Assembly (NCBI RefSeq): GCF_024758505.1
Contig: NZ_CP077970.1
Span: 1,178,001-1,242,000 of the forward strand
DNA length: 64,000 nucleotides
Source: Bradyrhizobium arachidis
GTDB taxonomy: Bacteria; Pseudomonadota; Alphaproteobacteria; Rhizobiales; Xanthobacteraceae
Direction: 5' to 3'
Numbering within the stretch: position 1 is the stretch's first letter; the number at the start of each line of letters is the position of its first letter. Positions 1-64,000 of the stretch are shown here, one piece after another. Made by a program: the position numbers and the translations under genes. The notes below the pieces were generated by a model that saw only the letters and a list, made by a program, of their open reading frames with translations, made no database searches and had not been told where the DNA came from.

Positions 1-1212
1 CATGAAGCAAGCTCTATGCCGAACGGAAAACGACAGAACTCGCTAGTGCATCGAACTTGAAACAACTCGAAAACCGTCAATCGTATGCGGGGTCCATGCA
101 AGGTTGGCGTTACGTGCGTTCGGCGGTACGAAACGTTCCGCAGATTGCGGCGCCTCGGCTAGCCAGTTTCTGTTTCTGCTACGGTCTATCTTTACCTTGG
201 CATAACATGCGTGAAGCGCGCATTGACCTCCGACCGGCATGCGAGCGCGGTGTGCTTTACGCCCATCTTGCCCCCAGCAGGCAAGCGCCTGCGGGGAGCC
301 TCCTAACTGACAAGAAGTGCCTCGCCGCGCTGTTTGCGGCGTGGTTGATTGGATCGCGCGAGTCAGCGACGCCCAAGGCCCGCCCCACCTTCTTTCGGCG
401 TGATATTGAGTAAATCGACTTCCTAAAGAACCCCGCTCGATTCTCGATTCGCAAATTCCCTTTCCGACCCAGCTTGGACCTCGATAATGAAAAGGTGAGC
501 ATGACAATTGTGTGATGCGTTAGGAACGTCTCGGTTCTACTCAGCCTATTCTTCGACAGTTCGCGTCCTCATAGACTCTCTCTCTCTGAATTGGCGCCTT
601 TCCGCAACGGACGTTGCATTGGCGATGCGGCCTCCCGAAGTGGCGGTCATCGCCAGCAACTACATCAGCGCGGGCGGCCGGGTGCCGTAGGAGCATTGAT
701 TTGCGAATCGACTGAAGAGTCAGCTCTAGCTTGCCCGCCTCAGGTCGGTTTCGACTATCGTCAGAGGATGCGGAAGCGAAAATGAATGATGGGTACCGAA
801 GGTCGGCTTGCTGGAAATGATCGACGCGGTCGTCGGCATGCCGAGATTGGCGGTGATGATCCGAAGCTGTGAAAGTGTGGGAAAAAGTCGCAGGCGTGCC
901 TGGATAGCAGGGATCCATGCCAACTCCCGCCGCATCTTAAGAAACGGACGGTCGTACATGACGCCGCAAGTCTTAGTCAGACCTGTCCGTGTCGAGCCAG
1001 CGAAACGTTAGTCTACATCGCAAAAGCGACGGTCAAGCAAGCTGCGTACTCTATCAAACCAAACGGCCTTCGCACGGAGTCTCTAAAGCACGGAGCTGTT
1101 TCTTCCAGTCTGCCGATCGAGCGATCTCTGGCCGCGTTATGAAAGGGGTTGAATCGGGCGTAGCGTCAGGTTGTAAGCAGCATGCGAGAACGCTGGCGAC
1201 GAGACCTTCAAA
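1..1212. other. No recognisable gene
   Basis: Short overlapping frames occur on both strands but none shows a family motif, a convincing ribosome binding site or a consistent coding pattern. A partial motif (GTCAGGTTGTAAGCAGC, from 1165) recalls the first half of a tts box but lacks its central TCG. Confidence 0.5.
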
Positions 1213-2010
1213 ATGAAAGATCCGTTTCTCGCTCCGCATCCTGCCGAATCCACTGCGGGCAACATTATAGAATTCACGTCAGGAGTCGACGGAGCCAAGT
1301 CGGCGCTCTGGACGGCCGCGTTCGTTTTCGCGTCTATATTGGTCGCGATGCCGTACGCCGCGCAAGCTGGGCCCGCCAGCGACAGTCTGAATTGGTCGTC
1401 CAGCACGAAATCAAACGGCGCCTCCGCAGTCGCTGTCAAAAAGTCGATTTCTCCGTTCTGGGACACTCGGATCGGAGTCGACATGACCGTGGCGCGCGAG
1501 CCCACCACAACATGGGATTTGCTGGCTGAGAAGGCCGCTAACGGCGGCAACGCGCCACAATCCTCCGGCATCGCCTGGGCTGCAGCCACCGCTCCCGGCG
1601 TGGGCCCCGTCTGGGATAAAACCGTGGTGAATGCGCGCTTTGATACGGGCGAGCAGAGTAGCAAAATCGGTACCTCCCTCATCAAGTTGGTGCCGCTGCG
1701 GAGCGATTATTCGCTGGCACTGCAGATCGACTCCGACGTGGTCCAAAAGGGGAAGATGCCGCTTTTCGGTCTGCTCGGGCAGGTCACGCGCAACTACGAG
1801 ACCCATAACTCAGCCAAAGTCACAGTCACCGGGATCGGCACGAGTTTTGTCGTTAGCGAAACCATGTCGACTACCGACGACAAATGGCTGCGCAGCTTTG
1901 GCGCCGAGCAGACGCTGTCCAACGGCATCACAATCTCGAGCGCCATCGGGGAGACCGCACAGGGCGGCACTAACATGAGCTTGACGGCTGGATTTAAGAA
2001 GAGCTGGTGA
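1213..2010 (+). CDS. Putative exported beta-rich hypothetical protein
   Basis: A 265-residue protein of unknown function. Residues about 30-46 are hydrophobic and followed by AQA at 50-52, so a signal peptide with a roughly 28-residue N-terminal extension is likely; the true start may lie further in. The mature part is rich in Thr, Ser and Gly with alternating polar and apolar residues and ends in KSW, suggesting a beta-rich periplasmic or outer-membrane protein. It has no recognised catalytic motif. The first half is Trp-rich (NWSSS, FWDTR, TTWD, IAW, PVWDK). No partner gene is adjacent. The function is unknown; the coding assignment rests on length and the signal-like segment. Confidence 0.6.
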   Translation: MKDPFLAPHPAESTAGNIIEFTSGVDGAKSALWTAAFVFASILVAMPYAAQAGPASDSLNWSSSTKSNGASAVAVKKSISPFWDTRIGVDMTVAREPTTTWDLLAEKAANGGNAPQSSGIAWAAATAPGVGPVWDKTVVNARFDTGEQSSKIGTSLIKLVPLRSDYSLALQIDSDVVQKGKMPLFGLLGQVTRNYETHNSAKVTVTGIGTSFVVSETMSTTDDKWLRSFGAEQTLSNGITISSAIGETAQGGTNMSLTAGFKKSW

Positions 2011-2274
2011 ATCCCGATGAGCTCTTGCAGCAGCAGCTCAGAAAGGCGACTTCTTCATGTTGATACCCGGGAGCGCAGGCCCGCTCAGCAGGAAGCGGAC
2101 ACCGCGGCTGCATTCGCCGGTTAGGTGGCTAAGCCATCGTAGTAGGGGTTGTGAGAACGGGTGCGAGATTGCTGGTTTGAGCCACTAGCCATGCTGTTCC
2201 AATTCGGACGAAGCGTCCTAAAGCATAGCGGACACTTTTCCGGCTCGAGCCTTTCTAGGCGAAGGGACGATCAA

Positions 2275-2352
2275 ATGGACCGCAAGCAAGTCCTGTTCAT
2301 AGGAATGGCTGTTATCGGCGGCATACTCATGTGCGCAGCCCTCGCGCTGTAG
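2275..2352 (+). CDS. Possible 25-residue membrane peptide
   Basis: An ATG at 2275 follows a purine-rich stretch (GAAGGGACG) and opens a 25-codon frame starting MDRKQ, followed by a nearly uninterrupted hydrophobic segment with Gly pairs and ending at TAG. This is the size and shape of a one-pass membrane micropeptide. No homologue is recognised, and a chance frame is quite possible. Confidence 0.25.
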   Translation: MDRKQVLFIGMAVIGGILMCAALAL

Positions 2353-2429
2353 CCTGTCGGCTGCTGAAGCAGCAACGCTGCCCGCCTGAAATGGTCGCTG
2401 ACGTCGTTAATCCAGATGCGCGAGGGGTG

Positions 2430-2590
2430 CACAGTCCCGGTAAAGACCTGGTCCGCACGTCCCGTGCCAAGGTTCGGGCCTCGAGCTGAGACACCCGCGC
2501 GGCGGAATTGAAGCAGAACAGAGTCAGCACATAGCGCAAGGCTCGATCACGCTTCATCCACTCTTCTTTCGCGGAGATGCTGACCATCAT
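2430..2590 (-). pseudogene. Possible tyrosine recombinase scrap
   Basis: The minus strand reads RDRALRYVLTLFCFNSAARV near 2480-2545. This resembles the segment of phage-type integrases around the first catalytic arginine (a pattern like RDxALxxFLYNTGARVSE). Neither flank continues in frame into the other catalytic motifs (HxxR, Tyr). If real, it is a short decayed relic. Confidence 0.3.
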
Positions 2591-3438
2591 ATACGCATAA
2601 GTGTCGCGCGTACGCTACCGACGAGATCCGCATCCGGGGCCCGAAGAGTAGAGTGGGGCGGCACCGACGACTGGATCGGAGAATACGCCGATTCCGCCCC
2701 CCGCATCACCTGGGAGCATTGGTGATGCGACTTTGAAGGTAGCAAATGACCCGACGCTGCAGCTACTGCAACTATCTCAGACCAGGATCCTCACGGATGT
2801 GGGTTGAACCGCGCGCGGCGTCAGGTTGTATGCTGCGAGCCCTTGTGTGTCGTGCCCGATGTAAAGAGAAGGAGTCCGCGCTACCGTCATGGCAACGAGC
2901 GCAACGGACAAAATGATGGTGGACCAGCCAGGGATGCAGTCCGGAGCCTAACATTGATCAGCGTTAATCTAAGTTCGATTTGCCGCTGGCCCGATCCGCT
3001 CATCTTGACCAAGCCATGGCTTTCACGAACTCGGTGACGGATCAGCTGCTAACCTCCTTCTGCGCTCAAGCGTTCCCGTCTCGTTGGATAAAATTTGTCT
3101 ATGTTGGTCGATCAAAGCAACTGCGTCAGATCGGTCCGGCGATCGGGACACCATCTCTTCCAAAAGGCGGTTGCGTTTCACGCCGGAATCCTCGTTTTCA
3201 GCCTGAGGTCTTGAACCCGAGTTCTTGGACCCGTGCTCTTGGGTCGGGCAAAATTCAGGCCGAAGCGAATTCAGTTCTGATCTTTGTCTGTAGGGAAGGG
3301 TTCGGCTGCGTCAGTCCCTCGCTCTTTATTCGACCTCTCAACAGAGGCGCACAGAGTGAGATTTCAAAACACGCGTGCCATTGCACCTTCTCGAACTCTT
3401 GCGAAGCGCGATCAGGCGCTTAGAGCTCGCGATTGGCG

Positions 3439-3455
3439 CTGGCACAGCCCTTGCT
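3439..3455 (+). promoter_or_regulatory. Sigma-54 (RpoN) -24/-12 promoter
   Basis: CTGGCACAGCCCTTGCT matches the RpoN consensus YTGGCACRNNNNTTGCW at every defined position, including GG and GC with ten bases between them. Predicted transcription starts near 3466, about 34 bases before the ATG at 3500. No TGT-N10-ACA NifA site was found in the 200 bases upstream, so the activator is unknown. Confidence 0.75.
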
Positions 3456-3499
3456 CCGTCTCACAGTAGGCCAGTCGAGGCCAGTTTGAAGGAGCTAAC

Positions 3500-3544
3500 A
3501 TGAGTGGCACGACGAGATCTTGCGCTTACGGAGAGAAGCGCTGA
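3500..3544 (+). CDS. 14-residue leader ORF behind sigma-54 promoter
   Basis: ATG at 3500 is preceded by a strong Shine-Dalgarno (GAAGGAG, 3488-3494) at five-base spacing and lies about 34 bases after the predicted sigma-54 start. It encodes MSGTTRSCAYGEKR. Its TGA overlaps the next ATG as TGATG. The architecture (promoter, strong binding site, coupled stop/start) argues for translation although the product is tiny. It could be a leader peptide driving the next ORF. Confidence 0.4.
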   Translation: MSGTTRSCAYGEKR

Positions 3545-3675
3545 TGCCAAGCCAAATTCGTGACTCTTCGAAGCGCGGCGGTTTTGGCTCCATGCCGCAA
3601 GATGCGACAGCGACGGCTAAAACGGCTAAGGTCTCTGGCAAAATCGGGCGCACTACTGCCGGCAAGCGGGGCTGA
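3544..3675 (+). CDS. 43-residue basic small protein, coupled to leader ORF
   Basis: This ORF starts within the TGATG overlap with the 14-residue ORF, with GGAGAG about eight bases upstream. The product is 43 residues, strongly basic and rich in Lys, Arg, Gly, Ser and Thr, without hydrophobic segment or cysteine. No family is recognised; its composition would suit a small nucleic-acid-binding or unstructured protein. The sigma-54 promoter at 3439-3455 implies expression under RpoN control, possibly in nodules. It could also be the surviving start of a larger degraded gene. Confidence 0.4.
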   Translation: MPSQIRDSSKRGGFGSMPQDATATAKTAKVSGKIGRTTAGKRG

Positions 3676-3913
3676 AAGTGCAGTACCGCTGACCTCGCTT
3701 GCCCCTTGACGGCAGGGTGAGGAAGGCGCCTCTGCGCTGGATCTTATGGTTTGAGTGGGAATTGACCGTCGTTGCGAGGGGCAGGAGCACATGAGCGAAG
3801 CTATGTCAGATGTTGGACCGATCGCTTTCTTGGCTTGCTTTCCGAGGACTGGCGGGAAACTCGCAGTGCATCCCTGCTTTGTGAAGGGATGCCGCGGACA
3901 ACCGCTAAAGCCT

Positions 3914-4294
3914 TCACGCGCTCGCGCCACCTGACCCAGACAGGGCAATCGTCAAACACTTGATCAACGCGGCCGTGGCAAAAGGTTTGGCAAGAAAGCA
4001 GATTCCTCCAGCCTTGATCGCTCGCGCGCGGACGGAATCATCTGGAAAGGCCGTGATGAAGATGAAAGGCGTAGGATGACCGAGGCTGCGCATATGCGTG
4101 AGCAGGTCAATTCCGCTCATGGCCGACATTTGGACGTCGGTAATCACGCATGATGTTTCACTCAATTCGGTCGCGCGGAGGAACTCCTCGGCGGAGGCAA
4201 AAGTATGGACCAAGTATCCGTACGCTGCCAGAAGGTTGTTCGTTGCGGTACGAACGGATGGATCATCGTCGATGAGGGAAATGACACAGGGCAT
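3914..4294 (-). CDS. Single-domain (receiver-only) response regulator
   Basis: A 126-residue CheY/FixJ-type receiver without output domain. Acidic pocket IDDDPS is at residues 8-13, phospho-acceptor Asp53 in ITDVQM, Thr81 and Lys103 in LAKPF. The frame is open upstream to 4432, but MPCVIS is chosen because the receiver fold begins there; a TTG six bases upstream aligns with the TTG start of the paralogue at 34566-34952 and is an alternative. Such proteins usually relay phosphate or compete for a kinase. It lies just downstream of the NodW-like regulator on the same strand and shares the element CAAACCTAAGTATG about 87 bases upstream with its paralogue. Confidence 0.85.
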   Translation of the reverse strand: MPCVISLIDDDPSVRTATNNLLAAYGYLVHTFASAEEFLRATELSETSCVITDVQMSAMSGIDLLTHMRSLGHPTPFIFITAFPDDSVRARAIKAGGICFLAKPFATAALIKCLTIALSGSGGASA

Positions 4295-4380
4295 TGACAA
4301 ACTGATCGCTCGTGATCCGGGAAACTGCTCGCCGCGGTTGCGGCCGTACGAAAGTGGAGGCGGGAAGCAGGCTTGCAAAG

Positions 4381-4394
4381 CATACTTAGGTTTG
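4381..4394 (-). promoter_or_regulatory. Element shared by both receiver-only regulator genes
   Basis: CAAACCTAAGTATG (minus strand) lies 87 bases upstream of the receiver gene starting at 4294. The identical 14-mer lies at 35035-35048, 83 bases upstream of the paralogous receiver gene. Here it overlaps the 3' end of the NodW-like gene. Its conserved position suggests a binding site or promoter core, possibly for a FixJ-family regulator (inference). Confidence 0.5.
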
Positions 4395-5057
4395 TAAGTT
4401 CCCCTTTGGGCGCGAAATTCCGAGAGCTTCACTCATTCTTATGAGATCGGCCAGCGACTTCGCGCCCATTTTGCGCATGACCTGCCCGCGGTAGATTTTG
4501 ACGGTAATTTCTGCCAGTCCAAGCTCGCCCGCCACCTGCTTGTTCAGCAGGCCGGAAGTGACCAGGGCCAGAACATCGCGCTCGCGTGGAGTCAGATTTT
4601 CGAACCGGGATCGCAGGTCAACGACTGTTTTGTCGAGGTCGCGCCGCTTGCGGTCTCGTTCGATCGCGGCCCGGACCGCGTCGAGGAGGTCCTGCTCGCG
4701 TACCGGCTTGGTCAGGAAGTCGACCGCACCGCTCTTCATGGCCTGGACGGTCATGGGAATATCGCCGTGACCTGTGATAAAGATAATAGGCGTGTCGATC
4801 TTGGCCTCGGCGAGATCGGACTGCAGATCGAGGCCGCTCGATCCTGGTAGGCGGATGTCGAGCACGAGGCAGCTCGGCACCTCGGGCGGCTTCGTCTGCA
4901 AAATCTCCGCCGCAGAGCCAAAAGCCTTGACCTTAAGCCCAACCGATTCAAACAGATTTGTAAGAGCCTTGCGCATCGACGCGTCGTCGTCGACGACCAA
5001 GACGATCGGTTCATCGGCATCTATGCGCGGCTGCGGCGCTTGCGACAGCTCGCTCAT
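4386..5057 (-). CDS. FixJ/NodW-family two-component response regulator
   Basis: A 223-residue regulator with an N-terminal receiver (DDD at 23-25, phospho-acceptor Asp67 in VLDIRLP, Thr95, Lys117 in LTKPV) and a C-terminal LuxR-type helix-turn-helix from about 152 (LTPRERDVLAL, then NKQVAGELGLAEITVK). The start at 5057 is preceded by AGGAGG seven bases upstream; an in-frame ATG 24 codons earlier lacks this. Length and layout match FixJ and NodW/NwsB of Bradyrhizobium, which act with kinases such as NodV to activate nodulation genes in response to host isoflavones. The only histidine kinase here is at 52561-55218; pairing is inference. An 8-bp inverted repeat lies 139 bases upstream. Confidence 0.88.
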   Translation of the reverse strand: MSELSQAPQPRIDADEPIVLVVDDDASMRKALTNLFESVGLKVKAFGSAAEILQTKPPEVPSCLVLDIRLPGSSGLDLQSDLAEAKIDTPIIFITGHGDIPMTVQAMKSGAVDFLTKPVREQDLLDAVRAAIERDRKRRDLDKTVVDLRSRFENLTPRERDVLALVTSGLLNKQVAGELGLAEITVKIYRGQVMRKMGAKSLADLIRMSEALGISRPKGNLQT

Positions 5058-5195
5058 GATGCATCCTCCTGTTGCACGCGTAGGTTCATGTGAAATGTCA
5101 CGCCGCATCCCCTTTAAAAGCGAAAACACTGAAAGGCCGCCAAGAGTGCTTGTGCGGCCGAATTCTACAATTTCCCTTATCTAGGGCAGTATTGA

Positions 5196-5218
5196 TCGCA
5201 AAACTGCCCATTTTGCGA
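5196..5218. promoter_or_regulatory. Palindromic operator-like site upstream of NodW-like gene
   Basis: TCGCAAAA-N7-TTTTGCGA is a perfect inverted repeat with 8-base arms, 139-161 bases upstream of the regulator start at 5057. Symmetry and spacing suit a dimeric DNA-binding protein. It has no T-run and is not placed as a terminator. Confidence 0.4.
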
Positions 5219-5493
5219 CTATATGGGCGATTCGTTTTCAGCAAAAGGACTACAGGCCCCGGACCCGTATTGTGGGCTATCGAAGGCCTCACTGCCTCTG
5301 CCGTAAGCGCGCCGAGGCGCTCATTGCGTCGACGGTTTGGAGGGGCCCCAATTCCGTTCCTCGGGGCGGAACCCTAAGGTTGCCATACCGATTTTTGCAG
5401 GAAATGCCGATCGCTGACGCAACTGCTAGCCCGGTCCAAGCGACTCAGGTTAAGCAATCGTCGTCGATGAGACCAACATGCTAAAGGAATGAA

Positions 5494-5691
5494 ATGGTCG
5501 CAGCCACTCCAAGACTTCCCGCTTCCGGTTATGCTCTCGAAGTAGATGGCCGATTCAAAGCCGAATTTGCGACCAAAGACGGGGCTTTGGCCGGAGCGCA
5601 GGAGCTAAAACAGCGTTTTCCAATGCTTCAGGTCAGAATTTATGATGCTCGGACAATGGCCAGAGAGGAAGTCCACCTTTCGCGCGCTTAA
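5494..5691 (+). CDS. Conserved-looking small hypothetical protein (65 aa)
   Basis: ATG at 5494 follows AAAGGAATGAA. The 65-residue product has a compact mixed alpha/beta pattern (YALEVDGRFKAEF, then an acidic-basic helix and LQVRIYDA), as expected of a small folded cytoplasmic protein. No signal peptide, membrane segment or catalytic motif is visible. The function is unknown. Confidence 0.55.
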   Translation: MVAATPRLPASGYALEVDGRFKAEFATKDGALAGAQELKQRFPMLQVRIYDARTMAREEVHLSRA

Positions 5692-5699
5692 CATCTTCG

Positions 5700-7084
5700 C
5701 GTTTTCCTGCGCGTGCGGCTCGCGCCGCACTCGAACCGAGCCGCGTAGCGTCTCGGCCATCCGGCTCCTCACGCACCAAGATGTGTTCCTCGCCGAAGGG
5801 CGTTCTGATCCAGAGCCCGATTGCGTTCCGCGGGCCGGGCTCGGACATTCCCTTCGGGGGGAATCTTACGCTTTAAGGATTGCCGTCGACGCCGGGGAAT
5901 GCAATGCGGTGCTACCTTGTGAGTTGCCGCGCGTCTTCTTGGGCAACACTGATACTATGCTCCTGGCTGCGTGGCAGCGCCACGCGTCAAGCCAGCCCCG
6001 CAAGGCGGCAGATCAAATTCTCCGCTTTTTGCTGGGTGCCCCGCACAGAGCCGCGGAAGGTATGCCCCCGCGATCTTACGTGAAGTCTCCTTCGTGGCTT
6101 CAGAGCGCAATGAGACCGGTGGTGGCATTTTCGGCGAAGGGGTGAAAGCCGGGCGTAAGAGAGGCTCCCGGCTGGTCAGCGCGGAGAATCGAATGACCAA
6201 AGTTGTCGATCTCCTATTCTCAGTCGCGCGATATTGTCGCAACGCGCGAGATAGAGCATGGTCCGGACCCTAGGGTCGCGTGAGCGCAGAGTGTAACGCG
6301 GGTTTTCCTCGGGAAAACGCGGCGTTTTGCAGCGGCAGCTCGAGTAATGACTTAGAGGGGGACGATGATCCATTCCAAATTTATCACGCTTGAGTACTGA
6401 GCCAGTCCAAGATCCGACGCATGAAGACTAACGCATCAACCATTGAGCCTCGTCAGCGCCCTTTGAAACACCTGAGAATCTGAGCGATCGATACCGAAGA
6501 GAGGTAAGCGTTCGCGGTCACGCATGAACGTTTTGCCCCAACCACTTTCGAGATCGAGACAAGCATCGCTGATCCTGATTGTCAGATTTGCGACCTGCTG
6601 TCAGGGCCAGGACACAACGGGTCCAGCAGATCGGCTTCTAATTCAAGGCGCTCGCATTGGCATGAGCTTTGAATAGCTGGACCTACTCAGAACAGCCGCT
6701 CGAGGATTATGTCGTGGCCGAAGATATCAGTTACCGGTATGCGTGGGTCGCAACTCAACGTCACGCTGCCCGGCTGCGAGCCTGTGTGCGATTTTAACAA
6801 TGCGATGGAGAACGTTGCAATCCAGTTCGCACCATGCGGCACCGGGATCGGCGATCGCTGCGTAATGGCCATCAACTGCATCTTCTTTCAACAAAGTTGG
6901 AGCGTTGGTGGAGGTGGCTGAGCTGCGCTCGTCATGGCGAGAGCAGCGGATAGAAACCAAGCTTGCAAATCCATCGCGCTGACGCGGGTCGTATTTAACG
7001 AACCTGAGCAAGATCTGACGTGGCATCGTTTCGGCAGGTCCGAGGTCGAGGCAGGCGGATATTCTTCTTCATAAAGCAGCGATT
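5700..7084. other. No supported gene
   Basis: Several frames of 60-170 codons overlap on both strands without recognised motifs or binding sites. A near-miss sigma-54 sequence at 6655-6670 (TTGGCATGAGCTTTGA) lacks the essential GC of the -12 element. Confidence 0.45.
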
Positions 7085-8554
7085 ATGGGGCCGAGGAAAC
7101 AAATCGGACAGCGGTGTCGTATGAACAAACGAGCGGAAAAAGCGGTCCTGGCCATCCAGTTCAAACGGACGACACCAAGCCCTTATCATCAGCTCGCGAT
7201 CGAGCTTGCTGAACTTGCGAAGCTCTCATGGCCGATGGTGCTGACGCAGCTTGGGCAAGTCGTGATGATGACCACCGATCTTGCCTTAATCGGGCGCGTC
7301 GACCCTGAGGCGCTTGCCGCGTCGGCGTTAGCCATCACGATTTACCTCGTTGGCTTCACCCTCGGTGTTGGTTTGCTGACCCCGATCGCGCCGCTGGCGG
7401 CGCAAGCGTTCGGGGCGAAAAACCGTGCCGCTGTACGACGTACGCTGCGTATGGGACTCTGGGCGGCGCTGCTGCTATCGGTCCCGATCATGGCCTTTGG
7501 GCTACAGGGAGAGCAAGTACTGCTGGCTTTCGGCCAAGCGCCCGAGATGGCGCGCCTCGCGCAGCAATACCTTTTCGGACTCGTCTGGGGCGCGGCGCCG
7601 GCACTGTGGTTTCACGGTTTTCGCAACTTCATGGCTGCGGTCCACCGACCGCAGCCGGTCTTGTGGATTGCGATTGGGGCCATCCCTCTCAACGCGCTCG
7701 TGGCTTATGTGCTGATCTATGGGATGCTGGGCCTGCCGCCGCTCGGGCTTTTCGGAGCCGGCCTTGCGAGCAGCTTCGTGAACTTGACGATGTTCTTGGC
7801 CGTGTTGTGGTTCGCCACAATGCGCCTCCCCTTCCGTGACTATCACGTGCTCGCGCGTCTGTGGCAATTCGATTGGCCGTTCATGAGGCGATTGATCGCG
7901 ATGGGGATTCCGATCGCACTCATTGTTTTGCTGGAATACGGACTTTTTTCGGCCGCGGGGCTGCTGGCGGGCCTGGTCAGCATCAGAGCGCTTACTGCCC
8001 ATCAGATCGCCCTTCAGGTCGACTTGGTCCTATTCGTGGTTCCACTAGGCATCAGCACGGCGGCGGCCGTGCGCGTCGGTCACGCCGTCGGTCGCAGCGA
8101 CGGTCCAGGCGTCAAAAGAGCAGGGCTGATTGCTATACTCCTTGGCACTATCGCTGCTGCGATACTGACTATTGTGGTTGTCGCCGTGCGTTTTGAAATT
8201 GCCCGCCTGTTTCTGGACGGGACGACTGACGGTGTCGGCGCGACGACAGATTTGGCCGCAAACCTCCTTTTGGTCGGCGCGAGCTTCTTTATCAGTGATG
8301 CCGCGCAGCACATCGCGGCGGGCGGTTTGCGTGGACTTAAGGACACCCGCGTCCCGCTTCTGTTCGCCTGCATAGCTAATTGGCCGATCGGTTTCACCCT
8401 TAGCTACGTGCTTGGTTTGAAGATCGGGCTTGGTGCAATTGGTATCTGGATCGGCTTGTCGATTGGGACGAGCATCTACGCGGGTCTTCTCGTCGTGCGT
8501 TTCCTGCTGCTCGCGAGCAAGTTTGCTCCGCAGAGGTGTCCCGCAAGCTCGTAA
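7085..8554 (+). CDS. MATE-family multidrug/metabolite efflux transporter
   Basis: A 489-residue inner-membrane protein with twelve predicted hydrophobic helices in two homologous halves, as in NorM-type MATE transporters that expel drugs or metabolites in exchange for Na+ or H+. Family features include LSWPMVLTQLGQ at the start of helix 1, TDLALIGRV after it, and a repeated half beginning MGIPIALIVLLEYG. An ATG at 7121 (MNKRAE) is an alternative start, since neither has a strong binding site. It is separate from the second MATE gene at 39290-40702, which belongs to the NRPS operon. The substrate is unknown. Confidence 0.88.
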   Translation: MGPRKQIGQRCRMNKRAEKAVLAIQFKRTTPSPYHQLAIELAELAKLSWPMVLTQLGQVVMMTTDLALIGRVDPEALAASALAITIYLVGFTLGVGLLTPIAPLAAQAFGAKNRAAVRRTLRMGLWAALLLSVPIMAFGLQGEQVLLAFGQAPEMARLAQQYLFGLVWGAAPALWFHGFRNFMAAVHRPQPVLWIAIGAIPLNALVAYVLIYGMLGLPPLGLFGAGLASSFVNLTMFLAVLWFATMRLPFRDYHVLARLWQFDWPFMRRLIAMGIPIALIVLLEYGLFSAAGLLAGLVSIRALTAHQIALQVDLVLFVVPLGISTAAAVRVGHAVGRSDGPGVKRAGLIAILLGTIAAAILTIVVVAVRFEIARLFLDGTTDGVGATTDLAANLLLVGASFFISDAAQHIAAGGLRGLKDTRVPLLFACIANWPIGFTLSYVLGLKIGLGAIGIWIGLSIGTSIYAGLLVVRFLLLASKFAPQRCPASS

Positions 8555-9187
8555 GTCAAACTTATTGGTCTACCAGAACTCCAGCAACCCGTTTTGGGGG
8601 ATGCCCTTGGGCGAGCCCTCAGGTCGAAAGATGATTTTGCTGTCGGACAATCTCGTCCATTTTGGGCTGGCGTCGTTCACACGGAATAGTCGTTATCTGA
8701 GCTGAGATCGACATACCGCAGTGGCACATCGAAACACCAAACCCTTCCCTCCGCCCAGATCAGTTTGCGCAATCGGGCAGCAGGTTCTCCCACCAAGAGT
8801 CGTCGCTTCGCGGCTCGCGGGCTTTGATCCCTGGCGATCAATAGTTGCCTGAATTGCTTTGTTCCGGATCTGGTCACTCCAGTGGGTGCTCTGTTAGTCC
8901 GTTTTGGACCGCAGCAGATCCGGCGTCGCCGAAGACGCGGCGCTATGCTGACTCCTGCTGCGACCTTCTTTGGTACGCCCGCAGCGAGCTCGAGCGCCGT
9001 ACTTTGCGGGACGCCGAAGTTATTCTTGAGCTGGCTTGCAGCTTCGCTCTGTGGGGCTGCCGTCGCGGCCGATCAGATCTGCGTCATGCTCGGCAGAGCT
9101 TCTTAGAGTGAGAGGGGAGACCCTTCCGCCGTGACGGGTTTATAGCTGCGAGAGAGCCTCGCCGGCGCCCGTTCTCGGAGAATCGCG
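8555..9187. other. No supported gene
   Basis: Two overlapping plus-strand frames (about 8845-9111) lack motifs. Nothing else is recognised before the ArdC gene. Confidence 0.45.
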
Positions 9188-10144
9188 ATGTCCAGACGAC
9201 ATCCTCGCAACGGGACCGGCCAGAGCCGGGCAGGCCTTTATGACGAAATTACCGATAAGATCATTGCCGAGCTCGAAGCCGGCCGTGTGCCATGGGGGCA
9301 GCCGTGGGGGACGGCGGCGGCAGCGGCGCCGCTCGCGATGCCAAACAACGCCGCGACCAAACGGCGTTACAGCGGAATCAACGTCCTGATCCTTTGGGGC
9401 GCGGTCATCGAGCGCGGCTTCGCCGGTCAGAGTTGGCTCACCTTCCACCAGGCGCTATCGCTCGGCGGCTATGTGCGCAAGGGCGAGCGTGGTACGACAG
9501 TGGTCTATGCTGACCGCTTCGTGCCAAATGATGAGAAGCGGCGAGCTACAGAGACCGGCGACGAAGCGCTGGCAATTCCGTTCCTGAAGCGCTTTACGGT
9601 GTTCAATGCCGATCAGTGTGACGGCTTGCCTGCGGAAATCGCGACCACCGCGCCTCCACGGCCGCAAGGACTGATCGAGCCAGCTGTCGAAGCCCTGATC
9701 AAGGCGACCGGCATTGACTTCCGCATTAGCGGTGATCGCGCCTTCTATGCACTGGCAGAAGACTATGTGCAGGTGCCGCCGCCGCAAGCCTACTTCGAGC
9801 CGATCAATTGGCATCGCACCGCGCTCCACGAGCTTGGCCACGCAAGCGGTCATTCTTCACGGCTCAACCGCGATCTTAGCGGCTCGTTTGGTACCAAGAA
9901 GTACGCCTTTGAGGAATTGATAGCGGAGCTCGCCGCCGCGTTCTCCTGCGCCTCGCTTGGCATCGTTCCGACAGTGCGGCACGCCGATTACATTGCCTCG
10001 TGGTTAGAGGTTCTGCGAGAGGACAATCGGGCGATTGTCCGCGCTGCAAGCCAGGCCAGTAAGGCAGCGGACTACATCCTGGGCTTTTTGCCTGGTGCGG
10101 TTGTCGGCGCGACAGCGGAGGGCGTGGAAAGCGAGGCCGCGTGA
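9188..10144 (+). CDS. ArdC-like antirestriction protein with zincin domain
   Basis: A 318-residue protein in two parts. The N-terminal ArdC-type domain has the family pattern of a helix followed by PWGQPW (from about 37), YSGINVLILW and a WLTFHQA segment. The C-terminal metallopeptidase-like domain carries HELGH at 214-218 with His222 following and a downstream Glu-rich helix (FEELIAELAAAF). The family protects incoming mobile DNA from restriction and binds single-stranded DNA. It is complete at normal length. In related integrative elements it travels with the toprim, DUF2493 and strawberry-notch genes, found here 50 kb away at 58.7-63 kb, which suggests one element that has been split. Confidence 0.9.
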   Translation: MSRRHPRNGTGQSRAGLYDEITDKIIAELEAGRVPWGQPWGTAAAAAPLAMPNNAATKRRYSGINVLILWGAVIERGFAGQSWLTFHQALSLGGYVRKGERGTTVVYADRFVPNDEKRRATETGDEALAIPFLKRFTVFNADQCDGLPAEIATTAPPRPQGLIEPAVEALIKATGIDFRISGDRAFYALAEDYVQVPPPQAYFEPINWHRTALHELGHASGHSSRLNRDLSGSFGTKKYAFEELIAELAAAFSCASLGIVPTVRHADYIASWLEVLREDNRAIVRAASQASKAADYILGFLPGAVVGATAEGVESEAA

Positions 10145-10489
10145 ACTACTCGTTTCAGGTTTCGCAAGGAGTTTAAGAGCTGAGCGGATTATCTGCGACG
10201 GCCGGCAGCCGAGAAAGAGGTTCTCGGCCGCCCGTTGTGGAGAATCGAACATCTGTTTTATCACTGTGTCAACCTCGCGCGACATGCCCTTCAAGCTGGT
10301 GCTGAGCTGGTCAAAGGCCGCCTGCCAAGGCGGGGCTGCGATCGAGCAACTCGAAGAGGGCATTGCCCAACGTGCCCTGCTTCGCTGTCGTTTGAGCCGC
10401 TTCTGGTCAAGGAAGTTCGCTTCTATGGCGCGACAATCAGGATGAGAGCGGCGCGTCAATCAAGATGAGACGAGGCGCGGTCTCGCGGG
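10145..10489. other. No supported gene
   Basis: Frames exist on both strands, but none has a recognised motif. The stretch lies between ArdC and an IS3 fragment and is probably remnant DNA. Confidence 0.4.
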
Positions 10490-10709
10490 CGCCGGCATCA
10501 CCGCGTCGATGAGCCGCAAGGCCGTTTGCTACGACAATGCCCCGATGGAGAGCTTCTTCCATACCCTGAAGACCGAGCTCGTTCGTCATCGCAACTACAA
10601 GACCCGTGCCGATGCCCAGCGCGATATCTTTGCCTTCATCGAGGGCTTCTACAACTGCGCATCAGAACACCCATCTGGCTATGTGATTGAAGAGAAGAGA
10701 TTTTGTTGA
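10490..10709 (+). pseudogene. IS3-family transposase (OrfB) C-terminal fragment
   Basis: The frame reads from ITASMSRKAVCYDNAPMESF through LKTELVRHRNYKTRADA to FIEGFYN. This is the last segment of the IS3-family DDE domain, including the catalytic Glu in MESFF. Everything upstream is missing, and the last 17 residues diverge from the usual family end. It overlaps convergently with the recombinase gene end at 10679, so it may mark the insertion edge of that cassette. Confidence 0.75.
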
Positions 10710-12748
10710 GCGGGATGCGATCCCGCGGGGTATTTTGGGTTCTGTCGCGCTCGTTCGGCGATAGATTGAGCAGCAGTTGTTATCAGCCAGGTGCGGGCGA
10801 AGATCCAAGGACCATCCGGCAGAGGATGGATGGATTCGATCTCGCCGGCTTCAGCGGCCAGCCGGAGCGTCTTGGGCGCGATCTTCAGGAGCTTTGCGGC
10901 GTTGCCAAGGTTGAGCCATGGCTCGATCCCGTCCTCGGCGGGCTTGAACACCGGGATGTGGTAGTTCGAGCGCATTGATGTGACGCGCTCGCGGGTCCAG
11001 CGATTGCCGTTACCGGTCTTGAGGCCGTTGCGATTGAGGAGGCCGGCAATCAGATCGTCCCTGGCGATCAGCACCAGTTGACGCACGGCCTGGACGATAT
11101 CGGCAGAGGTGCTGTTGCGCTGTCCGCGCCGGCGCTTCGGCAAGCGCAACTCGCTGTGGGCGCCCCCCACCCAATGGACGATGAGAACGATCTCCGAGGC
11201 CGCGTCGTCGATATCGGCCACGACCTCATGGATGAGGGTGCGCACAATGCGCTTCTTGAGGCGAGCATCCGTCGTCGGCGCATCCCAGACCGTTTTGAGG
11301 TTCGAGGCCAGAACGCCGAGCGAGGCTGGATCAGCAAGGGGTGCGGGCGTCGCCGCATCATGCATGGCGATCTTGGCCTCAACCTCCGCCGCGTGAGCGA
11401 GCGCCCTGTTCCAGCGGGCTTCCAGCTCACTGGCCACCAGCCGGTTCGCGGGATCAGCGGCATCGTATTGCCGGAAAGCCCTGTCGGCGGCATAGCGCGC
11501 CGCTTCGAGGTCGCGACTGAGAGCATCGCGTACCTGATCGCGCCGTTCCCTGGCTCCCTTGGCGGCAGCGGTTGCGGCGGCGACAGCGCCCGGACCGACG
11601 ACTCCAAGCAGTGCTTCCTCGATGGCGTCATCGACGCGCAGTCCGCCGAAGGCGATGCAGTGGGCCCCGCCATTGTCCATCCAGGCACGGCTACAGCTGT
11701 AGCGCGGGATATGGTTTTCCATGCCGGAGTACCGGAGTGTGAGCTTGCGACCGCAGCGCTTGCAGCGGATCAGACCGGCCAGCAACGCGTCACCATGCTT
11801 GGGCGCGCCGTGATGCCGACTGGTGGGAACATTGCTGCTGACCATGGTGCGAATCGCCTCGAACTTCTCCCAGCTCACATACCCTTCGTGAGTGTTGGGC
11901 TTCAGCGTCAGCCATTCGTTCCGCGCCTTGCGGCGGATCTTCACGCTCACGCCCGCGGTGCTGTATCCCGCCGCCACAGCTGTCTTACCATAGGCATAGG
12001 CGCCGCCGTAGACCGGGTTCTCAATGATCCGGTGGATGGCAGAGTAGTTTGGTCGCCGCCAGGCCGTGTCGCCGTTGGTCTGTTTCACCGGCAGATCGAG
12101 ATTGTACTCGTGGAGCCAGCAGAGCGCCTGCCGCGCGCTGCCCAGTTCCTCGACCTTGTCGAACACCAGCTTGATCGCTTCCTGGACACGCCGATCCGGG
12201 TCTTTCTCATAACGGTCGCCGGCCTTCACGAAGCCGACAGGCGCTGTCACAACCAACTCGCCCCGGCGTGCCTTCTCGTAGCGGGCCGAGAGCGAGCGCT
12301 GGCGCAACAGATCCAGCTCGTACTCGTTGAGGCTGCCTTTGAGCCCGAGCAGCAGGCGGTCGTTGCCGTGCCTTGGTGCATAGATAGTCTCTTGATCGAC
12401 CAGAACGGTATCGACCACGCGGCACATCTCGATGAGTTGCTGCCAATCCCGGCTGTTGCGGGCGAAGCGCGAGACCTCGCGGGCGCAAACCGCACCAACC
12501 TTGCCGAGGCAAACCTCCGCCACCATTCGCTCGAATCCGGCGCGTTGTATGCCGCCGGCGGCTGAACGACCGAGATCATCATCGATCACTTCAATTTCTG
12601 ACCACCCGAGTGCCGTCAGCCGGTCTCGCATGGCGTATTGCAGCGCGCTGCTCTCGCGATTGTGCAACACCTGATGGGCCGAAGATTGACGCACGTAAAG
12701 AATCGCCTTGCGCTCCAGATGATGAGGCCTGACCTTGTCAGAGATCAT
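10679..12748 (-). CDS. Large serine recombinase
   Basis: A 689-residue site-specific recombinase. The N-terminal resolvase domain has the YxRQS motif (Tyr18, catalytic Ser22) and [11 protein letters not shown]. The recombinase domain follows at about 180-300 (Asn/Tyr-rich, [10 protein letters not shown]), then a zinc-ribbon ([11 protein letters not shown], later a second Cys pattern) and a coiled-coil region. The last part carries a helix-turn-helix ([19 protein letters not shown]). Such enzymes integrate or excise DNA through a 5' phosphoserine intermediate. Its ATG lies inside the 3' end of the 79-codon ORF in another frame, indicating translational coupling. The cassette lies between an IS3 fragment and the truncated-looking effector gene. 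Confidence 0.92.
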
Positions 12749-12977
12749 GATCGACCTCCTTCGCGGGCGGCGTCGCTGTCATCGCAGCATGGTCGAGGAT
12801 CAACTGCGTCATCAGGCTCGTGAGCGCTGCCCGCGCTTCTGCTGGCAGATCCAGCCATGTGGGCGCGCCGATGGCGCCGTTCGACAGGCCACTCCCGAAC
12901 AGATCCATCTGCTGCTGCGGCCGCGGTTGTCGATCGTGTCGGTATGCGCTCCCTGGCACTGCCGTCTGCCGTGACAT
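12738..12977 (-). CDS. Small accessory protein of the recombinase cassette
   Basis: A 79-residue protein whose stop overlaps the recombinase start (GATCATGATCTCTGA). The C-terminal half is helical ([20 protein letters not shown]) and resembles the small ORF that commonly precedes this type of serine recombinase in rhizobia. The N-terminal half is low complexity (Gln/Pro/Arg). The role is unknown; it may be a recombination directionality or coupling factor (inference). Confidence 0.7.
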
Positions 12978-13416
12978 GAGTCTCTCCCCGATTCTGGTCG
13001 TGAGAGGCTCTGGATGCGCCAGAAAGCAGGGCAGCTGATGGCGTTCGATCCTTCAACGCCAGATCGAGAAGCGCAGAGAGCGCCGCAAGTGCGTCAATGC
13101 TGACAAACGGCTGGGCTGTCAAAGGCTCAGCGTCAGGGCATGCCGTCCGGTCGAACATCCATGCTGGAACTTCCAGGCAACGATCTGTTTGCGATCCATC
13201 AAGAGAGCAGCGGAAAGCGACATCATCAGCCTTCTCGACCCTTCCATGAACGCAAACTCGGCGACCAAACCAGGGATGATGTCGATAAAGAACCTCGCGA
13301 AGAACGGTCCTGTGGGCGTTCTTGAGCCTTGTTGTACAACCGAACCCGGCTCCATTCCGCAATCGGATATATCGCACTGATCGAGATGGAGCTAAAAGCC
13401 GCTTAAACCCTCCCAC
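12745..13416 (-). CDS. First gene of the recombinase cassette (DUF5372-like), frame possibly altered
   Basis: Residues about 45-125 (13042-13284) read as a compact conserved-looking domain: [33 protein letters not shown], then a helix [16 protein letters not shown]. This is the pattern of the small protein often found upstream of large serine recombinases in rhizobia. The start is unclear, since the N-terminal 44 residues look unrelated. The last 75 codons run through the 79-residue ORF in another frame, so the native stop has probably been lost. The core is likely real but the ends are uncertain. Confidence 0.5.
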
Positions 13417-15205
13417 TTTTTCGGGGAAGATCAGACTGCCCTAAATTTAGAGCCGAGTCCTCTGGATCGACGGAGACTGGCGACGGTATGGATTGATCAT
13501 CAAGCAATCGCCGAAGCTCCCCTGGAGAAAATTGCTCTAGATCGAAACTGAACTCTTCTGGATCGGCGGAGAACGACGGGGCAGGGTGTCGGTGAAGCTC
13601 GTCCTGCAAGTCCTTTTCCAGTCGCTGAAACTCCTCTGAAGGGACGGAGACTGGCGACGGTATGGATTGATCATCAAGCAATCGCCGAAGCTCCCCTGGA
13701 GAAAATTGCTCTAGATCGAAACTAAACCATTCTGGATCGGCGGAGAACGACGCGGCAGGGTGTCGGTAAAGCTCGTCCTGCAAGTCCTGTTCCAGTCGCT
13801 GAAACTCCTCTGAAGGGACGGAGACTGGCGACGGTATGGATTGATCATCAAGCAATCCCCGAAGCTCCCCTGGAGAGAATTGCTCGAGATCGAAACTAAA
13901 CCATTCTGGATCGGCGGAGAACGACGCGGCAGGGTGTCGGTGAAGCTCGTCCTGCAAGTCCTGTTCCAGTCGCTGAAACTCCTCTGAAGGGACGGAGACT
14001 GGCGACGGTATGGATTGATCATCAAGCAATCGCCGAAGCTCCCCTGGAGAGAATTGCTCGAGATCGAAACTAAACCCTTCTGGATCGGCGGAAAACGACG
14101 CAGCAGGCTGTCGGTGAAGCTCGTCCTGCAAGTCCTTTTCCAGTCGCTGAAGCTCCTCTGAAGGGACGTAGACTGGCGACGGGATGGGTTGATGATCCAG
14201 ATGATCCAGCACTTGCCGAAGCTCCCACTGATGAAGCTGCTCTGGATTGATCGCGACGTGCCCTTGGACGAAAGCCGACGGAGCGGGTTGATCCTCCTGC
14301 CCGTCCCGAAGCTCTTCTCGCCGACTGCTAGCTTCGTGCGACGCCCTGTGCTGTGCAGCGGCGTCGCCGATGAGCGTCGGTTCCATCAGTACCGCGCTTT
14401 CGGGATGGATGGGAGCCACGTTCAGGGGGCGAGGATTGACCTTGGCGCGACCGCTCCTTTGGCGTACGACGACTTCGCCCGTCGACCGAAAGGTGCGGAG
14501 ATGGTCTAATGCTACAAGGAGATTTTTGGGATTCCCCTTTCCGACGAACTCGTATACGTCACCGCTATTGCTCAGCGACTTACTGTCCAGCCGAGCAACA
14601 ACGCTCGGTCTGCGTTTTGCGAAGAGCCAACGGCTAAAGCTAAGAAGAGCGCCTGCATGTTGCTTCGCCCCACCGGCGACCATCCCGCCCTTGATGAGAG
14701 CCTCCTCAAGCCTCAAGATTTCGGGAGCATCCTCGGAATAAACAGGCCGCTTGTCCAACTGATGCCCCCGTACCACAATCCCAGTTGATTGAGCCGGCTG
14801 CACCGCGGAGGCTGCTGGCATTGCTCCACCACCACCTGAATTGGCGATCTCGCTCAGCTGCTGCTCAATGGCAACGCCTTGCGGATTGTTTAGGACCCTC
14901 GGCCTCTTCGCTGCTCTCAACTCAGCTGTGTCATGCTCATCGCTGATGAGGACCTCGCTTGGCAAGAGGTTGCGCCTGGCAAGTGCACTCATCGGCTCGG
15001 CCGGGGACTGCTGGGTGTCGCTAGACACATTGGTAGAGGGGCTACGGCGTGGCCCACTGTCAGGGATCGCGTTATCGGCTTCGCGCGCCTCGTTTAATTG
15101 CTGCTCAAAGTCCTCTTGCCCGGATCGGTCCGGTTGATGCTCTTGCGAGACCTGTACTCGCGGCCCGGCAGCTACATTGAATGCGTCAAAATTGTGCGGG
15201 TCCAC
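13403..15205 (-). CDS. NopD-related type III effector candidate with 58-aa tandem repeats, no protease domain
   Basis: A 600-residue hydrophilic acidic protein. GTG start at 15205 with GAGG upstream; a tts box lies at 15241-15273, so secretion through the type III system is likely. Residues about 1-165 are Ser/Pro/Gln-rich and share phrases with the large NopD-like protein (FEQQLNEA, SEVLISDEHDT, EQQLSEI). One copy of the NopD-type repeat follows (about 175-265: RPVYSEDA, RWLFAKRRPS, ALDHLRT). From about 330 to the end are five near-identical 58-residue units containing FSFDLEQFSPGELRRLLDDQ and PSPVSVPSEEFQRLEQDL. No C48 protease follows; the gene stops at 13403, right against the recombinase cassette. 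It may be a truncated NopD or a distinct effector. Confidence 0.75.
   Translation of the reverse strand: MDPHNFDAFNVAAGPRVQVSQEHQPDRSGQEDFEQQLNEAREADNAIPDSGPRRSPSTNVSSDTQQSPAEPMSALARRNLLPSEVLISDEHDTAELRAAKRPRVLNNPQGVAIEQQLSEIANSGGGGAMPAASAVQPAQSTGIVVRGHQLDKRPVYSEDAPEILRLEEALIKGGMVAGGAKQHAGALLSFSRWLFAKRRPSVVARLDSKSLSNSGDVYEFVGKGNPKNLLVALDHLRTFRSTGEVVVRQRSGRAKVNPRPLNVAPIHPESAVLMEPTLIGDAAAQHRASHEASSRREELRDGQEDQPAPSAFVQGHVAINPEQLHQWELRQVLDHLDHQPIPSPVYVPSEELQRLEKDLQDELHRQPAASFSADPEGFSFDLEQFSPGELRRLLDDQSIPSPVSVPSEEFQRLEQDLQDELHRHPAASFSADPEWFSFDLEQFSPGELRGLLDDQSIPSPVSVPSEEFQRLEQDLQDELYRHPAASFSADPEWFSFDLEQFSPGELRRLLDDQSIPSPVSVPSEEFQRLEKDLQDELHRHPAPSFSADPEEFSFDLEQFSPGELRRLLDDQSIPSPVSVDPEDSALNLGQSDLPRKSGRV
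13477..14250 (-). repeat. Tandem 174-bp coding repeats
   Basis: The sequence CTGGCGACGG begins at 13477, 13651, 13825, 13999 and 14173, a constant period of 174 bases (58 codons). The inner copies are nearly identical at DNA level, with only a few substitutions, implying recent expansion or gene conversion. The outermost copies are more divergent. Confidence 0.95.
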
Positions 15206-15240
15206 ACTAGCCTCACGTCATGAAATCAATTGAGCTAGTC

Positions 15241-15273
15241 CTACAATGAACAATCTTTCGAGAAGCTGACGAG
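15241..15273 (-). promoter_or_regulatory. tts box upstream of repeat effector
   Basis: The minus strand reads GTCAGCTTCTCGAAAGATTG followed by TTCATTGTAG. It matches the rhizobial tts-box pattern GTCAGNTTNTCGNAAGC closely and lies 36 bases before the GTG at 15205. TtsI, activated through NodD and flavonoids, binds such sites to switch on type III secretion genes. Confidence 0.85.
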
Positions 15274-15608
15274 GCCGTCGCCCGCGGCTCTCAATTGTCG
15301 CGGGGCTTCTTGAGTTCAGGACCCGCCTTCAGCGCGGCTGCACCAGCCGCACCCGGCCGCCAGACGGGTCCGAAAAGCGCGACGCCGATGGGGACGGTCC
15401 TCCGGTTGGGCTACGCCATCCCTTCGGTTCGTCTCCATCGGCGCAGTCTCATCCTGATTGTCGCTAAGGTCTCACTTTGATCGCCGCCGCCCAGCTCGGC
15501 GTTGCGGCCGCCGCCTGGTGCCGGCGGCTCGTCAGATCGGCCTTCGGCCTGACGCTCTCTTTGTGGCCAGAGCGCCCGTCGAGGGCTGTTTTACAATGAA
15601 CGAGGTTC

Positions 15609-15640
15609 GTCAGCTTATCGACAGGTACTCCTTCTAGGAG
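15609..15640 (+). promoter_or_regulatory. tts box upstream of NopM-type gene
   Basis: GTCAGCTTATCGACAGGTAC followed by TCCTTCTAGG, 170 bases before the start at 15810 on the same strand. The GTCAGCTT and TCG cores and the CAG of the second half are intact. Together with the box at 15241-15273 it forms a divergent pair of TtsI sites. Confidence 0.82.
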
Positions 15641-15809
15641 GAGAGCGGGTCGAACTAGACTGAGGTCCGGCTTGGTCAACCCGCATCAATCAACCCATTC
15701 GAAAGCCCGGATTTGTGCGGACCTGCTGCGTCTTCCTGCAAGTGCTCGGCCGGCGAAGGGGCTTCAAGATTCACTGCTCCGGCCTATTCCCTAATTTAGC
15801 TACCGAAGA

Positions 15810-17678
15810 ATGGCATCGATGAATGCAGAGCGGGCCCAGCTTGGCGCTGACACTTCTTCCGAAGCTTCCGATTCTGAAAATTGCGAACCGGGATCCCCGG
15901 CTGCGGCGCGGTGGGGTGACGCCTTGACGGATGCGCGGGCGTCCGCCGCGAATCCGGCCTCATCGCAGGATCAGGTCCTGGCGAGATGGGCTGCCGAAGA
16001 GGGGCGGGACGCGGATGAGGATCGGCAACAGGCGGTCAGTCGGACGATGGCTTGGCAACAGGAAGGTGATCTCAACGAGACGCTGGATCTGTCGTCCCTG
16101 TCCCTGACCGCATTGCCCGTTCCCCTGCCGACCGGGCTGCGTCGCCTGAACGTCGACGATAATCAGCTGAATAGCGTGACCGATAACCTTCCGGTCGGTC
16201 TCCAGCGGCTCTACGCCAGCAACAATCGGCTGACCAGTCTGCCCGAGCTTCCAGCCGCGCTACGGCGGCTCTACGCGATCAGCAACGGGCTGACCTGCAT
16301 GCCTGCAAACCTACCGCGTGGGCTCCGGCGCTTGAACGTCACCAACAACCAGCTGACGAATCTACCGGTCCTTCCGGCAGACCTTCGAGAGCTGGACGCT
16401 AGCGGCAACCGGCTAACCAGCCTGCCCGACCTTCCAGCCGGGCTCGAGCGTCTTAACGTTGACTACAATCAACTGGCCAATCTGCCCGAGCCTCTCCCGG
16501 CCGGCCTCGAATGGCTCAGTGCCAACAACAACCAGCTGAGCAGCCTGCCCGCGTCGGTGCCGCCAGACCTTCTATGGCTTGGCGCCAGCAACAACCAGAT
16601 TACCAGCGTGCCCGCGACCTTGATGACGCAGCTAAGCCGCGAGTCCAGTGTTGATCTCGAGAATAATCCGCTGCCCGGGTTGGTGCAGACCAACCTGGCG
16701 ACAGCCATGCATTCCGGGGACTATGCTGGCCCGCAGATCTTTTTCTCGATGGCCGAAGGGGGGCTGGAGGTTGAGCCGCGGCCCCTACAGGAGGTTGTCG
16801 CGGATTGGCTACAGCCCGACGCGGTGGTTGCCTGGCAGGGCTTCGCCCAAGAGCCGGGTGCCCAGGATTATGCACGTTTTCTCGACAGGCTACGGGGCAC
16901 TGTGAACTCTAGAGACGACGCCTTCCGACAGGCGGTGGTCGACGATCTGCGGCAGGCGGCGGCCAGGCCGCAATTGCGCGAGCAGTTTTTCCAGCTGGCT
17001 TTTGCAGCGAGTGAGAGTTGCGAGGATCGCATTACTTTGACCTGGAACGGCATGCAGACTGCGCGCCTGAACGCTGACGTTGAGGACGGCGCCTACGACG
17101 GACGCCTCGACGAACTGCTCCAACACGGCCGTGTCATGTTCCGCTTGGAGGCGCTGAACGAGATCGCGCGCGAGACGGTCAATTCGCTCCGCCGTGCCGA
17201 CCCGGAGGCCGACATCGACGAGATCGAGGTCTATCTTGCCTACCAGACCCAGCTGCGAGAGCCGCTGGAACTGCGGCACGTCGCTCCGGGCATGCGCTTC
17301 TTGAATGTCTCCCACGTCACCGAGGACGACGTTGCCAGGGCCGAGATGTCGGTCCGCAGGCAAGAGGCGACGGGCTTCGCGGACTATCTGGCTACGCGCT
17401 GGCAACCTTGGGAGAGCGTGGTGAGGCGTATCGCACCCCGAGAGGAAGCAGCGATGCAGGAGCGGCTCGTCGATGCGATGGACGAGGAGTTTCGAACTCG
17501 CTTGCAGCAACGGCTCGCCGACTATCACCTGACCGGCGACGACCCAGCATCCTCATCCACGCCCTGGCTGCACGATGCGGAGCGCCAGCTCGGAGCCGGG
17601 ATCCGCAATGAGCTTGCCCGCGAGATCAAAACCGAGGTAATGCATCGGGTGCTCGCGGATCGTGGCCTTAGTCTATAA
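15810..17678 (+). CDS. nopM: NopM-type type III effector: leucine-rich-repeat NEL E3 ubiquitin ligase
   Basis: A 622-residue effector. Residues 1-85 are a disordered Ala/Ser/Glu-rich secretion region. About 90-290 hold nine LRR units of 20-21 residues (pattern LPAGLxxLNVxxNQLTSLP) as in IpaH, SspH and NopM. The C-terminal NEL domain spans about 310-610, with catalytic Cys404 in ESCEDRIT and the conserved helical segments after it (LRRADPEADIDEIEVYLAYQ). NEL enzymes ubiquitinate host proteins through a cysteine thioester; rhizobial NopM alters plant immunity and nodulation. The domain and its key cysteine are intact and the length is normal, so it is probably active. It is preceded by a tts box; no chaperone gene is adjacent. 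Confidence 0.93.
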   Translation: MASMNAERAQLGADTSSEASDSENCEPGSPAAARWGDALTDARASAANPASSQDQVLARWAAEEGRDADEDRQQAVSRTMAWQQEGDLNETLDLSSLSLTALPVPLPTGLRRLNVDDNQLNSVTDNLPVGLQRLYASNNRLTSLPELPAALRRLYAISNGLTCMPANLPRGLRRLNVTNNQLTNLPVLPADLRELDASGNRLTSLPDLPAGLERLNVDYNQLANLPEPLPAGLEWLSANNNQLSSLPASVPPDLLWLGASNNQITSVPATLMTQLSRESSVDLENNPLPGLVQTNLATAMHSGDYAGPQIFFSMAEGGLEVEPRPLQEVVADWLQPDAVVAWQGFAQEPGAQDYARFLDRLRGTVNSRDDAFRQAVVDDLRQAAARPQLREQFFQLAFAASESCEDRITLTWNGMQTARLNADVEDGAYDGRLDELLQHGRVMFRLEALNEIARETVNSLRRADPEADIDEIEVYLAYQTQLREPLELRHVAPGMRFLNVSHVTEDDVARAEMSVRRQEATGFADYLATRWQPWESVVRRIAPREEAAMQERLVDAMDEEFRTRLQQRLADYHLTGDDPASSSTPWLHDAERQLGAGIRNELAREIKTEVMHRVLADRGLSL

Positions 17679-18333
17679 AGCCCGCCTTCGATTGCAGGGG
17701 TCGCAATTTCTGCCTTCCCTCGACCTGTCACGATCCGATCCGCCCTCAAACGAGAAAAGCGCCTTCTTCGACAAGATCGAGGAAGTCGCTTCCATTCGGA
17801 CGATGCGCTAAGGGCCGGAAAAAGCCGCGGCGGAAGCGGGCATCCTCGCCGTCAGCGGCGCGCCTCAGTATCACTTGCGCGGCGGCCAAACGTACACGCG
17901 GCAGCGAAGGTAAAGACCCATCTGGCGCCCATTACGACCATGGAACTTGGTCTTCTGTTGTCAGGAGCGGGCGGACAGCACCTGACGTGGTGTGTTGGTG
18001 CGCCTAGTCGGCTGCCCGCCTTGCGGATATCGACTCGACCCGCCGAACACACGTACTGGATATTCTTGACGATGAATGGACTGGAGCATCGGCTCTATCC
18101 ACTCTCCAAGGTTTCGTCTGTCCATCTTGCCGCGGATGATCTTCGGCATTGACGACGGGCAAAATCAGCCATTGCCAATGGGCGGCGATTTTTTCGCCGG
18201 CCTGAGCTAACCGGATGCGCGCGCCGCAACCCTCTTGGATTGCGGCCGACCCGCCGGATCAGAACATTGCCGCCTAACAGCAAATTCCTTTCCCATCGCG
18301 GCGGCGTCATGCGTCCCACGCCACCGCGCCGCG
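17679..18333. other. No supported gene
   Basis: A short plus-strand frame after NopM reads KSAFFDKIEEVASIRTMR and ends near 17811. It looks like part of a protein, but its family is not recognised. Nothing else is supported. Confidence 0.4.
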
Positions 18334-19722
18334 CTACGCCCGTATTTTGATCAAGAAGTCGTTGACCTGTCCCTCCAACGAACCAAGATTCTTGCTCAGC
18401 TCTTGGACGTTATCAACGACCTGGCCCGCCGATGAGCCAGAGGCGCGCGATGCATCATTCAGTCGGTCAATATCGCGGGATGCCTCGCCCATATCCGAAC
18501 TAATGAGTGTGATGCTCTTCGAGATGTCATTTGTGACAATCGATTGCTCTTCTATCGCAGCCGATATGCTGCTCGATATTTCGCGCATCCTGTCTATGAT
18601 CCCAGCGATGTCAGCCATCGCCGAAGTCGTCAGCCCTGTCCTTTCCCGAATGGCAAGAATCTGAGCATCAACCTCGCTCGTCGCCTTTGCTGCCTGCGCC
18701 GCAAGATTCTTTACTTCGCTTGCCACCACTGCAAAACCTCTGCCCGCCTCGCCAGCTCGCGCTGCCTCAATCGTCGCGTTGAGCGCCAGCAAATTGGTTT
18801 GTGAGGCTATTCCCTCGATGAGTTGGACGACGCTGCTGATCTTCGTAACCGACGCAACGAGCTCGTTGAGTGTTGCTTCAGCGTGGACAGTCTTATCCCG
18901 TGCAGATAGCGAAATGTTCGCCGCGGTCGAGACCTGCCTCCTGATCTCAGAGATTGAAGCCGAGAATTCTTGGGCAGCTGACGCAACGGCGCTCGAGTTT
19001 TCCTCCGTCTTTTTCACGATCCCGGTCATGCCCTCAGTGCGAAGGCAAACATCGTCCGTGGATGACCTAATTGTCAACGAGACTGTTTGCATGTTCCTTA
19101 TGGAGCTCGCCACAACATCGACAACCCGCGACACATCGTTTTCGAAATTGTTCGCAAGGCTCAACCGCTCCTCGCGCATGCGGACCAGATCAGTTATGTC
19201 CTGCCAACCACTCACCACTATCGGGCGGCCTTCGAAGTTGGAAACGACAAGACTTGTTCTGACCGGAATGGAAGTCTGATCTTTGCGGCGAAGCCACCAC
19301 TCGATTGCGACATGGCCTGCTTCCATCACCGCTTTATTGGTCTCTTCGAACATCTGCGCAACGCTCTTGCCGTTCGGCTGCGGATCAAGCGAAAGCGAGG
19401 CAAGTGCCAGCCCTCTCATTTCTTGTCTATTAGAAAAGCCAAGTATATGAGCTGCTGCATCGTTGCTCAGGACGCAGCTGTCGGCGTCGAAAACTACGAT
19501 ACCATCTTTAAGCGACTCAAACGCATTGATGGCCATCCTATCGTCCAAAGTTGGTTCTGCGGTCTCCGTTCGCGTCGATGTCGCGAACGAAAGAACCAGC
19601 ATCAATCCACCAACCAGCAGCCCGCTCCAGAAGTGAATTGACAACACGTCCGTATTGGCAGCCACAGTTGCGGCGGGGACAGACAACACCAGCGCGAGAT
19701 TAGATATTCGATTGTGCCACAT
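18334..19722 (-). CDS. Methyl-accepting chemotaxis-like transducer with PAS domain
   Basis: A 462-residue protein. Two short hydrophobic segments (about 8-24 and 30-48) anchor it in the inner membrane with almost no periplasmic loop. A PAS domain follows at about 60-185 ([17 protein letters not shown], then [15 protein letters not shown]), so sensing is probably cytoplasmic. The rest is an MCP signalling coiled coil with the hairpin tip [20 protein letters not shown], which contacts CheA/CheW. No che genes are nearby. It probably feeds a chemosensory array encoded elsewhere. Its place between effector genes is not obviously functional. Confidence 0.9.
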
Positions 19723-22159
19723 CGGCGCCCCAAACTGCGGTTGACCCTAATGCAAGTGGATATATCGATTCTCGATTAAAACTCTGTTTCAGAGAGAAAC
19801 GACCTATCGGCATGCTGACACACGCGAATACGCTTACCGAAGTCGAGGACAAGAAAATGCTTGGACTGCGATCAAATCGACGTTCAGCCAAGAAAAAGTA
19901 CTTCGTTTTCCGCAATCGACACGTCGATAATATGCCTATCTGTTGCTCGGGCGGCTCGACAAGCGGACATCAGTGATACCCAGGAATCATCATTCCAACA
20001 GCGCGCACATACGAGAGTATGCTGACCTATACGTAGGTATGGTCGGAGCTAAGCGATTCATACATTCCATGAGAAGCGCCGAACCGTGACGGAAAACGGA
20101 GTGCGGCTGTCCGACCCCAGCGTGTCCGCCCCCACAAAGTTCTTTATGTCTACGGCGGCGCGCAACTAGCCCGTTCGCAGAATTGAGTGCATTGGGCACT
20201 GGGTGCCGTTCTCCTCGCTTTCTTTTGGAGCGGCGCAAAACCAATCCGGACCCGATCGGTCGGCTTGCCGGAGCTCGCAAGAATGAGTTCGAGCGTCATG
20301 CGCGGTATGTGCCACAATGCAAATGCGTGCCCGAAAGAAAGGCCGCCAAATGGCGGCCCAAGAAAGTCGGACTTCGCGCTAGTCAAAAGATCACGTCCAG
20401 AAAAACAGCCCCGGGTGAAACAGATAACGATGCAAACCAGATGTCCGGTGCGGAAACGCTACGACATTTCGCCGACGGACAGCAATATCATTTGTTCTGT
20501 TCCTACCGAGAATGGCAGGGGCTGCGGCCTCGGCCAGGCTGTGTCGAGCAGCTTCATGTGGAGCTGTAGGGCAAAAGGCCGCGTGGCATTGGCTTGATGG
20601 AAGCTTGGCGAATGCGGCGCTCGCTGCGCGAGCTCGTCCGTGATATCGGCAGTGGCAATCGCACAACCAGGCCAGGCCGGCTTGTACGGCCGAGATCAGC
20701 GTACCGCCGTTGCTGCCATAGCGCTTTCGAATCGCGATGATGTGAGCGAGTGCTTGTGAACCCCGATTGCGAGGAGATCGTTGGGAGCGGCGTCGTGTGG
20801 ATCCCCGTTCGGGGCGACCCGCGTTCAGAATTGCGTGCTATCTGCCAGGACCATCTGATCCCGACCCTGCTCGTCTGTAAGCCTGAAGCAACTGCTCGAT
20901 CGGGATTCGGTCGGCGGATCAGGGCCGTCTCGTCATGCTCGCTCTGTGACGGGACTGCGTCGCAAGCGAGCCGAGTACGAAGGTATCGGTGGGACCATCG
21001 GACCACGAGGACCAACCGTCAGAGTTCGGCTAGCGCGTCGCGCTTCAGACAAGTTGTCGGGAATTGAACCAGGCGAGATCATCGTTGGCAAACCAAACGG
21101 CTAGAGATTTCCACATGCAATCGCTCTTGAGCGCGTCCCAATTCGTCTAAGGATTGGTACGGCGCCTGCTTATCGAGAGGGGGAGCCACGTCTTCAAGCG
21201 CCGGCGGTCGAATATATTCGCCTGTAATGGGTCCCGGGACATCGGTTCTTCAACAAGAGGGGCTGATAACATGTCCGGTGTTGCCACTGCGTTTCTGTGC
21301 TCTTCAAGCAATTCCACGAGCGACGGTCTATGATCGGCTCAAGCACATGGTTCCGAAGCTTGCCCTTCGTGGGCAGGCGGGAATCGGCGTCGCAACTTTC
21401 ATGCACAAGCAAGGTCTTTGATGCGCGAGAGCGCTTCAGACATCATGCGATTCTTTACGCATTGAGCATGATGAATTGGATCCAAATGTTAAACAACCCC
21501 ATGTTGCCATCGCTCATATCCTAGCCGAAGCCTACTCCGCGATGGCGGCGACCTATCGCGGGCCCCTCGGCGTCAGTCGTCTCTGGGAACTGCCACAAAA
21601 GCTGGGCTATCCCGGCCTGACCAGGGAGCAGGGTGACAATCCCATGCCCGATCCTTTTCCTTGAGATTCGAAGGACGGCGGTGAGATCCGATAGACCAAC
21701 ATGGGATGACCGGGTCTAGGGCACCGAGGACCTGGGCCTGATCCGGGAGGCATTCCACGAGAACTCCAAATTCACGACCGTAGACGATGCGCTTCCCAAC
21801 TACGTCGTCGTCGATTGGACGACTCTGATGAAGAATGCGTTAGCCTACGATGCTTCGCGGCCATTCCCCTGCGGCGATCGGCATTTTTGCCGCTCTTCAG
21901 GCTCGGCTTGGGCGAAGCGATCTTGGCGCGGCACCCCCCAAGCGGCATCACGCCCGCGAGCGCCCCACCTGAACTCTATAAGCTCTTCGTCTTGATCTGC
22001 GGGACGCCTGTTCTTGCGATCAGCTCGAGACCCAGATCCCGCGGGGACGAGGAATTCGGGGGCAAGGTCAAGGCCAGCTTCCGCGTCGGCGACCGCACCT
22101 ACGGCCCCCACGTCCGACGCACGCACGTTATCCTGCGCAGCACTCGGAGGAGCGTCGTC
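19723..22159. other. Long gene-poor stretch with decayed coding scraps
   Basis: No intact gene is supported. Plus-strand frames near 21520-21840 (LGVSRLWELPQKLGYPGLT, then LIREAFHENSKFTTVDD) look like broken pieces of one protein whose family is not recognised. Around 22075-22125, VGDRTYGPHVRRTHVILR recalls the start of IS3-type OrfB and may be a transposase scrap. Confidence 0.4.
20341..20371 (-). terminator. Candidate rho-independent terminator (minus strand)
   Basis: GGCCGCCAAATGGCGGCC (20341-20358) is a perfect 8-base inverted repeat with a two-base loop. Read on the minus strand it is followed by TTTCTTTC, giving a terminator-like hairpin and pyrimidine tail. No intact minus-strand gene lies immediately upstream, so it may be a relic. 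Confidence 0.4.
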
Positions 22160-22191
22160 GTCAGGTTCTCGACAGCTATCGATCATAGCAA
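22160..22191 (+). promoter_or_regulatory. tts box upstream of NopD-type gene
   Basis: GTCAGGTTCTCGACAGCTAT followed by CGATCATAGCAAG, 224 bases before the GTG start at 22384 on the same strand. The core GTCAGNTTNTCG and AGCTA are intact. Confidence 0.82.
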
Positions 22192-22383
22192 GGTCTCCAG
22201 GGCGAAATCATTGCTGCGATCGCAATGCAAGAACGCTGGAGCGCGTGGTCGGGATACTAGGACGCGGCATGTTGGGGTGTTCACGCGAATCTTTGCTCGG
22301 CTCCGATGCAGTCGACTCGATTCCGCAACAAATTAGAACCGACCCCAGGCTCAAATTGGCCTATAATCCGAAAGTGAGAACGA

Positions 22384-25300
22384 GTGGAGTTCCCATCAAC
22401 GAACTGGGTGCGCCAACAATCGGGCAGTGCAGACCCGCAAGAGAGCTCACCGGCTCCGTCCGCAGATGCGGCGGCCTTTGAGCAGCAGCTGAGCGAGATC
22501 GGCAATTCAGGCAGCCGCGTGCTGATGCTGTCGCCCATTCATCAACTGGGCGCATCGCCATCGGAGGCTCAGCCCATCATGCAAGGGAGCGGGCCAGAAG
22601 ACGCGCCAGCATCGCATAGTGGAGGCGGTGGAGCGATGGAGGCCGCCTCGGCGCTGCAGCGGAGTCAGTCAACTGGGGTTTTGGCGGGTGGCAGCAAGCG
22701 CCCTGTTTATCCCCAGGATGCCTTCATTATTTTGAGACTTGAGTCAGCCCTCATAAAAGGGGGAGCTGCGAAACGCACCGCAGGGAACAATGTAAGTAAT
22801 CTTCTCACTTTGGACCGTTGGCTCTTTGAGAATAAGAAGGAGGCTATTGCTTCCCGGCTTGATAACGAGTCGCTGGCCGCTGATGTCGCCGAGTTCATAG
22901 GAAAGGGTGGCACCAAAAAGGTTCGCAAGGCGCTAGACCATCTCCGCACCTCCGAGTTATCGGGCGGAGTCGTGCCGATCACAGGCCTCGCCGACTTGAC
23001 TCCATATCCCGAGGACGCGGTTCTCATCAAGGAGTATAAAAACGAAGAACGGACACCTACCGCCCGGAACTATGCAACTGCTCTTAGCAGGTTCAGTGAC
23101 TACCTGCGTGAAAAGAACAAACGCAGCATTGCGGGTCGGCTTTCCGATAAATCGCTGGACGAAGATATCCGCGCCTACAAGAAAGGGCCCGTTCGTGACC
23201 CGCAGATCGGGTCCGCACTGGCGCGTCTCCGAAAGTCCCGAGCGGGCGCCCAAGCGATGGAACTCGAGCGTCAGGTGCTCCCAGCTCCTTTGAAAGACGC
23301 GATCCTGATGGAGTCGCCACCCGTTGGGGACGCCGCTGCGCAGCCCAGCGCATCGGAGCGAGCCATCCAGTGGCCAGAGGTCCTTCGTGCGGAAGGGCAC
23401 GATGGGGATCTAGCTTCGGGCACGATGGACGAAGCCGGCCCCTCGTCGTCTCCCGAGTCAACCGCGCAAGACGGAGCATCGCCAGGGGAGACGCCGCTCA
23501 TCATGCAAGGGAGTGCGCCAGAAGACACGCCAGCGTCTCATGGTGGAGACGGTGGAGCGATGTTGGGCGCCTCGGTGCTGCAGCCGGGCGAGTCAACTGG
23601 GGTTTACGTCGATGGCAGCATGCGCCCTCTTTATTCCGATGACGCATCCCTTATCGTGGGGCTTGAGGAGACCATCGTTGGGTCCAATGGAGAACATCTT
23701 CTCAACTTGGCTCGTTGGCTCTTTGCAAACAACAGGCCCGGCATTGCTGCTCGGTTGCACGACGACTCACTCAGCCAGGATGTCGAAGAGTTCGAGAGGA
23801 GCTATGGTTCATCGTCCGTCGTTACGGCCTTAGCTTTTCTCAAGGCTCCTCGGTCGACGGAAGTGGTGCCGCCGCGCGTGAAACGCGCTGTTCTGAATCC
23901 TTATCCCGATGATGCGGCGCTCATCAACCAATACAAAGCAGCGCCTGCGCAAGGGATCACTCAAGATACCGCCAAGAGCTACGCAACTCTTCTTGCCGAC
24001 TTCAGTAACTATCTGCGGAACAAGATCAAGGCGGGCATTGCTACTCGGCTTACCAACCGGTCGCTGCATGAACTAGATAAGGATGTCGAGGGCTATAAGG
24101 ACTCCGGTGGTAAACGGAAGATCCGTACCGCACTCTCTCATTTCCTAAAATCGCCGGCGGTCGCCCGAGCGATGGGGCTTGAGCGCCAGCTTCCCTCCCG
24201 ACCTGAACGTGCGGTCGTGACAGAGCCGAGATTCGTCGGAGATGATGCTACGCAGCACAGCGCATCGCTGGGAGCTGTCAGCGGGGCGGAGATCCTCCCT
24301 ACGGAGGAGCACGATCAGAATTTGACTTGGGAGATGATGGACGAAGCGTCGTCGACGCTTGAGCCAACCGCGCAACTCACTGCGTCACCACCGGCGACCC
24401 AGCCCATCATGCAGGCGGGTGCGCATGAATACACTCGCGCGTCGCCGGAACGCGGTGGGACGATTCCCGGGGCTTCCGCGCTGCAGCCGGGCCAGTCGCC
24501 TTGGGCTTTCGTAGGTCTGATCGGAGATCCTCTATATTCCCGGGACGCGTCCCTTATCGAGGGACTAAGACCAGCGCTCATCAAGCGCGGCTTCAAGCCC
24601 CGCAGCATCAGGGACAATGTCAATGCTCTTCTCAGATTGGGGCGTTGGCTCCTTAAAAACAACAAGCCGGAAATTGCTGCTCGGCTTAACCACGAGTCGC
24701 TGGATGAAGATACCAAGGCATTCGACAAGACTCGGAACCGGTCCATCCTTACGGCATTAGGTCATCTTCGGGCATCCAAGTTGGAAAGCGGAAGCAAGCC
24801 GATCGCAAGCCGCGCTGACTGGAATCCCTATGATGATGATGCGGCCCTTATTAGAGAATACAAAGCGACCGTCATCAAGAACCGCAAAACTGCGAACAAA
24901 TACGCAACCGCTCTTAACAGTTTCAGTGAGTACCTTCGCAAGGGCAACAAACCGGGATTTGCCGCTCGGCTTTCCAATAAGTCGTTGGATGAAGATGTCA
25001 CGAGCTATCGGAACGAGCCCGGCAGCAATCCGAAGATCCGTGCTGCACTGTCTCACTTACGAGAATCGGCGGCAGGCGCCCGAGCAATCGAGCTCGAGGA
25101 GCCGGCTGCGCACCCTGGCGACGCGGCTGACGGTGACGAGTCCTTGGGTCCTTTCAACGGGTCCCGCGACCACAATCACTTTCCGGACGAACTGATGGGT
25201 TGGAGCAATCTCCATCCAAGCGAGGAAGTCCTCATCAACAACGAGCAAGACACCCCGGAGGTGAGACCAGCGGAGAGACTGGGTGCTTTGAACAATTCGC

Positions 25301-27810
25301 AAGGCCTTCCCAGTGAGCGCCAGCTCAGCGAGAGCGATAACTTAGGCGGTCGTGTGCCGCAGGCCTCCACACACGATGTGGATGCAGCATTGCCTGAGGT
25401 GCAACCCATGACGCATGCAAGCGCGTACGAATACTCCACCCTATCGCATGCTGCAGGCGAGCGGATCGAGTTCCCCGCCGAGTTGAAGGGACGTTCTCGT
25501 CGCGGATCCCGTGCTGACTTGGGGCCTAGCACGCGCCCGATTCATCCTGAGGATTCGTCTTTCATCTCAGGGCTTAAGGAAGCAATGGTTCTGGCAAATT
25601 ACCAGGAGACTACCGCAGATGCCAATGTACGTGCTCTTCGCCGGCTGAGCCATTGGCTCTTGGTCAGCGAGAAGCCGGCCATCAACGTTCGGCTTGAGAA
25701 CAAATCGCTGGATCAGGATGCTGCGAAGTCCGGTGATCGCTTCATCGGTGTAGCACTAGCTCATCTTCGGGAGTTCAAGTCGCCCCGCGGAATTGCTCCA
25801 ATCGCACGGCGAGGTAAGGGGGCGGGGGAGTCCGCAGCGCAGCGCAGCGCCTCGCAGGGGCCTTTCAGTTGGCCCGAGGAGCTGCCCCCGGGGGAGGATG
25901 ATCAGGATGTTCCCGAGGAAGCCTTAAGCTGGCCAGAGGAGCTCGCTTGGGAGAGTAATCATCAAATGTCTCTCGAGCCATCTGCGCACGAGCGCCACGC
26001 GCGCGATCCCAGCGAGGCTTTTCACGCCTTGAACTGGGGCCGTGAGCACCAGCAGGCGACAGATGGGCTGCTGCATGGGCTTGACATCAACAATCTCCCA
26101 CCAGATGAGGAGGTGCTCATCAATTATGAGCAGAGAACGGTGGAGTTCACAGCAGCGAAGAGGCAGAGGATATTAAGTCCGCAACGTCTCGACACGATCT
26201 GGCAGCCGGCCAGGGCAGTCAGGCCCAATGCAGGAGCGGTTGACGATTGTCTCTATCCCGGCGACGCGGATCTCATCAAGAAGTACAAAATGCAAGCTGC
26301 GACTGAGGGTACGTCAGGTACAGCTAACATCTATGCGTCCATGCTCAGCGAGTTCAGTCGCTACCTCCGCCGAAACAACAAGCACGGCATTGATGCCCAA
26401 CTTAACGACCCGTCGCTCAATGAACTGGATCAAGATGCCAGGCTATATAGAGGGGCCGGAGGTTACAGAGCTATCAGCGCAGCGCTGGCTCATCTCCGGA
26501 ACGGAGCGAGCAAACGTCTTCCCGCTCCTTTTTACGTTGCGGACGGGTCTCTAATTGCAGGGCTTGAGCCCGTACTCATCGACGCGGGGTATGAGGCGAG
26601 CACGGCCAAAACCCAATATGTTCATCCTCTTCGCAGATTCAGCCAGTGGCTATTTGCAAACAACAAGTCGGGACTCGCTGCTCGGCTCAACGAAGAGTCG
26701 ATAGACAACGATGCAGCGGAATTCGAAAAAGGTCGGAAGAATCGGGTCCTTCCTACGGCTCTAGATCGTCTCCGGAACTCCCAGTCCGAGGGCGGAATAG
26801 CATGGATCACAGTCCGCTCGAGAGACGTTGAGAGCGTCGCTCCGGAGCACAATTGGCCAGAGGAGCTCCCCCCGGAAGGTGACGATCAGGATCTGCTTGG
26901 GGAGATAGAGGAGGAAAGCCGGCCGTACGAAAGGACCACCCTTGAGCAGACACAGGAGGTAGAACAGGCTCGACCGTCGGAATCCGCTAGGTCCAGCTCA
27001 ACCTGGTCGCCACAGATGCCGTTTGACCTTGATTGGAGTCTTTGGCCGGCTTGGGAAGCCGCGCCATCATTGCCTATCGCGGCTCAATCGCCGTCCACAC
27101 CGCACGAGCTGCGTGACGATGCTCACTATGCGTTTCCGCGCACGCCGTCCTCCGGTGCGCCGGCCGGAACTTGGGATCCGACAGCCTCGATCCACGGCTC
27201 CAGCGGGCGGCTGCTCGAGGACCTGGAATGGTTGGGCGATGAGCATATCGGGGCGGATTACGCACTCCTGTTGCAGGAGTTGCAGAGGGACAATCCGGAT
27301 CTGGCGGCCCGGACTCGATTCGTGGAGCCCGCGACAGCCCATGTGCTGCGAAGGACCCTGAACGAGGACGTCCTCCTGGAAAACCTGCAGGGGATCGTCA
27401 ACGACCAGGATGGCAACGATACCGCCCGCTTCGTGTTTATGCCAGTGAACGACGATGAGGACAATGGCGGCCGCCATTGGTCCTTGCTGCTCCTTGATCG
27501 CGGCGCGCCGGAAGGGCCGGTTGCCTATCACTACGACTCCGCCGAGGGGCGCAATCACACCTATGCAGCAAAGCTCGCAGAAGTGCTGCATGCCCGCCTG
27601 GAGCAATCCCGAATGGCCCAGCAGCAGAACAGTTGCGATTGCGGCGTCTACGTGGTGGATGGCACGCGAGAGCTGGTTAGCCAATTGTCGCAAGGGCAAC
27701 GGCCGGAGCTGCTAAACCTCGACAACCTCGTCGCGGATCGGCGGGCACTCCAAAACCGTCTCAGAGCTGACTGCGGCACAGCTAATGCGCGCTCCCAATT
27801 CGCAATGTAA
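22384..27810 (+). CDS. nopD: NopD-type type III effector: C48 (ULP/SUMO) protease with nine integrase-like repeats
   Basis: A 1808-residue effector, GTG start, with a tts box 224 bases upstream. After a Ser/Pro-rich secretion region come nine repeats of about 80-90 residues (about 105-1470) alternating between two types. Type A contains RPLYSxDA and RWLFxNNKPxIAARL; type B contains NPYPDDAALI and SFSxYLR. Acidic linkers with WPEELPPEGDDQDL separate some. The C-terminal ULP1-like domain (about 1600-1790) has the full catalytic set: His1698 (RHWSL), Asp1718 (YHYDS), Gln1748 and Cys1753 (NSCDCGVYV). NopD and XopD relatives remove SUMO or ubiquitin-like proteins from plant nuclear targets. It is unusually long because of repeat expansion. 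Protease activity is expected; the role of the repeats is inference. Confidence 0.92.
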   Translation: MEFPSTNWVRQQSGSADPQESSPAPSADAAAFEQQLSEIGNSGSRVLMLSPIHQLGASPSEAQPIMQGSGPEDAPASHSGGGGAMEAASALQRSQSTGVLAGGSKRPVYPQDAFIILRLESALIKGGAAKRTAGNNVSNLLTLDRWLFENKKEAIASRLDNESLAADVAEFIGKGGTKKVRKALDHLRTSELSGGVVPITGLADLTPYPEDAVLIKEYKNEERTPTARNYATALSRFSDYLREKNKRSIAGRLSDKSLDEDIRAYKKGPVRDPQIGSALARLRKSRAGAQAMELERQVLPAPLKDAILMESPPVGDAAAQPSASERAIQWPEVLRAEGHDGDLASGTMDEAGPSSSPESTAQDGASPGETPLIMQGSAPEDTPASHGGDGGAMLGASVLQPGESTGVYVDGSMRPLYSDDASLIVGLEETIVGSNGEHLLNLARWLFANNRPGIAARLHDDSLSQDVEEFERSYGSSSVVTALAFLKAPRSTEVVPPRVKRAVLNPYPDDAALINQYKAAPAQGITQDTAKSYATLLADFSNYLRNKIKAGIATRLTNRSLHELDKDVEGYKDSGGKRKIRTALSHFLKSPAVARAMGLERQLPSRPERAVVTEPRFVGDDATQHSASLGAVSGAEILPTEEHDQNLTWEMMDEASSTLEPTAQLTASPPATQPIMQAGAHEYTRASPERGGTIPGASALQPGQSPWAFVGLIGDPLYSRDASLIEGLRPALIKRGFKPRSIRDNVNALLRLGRWLLKNNKPEIAARLNHESLDEDTKAFDKTRNRSILTALGHLRASKLESGSKPIASRADWNPYDDDAALIREYKATVIKNRKTANKYATALNSFSEYLRKGNKPGFAARLSNKSLDEDVTSYRNEPGSNPKIRAALSHLRESAAGARAIELEEPAAHPGDAADGDESLGPFNGSRDHNHFPDELMGWSNLHPSEEVLINNEQDTPEVRPAERLGALNNSQGLPSERQLSESDNLGGRVPQASTHDVDAALPEVQPMTHASAYEYSTLSHAAGERIEFPAELKGRSRRGSRADLGPSTRPIHPEDSSFISGLKEAMVLANYQETTADANVRALRRLSHWLLVSEKPAINVRLENKSLDQDAAKSGDRFIGVALAHLREFKSPRGIAPIARRGKGAGESAAQRSASQGPFSWPEELPPGEDDQDVPEEALSWPEELAWESNHQMSLEPSAHERHARDPSEAFHALNWGREHQQATDGLLHGLDINNLPPDEEVLINYEQRTVEFTAAKRQRILSPQRLDTIWQPARAVRPNAGAVDDCLYPGDADLIKKYKMQAATEGTSGTANIYASMLSEFSRYLRRNNKHGIDAQLNDPSLNELDQDARLYRGAGGYRAISAALAHLRNGASKRLPAPFYVADGSLIAGLEPVLIDAGYEASTAKTQYVHPLRRFSQWLFANNKSGLAARLNEESIDNDAAEFEKGRKNRVLPTALDRLRNSQSEGGIAWITVRSRDVESVAPEHNWPEELPPEGDDQDLLGEIEEESRPYERTTLEQTQEVEQARPSESARSSSTWSPQMPFDLDWSLWPAWEAAPSLPIAAQSPSTPHELRDDAHYAFPRTPSSGAPAGTWDPTASIHGSSGRLLEDLEWLGDEHIGADYALLLQELQRDNPDLAARTRFVEPATAHVLRRTLNEDVLLENLQGIVNDQDGNDTARFVFMPVNDDEDNGGRHWSLLLLDRGAPEGPVAYHYDSAEGRNHTYAAKLAEVLHARLEQSRMAQQQNSCDCGVYVVDGTRELVSQLSQGQRPELLNLDNLVADRRALQNRLRADCGTANARSQFAM
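22695..26790 (+). repeat. Nine alternating A/B protein repeats within NopD-type gene
   Basis: Type A units start near 22700, 23625, 24525, 25530 and 26525; type B units near 22995, 23895, 24820 and 26245. Each has an N-terminal acidic DA[SA]LI segment, a helix, a W/Y-L-R/F helix pair, an ARLxxxSLDxD motif and a final ALxHLR helix. The helical pattern recalls the SAM-like core-binding domain of tyrosine recombinases. Copies are diverged, unlike the near-identical 174-bp units at 13477-14250. Confidence 0.8.
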
Positions 27811-27954
27811 GGACGATAACTTGGCACCCTTTCACCCCACGATGAGGAAGTTAGAAGAACGCGGCGAGACCATGTTGCATGGTTTAGGGAGTTGGCCACG
27901 ACAGCAAGTCTCCCTTCAGTGCTCGCGACACGCCGCCAGGTGTTCGGGGCACCA

Positions 27955-28086
27955 CTTTGCATCGACAACCTCACGCCAGCCGATGTCTGCTTCGGCGGGG
28001 CCGAGGCGATCCTCGCAGAACGAAAACGCATCAAGCGCGACACCATCGCAAACCGCCGCTTGCAGGATCAGCTGCAGGCTGCTTAA
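27955..28086 (+). pseudogene. Transposase C-terminal fragment (IS3-type)
   Basis: The frame NLTPADVCFGGAEAILAERK followed by RIKRDTIANRRLQ and a stop at 28084-28086 matches the usual C-terminus of an IS3-like integrase-core transposase. No catalytic residues remain. It lies directly downstream of the NopD-type gene. Confidence 0.6.
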
Positions 28087-28225
28087 TCTCTAACCCAGAT
28101 GAGCTAGAGCCTCTCTTCGCGAAAAGCCTGATCAGTCTCAAACTATTTGACGACGGACAATGCTTCGGTCGTGGCTGGTATCGGGAGTACAAGCAATCGT
28201 AGTGGCAGTGCGCTAGGATGACGTT

Positions 28226-28873
28226 ATGATGGTCTACACGTGGTGGCGTTCGTTGGCTGCGTTTCGCGTGCGGATCGTCCTGAACTTGAAGGGTGTAACG
28301 GCGGAGGAGCGACAGGTCGATCTTCGCAAAGGCCAGCAGCACGATCAAGCGTTTCGAGCGGTCAATCCGCAAAGCGCCATTCCGGCGCTGGTGCTCGACG
28401 ACGGGAGCACGCTGGTCCAGTCCATGGCCATCATGGAATACTTTGAGGAAGCGTATCCTGCTCCGCCACTGCTGCCCGCCGACGCTGCGGAGCGGGCGCG
28501 TGTACGTGCTCTGGCCCAGATGGCAGTGGCCGATGGCCACCCGCTGGTCACGCCGCGTGTTCGTGCGTACCTCGAAGGGGAACTTGGACACGGCGAAGCG
28601 CAATATTTGGCGTGGAGCCGGCATTTCATGGGCGCGGCGCTCATGGCGATGGAAGAGCATCTCGCGCGCGATCCTCAAACCGGCATGTTCTGTCATGGCG
28701 ACCGGCCGACGCTGGCCGACGTCTGCCTCGTCAGCCAGGTCGTAGGCTTTTCCTACTTCGGTGGAACGGCCGACGCGTTTCCTGTCGTGCGGAGGATCAA
28801 CGCAGCCTGCATGCGAATCGATGCCTTCCAGCGTGCGCATCCGCTTGCACAACCGGACGCGCCGAAGGCGTGA
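28226..28873 (+). CDS. Glutathione S-transferase family protein (maleylacetoacetate isomerase-like)
   Basis: A 215-residue soluble protein with an N-terminal thioredoxin-fold GST domain (RSLAAFRVRIVLNLKG, then cis-Pro in SAIPALVLDDG and the glutathione-binding Gln-Ser in LVQSMAIMEYFEE) and an all-alpha C-terminal domain (HGDRPTLADVCLVSQ). The layout is that of zeta-class GST/maleylacetoacetate isomerase, which uses glutathione as cofactor. The usual SSCS-type loop is changed to SLAA, so the isomerase cysteine is absent and the exact reaction is uncertain. The gene is flanked by transposase scraps on both sides and stands alone. Confidence 0.85.
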   Translation: MMVYTWWRSLAAFRVRIVLNLKGVTAEERQVDLRKGQQHDQAFRAVNPQSAIPALVLDDGSTLVQSMAIMEYFEEAYPAPPLLPADAAERARVRALAQMAVADGHPLVTPRVRAYLEGELGHGEAQYLAWSRHFMGAALMAMEEHLARDPQTGMFCHGDRPTLADVCLVSQVVGFSYFGGTADAFPVVRRINAACMRIDAFQRAHPLAQPDAPKA

Positions 28874-29290
28874 GCCGCGTCGCGGGCTCGCACCGCGTTC
28901 AGGCGCGTGTCCAGCCCTCTCGCCGACTCTGCATTCTGCGAGGAAGCCGAAGGAGAAAACCGCGCCCAGTGCAGGGATGCGCTTGCGAGCTTAGGCCGCA
29001 GTGGCACTACGCCAGGAGGCGGGTTCTGTTCCCGCTTCGGAGATTAGTTTCCGCCGAAGCGGACCAAGCGAACATTTGTCGGTCTGGGTCATTCTCGACC
29101 GCGGCGGAGCCAGCAGCAAGTCCGGCGCTTTCCGCTATGCCCCGAAGGCAGAAGTGAATTCATAGGAGCATTGGCGGCTCCGCAATGGGCTGTCACGGAG
29201 CTCTGCCTGGAGCCATTGAGCGCCATGGGACAGCTCCATATCGAGGAAGTGTTGGCGACCACCTTGTTAAAAGGCAACATGGCGAAAGGT
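28874..29290. other. No supported gene
   Basis: Short frames only; nothing recognised before the IS630 scrap. Confidence 0.4.
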
Positions 29291-29366
29291 TGGCGAGTTC
29301 CTCGATCTCTTCTCCGCCCAGGAGTGTGCCAACTACCTCAAAAATTCAGGCGATGTTTCCGTATAA
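29291..29366 (+). pseudogene. IS630-family transposase C-terminal scrap
   Basis: In this frame the DNA reads GEFLDLFSAQECANYLKNSG and stops at 29364-29366. This is the typical tail of rhizobial IS630 transposases (a DxFxxxECxNYxxxxG pattern). Only about 24 codons remain. Confidence 0.55.
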
Positions 29367-29565
29367 AAACATTGTGCTGCGCACGACGGGCATCGCTGTC
29401 GGGTTCGGGGTGTCACTGTTTGGCGGAACCTTACCCTATTTGCTGGTGGTTGCAGCACGCGAATATGGCCTGGATGTTCCCCGTCTATGAATCGGTGGCG
29501 TGGTGCTGAGCCCGGTCGTTTATCACGTCGCGATGAAGCGCGGGCACGTCTACATCGATGACTAA
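29354..29565 (+). pseudogene. Fragment of a membrane transporter (MFS-like)
   Basis: LRTTGIAVGFGVSLFGGTLPYLL recalls the late helix of metabolite:H+ symporters (a pattern like RxTGxxxGYNxxxxLFGGTxP). A stop follows at about 29490, then a short frame to 29565 without clear family. This is a remnant at best. Confidence 0.3.
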
Positions 29566-29630
29566 ATCAAGGCTTCTGGCTTCACAATTCGGGTTGCGTC
29601 TGGAGCCCGACATTCTTCTTGGGAGAAAAC

Positions 29631-30405
29631 ATGTCGAAAAGCCATTACTTGTCCGCACGCGACCGCATGCTGACGCGCATCGCACAAACGAGGGACGCTG
29701 CCAAAGCGGGCCTGCCGCATGGGCCCGCACGGAATGATGGAAAATGGACGTTGACGTCCGATGGTGATTGGACCGGCGGAGCCTTCGTCGGCGAACTCTG
29801 GCTCGCGCATGTGGCCGATCCACAGCGCTTTCCGATCTCTGACGCGCATGCCGCCCTGAGGCGAATGCTGCCACGCGACCAGCTCCGAACGGCCTTCAAA
29901 GGATTTGGTTTCTACCACGGTGCAGCGCTTGGAAGCATCCTCTTCGCAGATGAAACGGGACGCAATGCCGCCCTCACGGCAGCTAGGTCGCTGGAGCAGA
30001 TGTTCGACCCGAAACTGGGCTTGATCCCGCTAGGCCAAGATGCCGAGGAGGCGAGCGCCGTTAGCATGGCCGAAAGCAGCATCGATTCCCTTCAGGCAAC
30101 GGGTCTGCTTTACTGGGCCGCGGACCAACTGGGCGACGCGCATATGGATGCGGTCCAATGCTCATATGCGGAGAGTATTGGAAATCCATGCGCGGTCCGA
30201 TAACTCGGTGATCCAATCTTCCACGCTACACTCGCGAACGGGAAAGGTGCTGAGAACGCATACGCACAAGGGATACAGCGACGTTAGCACTTGGGGACGT
30301 GCGCAGGGTTGGGCGTCTCTCTATACCGCTCACGCAGCCATGTTCGCCCGGGCTTTGGAGCGGTTGAAAGGAGGCGAAGGGCATTCAACTCCGCTCCAAC
30401 CATAG
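29631..30405 (+). pseudogene. GH88/GH105-like unsaturated glucuronyl hydrolase, frameshifted and truncated
   Basis: ATG at 29631 follows GGGAGAAAAC. The first frame (to 30203) holds an (alpha/alpha)6-type sequence with DGDWTGGAFVGELWLAH and GFGFYHGAALG. Near 30150-30160 the coding pattern moves to another frame, which continues with HTHKGYSDVSTWGRAQGW, a hallmark of the family, and ends at 30405. Joined, the two parts give about 255 residues, well short of the usual 370-400. The family removes unsaturated uronic acids from cleaved plant or bacterial polysaccharides. One frameshift plus truncation beside the tRNA makes function unlikely. Confidence 0.75.
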
Positions 30406-30416
30406 CAACAATGAAA

Positions 30417-30493
30417 TGGCGCACCCGACACGATTCGAACGTATGGCCTCCACCTTCGGAGGATGGTACTCTATCCAGCTGAGCTACGGGTGC
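30417..30493 (-). tRNA. tRNA-Arg (anticodon CCG)
   Basis: The minus strand folds as a 77-base tRNA. The acceptor stem GCACCCG pairs with CGGGTGC, with discriminator G and encoded CCA at the 3' end. The D arm contains AGCTCAGCTGGATAGAG. The anticodon stem CCATC/GGTGG encloses CTCCGAA, giving anticodon CCG. The T arm contains GTTCGAATC. The 3' end faces the truncated GH88-like gene, only 12 bases away, the usual side for island integration. Confidence 0.95.
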
Positions 30494-31694
30494 ATTCTCT
30501 TAGTTCTCTTTGTCGCCTTCTCCGATCGACCAACAATGGTCAAACGGGTTCGGCTCGAATCCTTATTCGTCTAGCGCTGAGATGCCGCCCTGGCCTGGAC
30601 CGCGGGCGATGCCGCGCCTTTCGAACCGGCCAATCTGGTCCCGCCAATGCTCCAGCGCTTCGGCGAGAAGAGGGGCCGGAAGGCGAGAGGACAGCTCAGT
30701 CGGTGAGGCAGACAGCGCTTTAGTTCAGAAAGGGAGGCTACATTCAAATCCTCAGTTGCCGTGTAGCGCGACGCACCTGTCGACCATAACGTTCGTTATC
30801 GGTCGGATCGGGGGGCCTTCCCTTCCATTCGTCGGTAATCAGCTAATCCTCGAAATAGTAGAGCCACGTTGTTACCCTAGGTTCGGATCAATCCGCATCG
30901 CGCCAGTCCACTCGCGCGTTCCCGGCAGCGTGAAACACAGGTACAGGGGATCGTAATAACGTCCTTCGCGAGACCGCCCCAGCCGGGCGCCTCGCCGATC
31001 ATGTAGACCTCGTTGATGCAGCCCAGGCTCAGCACCCGCAGGCCGCTTGGCGATGCCCGAGAGCCGGCGGTAACCGCTGTTCGGCAGATAGCTCCACGCG
31101 GTTGAAAGAGATGGCCGTTGCACCTTTGAGGCAAATCTGTCTTCGCGGCAACGAATGGTAACGCTTCGATCAGAGTATGCAGCTTCCCCTTCCGCAGACC
31201 GACCTTTTGCGAGCTATACCGCTTGTTCTTATGGTTCGCCGACCGTCACGATCATTCCCTGTCGTGGACCTGGCTCCGTTTGTTATGGCGGTGGAGCGCT
31301 TGCTTGAGCCGCCGTCAAGCCGGCGAGCGCAACCGTCAACGACAAGGCATATCGGGGCGAGGTATGCGCGACGCTGACTCAATGGTCACGCGGTGCACGA
31401 ACTGTCGACCGTCAGACTGGTGCGGCTAGGAAGGCCGCTCGCTCCCAGTGTCGATCAGTTGACGCAGAAAAACCCGTCGGTGGAATCCGCCCTGATGTTA
31501 GAAGCGATCAGGATGCCGGAAACACGCTCGAACTGATCCTTGTATTTTGGCTTCCGATAGGTTTTAAGCCTGTAAGTTCATGACCTCGACGTCAACGGAA
31601 ACCGATCCATCCGGTTTTGCCGTGCTCGAACAAAGGTAACGGAGCCGGCGTAGTTAATCATTTGAAGGTTCTGCGCCCCCTAAAGGAATGCATC
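30494..31694. other. No supported gene
   Basis: Short frames on both strands. A minus-strand frame at 30872-31123 ends YYDPLYLCFTLPGTREWTGA, which looks protein-like but is not recognised. No RNA gene other than the adjacent tRNA is seen. Confidence 0.4.
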
Positions 31695-31997
31695 ATGGCT
31701 AAGATGACCAAGAACCAGCTAATTGACGCGATTGCTGAAGGAGCGCAGATTTCCAAGGCAGACGTGAAGGCCGTCATCGAGCAGATGACGACTGTAGGCT
31801 ACAATGAATTGAACACGTCGGGTGAGTTCGTCATTCCGGGCTTTGTCAAAATGTCGATCGTGAACAAACCCGCTACTGAAGCCCGCAGCGGAATTAATCC
31901 TTTTACGAAGGAACCGATGGAATTTGCGGCGAAGCCGGCCAGCAAATCGGTTAAGGCGTCTCCGCTCAAGGCTGCTAAAGACGCTGTCGCGGTATAA
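31695..31997 (+). CDS. HU-family DNA-binding protein
   Basis: A 100-residue protein starting at ATG 31695, preceded by AAAGGA at suitable spacing. The N-terminal helices (MTKNQLIDAIAEGAQISKAD) and the beta-arm region (GEFVIPGFVKMSI, then ARSGINPFTKEPMEF) fit the HU/IHF fold, including the Pro-containing arm. The last 20 residues form a Lys/Ala-rich tail beyond the usual HU end. HU proteins bend and compact DNA non-specifically. Alternative heterodimeric IHF subunit function is less likely given the divergent arm. It stands alone. Confidence 0.88.
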   Translation: MAKMTKNQLIDAIAEGAQISKADVKAVIEQMTTVGYNELNTSGEFVIPGFVKMSIVNKPATEARSGINPFTKEPMEFAAKPASKSVKASPLKAAKDAVAV

Positions 31998-32422
31998 GGT
32001 CCCTGGTCTCTGGATTACTACGTTGATGTAGGGCGCGTAACCAAGTGGGCACGTAACCAAGTGGCCTGGTGCGATCGTAGCAAATCGTGGCCCACGCCAA
32101 TCAGGTCCCTCGCGCTCCTGACACTTCCGACGTATCTACGAGGAAGGCAACGCATTGCTTACGCGGGTGGAAAAACTTGAAGCAAACCTCCGCACTGCAT
32201 CCGCTTGCAATGAGGCGCTCGAGCAGGTTAGCCACAGGTCGTTTCGCGCTTTGCGACTATGGAGAACAGCATTGAACAGTGCCCAGGCATCAACGGGCAA
32301 TTGTCACCGCGTCGTATCAAGAACGAGAGAAAATCCGATCGGGGTGTAACTGTGACATGACTGAGATTGTGTCGGGTTCGACGCACGTCTTGATGTGCCG
32401 CTCGTCAGCCGTAAAAAGCCGC
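31998..32422. other. No supported gene
   Basis: A 64-codon plus frame at 32155 has a helical start (RVEKLEANLRTA) but no binding site or recognised family. Confidence 0.35.
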
Positions 32423-32620
32423 TCACTCCTTACCACACGTAGACGGAAGCGGAATGGGCCGCAAGCGTGAGGCGCGTGATGGATTACCTGCCCTGACTTC
32501 ATATTGATCGGCAAGCTTCAAGAGACGTTGCTTCGTAAACGGATCAGCTTGTTCAGCAATGTCGCGGACCAAGGACGCTCGCGCCCGATAGAATCCTTGT
32601 TCATAAAACACCGAGAACAT
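32423..32620 (-). CDS. Small helical hypothetical protein
   Basis: A 65-residue protein. Residues 11-42 (YRARASLVRDIAEQADPF, then KQRLLKLADQYE) resemble a short helical hairpin found in many small Bradyrhizobium proteins, in which a YRxRAxxLRxLAEQA helix is followed by a KQRLLxLAxxYE helix. The function is unknown. The C-terminal 20 residues are Pro/Arg-rich and diverged. Confidence 0.5.
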   Translation of the reverse strand: MFSVFYEQGFYRARASLVRDIAEQADPFTKQRLLKLADQYEVRAGNPSRASRLRPIPLPSTCGKE

Positions 32621-32792
32621 GTGGTCGCCTGCAGCCTAAATCCGCTTGGTTCGGCCAGCGGGTTGGTTCTTTCTGCGTTGCTCAAGCGCATTCCAAGTTC
32701 AGCTAGCGTGCGTCGGCAACGATGCCGTGGCTGGCTCGCGCGGGGTCGGGGCGCGCTCGATCCGCCGAACCGCTACGCGCATCAAGCAAACA

Positions 32793-33059
32793 TTATTGCA
32801 GCCTACGCGGAGCAGCCTCCATCGTTCTTTCGAGCAGCAGGTCTTCAAGCTGCCGGATCTTGTCCAAGAGCTCATGAGCCTCGGCGGCATCGCGGGCGTG
32901 GTGATTGACGACGCCGCCCGTGAGAAATGCAATGGCCAATGTTGCGTCTGAAACATCTTCGTCAATAAGCGTCGTCGCCAGCTTCTCAGCCAGCAGCTTT
33001 GCGCGGGCCAGCGGATGGCCTGTGACCTCTGGCGGCACGGGCCGTACCGGTTCTGCCAT
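32793..33059 (-). CDS. Small hypothetical protein (88 aa)
   Basis: ATG at 33059 is preceded by GGAAGGA about nine bases upstream. The 88-residue product is mostly helical (LARAKLLAEKLATTLIDEDV, then ELLDKIRQLEDLLLERT, a likely coiled coil) with no signal peptide. The function is unknown. Its upstream DNA (minus strand GGAATGTAAATGCTACAAG) resembles that of the receiver gene at 34566-34952, suggesting a shared promoter type. Confidence 0.6.
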   Translation of the reverse strand: MAEPVRPVPPEVTGHPLARAKLLAEKLATTLIDEDVSDATLAIAFLTGGVVNHHARDAAEAHELLDKIRQLEDLLLERTMEAAPRRLQ

Positions 33060-33337
33060 TCGGAGCTATCCTTCCGGAGGTAACTTGTAGCATTTACATT
33101 CCAGAGCATTCAATCTTTCGAATCACAAATACCGAGGCTGAATGCAACTGATCCTAACGGCAATTGATTCCAACGTTAGAGTTATCAAGTGGGGATTGTT
33201 CCTCCGCCTCGAGAGGTCAGCTCTCCGATTGCGAGGCCGCGGGTCAGCGGATGTTCAGAGGCGACGGCCGATTGAACGTCATGTAGCGGAATCTCCCTTT
33301 CCCATTAAGGCCACTTACGAGCATTTACACCGTCGAT

Positions 33338-33754
33338 ATGGTCCCTGGCATTCCCGAACGATTTTGGCAGATACACTATGACACCGCCCACGATCCGAAT
33401 TCGCCGACTCTGCCAGACATCGAAAGCGGGGCAAACTACCAGAACTTCGCCTACGAACTGCTGCGGCACTTCGGGCGACACGTTCCCAACCTGCGATCAA
33501 GCAATCTTTGGAAGGATACGCTAGATACGGTTCCTGTTGACGATTATCAGCCACTGGACCTCCTGCTATTTAACAGGACTAGCGTCGCTTGGGGTGCCCA
33601 TATCGCCGTCTACTTTGGCAATGATCGGGCGATCCATCTATGCCGCAGTGTTGGCGTAGCCGCCGTATGGCCCGTTGTGCAGTTTCCGCAACGTCCAGAG
33701 TACCGGGTGCTCGTTGGGGCAAAGCGTGCGATACGCTCCACGTCCGATCGCTAA
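33338..33754 (+). CDS. NlpC/P60 (C40)-like protein lacking the catalytic cysteine
   Basis: A 138-residue protein with the outline of a C40 peptidase: an N-terminal segment GANYQNFAYELLRHFG where active enzymes have GxDC at the start of the helix, then LDLLLFNR, then WGAHIAVYFG with the second catalytic-type His88. At the position of the nucleophile, Asp-Cys is Asn33-Tyr34; both changes are explained by G-to-A transitions (GAC to AAC, TGC to TAC). It is therefore probably catalytically dead, either a recent pseudoenzyme or an inactivated gene. No neighbour suggests a partner. Confidence 0.6.
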   Translation: MVPGIPERFWQIHYDTAHDPNSPTLPDIESGANYQNFAYELLRHFGRHVPNLRSSNLWKDTLDTVPVDDYQPLDLLLFNRTSVAWGAHIAVYFGNDRAIHLCRSVGVAAVWPVVQFPQRPEYRVLVGAKRAIRSTSDR

Positions 33755-34035
33755 ACTTGCGTAGAGCTGACGCGTCTCGCTGCCTGCAGGCTTACGTGGC
33801 TGCACAGGGACAAAAAAAAGTAAAAGCCCCGTTCGGTTCCAGGCTGAGACTTGTAGCGTGAACATCGAAACTGCAAAGCGCGCAAGCGCCGACTAAATCG
33901 CTGTCTCAACTGGATCCTGGAAGGCGCGCCCTTAACGGTACCGCATGTGCGTTGAGGCCGGATAGCTATTTCTTTGCGATGATCGAGAGCCATACACCGT
34001 GGATGAGTTCGATCTATTCCGTCGTTTGGACGATC

Positions 34036-34236
34036 TTATGCGACTCGGAGGTCTTCAGCGGAAAGTTTCCCAGAACGACCGGCCTTGGGCTCGTAGCTAA
34101 TTCGGGAGCCCTCTGCCAGGCCGGTGTGACCGGCCTTTTCAACGGCACTAATGTGCACGAAGATGTCAGGCCCCCCATCGTCCGGTTTAATAAAGCCGTA
34201 TCCTTTGGTCGGGTTGAACCACTTCACAGTACCCAT
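34036..34236 (-). CDS. Cold-shock protein (CspA family)
   Basis: A 66-residue single cold-shock domain beginning [19 protein letters not shown]1 (KGYGFI) and RNP2 (DIFVHI) are intact, so it should bind single-stranded RNA or DNA as a chaperone. The start at 34236 matches the family start; the frame is open upstream but does not look coding. A second copy lies at 37724-37960, and the two also share about 80 bases of upstream DNA, so they arose by local duplication. Confidence 0.92.
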
Positions 34237-34565
34237 TGCCACTGCAAATCTCCGAATTGAAGCCGGTCTATCTAGCCGAGGGCCGAGGCGGATATCAAGT
34301 GCGACGAAAGCCAAGAGGGCCTCTCATTCCAAGGCCGTCCTGATAGAGAGACATCCATACTGCCTGCGCAGGTGGGCGAGACCGATCAGATAAGTGGCAG
34401 GAGTCGAGCTTTGTTAACCGGCGGTTCGAGCACCCGAATCCAATTCAGGATTGCCCACTGTCGTATTCATATCCACTGAGCTTCGCCGGTCCGCAACGCA
34501 GACCTCGCATGACGCTGCATCGGGCGATCAGCGTAGAGCTAAAGTTGAGCGGATGGCTCGTTGTC

Positions 34566-34952
34566 TCAAGCGTCGGCCTCGTCGCGGTGTTGCTCCAGTG
34601 CGGCATCGAGGTGCTTGAACAACATATGGCCGGCAAAGGGTTTTGCCAGGAACCCAACTGCTCCCCGATTCAGCGCAGAGGCGCGAATGCGGTCATTACC
34701 GAAGGCAGTCATGAAAATGAATGGTGCGTCGTATCGCTGGGCCCGCATCTCTCTCAGTAAGTCCAAGCCGCTCATCACCGCCATCTGCACATCCGTAATC
34801 ACACAGGATGTTTCGCTCAACTGGGGCGAGCGCAGGAACTTCTCAGCCGACGCAAATGTATGGACGATGTAGTCGCGCGATTTTAAAAGGTTCTCTATCG
34901 CAAAACGGACCGACGTGTCGTCATCGACGACGGAAATCATAGGCGTAGACAA
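34566..34952 (-). CDS. Single-domain (receiver-only) response regulator
   Basis: A 128-residue receiver closely related to the one at 3914-4294. Acidic pocket VVDDDTS, phospho-acceptor Asp54 in ITDVQM, Thr82 and Lys104 in LAKPF are present, with no output domain. The start is TTG at 34952, supported by AGGAGG at 34960-34965 with seven-base spacing. The shared element CAAACCTAAGTATG lies 83 bases upstream. Two near-identical relays under a common element suggest a phosphorelay or buffering role for a FixJ/NodW-type system (inference). Confidence 0.88.
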   Translation of the reverse strand: MSTPMISVVDDDTSVRFAIENLLKSRDYIVHTFASAEKFLRSPQLSETSCVITDVQMAVMSGLDLLREMRAQRYDAPFIFMTAFGNDRIRASALNRGAVGFLAKPFAGHMLFKHLDAALEQHRDEADA

Positions 34953-35034
34953 AATGCGCCCTCCTGACGCTGGAAAGAGCTTGTAGCATTAGCATCCTGG
35001 ACGACAAGTAGGGTTGATGACGAATTTCTAAAAT

Positions 35035-35048
35035 CATACTTAGGTTTG
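35035..35048 (-). promoter_or_regulatory. Element shared by both receiver-only regulator genes (second copy)
   Basis: CAAACCTAAGTATG on the minus strand, 83 bases upstream of the TTG start at 34952. It is identical to 4381-4394 at nearly the same distance from the paralogous gene. Confidence 0.5.
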
Positions 35049-35343
35049 CCGCAGCGATTAGTATGACTTTTCATTGCTCAGTCATCTGATCAGGTCGGCC
35101 TTCGAGCATGCGCGCGAAGTGTTTGGCTCCCGCGCGTATTATGCGCGAAGGCCGAAAATCGCCTCGCCGCGGCTTGCCGATAGCATCTGAGCGCTACAGA
35201 CGAACCGAGGAGCTTGGGAGCCGCCCACCTCGGACGTGCGAAAACATTGCCCGCTCTGTGAGCAGAGTGAGCTTTTGCGCCGATCGCATCTCGTACCTGC
35301 GTGATCTGCTCTCGCCAAAATGGGTCCTGCCCCTCATGCCCAT

Positions 35344-36039
35344 TCATTGATCGTGGCTAATTTGCAGGTCGAAAAGCGCTAGGGATTGTCGATCCAGGAT
35401 CACGATTTCGCGTTGAGTATTGCCCATGAAATCAAGGATGCCCGCCTTGTGCAGTTGCGACACCGCACGCGATACAGTCTCGAGCGTCAGGCCAAGGTAA
35501 TCGGCGATATCGCGACGGGACATCGGTAGCGAGATTACGCCGGCGGCGGATAGCCGCCCATCCATCTCAAGCAAGAACGCGGCAACCCTCTCAAGTGAGG
35601 TTTTGCGTCCCAGCAACAGCATATGGTTTTCGGCGTGCTGCAGGTTGTCGGTTGTCAGACCGAGCAGGTTACGCCAGACAACGACATCACTGTCGGCGGC
35701 CACTTCAAGGCTTGCCCGTCTCATCACGCGAACAGTGGTTTTGACCACCGCTTCTGCGGTAAATCGATGTGTCTCACCATTCTCGAGCCCAAAGATGTCG
35801 CCGTCCAAATGAAATGCGCCGATCTGGCGGCGACCGTCAGAGAGCAATTTATAGCTTCGCACCCCTCCGCGTTTGACCTGATAGACATACTCGGCGGCTT
35901 CCTTCTCCCCGTAGATTTCCCGTCCCTTTCTGTAAGTGAATTCACCCAGGCCGATGATTGGGGTGAAATCGCTCGACAGGCCAAAATCTCTGAGCGAATC
36001 TGAGCGAGGCGTCTGGCGTGTGGTGATGCGCGCAAACAT
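35344..36039 (-). CDS. Crp/Fnr-family transcription regulator, FixK-like
   Basis: A 231-residue regulator. The N-terminal cyclic-nucleotide-binding-type fold includes EAAEYVYQVKRGGVRSYKLL and GAFHLDGDIFGLE. The C-terminal winged helix has MSRRDIADYLGLTLETVSRA, with the Glu and Ser-Arg that contact TTGAT-N4-ATCAA sites. It lacks the N-terminal cysteine cluster of Fnr, so it is closer to FixK, which activates microaerobic genes under FixJ control in rhizobia. The start has AGGAG upstream. A matching FixK box lies 458 bases away, upstream of the divergent DUF3551 gene. Confidence 0.88.
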   Translation of the reverse strand: MFARITTRQTPRSDSLRDFGLSSDFTPIIGLGEFTYRKGREIYGEKEAAEYVYQVKRGGVRSYKLLSDGRRQIGAFHLDGDIFGLENGETHRFTAEAVVKTTVRVMRRASLEVAADSDVVVWRNLLGLTTDNLQHAENHMLLLGRKTSLERVAAFLLEMDGRLSAAGVISLPMSRRDIADYLGLTLETVSRAVSQLHKAGILDFMGNTQREIVILDRQSLALFDLQISHDQ

Positions 36040-36496
36040 CGGGCGACTCCTGGACTATCAATTCTACCGAAGATCAAACTCTTGCGCGGGATAAGAATCA
36101 ATTCCCGCTTACGATGTCTCCGCCAAGCGTATTCAACGTCTAACCAACGGGCAATGCGGCGTTGTAGCACCGCAGGCAGAGCGCAACTTAAGATAATCAA
36201 GATATTTCGCTCTGATATGACGGAGGCTTGTCGTTCTGAGACGTGATTCCATCGTTTGGCGTGCGGGGTTATCGGGCTGGGGCGGTGTTACGCTGGAAAG
36301 ATGCAATTTCCTCCTTAAGAGCGGCAGGAATAGTGCGTCGCATCTGACAAACTACAGGATATGACTACGACGCTCCCTGGTGACGAGAGTTTTTCTCGCG
36401 CCTGGCCGCTTCCTGGGACTACCGGTGGTCGCCTCGTCATGCCATGAGGAAACGGTCGCACGCCTTTGACGATGGGGCGCCGCCGCCCGTTTGCAT

Positions 36497-36510
36497 TTGA
36501 CCAAAATCAA
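36497..36510 (+). promoter_or_regulatory. FixK/Fnr box
   Basis: TTGACCAAAATCAA matches the consensus TTGAT-N4-ATCAA at 9 of 10 defined positions. It lies 57 bases before the ATG at 36567, a suitable position for activation. A FixK-like regulator is encoded nearby. Confidence 0.7.
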
Positions 36511-36566
36511 AGCGTACAATTCGGCCCTCTATCCTTCAGCAAGGCTTAAGGGAGGCAAGAGGTCTC

Positions 36567-36836
36567 ATGCGTCATTTTCTGTTCAGCGCTGTGCTGGCAC
36601 TTTCCGTCCTCGCCGGGCTTGGATCGCCTTCGACAGCCGCCCCGCGGCATCGATCAGCAGATGTACCCCCGGCTCCGCAGGACCTTTATTGCCTGCAGGG
36701 GCGTATCTGGGGATATCCGGGCAATTGTCAGTTCTCCAGCTATAGCCAGTGCATGGCGACTGCATCCGGCACGGACGCCTATTGCGGCATGAATCCAATG
36801 TACGCTTTCGCGCAACAGCGATCGCAGTGGCGCTGA
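36567..36836 (+). CDS. DUF3551-type small secreted protein
   Basis: An 89-residue protein. Residues 1-25 are a clear signal peptide (hydrophobic core LFSAVLALSVLAGLG, cleavage after TAA). The mature part holds the family pattern: a Cys in YCLQG, WGYPGNCQFSSYSQCMATAS and a final Cys in DAYCGMNP, so four cysteines may form two disulfides. It is common in Bradyrhizobium and of unknown function, probably periplasmic. A FixK box 57 bases upstream suggests low-oxygen expression. Confidence 0.8.
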   Translation: MRHFLFSAVLALSVLAGLGSPSTAAPRHRSADVPPAPQDLYCLQGRIWGYPGNCQFSSYSQCMATASGTDAYCGMNPMYAFAQQRSQWR

Positions 36837-37514
36837 AAGACTCGAGCATTCCAAGGTGCCGTGCCAGCGCGAGGTGAGGGCGCTGAGTGAAATCCTCCGC
36901 TAGCCTTGCGGGAAAGGTTGAGCGCGCTATCGCGCGACGACGGATTTGGGCTTCTCCTTGCGCAGAGATGAATTAGGACAGTGCTACGCACGGTAGTTGT
37001 ACGGAATTCACTTGGCATTTAGATACCGGTAATTTGGCCATCGCCGGGGCTGGCATTTCATCCCGAACAAGATTGCATTCGGCAAAAGGGGGCGCTGAAA
37101 AACGGCCCCTTTTCGATGAGGCAGCGCAGCGGCTCAGCTAATCAGGATGCGCATCAATCGAGGGACTTGCGGTCGCGCGACGCACTAGTTAACCGTCTAT
37201 TCAGACCGGCAGTGAGCAATCGCCTGTTGCTTGGATCCAACTACCTCTCCGATTAAAGTTAGATCATTCGGACGATCAGGTAGTATCGTCCATCGCCAGA
37301 TATCTTCGCCGATAAAGATCGTGCTTGAAAGCAATGTTTTTGTACTTGTAAACCGGCATCTTCCTTAGCCGGCGCCCTTGCCTGGAGACTTCCTTTAACG
37401 CTCTGTCCTGCAGTGGGCTCATCCTATTCCGCCGCTGGATTGGAAAGAGCGTTCAATCCACCTTATATAAAGAAGCCGTCATTCCTGAAAGTGCGAAAGA
37501 TCCTGTACGTTATC
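36837..37514. other. No supported gene
   Basis: No frame with a binding site or recognised motif. It ends at the IS21-like repeat block. Confidence 0.45.
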
Positions 37515-37592
37515 GATCACGATCCGCCGGAAACGGTGATCACGATGCTCTGGAATGAGTGATCACGATGGCCTGGAATTGGTGATCACCAT
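37515..37592 (+). repeat. Four 23-bp spaced GATCACGAT repeats (IS21-type end)
   Basis: GATCACGAT begins at 37515, 37538 and 37561, with GATCACCAT at 37584; the period is exactly 23 bases. The units also share a CTGGAA(T/C) segment. Multiple short terminal repeats are a feature of IS21-family element ends. No istA/istB gene is present, so this would be an orphan end. Confidence 0.6.
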
Positions 37593-37723
37593 CGTCTGGA
37601 ACGCGCACGTTGCACGAGAAGTGCGATGTTTCTCGGTAGCGTGGCTCCCCGTCTGCACAGGGGAGCAGCCCCGCCCCTTCCCTCCGGGGGAGGGCTCTTC
37701 ATTTCTAGTCGTTACCGACGAGC

Positions 37724-37960
37724 CTATCCAACTCGGAGATTTTCGGCAGAGGGTTTCCCGGAGCGGCCGGTCTTGGGCTCATAGCTAATTCGGGCGCCCT
37801 CCGTGAGGGCATTGTAACCGGCTTTCTCGACGGCACTAATGTGCACGAAGATGTCCGGGCCTCCATCGTCTGGTTTGATAAAGCCGTATCCTTTGGTCGG
37901 GTTAAACCACTTCACAGTACCTATTGCCAATGCAGTATCTCCGAATTGAAGCCAGTCCAT
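37724..37960 (-). CDS. Cold-shock protein copy with altered start codon
   Basis: A duplicate of the cold-shock gene at 34036-34236. RNP1 (KGYGFI) and RNP2 (DIFVHI) are intact. The codon matching the usual ATG is ATA, because of one transition. Translation could begin at a TTG two codons upstream (37930) or at an in-frame ATG at 37960, giving an extension MDWLQFGDTALA. The upstream DNA is also duplicated, which is why the extended frame is open. The protein may be made at reduced level, or the copy may be dying. Confidence 0.6.
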   Translation of the reverse strand: MDWLQFGDTALAIGTVKWFNPTKGYGFIKPDDGGPDIFVHISAVEKAGYNALTEGARISYEPKTGRSGKPSAENLRVG

Positions 37961-38283
37961 CTAGCCGATGGGGGAGGCGAACATCAAGTCATAACTGCGA
38001 AAGGCGCCTCTCATCCAGATTGTTCTCGACGCGGAGTCGAGCAGTTAGGCCGCGCTCCTATATGATGTCGGTTTCGCTTACAAAGTGATCGAGATCATGC
38101 GGTGGCGCTATATTTCGCGAAGGACTATGAGCGGACCTTCGCGGTTCATGTGCGACGGCTGCAGCGGTCATCAATAAACTAGAAGATCAGCCAATAGACG
38201 ATTTTGGCTTACACTGGGCGTTAGGGGAGCGAACAATTGATGCTCGGACTTGGGGCGCCGCCCCCACTCGCGCGCATCCAGCG
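37961..38283. other. No supported gene
   Basis: The first part is the duplicated upstream DNA of the cold-shock gene. The rest has no recognised feature. Confidence 0.4.
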
Positions 38284-38394
38284 TTACAGCTCGCGGGTGA
38301 GACGATCCAACAAGTTTTTCTGCTCTCTCAAATTATCCTCAAGTCGCATATTCATCGCCGTGAGGGCGAGTGTCACTGCCCAAAAGCCGATCAT
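38284..38394 (-). CDS. Possible small membrane protein (36 aa)
   Basis: From ATG 38394 the frame gives MIGFWAVTLALTAMNMRL, then a charged helix EDNLREQKNLLDRLTREL and TAA. One hydrophobic segment plus an amphipathic coiled-coil-like tail is typical of small membrane proteins. The reading frame is open for about 25 further codons upstream without a standard start. It is too short to be sure. Confidence 0.3.
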   Translation of the reverse strand: MIGFWAVTLALTAMNMRLEDNLREQKNLLDRLTREL

Positions 38395-38512
38395 CAAGGA
38401 CCGGCCGCGCTCCCGCCCCCAACGGCTCTCTTCAGAGCCAATGTGAGGTGTTGTTCGCCTCGCCAGGTTCCAGAACCATTGTCACATTTCAGGGCGTTGT
38501 CTGATCCTCGAC

Positions 38513-39205
38513 TTAAACCAAGACGGCAGTGAAAATCAGCCCGTCCGCGAACATAAAGCGACCGCGAAGCTCACGCGTACCGCCGCAAGTATGCGGTAGG
38601 GGACGAGAAAGACGAGCCCGGAATGCATGATCATTTGCAGTAAAGGTCACCATAGCGTCCTGGAACCCCAGCCACGCCCCGGTGAGCGGAAACCACGCCT
38701 TGAAGATGCTCTCCTTGGCGCTGAAGAGCAGCCGATCCCAATGGATGTCCCCTGGGGCGCCGGTGAGCCACGATTGCTCTTCGTCGACTGCGATGTATGC
38801 TAACAGACCTGGTGGCAGCGCCTCGTCGATCTCTGCGTCAATTCCAATTGAATGATAGCTCGCGCGGAAGGCGACAGCTGCTGCGCAGAATCCCGGACAA
38901 TGCGTTATGCTCCCAACCACAGCTGGCGGCCAAAGGGGTTCACGATGTAGGCCGCTGGGGATCGGGCAAGGAGGAACGCCTAACTCGGACAACGCTGCTC
39001 TTGCACAGGCACGTCCGACCGCAAACTCATGCCTTCTCCTGTCGACGGCCGTGGCCACGGCTCCTTCTTCCGTGGGCAGGAGTTCAGCTCCGCCGTTCCA
39101 AGTACCGGGACAGGTTCGCACAACAACGTTCGACGGCAGCAGCTGACGGCTCGATCGCAAGCGCCGCCGTTCAAGACCGCTACTATAGCTGCATGACTCT
39201 TGCAC
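38513..39205 (-). CDS. Sfp/EntD-type 4'-phosphopantetheinyl transferase
   Basis: A 230-residue enzyme that transfers the phosphopantetheine arm from coenzyme A to carrier-protein serines. Motifs: VGSITHCPGFCAAAVAF (P1/P2 region), GIDAEIDEALP (Mg-binding Asp and acidic partner) and LLFSAKESIFKAWFPLTG (WxxKEA-type motif). It resembles EntD-like members. It follows the NRPS and MATE genes on the same strand, with 84 bases to the MATE stop, so it most likely primes the two carrier domains of that NRPS (Ser591 and Ser1640). Residues 1-40 are Arg/Ser-rich and an internal start is possible. Confidence 0.9.
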   Translation of the reverse strand: MQESCSYSSGLERRRLRSSRQLLPSNVVVRTCPGTWNGGAELLPTEEGAVATAVDRRRHEFAVGRACARAALSELGVPPCPIPSGLHREPLWPPAVVGSITHCPGFCAAAVAFRASYHSIGIDAEIDEALPPGLLAYIAVDEEQSWLTGAPGDIHWDRLLFSAKESIFKAWFPLTGAWLGFQDAMVTFTANDHAFRARLSRPLPHTCGGTRELRGRFMFADGLIFTAVLV

Positions 39206-39289
39206 GTTACGCTCATCACTTTCTTGGATCGCAACATCTGCCGGCCATGTGGGCTCAATGCTCTGGCCGCGATGATGTCCGTTGTCAGG

Positions 39290-40702
39290 TCAACTCGTCA
39301 TCTCGATCGCTCTTGAAGTCGGGTGACGTCGTCCGAGCTCAGCGAACTGGTTGAACATGACGAACAGCGCGATCATTCCGGCACCCAGCTCAGCGAATGC
39401 TTGACTGGCCAACAGCCCGTTGAAACCCCATATGACCGGGAATAACAGTACGGCCGGTATGAAGAGATAGCTCTGCCTCGCCAAGGACACAACCGCACTG
39501 AGGCGTGCCCTCCCGAACGACTGAAGCATGGTCGTCACGAAGCTCTGAATACCAAAAAGCCAAAAAAAGAGATGAAAGACGATACAGCTCGAGACGGCAA
39601 CTTCCGTGACCTTCTCGCTGTCGCTGAACAGCCTGACCAAAGGTCGGGCCAAAATCACAACGGTCGCAGAATATGCAACGGAAAGAACAACAGCCATGGA
39701 GAGCATGAACTTCGCAGCCTTCAATACCCGAGCAAAGTCGCGTGCGCCCCAACCGTACCCCAGGACAGCTTGAGAGCCTATGCAGAAGCCGGTGATAGGC
39801 AGTGCGCCGATCATCAGCAATCGCACAGCTATTCCCACTGCCGCGATGGAATCGTCGCCGAACGGCGCAGCAGCTCCGTACAAGAGCATAGAGGCAATGG
39901 CGGATAAAATACTGGTCATGGTCGCCGGCGCTCCTATGAGCGCGAGCTGTCTGATGCGAGCTGCTCGCAACGAGATGTGAGATATCCTGACGAGGACCAT
40001 CCGGCGTAGCTTTGTAAAATACGCGATATAGAGGCAAATAGCAGCGATCTGAGATACCAGCGTTGCCAGGGCTGCGCCTCGCACGCCGAGGTGCAGCAGG
40101 AATATGAGCACAGGATCAAGCGCGGCGTTCAGTATGAAGGCGGTCATCATCGTCCACATGCTGAATCGTGTGTTGCCTTCGGCTCGGACGATGAAGCCGT
40201 TGACGATGTTCAGAAGCATCAGGGTATATCCGAACAATATCGTCGCCGCGTAGTCGAGCGCCAGGGGCATGATGGTTGGCGTGGCCCCCAGCGTTACGAA
40301 GATCCCTCGCAGATTTAGAAGCAGAGCGGCGGTAAACATGATGCCGATCGGAGCGGCGAGCGCCAGTGCAGTACTGGCGCCACGACTCGCCTCCAGGTAC
40401 TCACCAGCGCCAAGATGACGAGATATGAACGACGCTGCTCCAACACCAACCCCTTGTCCGACCGCCGTGAGCAGGACCACGATAGGAAAGGTCATGCTGA
40501 CGGCTGCGATCGCCTGCGTGCCAAGCGCGCCAACAAAGATCGCGTTGACGACCTGCTGTAACGCGTTGATCGATAAGCCAACAATAGACGGAATGGCGAG
40601 CCGCAGGATAAGGCTCGAGAGATTGGGGTCCGATAGATCGATGTGCTGCTTCTTCTTTGGCATCGCGATCGCTCTCGACGGCAAATTCCGTTTCCGGCTC
40701 AT
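39290..40702 (-). CDS. MATE-family exporter coupled to NRPS
   Basis: A 470-residue inner-membrane protein with twelve hydrophobic helices in two halves (LAIPSIVGLSINALQQVVNA begins the first; LIGAPATMTSILSAIASML the second), of the DinF/NorM-like MATE type. Its ATG overlaps the NRPS stop as ATGA, so the two are translated together. This strongly suggests export of the NRPS product. It is only distantly similar to the MATE protein at 7085-8554. The first 14 residues are basic; ATG at residue 14 is an alternative start. Confidence 0.92.
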   Translation of the reverse strand: MSRKRNLPSRAIAMPKKKQHIDLSDPNLSSLILRLAIPSIVGLSINALQQVVNAIFVGALGTQAIAAVSMTFPIVVLLTAVGQGVGVGAASFISRHLGAGEYLEASRGASTALALAAPIGIMFTAALLLNLRGIFVTLGATPTIMPLALDYAATILFGYTLMLLNIVNGFIVRAEGNTRFSMWTMMTAFILNAALDPVLIFLLHLGVRGAALATLVSQIAAICLYIAYFTKLRRMVLVRISHISLRAARIRQLALIGAPATMTSILSAIASMLLYGAAAPFGDDSIAAVGIAVRLLMIGALPITGFCIGSQAVLGYGWGARDFARVLKAAKFMLSMAVVLSVAYSATVVILARPLVRLFSDSEKVTEVAVSSCIVFHLFFWLFGIQSFVTTMLQSFGRARLSAVVSLARQSYLFIPAVLLFPVIWGFNGLLASQAFAELGAGMIALFVMFNQFAELGRRHPTSRAIEMTS

Positions 40703-43700
40703 TCATGGATGAAGGTGTCGCCAGTCTTTCCGAATTCGCTGATCGTCTGCAACAGCTCCTGTCGCAACACCGTGCAAAGATTGCGGGTCACCTCATAACC
40801 CACTTGGGTCGGATTATATCTCGTTTCGATCTGTAGATGGCCGGCTTCATAGCCGACGCTGAACCAGAAGAGGTAGTTCACTCCTGCTTCATCCATCTCT
40901 TTGCCGATCCAGAGTGGAGAAGGGTCCTTGGCTAGGAAGTGCCGTGGAAAATGGCGCTGCAAACCAACTCGGTAATTCAATCCAATTCGGGGTAAGGGCA
41001 GGCGATTGATCCGGCTCCGCACGGCGGGATCTCGGTTCAGGAATTTCATGGCGCGAAAGCCTATTGCGCTGCGCGGCAGGGCATTGCGCTGGCGATAAAT
41101 TGAACGAGCACGATCGGGCCTGGGCTCCGTTCCCGTGAGAGCCAAGGGAAGCGGAACGATCTCGCTGATAACGCCGATAATCTGAGATGGATCGAGATCA
41201 TCAAACAGCCGACCTCGGGTGGAGGTGAGGCTATCAATCCAGAGCGAATAGCTGCCGAAAACCTGTCCAAAGGCGCCGGATATGGCGGCAAGGAACACAT
41301 CAAAGTCCTGACAATGCACCGATCTGGCCGCAATATTGAGGAGACGAGCTGTCGCTTCCTTGTCAATCTCCAGATAGTACTTGGCCTGATCTTCCCAAAG
41401 GGACCGGCAAGCTGCTTCATTCAAGCGACCTTCAAGGCCTGCATAGTGAAGCTCTCTTGCGGTCACTTCCGAAAAGCTCGCAGCCCCCGATGAAGTGTCG
41501 CTGATATGTAAATCGAACTGATGGTAGTCAATCCCCTCCCAGTATGAGAGTTCAGCTGGCGCTTCGCTGTTCGCGTAGTGCTCAAGGCGCTTCAACCATG
41601 GGGAGAGCATTTGTATGTTCTCGGGACCCGTCACGGCGTGGCCCGAGGCAAGTGCGTTGTACGCCGCATCCATTGCTTCCAGGAACAGTCGATAGCCTAT
41701 CCCGTCCGCTACAAAATGATGCAAAAGGAAGAGCAGATGGTAATCGCCGCTTTCCGAGGTGCGGAACGCCGCGACGTTAACAAGAGGCGTCTGGCCGTCA
41801 AACCGAAACATATGTTGACGTCTGGCTGAGATGCTCTCGATTGCCTTACGCTGTTCTAGGCCGGTCATTCCGACAAGATCGATCTCCTCCACGAGGCGTT
41901 CAGCCACGGAAGGTCCAATTGTCACACGTAGACCATCGTCGGTTCGGGCAATGCGGAGTCTGAGGCCTTCGTGCCTATCCATGACATGGGCAAGGGCATG
42001 CTCGAGAATTCGAATATTCAGTAGTCCGCGGGGCAAGAAGAAAAGATCGCCGATGTTGAAATGCTCATCGAAGCCGGCGAGACGGTTCCAAGATGAGATG
42101 GCGGGGGTGACTGGCAATGAGCTGTCCCCCGAAGGGAAGGTATCGGGTGTAGCCGCCGCGCCGTCTGCCGCTAATTCCCTGATGGTCGGTGTTCGATAAA
42201 GTTGGTCGACAGTGAGAGTCAGCCCGGCTTTGCGCGCCAGCGTGACGCAGCGCACGCTCAGAAGAGAGTTTCCGCCGATATCAAAGAAGTTTTGATCGAT
42301 TCCGACCCACTTGGCGCCCAATAGATCCTGCCAGATCGTAGCAAGAATATGCTCCTCCCTCGTGCGGGGCTTAGCAGATGGGCCGGGCCCGACCTCGCGG
42401 TAAGGAACGGACGACAGGCGAGCACGATCTATCTTTCCGCTCGCTGTAACGGGGATACTGTCAACCAAACGGAAGGCGGCAGGAATCATATAGGACGGCA
42501 ATGTTTGGCGCAGGTGGGTGACAATATCTCCAGAGCTCAGACTGTCGCGAGCCGGAACCACGCTAGCGGTCAAGCGACGATGATCCTCTATGCCGTCCGC
42601 GACGACCGCGGCCTTTGCGATTGCCGGGTGAGACTCAAGGGCCGTTTCGACCTCCTCTAGCTCGATACGAAAGCCCCGTACCTTGATCTGGTTGTCCGAT
42701 CGGCCGCAAATCTCGAGAAGGCCGCCGGTTGAGATGCGTGCGATATCGCCACTTCGATAAAGAATGCTGTATTGTCCGTCATCATACGGATTGGGCACAA
42801 AACAGCGGTTGGTCCGATCTTGATCCCGCCAGTACCCAGTACTCACGCAGCGTCCCGCGATGCAGAGTTCGCCGGCGGCTCCGACAGGGGCTCTCTTCAA
42901 CTGGGCATCGAGCACGTAGAGTTTGACGTTATCGATTGCGCGCCCCACGGGGACGAGCGAAGAGCCGTTGTCGGCATCCGATGTTTCGTAGATTGCGGCA
43001 TTCGACGCGCATTCTGTAGCACCATAGAAGTTCCACAACGGCACGTCCGGGAAATGCGTACGCCAGCGAACGGGGAGCCAGGCAGGCATCGGTTCGGCGC
43101 TGCTTGTGACCAACCGCAAGGCGGTTGGTCGCGGGTGTCGCTCCTGGGAAGCAATGAGGCCGGACAGGAGTGGGGGCGAGGCAAATAAGTGTGTCACGCG
43201 ATGTCTTACCAACATGCACAATAATAGCTCTGGATCCAGCAACTGCTCTTGGGTCAGGATCAGCGCGGGCACACCTCTTAGAAGCCCCCCAAAGTACTCC
43301 CAAGCGGACGCAACAAGGGATGCGGACTTCTGGATAACCATCACATCGGTACTGTTGAAGCGAAAGCTTCGCCACATCCAGTTCAGTCGATTGAGAATTG
43401 CCGATTCCGGTATCAGAACCCCCTTGGCCCTCCCGGTCGAGGACGACGTGTATATAAGGCTCGCAATTCCCTGATCGGATGATTTGTCGCTGCGCTCAAA
43501 ATCGTACGCGGGCGCGTCGCACTCTTCGAGGTTCAATAGACAAATCGACGGCATGTCAAAACCAAGGTCAGCGGCATTTGCGTGAACCAGCAGCTTTGCC
43601 TGAGTATCTCGCAGGATATGTTCGATCCGATGACGCGGATAATCCGGCGATATTGGGACAACAATGGACTGCAAGGCTCGCGCCGCAAGAAAAACAGCGG

Positions 43701-46700
43701 CCATGTCAGGCGACCGGTCGACCAGCATAGCGACCATATCGCCAGCCCCCACGTCGGAAGCCTGCAGCAACGACCTGATGGCTGTTACGCGCTCGCGCAA
43801 TTGGCCGAATGTGATCTCACCGAAATCACCGAAATATGCCACCTGGCTGCGATTGGAGACGCTGATCTGATCGAACGCTTCGACAAGCGGACATTCAGCC
43901 TCATATGGCTGCGCCGAGCCATCCAGCGAGTCCAGCATAGTGACGTCTGACACGCTGAGGCAGCTCAGGTCTTTAATGGGCGCAAGCGGCTTCTCGACGC
44001 AGGCTGCAATCAGACAGCGCAAATTGTCGGCCATCCGGACAATCAGATCGCTGGAAAATATACCCTCAGCATACGCCAGCTGGAGGGCAATTTCATCGTT
44101 CTGATCTTGTGCGTACAATGTCAGATCAAATTTTACATAGCCGGTCTCATATTCGCGAAATGTCAGATCCAACTCATGTTGGCCAAGTGGCTCCGCGGCC
44201 TCGGAATACATGTTGAACATGACCTGGAAGATCGGTGAGCGTCCGGCCTCGCGATGTAGCCGGATATCCCTTACCATCCAGCCGAACGGATATGCTGAAT
44301 TTGCGATGGCATCGCTGACCAGGTCCTGGATGCGTAAAGCATGAACCGCAAACGACTGGCCGACATCGATCGCGGTGCGGATTGGCAGCATATTGAGGAA
44401 GAAGCCAACAATGTCGGTGCTGCCAGGTTGATCCCGTACGACGTGCGGTGTGCCAACGATAATATCGTCCTGACCGCTATACATCTTCAGCAGCAGCTTG
44501 AAGCATGCGAGGAGTGTTGTCGATGTGGTGCACCTATGTCGCCGCGCAAACTCCCGTACCTGATTGGAGAGATCGCTGCCAAGAAGTACCGCATGCGAGG
44601 CGCCGCGGTGCGAATTTGTCTGCGGCCGCGCTTTTCCCGTTCCAAGCGAAAGCACTGGCGGATCATCACCAATCTGACGACGCCAATAGCTACGTTGGTT
44701 GGCCAGCGTCTCCGGAGTCACGTGTTGCTTTTCCCAGAGAGCGTAGGTCGAGAGCGACGCGCGGTTCTCTGGCAAAAACGCAGCCGCATCTACGCACCGT
44801 TGTCGAAGGTCCCTGATTAGAACAGAGATCGACCAGGCGTCGATGATAATTTCGTGAGCGGTGATCAGTATGAGATGGTTGTCAGAGCCAAAACGGATCA
44901 TGCGCGCGCGAAACAGATGGCCTTGGCTGAGATCAAAGCTTCCGTTCAGCTCTGTGCGCCGTAACTCTGCGATCAGCTCCTCACCTTCCTGCGCCGTGAG
45001 ATGAGACGCGTCAGTCAATTCAAGACTTGCACGTTGCGGAGCATCAAAAAGCTGAACCGGACCGTCCTCGTCGATAAAGCGGGCCGATAGTGCCTGATGG
45101 GAATGAACGACATCGGTCCAGGCGCGATTGAACGCGGCCAGATCGATGATTCCCCTTATTCGCAGGCCGCCCTGGATGACGTAGTCCCTGGCAGACGGAT
45201 CAAGCTGCGAGAGAAACCATAGGTGCTCCTGAACTCGCGTCAGAGGCGATCGCAAAAGCTTTCCGTAGGTCGGGGCTATGCACGGTTTGGAGTCGAATCG
45301 GGCCGAGATCGAAGCGGCGAGAGATCGGATCGTTCCATTCAGCACCAGCCTGAAATCCGTTTTCACTCCGAGTTGGGTCTGCAACTGGCTCAATATGAGC
45401 ATTGCCCGGAGCGAGTCTCCGCCGAGGCTTATGAATTGGTCATTCACGCCAATGTTCTCAATACGCAAAACGGCGGACCAAATTTGACACAGCTGGGCTT
45501 CAAGTCCTGTTTGCGGTTCTTCGAATGGCGTCGGCAATGCAGGGCGAACACTGGTCGGGTCCGGCAATGCTCCAAAATCGACCTTTCCGTTTCTGGTGAG
45601 CGGAATACGGCCGACGTGGATGATCCTCTCTGGCAGCATGTAGGTGGGAAGCGCTTCGGCAAGAAAGTTCCGAAGCTCGCCTTCCGTCAGTTCAGCCGGA
45701 GCTGATACATACGCGATGAGTCGTCTCGATCCGGTGGCACCCTCGACCCCGGTTATGTCTCTCGCCATAAGCTTTACGCCTGCGCAGACGGAGGCGACCG
45801 CGACGGCGCCACGTACCGAATGATGAGCGGAGAGGCGGGCCTCGAGTTCTCCCAGCTCAATTCTGTGCCCGCGGATTTTGACCTGACGGTCCCTTCGACC
45901 GAGACATTCCAAAAGGCCATCGGAACGAACGCGCCCGAGATCACCGGTCCTGTATAGACGCCTGAGCGGCGGGTCGTTTGAGAACGGGTTTGGCACAAAG
46001 GCTTCATTGGTGCGGACATCGTCATTGACGTAACCAGCGGCGACACCAACGCCGCTAACACATATTTCGCCGACCTCTCCCGTGTTGCACAGCCGCGATC
46101 CCTCGGCGACATAAACCTCAAGGTTAGAAATCGGCTTGCCGATCGGCACATAAAGGTCAGCCAGCGCAGGCGGTACGGAAACCAGATGATGTGTAACGCC
46201 GTCCGCGCACTCGGTTGGCCCGTAGTGGTTGAGAATGGGAACCCGGGGATACAAGGCAAGCCACGAGCGCGCCAGTCCGGGTGTTAGAGGCTCTCCGACC
46301 GTAGAGATGATCCGCAAACTGTCCAGAGCTCGCTCAGCCGCCGCTAGCGACTGCAGATGTTCAATAAATATTGCAAGCATCGACGGAACGAATTGAACAA
46401 CCGTCACGCCGTACCCTTGAATTGCTTTGAGAAGGGATGCTGGCGATTTCAGTGTCGCATCATCAAGGATCGCGATACAGCCTCCGACGCAAAGCCCGGC
46501 CAGAAGCTGCCACAACGAGATGTCAAAGCAGTGCGATGCCGTCTGCGCGATGCAATCCGTCCGAGTGAGGGCTAGGGCATTAGATTTTTCCGCCAGATGA
46601 TTGTTTAGGGCTGCGCGCTCGATCATTGCGCCCTTAGGCAGGCCCGTCGAACCAGACGTAAACAGAATGTAGGCGAGTCCATCCTCGTTCGAGGACGGCA

Positions 46701-47184
46701 CGACAGACGAAGTCTGGCCATGTCGTAACGCGGCCTCTATCGGCATGAATTGCGTGGCGCCTTTGCTATTCGCCTGTGACAGGCTGGGCGAATCCAGCTG
46801 GTGTGGGCCAATAATCAAAGCGCAGCGGCTCTGCTCGATCATGAATGATGTACGCGAAGCCGGTAACGATGGATCGAGCGGCAGGTACGTTGATGCCGCC
46901 TTCAAAATTGCGACGACCGCCGTCGCCCAGTCGAGGTCCCGCTCACCCCAATAGCCGACGACCGCGCCCTGAGCGCCATGCTCTCGTAATGTCCTTGCGA
47001 GGGCATCCGATCTTGATCGCAGCGCTTTGTAGGTGAGTTCGCCTGCGCCGACCCTCAGCGCAACCCTCTCCGGATCCGATCTTGCAATGCGATCGATCGC
47101 CATGATCGCGTCGATCGGCCGACATTCCACAAACCGATTCTTGCCGGATCGATCCTCGGTAGCCATAGGTGTCACGCCATTCAT
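40699..47184 (-). CDS. Dimodular non-ribosomal peptide synthetase (A-T-C-A-T-E-like)
   Basis: A 2161-residue synthetase. A1 about 25-540 (FTSGSTGLPKG at 175-185, YGPTECA, Lys534). T1 Ser591 in LGGDSL. C about 645-1070, with the active motif AHEIIIDAW (His777, Asp782) instead of HHxxxDG. A2 about 1095-1590 (YTSSSTGRAKG, FYGATECA, Lys1584). T2 Ser1640 in IGGNSL. The C-terminal domain from about 1690 has HHFVADG (1822-1828), DDLDPSQIIG and LNYRVG, which align with epimerisation domains, but the EGHGRE glutamate is missing. There is no thioesterase or reductase, so release is unclear. The product would be a dipeptide-sized compound. A2 has Val1291 where amino-acid-binding pockets have Asp. Coupled to MATE and PPTase; sigma-54/NifA sites upstream. 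Confidence 0.95.
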   Translation of the reverse strand: MNGVTPMATEDRSGKNRFVECRPIDAIMAIDRIARSDPERVALRVGAGELTYKALRSRSDALARTLREHGAQGAVVGYWGERDLDWATAVVAILKAASTYLPLDPSLPASRTSFMIEQSRCALIIGPHQLDSPSLSQANSKGATQFMPIEAALRHGQTSSVVPSSNEDGLAYILFTSGSTGLPKGAMIERAALNNHLAEKSNALALTRTDCIAQTASHCFDISLWQLLAGLCVGGCIAILDDATLKSPASLLKAIQGYGVTVVQFVPSMLAIFIEHLQSLAAAERALDSLRIISTVGEPLTPGLARSWLALYPRVPILNHYGPTECADGVTHHLVSVPPALADLYVPIGKPISNLEVYVAEGSRLCNTGEVGEICVSGVGVAAGYVNDDVRTNEAFVPNPFSNDPPLRRLYRTGDLGRVRSDGLLECLGRRDRQVKIRGHRIELGELEARLSAHHSVRGAVAVASVCAGVKLMARDITGVEGATGSRRLIAYVSAPAELTEGELRNFLAEALPTYMLPERIIHVGRIPLTRNGKVDFGALPDPTSVRPALPTPFEEPQTGLEAQLCQIWSAVLRIENIGVNDQFISLGGDSLRAMLILSQLQTQLGVKTDFRLVLNGTIRSLAASISARFDSKPCIAPTYGKLLRSPLTRVQEHLWFLSQLDPSARDYVIQGGLRIRGIIDLAAFNRAWTDVVHSHQALSARFIDEDGPVQLFDAPQRASLELTDASHLTAQEGEELIAELRRTELNGSFDLSQGHLFRARMIRFGSDNHLILITAHEIIIDAWSISVLIRDLRQRCVDAAAFLPENRASLSTYALWEKQHVTPETLANQRSYWRRQIGDDPPVLSLGTGKARPQTNSHRGASHAVLLGSDLSNQVREFARRHRCTTSTTLLACFKLLLKMYSGQDDIIVGTPHVVRDQPGSTDIVGFFLNMLPIRTAIDVGQSFAVHALRIQDLVSDAIANSAYPFGWMVRDIRLHREAGRSPIFQVMFNMYSEAAEPLGQHELDLTFREYETGYVKFDLTLYAQDQNDEIALQLAYAEGIFSSDLIVRMADNLRCLIAACVEKPLAPIKDLSCLSVSDVTMLDSLDGSAQPYEAECPLVEAFDQISVSNRSQVAYFGDFGEITFGQLRERVTAIRSLLQASDVGAGDMVAMLVDRSPDMAAVFLAARALQSIVVPISPDYPRHRIEHILRDTQAKLLVHANAADLGFDMPSICLLNLEECDAPAYDFERSDKSSDQGIASLIYTSSSTGRAKGVLIPESAILNRLNWMWRSFRFNSTDVMVIQKSASLVASAWEYFGGLLRGVPALILTQEQLLDPELLLCMLVRHRVTHLFASPPLLSGLIASQERHPRPTALRLVTSSAEPMPAWLPVRWRTHFPDVPLWNFYGATECASNAAIYETSDADNGSSLVPVGRAIDNVKLYVLDAQLKRAPVGAAGELCIAGRCVSTGYWRDQDRTNRCFVPNPYDDGQYSILYRSGDIARISTGGLLEICGRSDNQIKVRGFRIELEEVETALESHPAIAKAAVVADGIEDHRRLTASVVPARDSLSSGDIVTHLRQTLPSYMIPAAFRLVDSIPVTASGKIDRARLSSVPYREVGPGPSAKPRTREEHILATIWQDLLGAKWVGIDQNFFDIGGNSLLSVRCVTLARKAGLTLTVDQLYRTPTIRELAADGAAATPDTFPSGDSSLPVTPAISSWNRLAGFDEHFNIGDLFFLPRGLLNIRILEHALAHVMDRHEGLRLRIARTDDGLRVTIGPSVAERLVEEIDLVGMTGLEQRKAIESISARRQHMFRFDGQTPLVNVAAFRTSESGDYHLLFLLHHFVADGIGYRLFLEAMDAAYNALASGHAVTGPENIQMLSPWLKRLEHYANSEAPAELSYWEGIDYHQFDLHISDTSSGAASFSEVTARELHYAGLEGRLNEAACRSLWEDQAKYYLEIDKEATARLLNIAARSVHCQDFDVFLAAISGAFGQVFGSYSLWIDSLTSTRGRLFDDLDPSQIIGVISEIVPLPLALTGTEPRPDRARSIYRQRNALPRSAIGFRAMKFLNRDPAVRSRINRLPLPRIGLNYRVGLQRHFPRHFLAKDPSPLWIGKEMDEAGVNYLFWFSVGYEAGHLQIETRYNPTQVGYEVTRNLCTVLRQELLQTISEFGKTGDTFIHE

Positions 47185-47280
47185 CGCTTTGTGCGGCCCT
47201 TAAACTACAAATTGTTGGGAGTCCATCGATGCCCGCCGGAAGTGATCGACGCTCGGTGAACTGAACCCTCACCAGCTCTC

Positions 47281-47297
47281 AGCATCAGACGTGCCAA
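47281..47297 (-). promoter_or_regulatory. Sigma-54 -24/-12 promoter of NRPS operon
   Basis: The minus strand reads TTGGCACGTCTGATGCT. The -24 block TTGGCACG is perfect and the GG-N10-GC spacing is correct; the -12 block is ATGCT instead of TTGCT. The predicted start lies about 85 bases before the NRPS ATG at 47184. Confidence 0.75.
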
Positions 47298-47358
47298 CTT
47301 TGCCAAAGACGGATTCGTATGCTTTGCGTCGGCCAGGGCGGGGGCCTCGCGTGTTCAT

Positions 47359-47374
47359 TGTCTGGCCCCGAACA
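47359..47374. promoter_or_regulatory. NifA-type upstream activator sequence
   Basis: TGTCTGGCCCCGAACA fits TGT-N10-ACA exactly. It lies about 62-93 bases upstream of the sigma-54 promoter on the side expected for the minus-strand NRPS operon, the usual position for NifA binding. A lone TGT-N10-ACA occurs by chance; its pairing with a -24/-12 promoter is what gives weight. Confidence 0.65.
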
Positions 47375-48082
47375 TAACCGTCTTCAATCGAACGCGGTCA
47401 TGTTAGATCATTGCCGATCAATCCCGACTGGATAGGGCGACGGAATGAACACCTCGTCGTTTGCATCAAAAGCGAATATGGCCGAGCGCAGATGGCGCGA
47501 GTCACCCTTCGCGCTATGACCACTCGACCATACCCCTTCGATCTCGCCTCTTCATCGCGGCAAAGGTGGGCGACAATTTATCGGCGTGAATACAGCGCGT
47601 TAGCGTCGAGGATACATTTTGAGCTGTCACTGGTTCCGCGCTCGCTTCGAGCTCGAAAACGGCTGCCCCCCGACCGATCGGGACGTCTGCCCGGAGGCGA
47701 TGCGCACTGGTGGCATCTGGATGGAGGCCACGTTCACTCATGCCGATCTCGCCGCGCGATGCCATCAGCAGCTTGCGAACGGCCCCGCCTCGACCTTGTA
47801 TTTGCAAAGATCAGCTCGCGCGACCGCAGCCGGACGAACGTGCGGTTTCATAGCGCTCCTGCTCCCGATTGCGTGGAGAGCAGGATGGTGCGGACCGGAC
47901 GTCATGATCCAACAAAGCGCCGAAGTTCTTCCAGATCACCGGCCGGGTCGTGGTGATAGGGATTTGAATAGAGCAAGAAGCTGATTGAGGACTGCAGCTC
48001 ACTCGCTGTGGCGCCTTAGAGGCCGCAACCTCTGGCTAGACCAGTTCGCCGTTTCAGCATGCGAAGCGTCTCCGAATTCCGC
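47375..48082. other. No supported gene
   Basis: Open frames on both strands (for example 47411-47956) are Arg/Ser/Pro-rich and look like non-coding GC-rich frames. No motif or binding site is seen. Confidence 0.45.
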
Positions 48083-48670
48083 TCAACAAGCCGTCCGCAA
48101 CATTGGCATGAGTGGCGGCGAAGAACCGTGCTGTATCTCTCCAATAACCTTGAAGCCGTGACGTTGGTAAAAGGGAATGTTCTCCGGATTCGAACTTTCG
48201 AGGTAGGCAGCGACGCCCTGCTCGTCACATCGTTGAAGAGCGTATTTCATCAGCAGTGTGCCAAGTCCTTGTCCGACCCAGTTCGGATCGACGGCAATGA
48301 GAGGCAGATACCAATGTGGCTCGGGGGGGTGATGCTCGGCCATTCCCTGCCGTAGGTGTGCCATATCTTCGGTGATCTCCGGGCGCAGGGACAGCGCCAT
48401 GATTGCGTCCAGCGCATCCTCATCTTGCTGCACGTCGGGAGGCAGCCACAGGGCCGCGGCGCGACTCTCTCCCGTGACGTACGCTGTGCCATGCTCGAAT
48501 GCTCGTCCGCCACAGGCGTTAACGAATTGAGGCATGCTCCTAAGATATTGCCCTGGGTCAGGCCAACTCCAACGCATTAACGGATCGGCGGCAAAGCCGA
48601 GCACAATTGTCCAGAGGGTGCTTGCCCGAATGCTTGCGTTCGCAGAAGTGACGTCCGACTCCGCTGTCAT
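48083..48670 (-). CDS. GNAT-family N-acetyltransferase
   Basis: A 195-residue acetyltransferase starting at MTAESD (48670). The acetyl-CoA-binding motif A is LIAVDPNWVGQGLGTLLMKY and motif B is YLESSNPENIPFYQRHGFKV. The N-terminal part has WSWPDPGQYL and AALWLPPDV, typical of the Bradyrhizobium GNAT subgroup with this layout. The substrate is unknown. The frame continues upstream for another 96 codons through a decayed Hsp20 gene, so a start at 48958 would give a chimera; the start inside is preferred because family similarity begins there. Confidence 0.85.
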   Translation of the reverse strand: MTAESDVTSANASIRASTLWTIVLGFAADPLMRWSWPDPGQYLRSMPQFVNACGGRAFEHGTAYVTGESRAAALWLPPDVQQDEDALDAIMALSLRPEITEDMAHLRQGMAEHHPPEPHWYLPLIAVDPNWVGQGLGTLLMKYALQRCDEQGVAAYLESSNPENIPFYQRHGFKVIGEIQHGSSPPLMPMLRTAC

Positions 48671-48829
48671 GATGTCGTTTTCGGGCGTCAGAGTTGCAAG
48701 GGTAGAGCACAGCACCGATACCTCCGAGCGATGCACCACGGAGGTTTCTTCGGATGCGTTTGTTTCCCGTTCCGGGCTCCCCTCCTGCTTCAGAAGGCCG
48801 CCTTCGACGGCCGCTTCGGACGAAGGCTC

Positions 48830-48955
48830 CTCGATCTGGATCTGCGTGGCGAGCACCTGTGCGCCTGGGAGCGTCATCTGGATCCTGCCCTTCCTAAAGG
48901 AAGCGTCGACTTTCTCGGCGTCGACAACGTTCGGCAGCCCGCTCGAAAGAAACGA
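48830..48955 (-). pseudogene. Hsp20 (small heat-shock protein) C-terminal scrap
   Basis: LPNVVDAEKVDASFRKGRIQ followed by MTLPGAQ and a final IQIE matches the last beta strands of the alpha-crystallin domain of rhizobial Hsp20 proteins. The matching upstream residues (VSFER) are in a different frame, so a frameshift separates them, and the rest is missing. It is fused in frame to the GNAT gene. Confidence 0.65.
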
Positions 48956-49286
48956 CAAGGACGCTTTGAGATTGCAAGTACAAAGAGGTCACGACACACA
49001 ATCGATACGAACATCGTGCGATGGCTGCGCTTGAATCGGGCTCCCGGCACGGCCGAACAGGTTAGCAAGCGTCGCGCGTCGAGGTCGAGATTAGGCAACG
49101 ATTTTTATGAGGCATCACCTCGTCTCCCATTGAGCTGTTCTGCGTAAGGCCTCTTGTTCAAAACACGTGCCAACTGCGAAACCGCATAGACTATTGCCCT
49201 CAATCTGTTCGCCGTCGGCGCCCTTTCATCTTACTGGCCAACGGATGCTGTGTGTGATTCCGTCTTCACATTCGCGGAGGCGGGGG

Positions 49287-49453
49287 ATGTCAGGTAAATC
49301 TCCAGTCGTGGCGAGTGAAGAGCAGTTGGCGGCATTGCGGACTCTTGCAGTTTCGCGCGGTCACGGGGAAGCCGATTGCGCGAGAGCCGTATATTGCTGA
49401 CGTTATCGGGTTGACCAGCCCACGCATTGCGCAAACCGCTTCGGTGTGAGAGT
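49287..49453 (+). pseudogene. IS630-family transposase N-terminal fragment
   Basis: From ATG 49287: MSGKSPVVASEEQLAALRTL then AVSRGHGEADCARAV, the usual start of rhizobial IS630 transposases. The following LTLSG and LTSPRIAQ are in shifted frames, and a stop ends the match near 49450. The plus-strand IS630 tail at 29291-29366 is 20 kb away and need not be from the same copy. Confidence 0.65.
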
Positions 49454-49519
49454 AAGAACGACGGCTCACGATTCACTTTGGGCGAAAGAGGGCACTGCAT
49501 TCCGGACAGGCAGTTTTCA

Positions 49520-49939
49520 TCACTTTGGCGGCTGCGGATTGTTGGCGGGATTGGTGTCGTGCTTGATTATCCGCGCAATCAGTCCGCAGCCGACCAGCGG
49601 CTGCAGGGCTGTCTCCAATGTATCGGCAGTTGCCTTGGCATAGGCCTCGCGGTCGTCCACGTAGACTGCGAAGCTCTTCAAATACTTCTCTCGCTTCGCC
49701 GGATTCTCGATCATCGCCTTTGTCCATTCGTAGAGCGGATACCGCTCGATGCCGTATTTTTCGCCGGCGGTCACATACTCGGCAAAGGCATCGAACAGAC
49801 ATTTTGGCGCGGCACGATGGGATACGAGAGTATCGAACAATGGCCCCAACTTCGGCTCTTGGTGTCTTAGTCGTATCGCTTCCGCCGCAGCCGAATCGCT
49901 TGCATCAAATCTAAGCTGGTATTCCCAGTGAGGCGTCAC
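49520..49939 (-). CDS. Hypothetical protein (139 aa)
   Basis: A mostly helical soluble protein with a balanced, protein-like composition (WEYQLRFDASDSAAAEAIRL; LFDAFAEYVTAGEKYGIERY; LYEWTKAMIENPAKREKYL). No signal peptide, membrane helix or known motif is seen. The C-terminal tail is Asn/Pro-rich. The function is unknown; it stands alone between an IS630 fragment and a gene-poor stretch. Confidence 0.6.
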   Translation of the reverse strand: MTPHWEYQLRFDASDSAAAEAIRLRHQEPKLGPLFDTLVSHRAAPKCLFDAFAEYVTAGEKYGIERYPLYEWTKAMIENPAKREKYLKSFAVYVDDREAYAKATADTLETALQPLVGCGLIARIIKHDTNPANNPQPPK

Positions 49940-50724
49940 TGTTTTCCTCTCGCACCCGACGTGTCCTCTCTAGCTACTCCAGGCCCTTCCGAAGCAGGTC
50001 GTTCGGCAAGTTTAGGGTGTCAACTAGCATCGCCCCGGGGCAGGCCGGGATCTGACAAGAACCAACATGTTCTGCCGCTGTGGACCAGTTCCGTCTCCGG
50101 TTGGGCCGCCCCGACCGTAAGCTTGAGCTTGCCGCGCGCATATGAGGGAACTGCAATCGGACAAGGCGTCTCAAACGTAGCGGCATACAATGCGGTCAAT
50201 CGAATCCCTAAAGCGGATCGTTGCGTCAACGTTCGACCTCCCGTCAAAGCGGATCTCGGTAGGCCTGCTTCTGCGTTCAACTCCACAGAACGTCCCGCAT
50301 TTCTGGCCCACAAGAGCTTCTTCCTCCCAGACCATCTAACATCCTCCGTACAGGCCGGCCTGCCGCTGCATAGTTCGTGAGAACTCATCTCCCTTGGCGA
50401 TCAGAATCAACTCTTCCACATTTCACTCCCGAAGTGCTGCCCACCGACAAAACGCAAGCGTGATGTGCCCAAGGCGTCGCATTCAGCGATCTTAACGCCG
50501 TGGCCGCTTATGGCCAGCCATGTTCTTTTCAACGCCATTGGTCAGCGATGCAGTTGCGATTAGGCGAGGCCGTGTCGCTAAATATACAAGTGAAAGCAAC
50601 CTTGCGCTCCTCCGGGAAATGGTAGGGAGCGTGCGCTCCACTTTCGGATATCGTCCGCTGCCTACACTCAGGCGCAAGAGCGGGGGCGAACCAAGAGTCG
50701 GGCGACCAGCGCCGGGAGAAACTC
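49940..50724. other. No supported gene upstream of the P450
   Basis: Opposing frames of up to 150 codons have no motifs. No sigma-54, NifA, tts or nod-box sequence was found upstream of the P450 start. Confidence 0.45.
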
Positions 50725-51966
50725 ATGGATACGTTACAAGCAGATCACGGACGCGAGGATCCGTGTAACATCCAGCTGACTGGTTTGGACGTAAGCGGGC
50801 CCAAGCGCTTTCAAGACGATAGCATATGGCCTTACTTCGAGCGGCTGCGAAGGGAAGATCCCGTTCACTACTGTCAAGACAGTCCGTACGGCCCATATTG
50901 GTCGATAACCAAATACCGCGACATCATAGCCGTTGATACAAATCATAAAGTGTTCTCGTCAGAGCAAGGCGTCACCATTGTCGATGTGCCAGCGGAACAT
51001 CTTCCTCCGAGTTTTATTAAGATGGCTCCCCCTAAACATGGCGAGCAGCGCGGCACCGTAAGTCCAATCGTGGCACCGGAAAATCTGGCCAAGCTCGAAA
51101 GCTTAATTCGATGTCGCGCTAGAGCGATTCTTCACGGCTTGCCGCGCAATGAGACCTTCAACTGGGTCGACAAGGTCTCGATTGAGCTGACGACGCAGAT
51201 GTTGGCCACGCTATTCGACTTTCCTTTTGAGGATCGACGGCTGCTGTCGTATTGGTCGGACGTAGCCGTTTCAACTCCGAAACAGGGCCACGCGATTGAC
51301 AGCTGGGACAAGCGAAGCGCAGTCCTGTCCGAGTGCTTGGATTATTTCGCACGGCTTTGGCGCAGTCGGATAAATGCCGAGCCTCGGCTCGACTTGATTT
51401 CGATGATGGCGCATTCACCTGCGACCCGGAATATGGACTCACGTGAGTTCCTTGGAAATCTTATCCTCCTGATTGTGGGCGGAAACGACACCACGCGCAA
51501 TTCAATTAGCGGTGGCCTCTTGTTCATGAACCAGAACCCGTCCGAGCTACGAAAGCTACGAGACAATCCTATGCTGGTGTCGAGCGCTGTGTCCGAGATT
51601 ATTCGTTACCAGACGCCCATCGCACACATGCGCCGCAACGCCTCGGCCGATATCATCATAGGTGACAAACAAATTAGAAAAGGCGATAAGGTCGTCATGT
51701 GGTACATCTCTGGTAATCGGGACGATGAGATCATCGACAACGCCAACAGCTTCGTCATCAATCGCAAGAACGTGCGGCAACATCTTTCGTTCGGATTCGG
51801 TATCCATCGCTGTGTTGGTAGACATCTTGCGGAACTGCAGCTGAAGATCCTTTGGGAGGAGATGTTGAATGGACGCTTGAACGTCAAGATCGTTGGCGAG
51901 CCCGTGCGGGTCGCATCAAACTTCGTGCGCGGTTATTCCGTGATCCCGGTGCAGGTTGTAGCTTAG
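50725..51966 (+). CDS. Cytochrome P450
   Basis: A 413-residue soluble bacterial P450. The I-helix oxygen-binding segment is GGNDTTRN (about 252-259), ExxR is Glu291-Arg294, and the haem loop FGFGIHRCVGRHLA carries the iron-ligand Cys363. ATG at 50725 is preceded by GGGAGAAACTC. The sequence pattern (GGNDTTRNS; HRCVGRHLAELQL) recalls the CYP153/CYP127-like bacterial group; symbiotic plasmids and islands of rhizobia carry such P450s of unknown substrate. No ferredoxin, reductase or terpene gene is adjacent, so electron donors must be elsewhere. The gene appears intact. Confidence 0.93.
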   Translation: MDTLQADHGREDPCNIQLTGLDVSGPKRFQDDSIWPYFERLRREDPVHYCQDSPYGPYWSITKYRDIIAVDTNHKVFSSEQGVTIVDVPAEHLPPSFIKMAPPKHGEQRGTVSPIVAPENLAKLESLIRCRARAILHGLPRNETFNWVDKVSIELTTQMLATLFDFPFEDRRLLSYWSDVAVSTPKQGHAIDSWDKRSAVLSECLDYFARLWRSRINAEPRLDLISMMAHSPATRNMDSREFLGNLILLIVGGNDTTRNSISGGLLFMNQNPSELRKLRDNPMLVSSAVSEIIRYQTPIAHMRRNASADIIIGDKQIRKGDKVVMWYISGNRDDEIIDNANSFVINRKNVRQHLSFGFGIHRCVGRHLAELQLKILWEEMLNGRLNVKIVGEPVRVASNFVRGYSVIPVQVVA

Positions 51967-51971
51967 GCTGC

Positions 51972-52365
51972 GATGCTCTGAGTTTGACGGGGACCAAATA
52001 TAGCGGCGGCCATGGCACCTTGATCGGAGACGCCATCATCGATGGCGGCAATTTCGACTGGGAGGCGCATGCGTCGCGTTTTCCGCTGCTCACGCAGCCC
52101 GACGAGGCCTATCACGGTCCGATCTGGACCGAAGCCGCAAAGCCGCTCGGACCGATCGCCTACATTCTGCGTGCGCGGGTGAAGTAGCTGCGCGATCTCG
52201 GTGCGGCCATCGCCCAACAAAACGCCTTTCAGTTCATTCAGGGGCTCGAAACCTTACAGCTGCGACTACGTCAGCATAATGGAGAACGCAATCAAGGTGA
52301 CGAATTTCCTTGCCAAACAACCGTCGATCTTGCAGGTCATCTTCCAGGGTTTGCAGAGCGGCGTA
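51972..52365 (+). pseudogene. O-acetylhomoserine sulfhydrylase (MetZ/MetY-like) fragment
   Basis: In one frame the DNA reads TKYSGGHGTLIGDAIIDGGN and then AYHGPIWTEAAKPLGP, matching the region around the PLP-lysine of this Cys/Met-metabolism family (SATKYxGGHG). A TAG stop interrupts at 52185-52187, the same frame continues (LRDLGAAIAQQNAFQFIQGL), and a frameshift near 52270 leads to IKVTNFLAKQPSILQVIFQG. Both ends are missing. Confidence 0.8.
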
Positions 52366-52408
52366 AATCGCCGGCGCGCTGACACGCATTTTTTCGCCTG
52401 CGACGATT

Positions 52409-52564
52409 TGCGGACACGAGGCGCATGCCGACGTGAACGCAGCCCGCAACATTCTCGGGGCCGGAACGCGGCCCGCGAGGAGGTCTCCTTCCGCCGCAAA
52501 TCTCGTAGAGCCGCTTAAGGCTCCTCGGAAAAATCCCCTCCCTTCGGGGAGGGGAAGACGTTAA
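52409..52564 (+). pseudogene. TnpB C-terminal remnant of an IS200/IS605 element
   Basis: CGHEAHADVNAARNILGAGT is the hallmark end of the TnpB RuvC/zinc-finger region (CGxxxxADxNAAxNI). Upstream the frame no longer matches. It ends in TAA at 52562-52564, overlapping convergently with the kinase stop. TnpB is an RNA-guided nuclease in complete elements; here only about 50 codons remain. Confidence 0.8.
52535..52554. terminator. Hairpin at TnpB remnant end
   Basis: CCCCTCCCTTCGGGGAGGGG forms a strong hairpin inside the 3' end of the TnpB remnant. In IS605 elements such subterminal hairpins belong to the right end and to the guide-RNA scaffold. Here it lies just past the stop codon of the minus-strand kinase gene and could also act as its terminator, though the following T-run is weak. 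Confidence 0.45.
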
Positions 52565-55218
52565 GACACGACCGGCAGGACAAATTGAAAGGTCGCGCCC
52601 GGCTCTTGCTTGCTGACGATGGACAGGCGCCCTCCGTGGGCTTCCACGATCGAACGACAGATCGACAGACCCATTCCAAGGCCGCTCGATTTGGTAGTAA
52701 AAAACGGGTCTAAGATGCGATCAATGTCTTCGTCAGCGATCCCGGCGCCGCAATCAGTCACGGAGAGCTGCACACGCCCCTTATCGTCCCTTGATGACTG
52801 GATCGTCAGTTCGCGCTTCCGGTCGTCAATCGCTTGCATGGCCTCGATCCCGTTCATCACCAGATTGATGATCACCTGTTGCAGCTGAACCCGGTCACCT
52901 AGGACCGTGGGGAGTGTTGGCGCAAACTTAGTTCGCAAGGTCACTTGCTGATTGACCAGCTCACGTGTCACCAGCGTGATGGCCTCCTTGACGACCTCAT
53001 TGATATCGAGCGGTACCATCTCGATCTCACCTTTCTTCGCAAGTGCGCGGACCCTGCGGACCACCTCGCTTGCCCGGATCGCGTCTTCGATGATCCAGTC
53101 CACCGATCTGCGCGCTGCGGGAAGGTCGGGAGTTTCGCGACCCATCCAGCCGAGGCACGCGTCAGCGTTGCTGATGATGGCGGCGAGCGGCTGGTTTACT
53201 TCGTGGGCGATGGAGGCTGTTAGTTCTCCCAGCGTCGTCACGCGTGTCACATGCGCAAGAGTCGCCTGTGCCTTCCGCAACTCTTGTTCGGCCTGATCTG
53301 CACGAATCCTCGCGGTAATGTCGGTGCTGACGCCACGGTAGCCGAGAAACTTGCCGGCTACATCAAAAAAGGGCTTGCCGCTGGTCCGGACATAGAACGT
53401 AGACCCGGCACTGTTGACGGCGCGATAGATCAGATCGCGAAATGGCAGACGTGCGTCTAGCGTCGCCCGATGCTGCCGCCACTTCTCGGGTTCTTCCTCA
53501 ACGTCGCACGCGATTTCCCAGCGAGGCAGACCGATGAGCCCTGCGGCCAAGACGCCCACCGCGCTGGCGTGGTCCGATAAGTGGGTGACCAAATGGTCTG
53601 GCCCGGTCTCCCAAAGCCAGTCGGAAGCTGTTTCGGCGTAGTCCCGAAAGCGCTGCTCGCTCTCACGCAGCGCAGCAAGGGTGTTTTCCAGCTGTTCGCT
53701 GGCTGCGTGTTGCTCGGTGACATCCATATGCGTTCCGATGAGCTCGACGGTTGTGCCATCTCTTCCCAACACAGCGTGCGCAACTGAGTGTATGTGCCTT
53801 ATCGTGCCATCGGGAAGACGGATTCGGAAATCATATTCGAAGTTACCTGCCTTCTGTTCGATAGCCCGACGTTGCACTTCCTGCTGCAGCGCCAAGTCAT
53901 CTGGATGGATACGCGACCTGATGGTCTCAAGTGATACAGGCTCGTCCGGATCCAAGCCAAACAGTCGACTCACTTCGGCGGAGCGATACGCAAAACAACG
54001 ACGGTGGCAATCCCAGGCCCAAGTGCCCATGCGACTGAGCTGCTGCGCGTCGGCCAGATAGGCTTCACTACGGCGCAGTTGCTGTTCCGTCTGCTTTGCC
54101 GCCGTGATGTCCGTCGCCGCCCCGACAAACTCGATATCGCCAGTCGCGGTTCTCGTGGCCCGTGCCGCCGCGCGAATGTGCTTTACCGACCCGTCTGGCA
54201 TCAGCAGTCGGTATTCATGCTCGAAATCCTGGCCTTGAGCCGCTCGATCCAGAATCGCTTGGACGGAAGCCTTATCTTCTGGGTGGGTGCGGTCTAGTAC
54301 GTGTTGCGGTGTCGGTTTCGTTTCGGGATCGTATTCGAAAATCCGAAAATTCTCCTTGGACCAAAAGACTTCGCCGGTCGCGGTGTTCCAGCCAAAACTG
54401 CCAGTATGGCTCAATTCCTGCGCCTGCGCCAAATGCGCTTCGCTCCGCTGCAGAGCAAATTCCGTCCGCTTTCGTTCGGTGATATCTTCGCAGGCAATGA
54501 GGACAATGGGCTTGTCGTCGGCCCACAGCATTGCTTTGGCGTTTTCGCGCACCCATAGCACCGAGCCGTCCTTCCTGACCTTCTGGATGTCCCAGGTGTG
54601 CGACTGACCGATCTTTGCGAGACACATCTCGATGCATTTGCGAACGGCCTCACGATCTTCTTGCAGAATGACCTTCAGCACGGATAGGCCGACCAATTCC
54701 GCAGGCGCATAGCCGAGTTGAGTCGCGCCCAAAGTGTTGACGTTGAGGACCGCTCCGGCTTCATCGACCATGAAGTACATGACCGGATTATGCTCAAAGA
54801 TTGCACGCCAGCGTTTTTCGCGGTTATGCAGATCGTCCGCGCTGTGCCGTAGCTTGGCTGCGACCTCACGCGCAGCCTCCCTTTCCTGGCGGACTTTTCC
54901 GATCAGCTGGGTTCCAACAATTGAGGCGGTTAGGAAGGCGACGACCACCAAAAGGTCCTCGAGGTCACCGATCCGGAGACCGAACGTGGACGGCGTAAAC
55001 AGGTATACTGACGCAGCGACAGAGACGATGGAAAGCACCAACGATGCGATGAAACTGCCCATCAGCGAAAACAGCATTATCACCACCAGATAGGCGAACG
55101 CCGTCGCTGCGAAAGGGCTGTGAATATACAAGGAAGTTAGTGTCACCGCCGCTAGCGTAATGCTACCAAAAACTAGCTGCGTCGCTGAACGTCCCAATGT
55201 GGTGAGCTGGTTAAACAT
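52561..55218 (-). CDS. NodV/NwsA-like multi-PAS sensor histidine kinase
   Basis: An 885-residue kinase. Residues 1-105 hold about four membrane helices (DUF4118-like). Four PAS/PAC modules follow (about 135-255, 265-385, 390-510, 525-650; each ends in a variant of DITxxK/R). The HisKA domain has phospho-acceptor His672 in [10 protein letters not shown], and the ATPase domain has the N box ([10 protein letters not shown]), DCGAGI and GLGMGLSI. No receiver is attached. Length and layout resemble NodV of Bradyrhizobium (about 890 residues), which senses isoflavones and phosphorylates NodW. A NodW-like regulator is encoded at 4386-5057, but no regulator adjoins. Cognate partner and ligand are inference. 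Confidence 0.92.
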
Positions 55219-55699
55219 GCTGGTGGCGGTCCGGCCCTTCTGGCGGAGAGGTTAAATGCAGCAATTTTAATTCGACGCCGACAGGCGCTCCTGAGTGGTT
55301 CTGAGATCGGCCACTGATCCCGACGAAGGCATTATAAACCTTCGTATAGTTCTAGCTATTTTAAATCTAACAGTCACATAGGACAATTATGCCTTGGTGT
55401 CACGCGGTTCACCTTTCTTCTCGAAAACCCCCGTGCTGCAGCCGGATTGCCTCTGAGCCCAGCAGAAGGATCGAATCCGATCACGGTTGATCCGACGGTT
55501 GGTGCTTGGCGGTGCCTTCCTTAGTTGCACTCATGACGAGAAAGTCTGCTGTGTCGCACGCGGGATACGAGAATGGACTCGGCGCGGCTTACTACCTTCC
55601 ACGCGACGTGTTAGCCCCACGCGGACTTGCCCAGTCGGGCGCGAGCCCGCTCAATTGCAATCTTACCGCTATCGCTCTGCTTCGTGGATGGTGCTCGGC
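55219..55699. other. No supported gene
   Basis: The first 150 bases are AT-rich and are probably the kinase promoter region. A sequence AAACCTTCGTATAG (55338-55351) is loosely like the receiver-gene element, but differs in its core and is on the opposite strand. Confidence 0.4.
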
Positions 55700-56546
55700 T
55701 TGACGCTAAGAACGAGAAGCTGCGCGCGCAGATGCATGCGTTAAAGAGATGGTCTTCGAGGAGTCGTTGGGAGCGGCTTGCGATGCTCGTGGACGAGCAG
55801 CTGGTGCTCAAGAACGTGAAGGAGGTGCTGAACGTGATGCGAGCGATGCTGCGGGGGCTGCGAACGGCCCGTTCCAAGTACGGCTGGAGCCATTGCACCG
55901 ATCGCTTGTGAGCCACGGGGTGGCTCGAAGTTCGCTTGGTATCTGCCGCCGTACCGGCGGCTGGCGCGCGGACGTGGTGGTGCAATCCAACTCGCTTTTG
56001 TCTCATCATGCCCAACGCAATTTTATTGAGGTATTCAAGACGCGGTCGTCGTTCACTCGCGAGGTGATCGGACGCCTGCAGGAAGTCTATGCGATCGAAG
56101 CGGAGATCCGCGGCAGCAGTGCGGAGCAGCGGCTTTCCGCCCGCCACACCAGAAGCACACTGTTGTTAGCGGCGTTCAAGGCGCGACTGGCCGAGATGGC
56201 GGACAGCTGTTCTCCTAATCGAGGCTGCTGAGGCGATCCACTATGTGCTCAATCACTGGGACGGATTGATGATGTTTCTACGCGACGGCCGTATCGGGGT
56301 TTACAGCAACACAGTCGAGCGTTCCATGTGCCCGATTGCGACGCAACTCATGTTCAGCGACAGCGAAGGCGGCGTCGGGAGTCAGGCGATCCCGGCTTCG
56401 CTCGTGAACACGGAAGAACTTCATGAGCTCGACCTGAGTCCTATTTGACCAACGTGCTCGAGTGCATCGTTTCCGGGCGAACCAAGAGCCATCAGTTGCA
56501 CGAGCTGCTCGCTTGGAACTGCAAGGCGGCGCATCATCGGTACGCA
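55700..56546 (+). pseudogene. IS66-family transposase (TnpC), heavily decayed
   Basis: Matching pieces appear in order but in changing frames: DAKNEKLRAQMHALK, ERLAMLVDEQLVL, an IEVFKTRSSFTREVIGRLQE piece, a LNHWDGLMMFLRDGRIGVYS piece and SNTVERSMCPIAT, and finally LTNVLECIVSGRTKSHQLHE then LLAW. These follow the IS66 TnpC order. Most of the zinc-binding middle and several catalytic blocks are missing. At least three frameshifts are needed. Confidence 0.8.
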
Positions 56547-56756
56547 CAGGCCGCAGAGACCAGGTCGCCACCAAGCGGCATCGTCGATGGCGTCAGCCGC
56601 GATGCTCTAGCGTCGACTCGAGCGGAATTTTGCCGCCACCTGCACTCTATGCTCGATCTATACCGCGTCGGCTTTTCTCACACGGTCGCCGACGCCGAGT
56701 CACCACCACGTTGCTTCCGGTTTCACCCGGTCTCTGGAGCGGCGCAAACATGCGTT
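56547..56756. other. No supported gene
   Basis: Sequence between the IS66 remnant and the frameshifted secreted-protein gene; nothing recognised. Confidence 0.4.
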
Positions 56757-57396
56757 TCATCTACTCTCGAGTTGTCGCTTCGGTCGCGACGACGGTTGGA
56801 TTTCAATTTTCACCACCCTCAGAACAATGCGCTTCGCAACGGCGTTGAGGGAATCTTCGCCGTAGTCGGTTGGAACTATTCGAATATCCCTTCGGCAGGC
56901 GGGAGACTCAATCCTCTCGATCGCGCCGCAATTGTCTTTCAGTGTCTCCCGTTCAGCCGCTGGGTCGACGGACGTTGCGAACACAACAGCGATCATCCCG
57001 CGCCGCCGAGCTGTAATGCAGCGGTAACCATCCCTGGCGTAGAGGCATCTGACGTTTACGAATCTCAAAAGGCTTCCCGACGAACTTTCCAGGGGCGACA
57101 TGAAGGTCACCCGGATCAACGACCTTGAAATCGTTCGGGCTATAGCGCGTAACGATTTCTTTGGTGTTCGCTGTCTTCGGCCCACTGGGAACGCCAGGCG
57201 TCGTTAGCGTTGCTGCGGCTTTATCGAAGCACGATAAGCGATCCTTGTCGTCCTTCACGGTCGCGCAGCCTACCACTTGCGTGACGGCTTCTACTGCATC
57301 GGCAGCGAGCGCGGCCGACGTCGAAAGAAATATGATTGCGCCGCCACAAAGGTACGAAAGGGACTTCCGCTTCAAAAAAGCTTGCCGGTACTTCAT
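56757..57396 (-). pseudogene. Secreted hypothetical protein, frameshifted
   Basis: From ATG 57396 the frame encodes a signal peptide (SYLCGGAIIFLSTSAALA, residues about 14-31) and a mature start DAVEAVTQVVGCATVKDDKD with two cysteines. After PGKFVGKPFEIR (about 57065) the coding pattern moves to another minus frame, which continues VRCLYARDGYRCITARR through CRRDIRIVPTDYGEDSLNAV to a stop at 56757. Rejoined, the product would be about 210 residues with six cysteines, probably periplasmic. The family is not recognised by name. Confidence 0.55.
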
Positions 57397-57837
57397 CGAA
57401 GTCAGTTTTCTTTACGATAGAGTGGGAGGCATCGATGGCCGCTGAAAACTCGCAGCTGTAAGCCTGTCGGCCCCAGATGTCTATGGGCGTACGGTCACAA
57501 CCCGCTTCCGTTGCGGGCCTCGGCCTGTGCGGCCACCAATCCTGGCAGGTGCCACGCGGGTGCTTTTGGGCAAGAATTGTATCCGATCCTCAGAACATAG
57601 AGTTCGTAAGATCATGCTGTAGCGAAATTGGACCATGAACGCCTGGGAATACGTCAGGTGGAGCGCGTCTCGAATAGGCGGGTTTGTCCAAGTAATGAGT
57701 GCAGCAAAACGCCAATCGCAAATGTCAGAACACCAGGCGGCGCCATGAATCCAAGATTTCCAAAACTCCGCAGTCGCCCACGGACTTGCGCGGGCCGCAG
57801 AAATCGGACACGCGACAAGGTGGCCCTTCTCAAAAGT
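57397..57837. other. No supported gene
   Basis: Short frames only, without motifs. Confidence 0.4.
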
Positions 57838-58026
57838 CTAAGGATATTGCCATGATGTCCCGTTCCGTCCCTCTCGTGAGTCAGAGTGAGCAACCTTGAG
57901 TTGGCGCTTCTCGGCGTTCGGCAGGCCGAGATCGGCGAATATGTTGCCTGAGCCCGTGAGCAACCTTTTCTTCGTGCTCATCATCGGTCTCCCTTTCTTG
58001 CTCTGTGGATCGCCTCGGCGCCTCAT
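57838..58026 (-). pseudogene. HigA/XRE-type antitoxin N-terminal remnant
   Basis: The frame contains GSGNIFADLGLPNAEKRQLK, the typical start of XRE-type antitoxins paired with Gp49-like toxins (a pattern like SGNVFADLGxPxAEExLxKA). The helix-turn-helix that should follow is absent, replaced by SDSREGRNG and a stop. Confidence 0.6.
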
Positions 58027-58039
58027 AGGTGCTGCCGAA

Positions 58040-58320
58040 TCAGGTGATGTATCGTTGCGGCGTGGAAATGCCGCTGGTGGATTCTTCTGGAATCCCGTGC
58101 AGGACGTTCAGGACGCTCCCCAGACACGTTGGATCGACGGTTCGGTAGGTATCGCCGTCGAAATTGTCGCGAATCTCCAAACACCCGCTGAAGCCCTCAG
58201 GGGCTTCGCATTGCGCGGGTGCTCGCCGGGCTGCGCTTCAAAAAGGGATTGGCGGATGTCGCTTCGGACGCCCGCCGGAAAAGCCCGCAGGTCCTTCTTA
58301 CTCGCATCCAGGCAAGCGAT
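58040..58320 (-). pseudogene. HigB/Gp49-like (RelE superfamily) toxin remnant
   Basis: KKDLRAFPAGVRSDIRQSLF then EAQPGEHPRNAKPLR matches the start of phage Gp49-like toxins. Near 58178-58185 the frame changes and EIRDNFDGDTYRTVD continues the family pattern, ending TSGISTPQRYIT before a stop at 58040. It sits directly upstream of the antitoxin remnant, in the HigB-HigA order. The N-terminus is also altered. The module is inactive. Confidence 0.6.
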
Positions 58321-58705
58321 GGCCGACGTCTTCTCGATGACAGTTGCTCGCCCTCTGGGCCGCTCCGCTTGCCGACAAGGCGTAGTCCGGATCGGCGCAC
58401 AGCGAGAAGCCGATCTTCTGCCCGAATTCCACATGAATGCGACGATGAGGAACAGCAGCGAAGCCGCTTTGCCGGAATTCCTATTCCACCGAAGGAGGTG
58501 ACGGCGAGGAACGGGCTCTCCCGTCCCTCGCACCTCTTGCCAGGCTCCTGCCGATTCGGCAGGTGCACGCCTTTGGTCCAGGCGAGGGCGTTTGCGTGGC
58601 TCCATCTGATGGAGAGGAAGAGGGGCGACGGGCAGGTTTGAGCCGGTCGGATCACGAGAGAGCGCCGGCGGCTCGCTGCGCAACCGCTCTCCTCAGGCTT
58701 TCCAT
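58321..58705. other. No supported gene
   Basis: GC-rich frames on both strands without motifs; the likely boundary of the integrative-element genes that follow. Confidence 0.4.
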
Positions 58706-59671
58706 ATGTTCAAGCCATCAGATTCTACGGCCGCTGCTGCCGTAACGCTCTCGCCCGCGGCAGTCTCTTTGCTTCGTGTAGTACGCCTTCTACTCCCAAG
58801 TGCGCGCGGTCAGGGTATCGACGCGATCTTGGGGAGCGCCATGAAAGTTAGGTTCGGTCTCATTGACGCGATCGACTGGAAAACTGCCTATGACGCCTGG
58901 GAGGCGGCAGCAGTCCCGTCCCTTCGCAAATATAAATCGGTTATCGGCGCCGAGCCAGGATTGCCGATTTCGATGTTGCCGATGCTTTCCAAAATCCCGG
59001 GACGACTGACGGCCCAAATACGCCACTGGGAAGATAGTCAGGCCCTTGAGCAGTTGTCGACGCAGCACCGGGGCGGCGACATCTTGATCGACAATTGGGC
59101 GATGGGACAGCGGTGCGGCGTCTCGATTAACAAGTCGGACAAATTGATCGATGATGCGCAGCGTGACTGGTCCGTGCTCGATATGGAGCGGCTGCTTATC
59201 ACGCGCCTCCCATGGTTCCCCCGGCGCTCGCCGATCCGGATCCGGCTCGCTGAAGACGTCCTTTTTACGACCTACGCCACGCTACGCGCCGATCGACGAG
59301 GCGAGAAGCTTTGGTGCGTCAGGCACGTCGTGGAATCGTTGGGCTCTGACTTCAACGGAATGATTGCTTTCGACGAGTCATATGCAACGCAGAATGCGTC
59401 AGCCGATTTGCCGGCGATGACGGCTGACTCGTTTGCGGCGCTCATTGACGGGCGAACAGTTTTCCATCTCGCAGAAAGTCTCCCGCTCCATCGCCCACAA
59501 GTGATAGATGCCAACCGTATTGAACTCTCCAGGTTCACCGACACCATGCGGCACCGTTTCAACTTGAAGCTACGCACGTTCATCCGCGTAGATACGGCAA
59601 ACGCGGGGGGCCTCTCTAAGGTACTGGAGAGCTATCCGCTCGCGCGGGTCGCCGAACGGGAGGGCGCGTGA
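58706..59671 (+). CDS. Strawberry-notch-like protein shortened by internal deletions
   Basis: A 321-residue protein made of separate parts of the much larger (about 1400 aa) strawberry-notch family protein of rhizobial integrative elements. Residues 1-75 match its N-terminus (PSDSTAAAAV, DWKTAYDAWEAA). About 130-230 match the region before and into the helicase core (GDILIDNWAMGQRCGVSINK, RRGEKLWCVRHVVESLGSDF, and DES at the Walker B position). About 240-321 match the C-terminal end (LPLHRPQVIDANRIELSRF). The methyltransferase-like and most helicase parts are missing, yet the frame stays open. It is probably non-functional as an NTPase. It overlaps the toprim gene start by one base. Confidence 0.7.
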   Translation: MFKPSDSTAAAAVTLSPAAVSLLRVVRLLLPSARGQGIDAILGSAMKVRFGLIDAIDWKTAYDAWEAAAVPSLRKYKSVIGAEPGLPISMLPMLSKIPGRLTAQIRHWEDSQALEQLSTQHRGGDILIDNWAMGQRCGVSINKSDKLIDDAQRDWSVLDMERLLITRLPWFPRRSPIRIRLAEDVLFTTYATLRADRRGEKLWCVRHVVESLGSDFNGMIAFDESYATQNASADLPAMTADSFAALIDGRTVFHLAESLPLHRPQVIDANRIELSRFTDTMRHRFNLKLRTFIRVDTANAGGLSKVLESYPLARVAEREGA

Positions 59672-60729
59672 TGGGAGGTCAACCTCACGATCTGACACAT
59701 CGTCTCGCGCGTGAGGCCGAGGAGGTGTGCCGCTACTATCTCTCCAACGGCCAGCGTCAAGGCAGCTACTGGATGGTCGGCGATGCCCGCAACACACCAG
59801 GGCGCTCGATGTTCGTGCGACTGATAGCTTCGCCCAAGCGGCCGGCCGGCAAATGGACGGATGCCGCAACGGGTGAACATGGCGATCTTCTCGACATCAT
59901 CCGCGAAAGCTGCGGGCTTCTCGATTTCCGCGACGTCGCCGATGAGGCGCGGCGATTTCTCAACTTGCCTCGCTCGGGCGTCGCCCCATCGAAGTTTGCG
60001 CACAGTAGAGCGCTGGCTGCTTCGCCCCAGGCGGCGGCGCGCCTCTTCGCCATCTCGCAGCCGGTCGCGGGAACCCTTGCTGAAACCTATTTGCGCGAGC
60101 GCGGCATTGCAGTTTTGGGCGAAGATGGGGAGCTGCGCTTCCACCACCGCTGCTACTACCGGTCAGATGAGGACTCAGAGACGGAGACCTGGCCGGCATT
60201 GATCGCCCGTGTCACGGACCTCCAGGGTCGGATCACTGGCGTCCATCGCACCTGGCTCGATCCTGATGGCTTCGATCGCGTGCGTCTCGGAAAGGCGCCA
60301 GTCGCCACGCCGCGGCGTGCCATGGGCAGCCTTCTCGGCAATGCGGTTCGATTCGGTGCGGCCGATGATGTGCTTACCGCGGGAGAGGGCATCGAGACGA
60401 TGCTCTCGCTTCACTGCGCAGCTCCGACAATGCCCATGGCTGCCGCGCTTTCAGCAAACCATCTTGCCGCCCTGCTGCTTCCGCTGACGCTACGCAGGCT
60501 CTATATTGCACGCGATGCCGATGCAGCCGGCGATCTCGCTGTAGCGGCGCTGACCGAGCGCGCCATCGCGGCTGGTATCGAGGCGATTGCGTTATCACCT
60601 CGACTTTCAGACTTCAACGAAGACCTGCGAACCTTCGGCCTCGGTGAACTACGCTCAGCCTTGCAGTTCCAGTTTACTCCGCTGGATGTCGCGCGCTTCA
60701 TAGGTCCGGTTGCAACCAACGGGTCCTGA
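59671..60729 (+). CDS. Toprim-domain protein (DUF7146-type)
   Basis: A 352-residue protein starting at ATG 59671 within TGATG of the preceding gene. The N-terminal half has a primase-like zinc-less domain (GSYWMVGDARNTPGRSMFVR, GKWTDAATGEHGDLLDII). The C-terminal toprim fold carries the acidic Glu in LTAGEGIETMLSL and the DxD-type pair in YIARDADAAGDLA. Such proteins occur in conjugative and integrative elements and are thought to act in DNA primase or plasmid-type replication. It appears complete. Its usual partners are the strawberry-notch, DUF2493 and ArdC proteins, all in this window. Confidence 0.85.
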   Translation: MGGQPHDLTHRLAREAEEVCRYYLSNGQRQGSYWMVGDARNTPGRSMFVRLIASPKRPAGKWTDAATGEHGDLLDIIRESCGLLDFRDVADEARRFLNLPRSGVAPSKFAHSRALAASPQAAARLFAISQPVAGTLAETYLRERGIAVLGEDGELRFHHRCYYRSDEDSETETWPALIARVTDLQGRITGVHRTWLDPDGFDRVRLGKAPVATPRRAMGSLLGNAVRFGAADDVLTAGEGIETMLSLHCAAPTMPMAAALSANHLAALLLPLTLRRLYIARDADAAGDLAVAALTERAIAAGIEAIALSPRLSDFNEDLRTFGLGELRSALQFQFTPLDVARFIGPVATNGS

Positions 60730-61546
60730 GTGCGACCTCGATCAAGTGGTCGCGCTGACGTCTGTCACCTTCCCAACGGCTAACCGGTGCCAACGCCGTT
60801 TTGAGGGTCGATGGGATTGGAATCTCTAAAGGTGACCGAAAGCCGGCCGAAGCACCTACCAAACCTTCGGCCGCGCACTCCTTCCACATCGAGCGATATA
60901 CCTTCCATCGGACCCAGGTGGTAGGAGCCAGACGATCCGTTCGGATCGGCGCCTATTCGCGTCGAGGAGCCGGCCGGTCAGCGCATTCCTTTCGTTCGCA
61001 GCCGTGAGAGAGGCTCGCAATGTCCATTCGCCGCCGACTAAAGTCGTCGCCTACGAGTACACATTCCTGCCTGGCAACCAAGGCTCGGCCAAATCGCAGA
61101 AACAACTTGAATCGCACGTAACGGCAGGTTGTAGCATTGAAAGCCCATAAACAAGCTACACATTCAGGCATCGGTCCATTTAGGAAACCGGCACATCGCG
61201 CCGGCTAAGACATGCGCGCTCTCAATCAGTATCAGCACAACAAGCTTGCTAACTAAGCCTAAGCCCCGCTGACCGCGAAGAATCGACCATAGGTTCAGAT
61301 GGTAGCCACGTTACTAGTTTCGCAATTCTCTTCAGGAGAATCGAAGTACGTGCAGGTCAAAAGCCGCCCATCCAACTAAGCATCACTATCGTGCGAGAGA
61401 TCGACGGAGCCATTTCGCGCAAAGTGTCATGATCCCGCGCACGAAGGGACCCGTAGCATTCCGCGCTCATCAGGGACTCACAACATCGCCGACAATCAGG
61501 CTGCATAGCTCTCAGGCGAGCAGCGATCATATGAAGGACGCAAACC
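60730..61546. other. No supported gene
   Basis: No intact frame with motif or binding site. The stretch is AT-richer around 61200-61400. Confidence 0.45.
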
Positions 61547-61792
61547 TTGATTCAGGCGGAAAAAGAGGTGGCCGAGCACATGCTCGCCTCATTAACTACC
61601 AGCTCGTTGCAGAGCCTCACCAGACCCACCCGCGAACAAGTTGCGCATCATTTTCGGCTGGCGTGCGAAAAGACAGGATTCGTTGGGACGGAGGAATCTA
61701 CAATGCGAATATTGAAGCTTGTCTCACATGAAATCCGCAAGGCGCCATCAGTGCTCAACTTGGTCAACCGCCGCGAGGGGCAACCACAGTGA
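61547..61792 (+). CDS. Possible small protein (81 aa)
   Basis: A frame with helical, protein-like composition (MIQAEKEVAEHMLASLTTSS; REQVAHHFRLACEKTGFVGT; MRILKLVSHEIRKA). No family is recognised and no strong binding site is seen. It lies between the toprim and DUF2493 genes, where related elements often carry a small ORF. Confidence 0.3.
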   Translation: MIQAEKEVAEHMLASLTTSSLQSLTRPTREQVAHHFRLACEKTGFVGTEESTMRILKLVSHEIRKAPSVLNLVNRREGQPQ

Positions 61793-62000
61793 GCGAGCTG
61801 ATGAGAGCTCCCTCTCGCTAAGCTCGCGACCCGTTTCGCTGCTCAGGCTTTTCCTGCGCTCAATGCTTCCCGGTCGCGCTCGAGGTCGGTTGAATACAGC
61901 CGGCAGCTCATGACCGGTCCTGTGAGGTCGACCTATCGCGGATAGAGCCGCCCCCTGGCCTTCTAGAGGCGATCGGACGGCAAGCGGGACGGCCCTGCAA

Positions 62001-62078
62001 TGGCAGAGGTCGCGGCTATTTTCCGCTGGCGCGTTCCGCGCCTTTGCATCGCGAAACAAAATAGCCGCACCTCTGCCA
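62001..62078. promoter_or_regulatory. Large stem-loop upstream of DUF2493 gene
   Basis: TGGCAGAGGTCGCGGCTATT (from 62001, continuing TT) pairs with AAAATAGCCGCACCTCTGCC (from 62058, continuing A). This gives a 21-bp stem with one bulged C and a 35-base loop, ending 118 bases before the ATG at 62196. No T-run follows, so it is not a simple terminator. It may be a regulatory RNA structure or a protein-binding inverted repeat. Confidence 0.7.
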
Positions 62079-62195
62079 TCCTCCGCTTCGCTTCGGCCCT
62101 GCGCTTCGCTTTGGGTTCTGGTCCGTGCCGCTTGACGTCGGGTGATCGCCACGAAGGCCGCGGTGGGCGCGGCCGATCCGGAAAGGACCTCACCC

Positions 62196-63134
62196 ATGAT
62201 GACCGAAATCGACGATCCGAAATTCGAACCGCGCCATGCTTCATCTCTGACCGATCACGCTCTTGCCGAACTTCAACTGTTTGGCTTTCGTCCTTTGCAA
62301 GATGAACCCGATCCACGGCCGCTTCCCGAAACCAACGCAATCATCGGTGCCATCGCCGACATCTTCGATGCACTAGTCTCGACCCTGAGCGATACGCGCC
62401 TGGAGCCGGACCTTGAGGACTTGCTCTGGTCGGCCGTTAATCTCTTCCATCGCGCGGCGGAACGCATTGAACGCGAACTTGACGCCAATGAGCAAGCGCA
62501 GCAGAGGAGCCAATGCGAGCAGAACGGCTCGGAAGTACGATCCGTCGAACTCGAACGGCTCACCGCCGAAGGCGTTACACTCATCGAACGCCGCAACGCC
62601 ATGGAGTTCTTTCGCGACCAGGCTGCCGAAAGTTTCGAAGTTCACACCGGCTCGCCCTGGCGGGCGCGCTCTGGTTCAGTCGTCAACCATCGTAACCTTA
62701 CCGCCGCGATGATCGACAGCCGAGACTTTCTCGCCGCAAGGCGCAGGGCGGAGACCGAGGTGATGCTCCCTGCTGGCCCTAAGATCGCGTTCACCGGTGG
62801 GCTCGATTTCGACGACGTCAAGCTTGTCTGGGATAGGCTCGACAAGGTCCACGCAAAACACCCCGACATGGTTCTGCTGCACGGCGGCTCGCCGAAAGGC
62901 GCCGAATTGATTGCCTCAAAATGGGCCAGCAATCGCAATGTTCCGCAGATCGCCTTTAGGCCGGACTGGACAAAACATGCGAAGGCCGCACCATTCAAGC
63001 GCAACGACGCGATGCTCGAGGTCATGCCAATCGGAGTCATGCACTTCCCGGGCACAGGCATCCAGGACAACCTCGTCGATAAGGCCAAAAAGCTCGGCAT
63101 CCCGGTCTGGAAGTTTGGCAAAGGCGGCGCGTGA
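62196..63134 (+). CDS. DUF2493 domain-containing protein
   Basis: A 312-residue protein. The start at 62196 (MMTEID) follows GGAAAGGACC. The N-terminal half is helical with a Glu/Arg-rich coiled-coil region (HRAAERIERELDANEQAQ). The C-terminal half is a Rossmann-like domain (KIAFTGGLDFDDVKLVWDRL; MVLLHGGSPKGAELIASKWA; IPVWKFGKGGA), as in DUF2493, related to SLOG-type nucleotide-binding folds. It is common on rhizobial integrative elements next to toprim and ArdC genes; its function is unproven. It appears complete. A stem-loop lies upstream. Confidence 0.88.
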   Translation: MMTEIDDPKFEPRHASSLTDHALAELQLFGFRPLQDEPDPRPLPETNAIIGAIADIFDALVSTLSDTRLEPDLEDLLWSAVNLFHRAAERIERELDANEQAQQRSQCEQNGSEVRSVELERLTAEGVTLIERRNAMEFFRDQAAESFEVHTGSPWRARSGSVVNHRNLTAAMIDSRDFLAARRRAETEVMLPAGPKIAFTGGLDFDDVKLVWDRLDKVHAKHPDMVLLHGGSPKGAELIASKWASNRNVPQIAFRPDWTKHAKAAPFKRNDAMLEVMPIGVMHFPGTGIQDNLVDKAKKLGIPVWKFGKGGA

Positions 63135-63547
63135 GCGCCGTCTCAATTGACGCCGAAAGCGACGCCACAGCACCTTAAAAAATACCGATGTCGCAGTATT
63201 TTCGTCGGTGCACGGGGCCGCGAGCGGTCTGGGCTTAGTGCATCCCGCATTCGCCGACGCGCTTGTGTCAAATTTGAAGGTCCGATCTGTAAGCCTAGTT
63301 TCGCCAATGCCTTTCCATAACTCAGGTGAGCGTCGCTACTTCGGCGCTGGCCGCCATGCTGACTGTCCACTTCGCTCAGGCTTGTTCGTGCTCTCCTGAC
63401 CTTCAAGAGCGTTCGAAAACGTCCCGGCTCGTTGGCCCTACCGAATGCGTCCTTGTCCAAGTTGTTGGGAGCTTCGTGGGCATTTTCCTCGCCGGCCCCA
63501 CCTTTTGCCTTGAGTTCCTACAGCTGCGCATCTAACTCGGCGAAGAA
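63135..63547. other. No supported gene
   Basis: Frames on both strands lack motifs. Confidence 0.4.
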
Positions 63548-63838
63548 ATGCTGCGAGAGCTTGTGCTATTGTTTTGGTCGGATGGCGAGCTTTTGCTGCG
63601 CGCTTGGGCTGGGCGATTTCTAAAAATGCGATTGATCTGCAAGGGCGCAATGCTGGCTGCGTTTTTTCCCGTGATGGCCTCGAATATCTATTGGGGGCGG
63701 CTGAACCTTTCTCTGGGCTGTCTGTTTGCTCTTGCCGTCGGCGCAATCGTGGGGCGTCTGATCAAGCGGTCAATGATCCGCCGCGCCCATGCCGAAATGC
63801 GTAGTCTCTACGGCTCCGAATGGGGAACGAATAACTAG
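63548..63838 (+). CDS. Small inner-membrane hypothetical protein
   Basis: A 96-residue protein with two or three hydrophobic segments (LVLLFWSDGELLLRAW is only partly apolar; about 30-45 and 55-70 are clear helices, LGCLFALAVGAIVGRLI) and a basic tail KRSMIRRAHAEMRSLYGSEW. An internal ATG at residue 27 (MRLICKGAM) may be the true start. The function is unknown. Confidence 0.5.
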   Translation: MLRELVLLFWSDGELLLRAWAGRFLKMRLICKGAMLAAFFPVMASNIYWGRLNLSLGCLFALAVGAIVGRLIKRSMIRRAHAEMRSLYGSEWGTNN

Positions 63839-64000
63839 CGCATAGGCTCTGCTAGAATGAAGACCGATTCGTCAGCGTATGGTGTAACCAAATTAACTCC
63901 CGAACGAGCATCTGCAACCTTATTGGCCGACCGTGTCCGCGAAGAGGTATGACGAACTGAGGCAGCCTGCTCACGCAGCCTTTGTCCCCTAGGATGGATC
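63839..64000. other. No supported gene at window end
   Basis: The last 162 bases contain no complete frame or recognised site. Confidence 0.5.

Follow-up and report, generated by a model that had tools for sequence, protein, structure and literature searches.

Control of a nonribosomal peptide synthetase (NRPS) by NifA is already known from Bradyrhizobium diazoefficiens USDA110, where blr2108 is tabulated as a target of NifA and RpoN1 with a protein log2 fold change of 6.5 in microoxia and a 39-fold transcript change in soybean bacteroids, the microoxic transcript column of that table being empty for this gene (PMC6515984, Table 2). For nodules of a nifA mutant compared to wild type nodules a log2 value of -4.6 is given (PMC4926349, Table 3). 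The pairing of an NRPS with a MATE exporter is known as well; solanimycin (SolG/SolL) and other NRPS-MATE clusters resemble, by NCBIfam names, the locus described here. This locus is situated in a stretch of 64,000 nucleotides of the Bradyrhizobium arachidis genome (contig NZ_CP077970.1, positions 1,178,001 to 1,242,000), referred to as the window, in which all coordinates without a locus or genome label are given. Its proteins score far below the equivalog cut-offs of the solanimycin models (654 of 2200 bits for SolG, and 82 of 780 bits for SolL against the MATE protein).

Open reading frame analysis and a Pfam search revealed three genes on the minus strand: an NRPS gene (47184-40699; 2161 aa, ATG start, TGA stop), a gene for a MATE efflux transporter (39290..40702; 470 aa), the ATG of which overlaps the NRPS stop codon as ATGA (translationally coupled), and, after a gap of 84 bases, a gene for a 4'-phosphopantetheinyl transferase (PPTase; 38513..39205; 230 aa, GTG start). 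The original prediction of a dimodular NRPS, an overlapping exporter and a PPTase agrees with this layout to the base. The NRPS contains two AMP-binding, two Condensation and two PP-binding domains, the transporter a MatE domain and the PPTase 4PPT_N and ACPS domains. The transporter belongs to the MATE family by both PF01554 (126.7 bits) and TIGR00797 (180.1 bits versus a cut-off of 147.4). The NRPS gene is single-copy in the 9.43 Mb genome, the remaining matches showing at most 40 % identity with partial coverage only. Genome G187 of our set is taken to be that of USDA110 and its 3310-aa NRPS to be blr2108, an assignment inferred from genome data and gene positions. This enzyme, encoded ~90 kb from nodC, differs clearly from the window NRPS, with three A and three PCP domains, a thioesterase and 31-34 % identity, and the 19.5 kb surrounding its gene hold no match to the window MATE or PPTase. 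The different architecture rules out that the two are orthologues, and the published NifA dependence and nodule induction are those of blr2108. A few kb from this gene taken for blr2108 (L108:8349-18281), genes resembling panB (2471-3367) and panC (3371-4222) of pantothenate synthesis are located.

Orthologous loci were sought with short patterns from the NRPS in one genome per species (84,980 genomes), an approach that recovers close relatives only. The best 80 of 88 matches yielded 63 loci, from Bradyrhizobium (42), Sinorhizobium/Ensifer (11), Rhizobium (4), Mesorhizobium (3), Paraburkholderia (1) and Clostridia (2). In all 61 non-clostridial loci, the set used below, a MATE match adjoins the NRPS, some copies being truncated (e.g. 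L057). A downstream PPTase was found in 18 of the 61 loci, 15 of 19 outside Bradyrhizobium and 3 of 42 within, with partial matches in L072, L088 and L089; a 39 % match 0.6 kb beyond the MATE gene in L077 and a 35 % match elsewhere in L050 were excluded from this count. The linked PPTase is lineage-specific. The layout recurs in other rhizobia, but its description as a self-contained operon with its own PPTase is true for just those 18 loci and, in Bradyrhizobium, for three. Bradyrhizobium nanningense carries two NRPS-MATE copies (L042 and L078) ~54 kb apart on one contig. In Mesorhizobium huakuii (L095:8841-10822) the NRPS gene is preceded by genes for an argininosuccinate-synthase-like protein and a 2OG-Fe dioxygenase, which are perhaps precursor genes in that lineage.

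The operon co-occurs with symbiosis genes. The MATE query (E ≤ 1e-60) matched 61 of 195 genomes of the genus, a count that includes copies with stops or fragments and for which at most eight candidates were scored per genome; nifH was matched in 123 and nodC in 105. Sixty of these 61 genomes carry nifH and 58 carry nodC, and none of the 69 genomes lacking both nifH and nodC was MATE-positive. Only 57 of the 102 genomes with both genes were matched, so that the operon is not a general feature of symbionts. In the species-wide set, nodC scored above the cut-off in 50 of 50 carrier genomes (all 19 from outside Bradyrhizobium and 31 of the 41 Bradyrhizobium genomes). At the sensitivity of these searches the operon occurs in genomes with nif/nod genes.

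The promoter region of the window NRPS contains, on the minus strand, a NifA-type UAS of the form TGT-N10-ACA, TGTTCGGGGCCAGACA (47359..47374; pattern search), and a sigma-54 -24/-12 element, TTGGCACGTCTGATGCT (47281..47297; matrix score 18.3). The predicted transcription start lies at ~47271, ~95 bases from the UAS centre, leaving a leader of ~87 bases. NifA/RpoN promoters carry TGT-N10-ACA ~80-150 bases upstream and GG/GC at -24/-12, and the NRPS upstream region shows this architecture in both respects. The genome encodes nifA, and 11 further proteins match the nifA model strongly, so that the activator is inferred from the type of UAS.

Conservation of this promoter was analyzed with a composite test (a score of at least 11 with a sigma-54 weight matrix, no more than one mismatch in the UAS and 40-110 bases between the two elements, within 700 bases upstream). 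A composite site was found upstream of 22 of the 61 loci, compared to 73 of 3322 control windows (2.2 %), but very unevenly: in 16 of 19 loci outside Bradyrhizobium versus 6 of 42 within. All 16 main-clade Rhizobium, Ensifer and Mesorhizobium loci with their 5' end present carry the site; the three loci of other genera without it are L086, L087 (outgroup, 38 % identity) and L088, a broken copy whose 5' end is missing. In four positive loci the UAS has a single mismatch (L064, L067, L071, L072), and the best composite site of L060 and of L063 lies more than 550 bases upstream. The -12 element reads TTGA instead of TTGC in 12 of the 13 Rhizobium/Ensifer positives (TTTTGAA-type, A for C), a substitution also present in the nifH promoters of M. 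loti and R. etli (PMC3538637). Besides the window, the positive Bradyrhizobium loci are L029, L035, L046, L051, L075 and L089, and in these seven promoters the UAS and the -24/-12 element differ at few positions. In a phylogenetic tree these copies are nested among negative ones, consistent with either repeated loss of an old promoter or its spread through recombination. The upstream sequences of 12 negative copies align mutually with 79 % mean column identity, all without a composite site. A second promoter pattern, which misses -12 elements of the ATGC type such as that of the window NRPS, gave a single match in up to 8 kb upstream of the composite-negative Bradyrhizobium loci, 1.2 kb before L078. 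With no composite site in the 700 bases upstream of 36 of the 42 Bradyrhizobium loci, NifA control is no general property of this NRPS gene, and to that extent the original prediction must be narrowed.

These data make it fairly probable that the locus is a symbiosis-linked biosynthesis and export operon, driven by NifA and RpoN, for an exported small molecule made in nodules; the negative Bradyrhizobium loci count against this explanation. They are what would be expected if the product acted outside nitrogen fixation, in rhizosphere competition or infection, with NifA control confined to certain lineages and most Bradyrhizobium copies on another promoter, and the nesting of positive among negative copies fits this as well. 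However, the site is present in 16 of the 19 non-Bradyrhizobium loci, and searches for regulatory elements of other stages gave little. For the Bradyrhizobium copies without the promoter, control by an upstream nod box was considered and rejected: with the nod-box consensus, same-strand scores within 2.5 kb upstream were at most 26 of 41 (control maximum 25), except in L052 and L085 (32, ~2 kb away), and the reverse-strand boxes in L033 (36) and L058 (35) point away from the NRPS. Scores for tts and FixK boxes in the 700 bases upstream of loci outside the sigma-54 list were near those of shuffled controls, except for a tts-like box in L036 (14 of 19, control maximum 12). An action at another stage is therefore considered unlikely.

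The neighbourhood of the operon in the window was also compared. A cytochrome P450 gene (50725-51966, plus strand) encodes a protein scoring 434 bits with the solanimycin SolI model (cut-off 850), and a gene for a FixK/Fnr-like regulator (35344-36039, minus strand; 213 bits, cut-off 300) lies ~2.5 kb beyond the PPTase. Neither the P450 nor the Crp/Fnr neighbour was retained as a cluster member: relatives of the P450 were found near the NRPS in L029 and L089 only, and the Crp/Fnr protein has a counterpart in L029 only, apart from a partial one in L046. A GNAT neighbour is shared by L029, L046, L075 and L089. Further away, an 1808-aa protein with a C-terminal Ulp1-type C48 protease domain (22384-27810, plus strand) presumably resembles a rhizobial type III effector. 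A nearly identical 15-mer occurs four times, every 174 bases, at 13606-14142 (minus strand) inside the ORF 13403-15205, a spacing that suggests a 58-residue repeat. AAA_34 and DUF7146/Toprim genes (58706-60729, plus strand) are, as we take it, of mobile-element type, and tRNA-Arg (30417-30493, minus strand) may mark the end of an island. The nine window ORFs scanned include no TonB receptor, N-hydroxylase or catechol gene, and none was found among the annotated neighbours in four plasmid regions, for which the gene table is incomplete. This speaks against a metallophore under nif control that supplies iron or molybdenum to nitrogenase, a function that would suit the metal requirement of nitrogenase and the reported abundance of NRPS siderophore clusters in Bradyrhizobium (PMC12815270); we regard it as quite improbable.

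Whether the motifs in the window could have arisen by chance was addressed by counting. By itself, TGT-N10-ACA has 6 matches in the window (6.9 expected), and the -24/-12 pattern with at most two mismatches has 75 (70 expected); both are at chance level, and single elements thus prove nothing. The combined pattern TGT-N10-ACA N46-76 TGGCAC-N6-TGC was found only four times in the whole 9.43 Mb genome on both strands, and not at all as a reversed-pattern control, while ~0.4 sites per genome would be expected from a rough base-composition estimate. One match is the NRPS promoter. The second ends ~140 bases before the nifH match, the third is situated at the 5' end of the nifB frame and precedes its matched part, and the fourth is in the nif region ~0.7 kb before weakly monooxygenase-like and QueD-like genes. 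The nif/nod block is located on the same contig (nodC at 1790620, nifA at 1801041, nifH at 1834598), ~0.57-0.63 Mb from the operon. As a positive control, the combined pattern with a spacer of 40-70 bases gave five sites in G187 and none for the control. One of the five immediately precedes nifH and another the NRPS taken as blr2108, whose promoter is built in the same way, TGTTGGACAGCTGACA followed by TTGGCACGATACATGCG, with the same ATGC at -12. Judged by sequence, the window NRPS promoter is of the same build as the nifH and nifB promoters, which supports the NifA/sigma-54-type promoter originally proposed. That its motifs are fortuitous and the NRPS is expressed by other means would fit the counts of single elements, the rough expectation for the combined site and the many negative Bradyrhizobium copies, but is very improbable given the company of the other three matches and the retention of the site in six further Bradyrhizobium and 16 main-clade loci. 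Scarcely credible is a decaying or silent cluster carried along with symbiosis genes, which could claim early in-frame NRPS stops in L081, L083, L088 and L089, the presence of only degenerate MATE copies in G040 and G193, and the absence of a full-length NRPS match in G187 (USDA110-type) and its relative G122, where a 69-residue, 90 % identical remnant of the NRPS terminal domain is left (G187:C1:1834102-1834314, L109; G122:C1:8421266-8421475, L110), because 57 of 61 rhizobial NRPS frames exceed 2000 codons (2161 in the window), dN/dS versus seven orthologues is 0.14-0.31 and the substrate specificity residues of the A domains are conserved.

The NRPS itself (40699..47184, minus strand) has the order A1-PCP1-C1-A2-PCP2 followed by a terminal epimerase-like domain, all in one assembly line, and both carrier serines are present in 58 of 58 orthologues. 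The specificity positions of the A domains were picked by hand on GrsA numbering. A1 (45565..47091; residues 32-540) has DIWQSVHDG plus Lys, identical in all 58, and A2 (42409..43854; residues 1111-1592) the nearly invariant code VAWFTSFSNK; to our knowledge neither has a reliable match among substrate codes. At GrsA position 235, aligned to the alpha-amine-binding Asp of the LgrA A domains, A2 has V in 53 and I in 5 of 58 orthologues and so departs from A domains for alpha-amino acids. The internal condensation domain C1 (43954..45246; residues 647-1077) has HExxxDA instead of HHxxxDG (residues 777-783) in 58 of 58, and could be a dead domain; PCP1-C1 is matched by HtmB2-CT (8z0q, a 'special condensation domain'). 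The terminal C-superfamily domain (40702..42114; residues 1691-2161) retains HHFxxDG in 58 of 58 (HHFVADG in the window), while the EGHGRE motif, which in epimerization domains holds the catalytic Glu, is replaced by LTSTRGRLFDD, EGHG being present in none of the 58. Its sequence and fold are nevertheless of E-type, an assignment made from a structure model (mean pLDDT 77.2; 56.6-63.8 for the other four models) and also from sequence, and epimerization domains of the tyrocidine, gramicidin S and pyoverdine (PvdL) synthetases are among its closest systems. NRPSs usually, though not universally, have a thioesterase or reductase release domain; neither gave a Pfam match in this NRPS. Since C1 lacks the second His, A2 lacks the alpha-amine Asp and there is no thioesterase, the small peptide envisaged originally is uncertain as the product.

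A replaced second His has been described for the C domain of streptothricin ORF18, which has HQxxxDM and acts in beta-lysine peptide synthesis (PMC11546977). By its motif C1 resembles it in this replacement but has Glu and DA where ORF18 has Gln and DM. A Clostridiaceae bin and the database protein P0106 also have the pair of a C domain with HE and an A domain without Asp235.

For the nodule operon proposed above, the following sequence of events can be envisaged. At low oxygen, both in microaerobic cells and in bacteroids, NifA and RpoN would drive transcription of the operon, and the two carrier domains would be loaded by the PPTase of the operon or by one encoded elsewhere. A1 would activate one alpha-amino acid. 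The substrate of A2 would be a second acid or amino acid that has no free alpha-amine at the customary position, the simplest guess being a beta- or omega-amino acid. C1, in which Glu replaces the catalytic His, may join the building blocks via a nucleophile other than an alpha-amine, the epimerase-derived terminal domain without its catalytic Glu may release or cyclise the product, and the MATE protein would export it. Given how little the specificity residues differ among 58 orthologues, all of these enzymes probably make a single compound, or a very narrow range of compounds. Its target is most likely the nodule environment (plant cell or symbiosome) and less likely rival bacteria. More tentative, and in our view rather doubtful as a whole, is the wider proposal that several rhizobial genera share a NifA-switched exported product and that the C domain with Glu, the alpha-amine-blind A domain and the repurposed epimerase make a non-peptidic or beta-linked amide.

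In the open-access literature searched, no paper was recognised as describing the NRPS-MATE operon. As far as this literature shows, the operon family, its link with symbiosis genes in five genera, the unusual active sites conserved in its NRPS and a NifA-type promoter on such an operon are new. What the second His of C domains does is disputed (PMC11546977), and the conserved C(HE)-A(no Asp235) pair provides a naturally occurring example on which to study it. The operon is compact and common to symbionts of several genera, with no intact copy in the USDA110-type genome examined. If NifA indeed switches on an exported metabolite, nitrogen-fixing bacteroids may deliver to the host or the nodule a chemical product for which, to judge from the open-access literature searched, no one has yet looked, and if this is the case in several genera, it would be a symbiotic small molecule besides the Nod factors.
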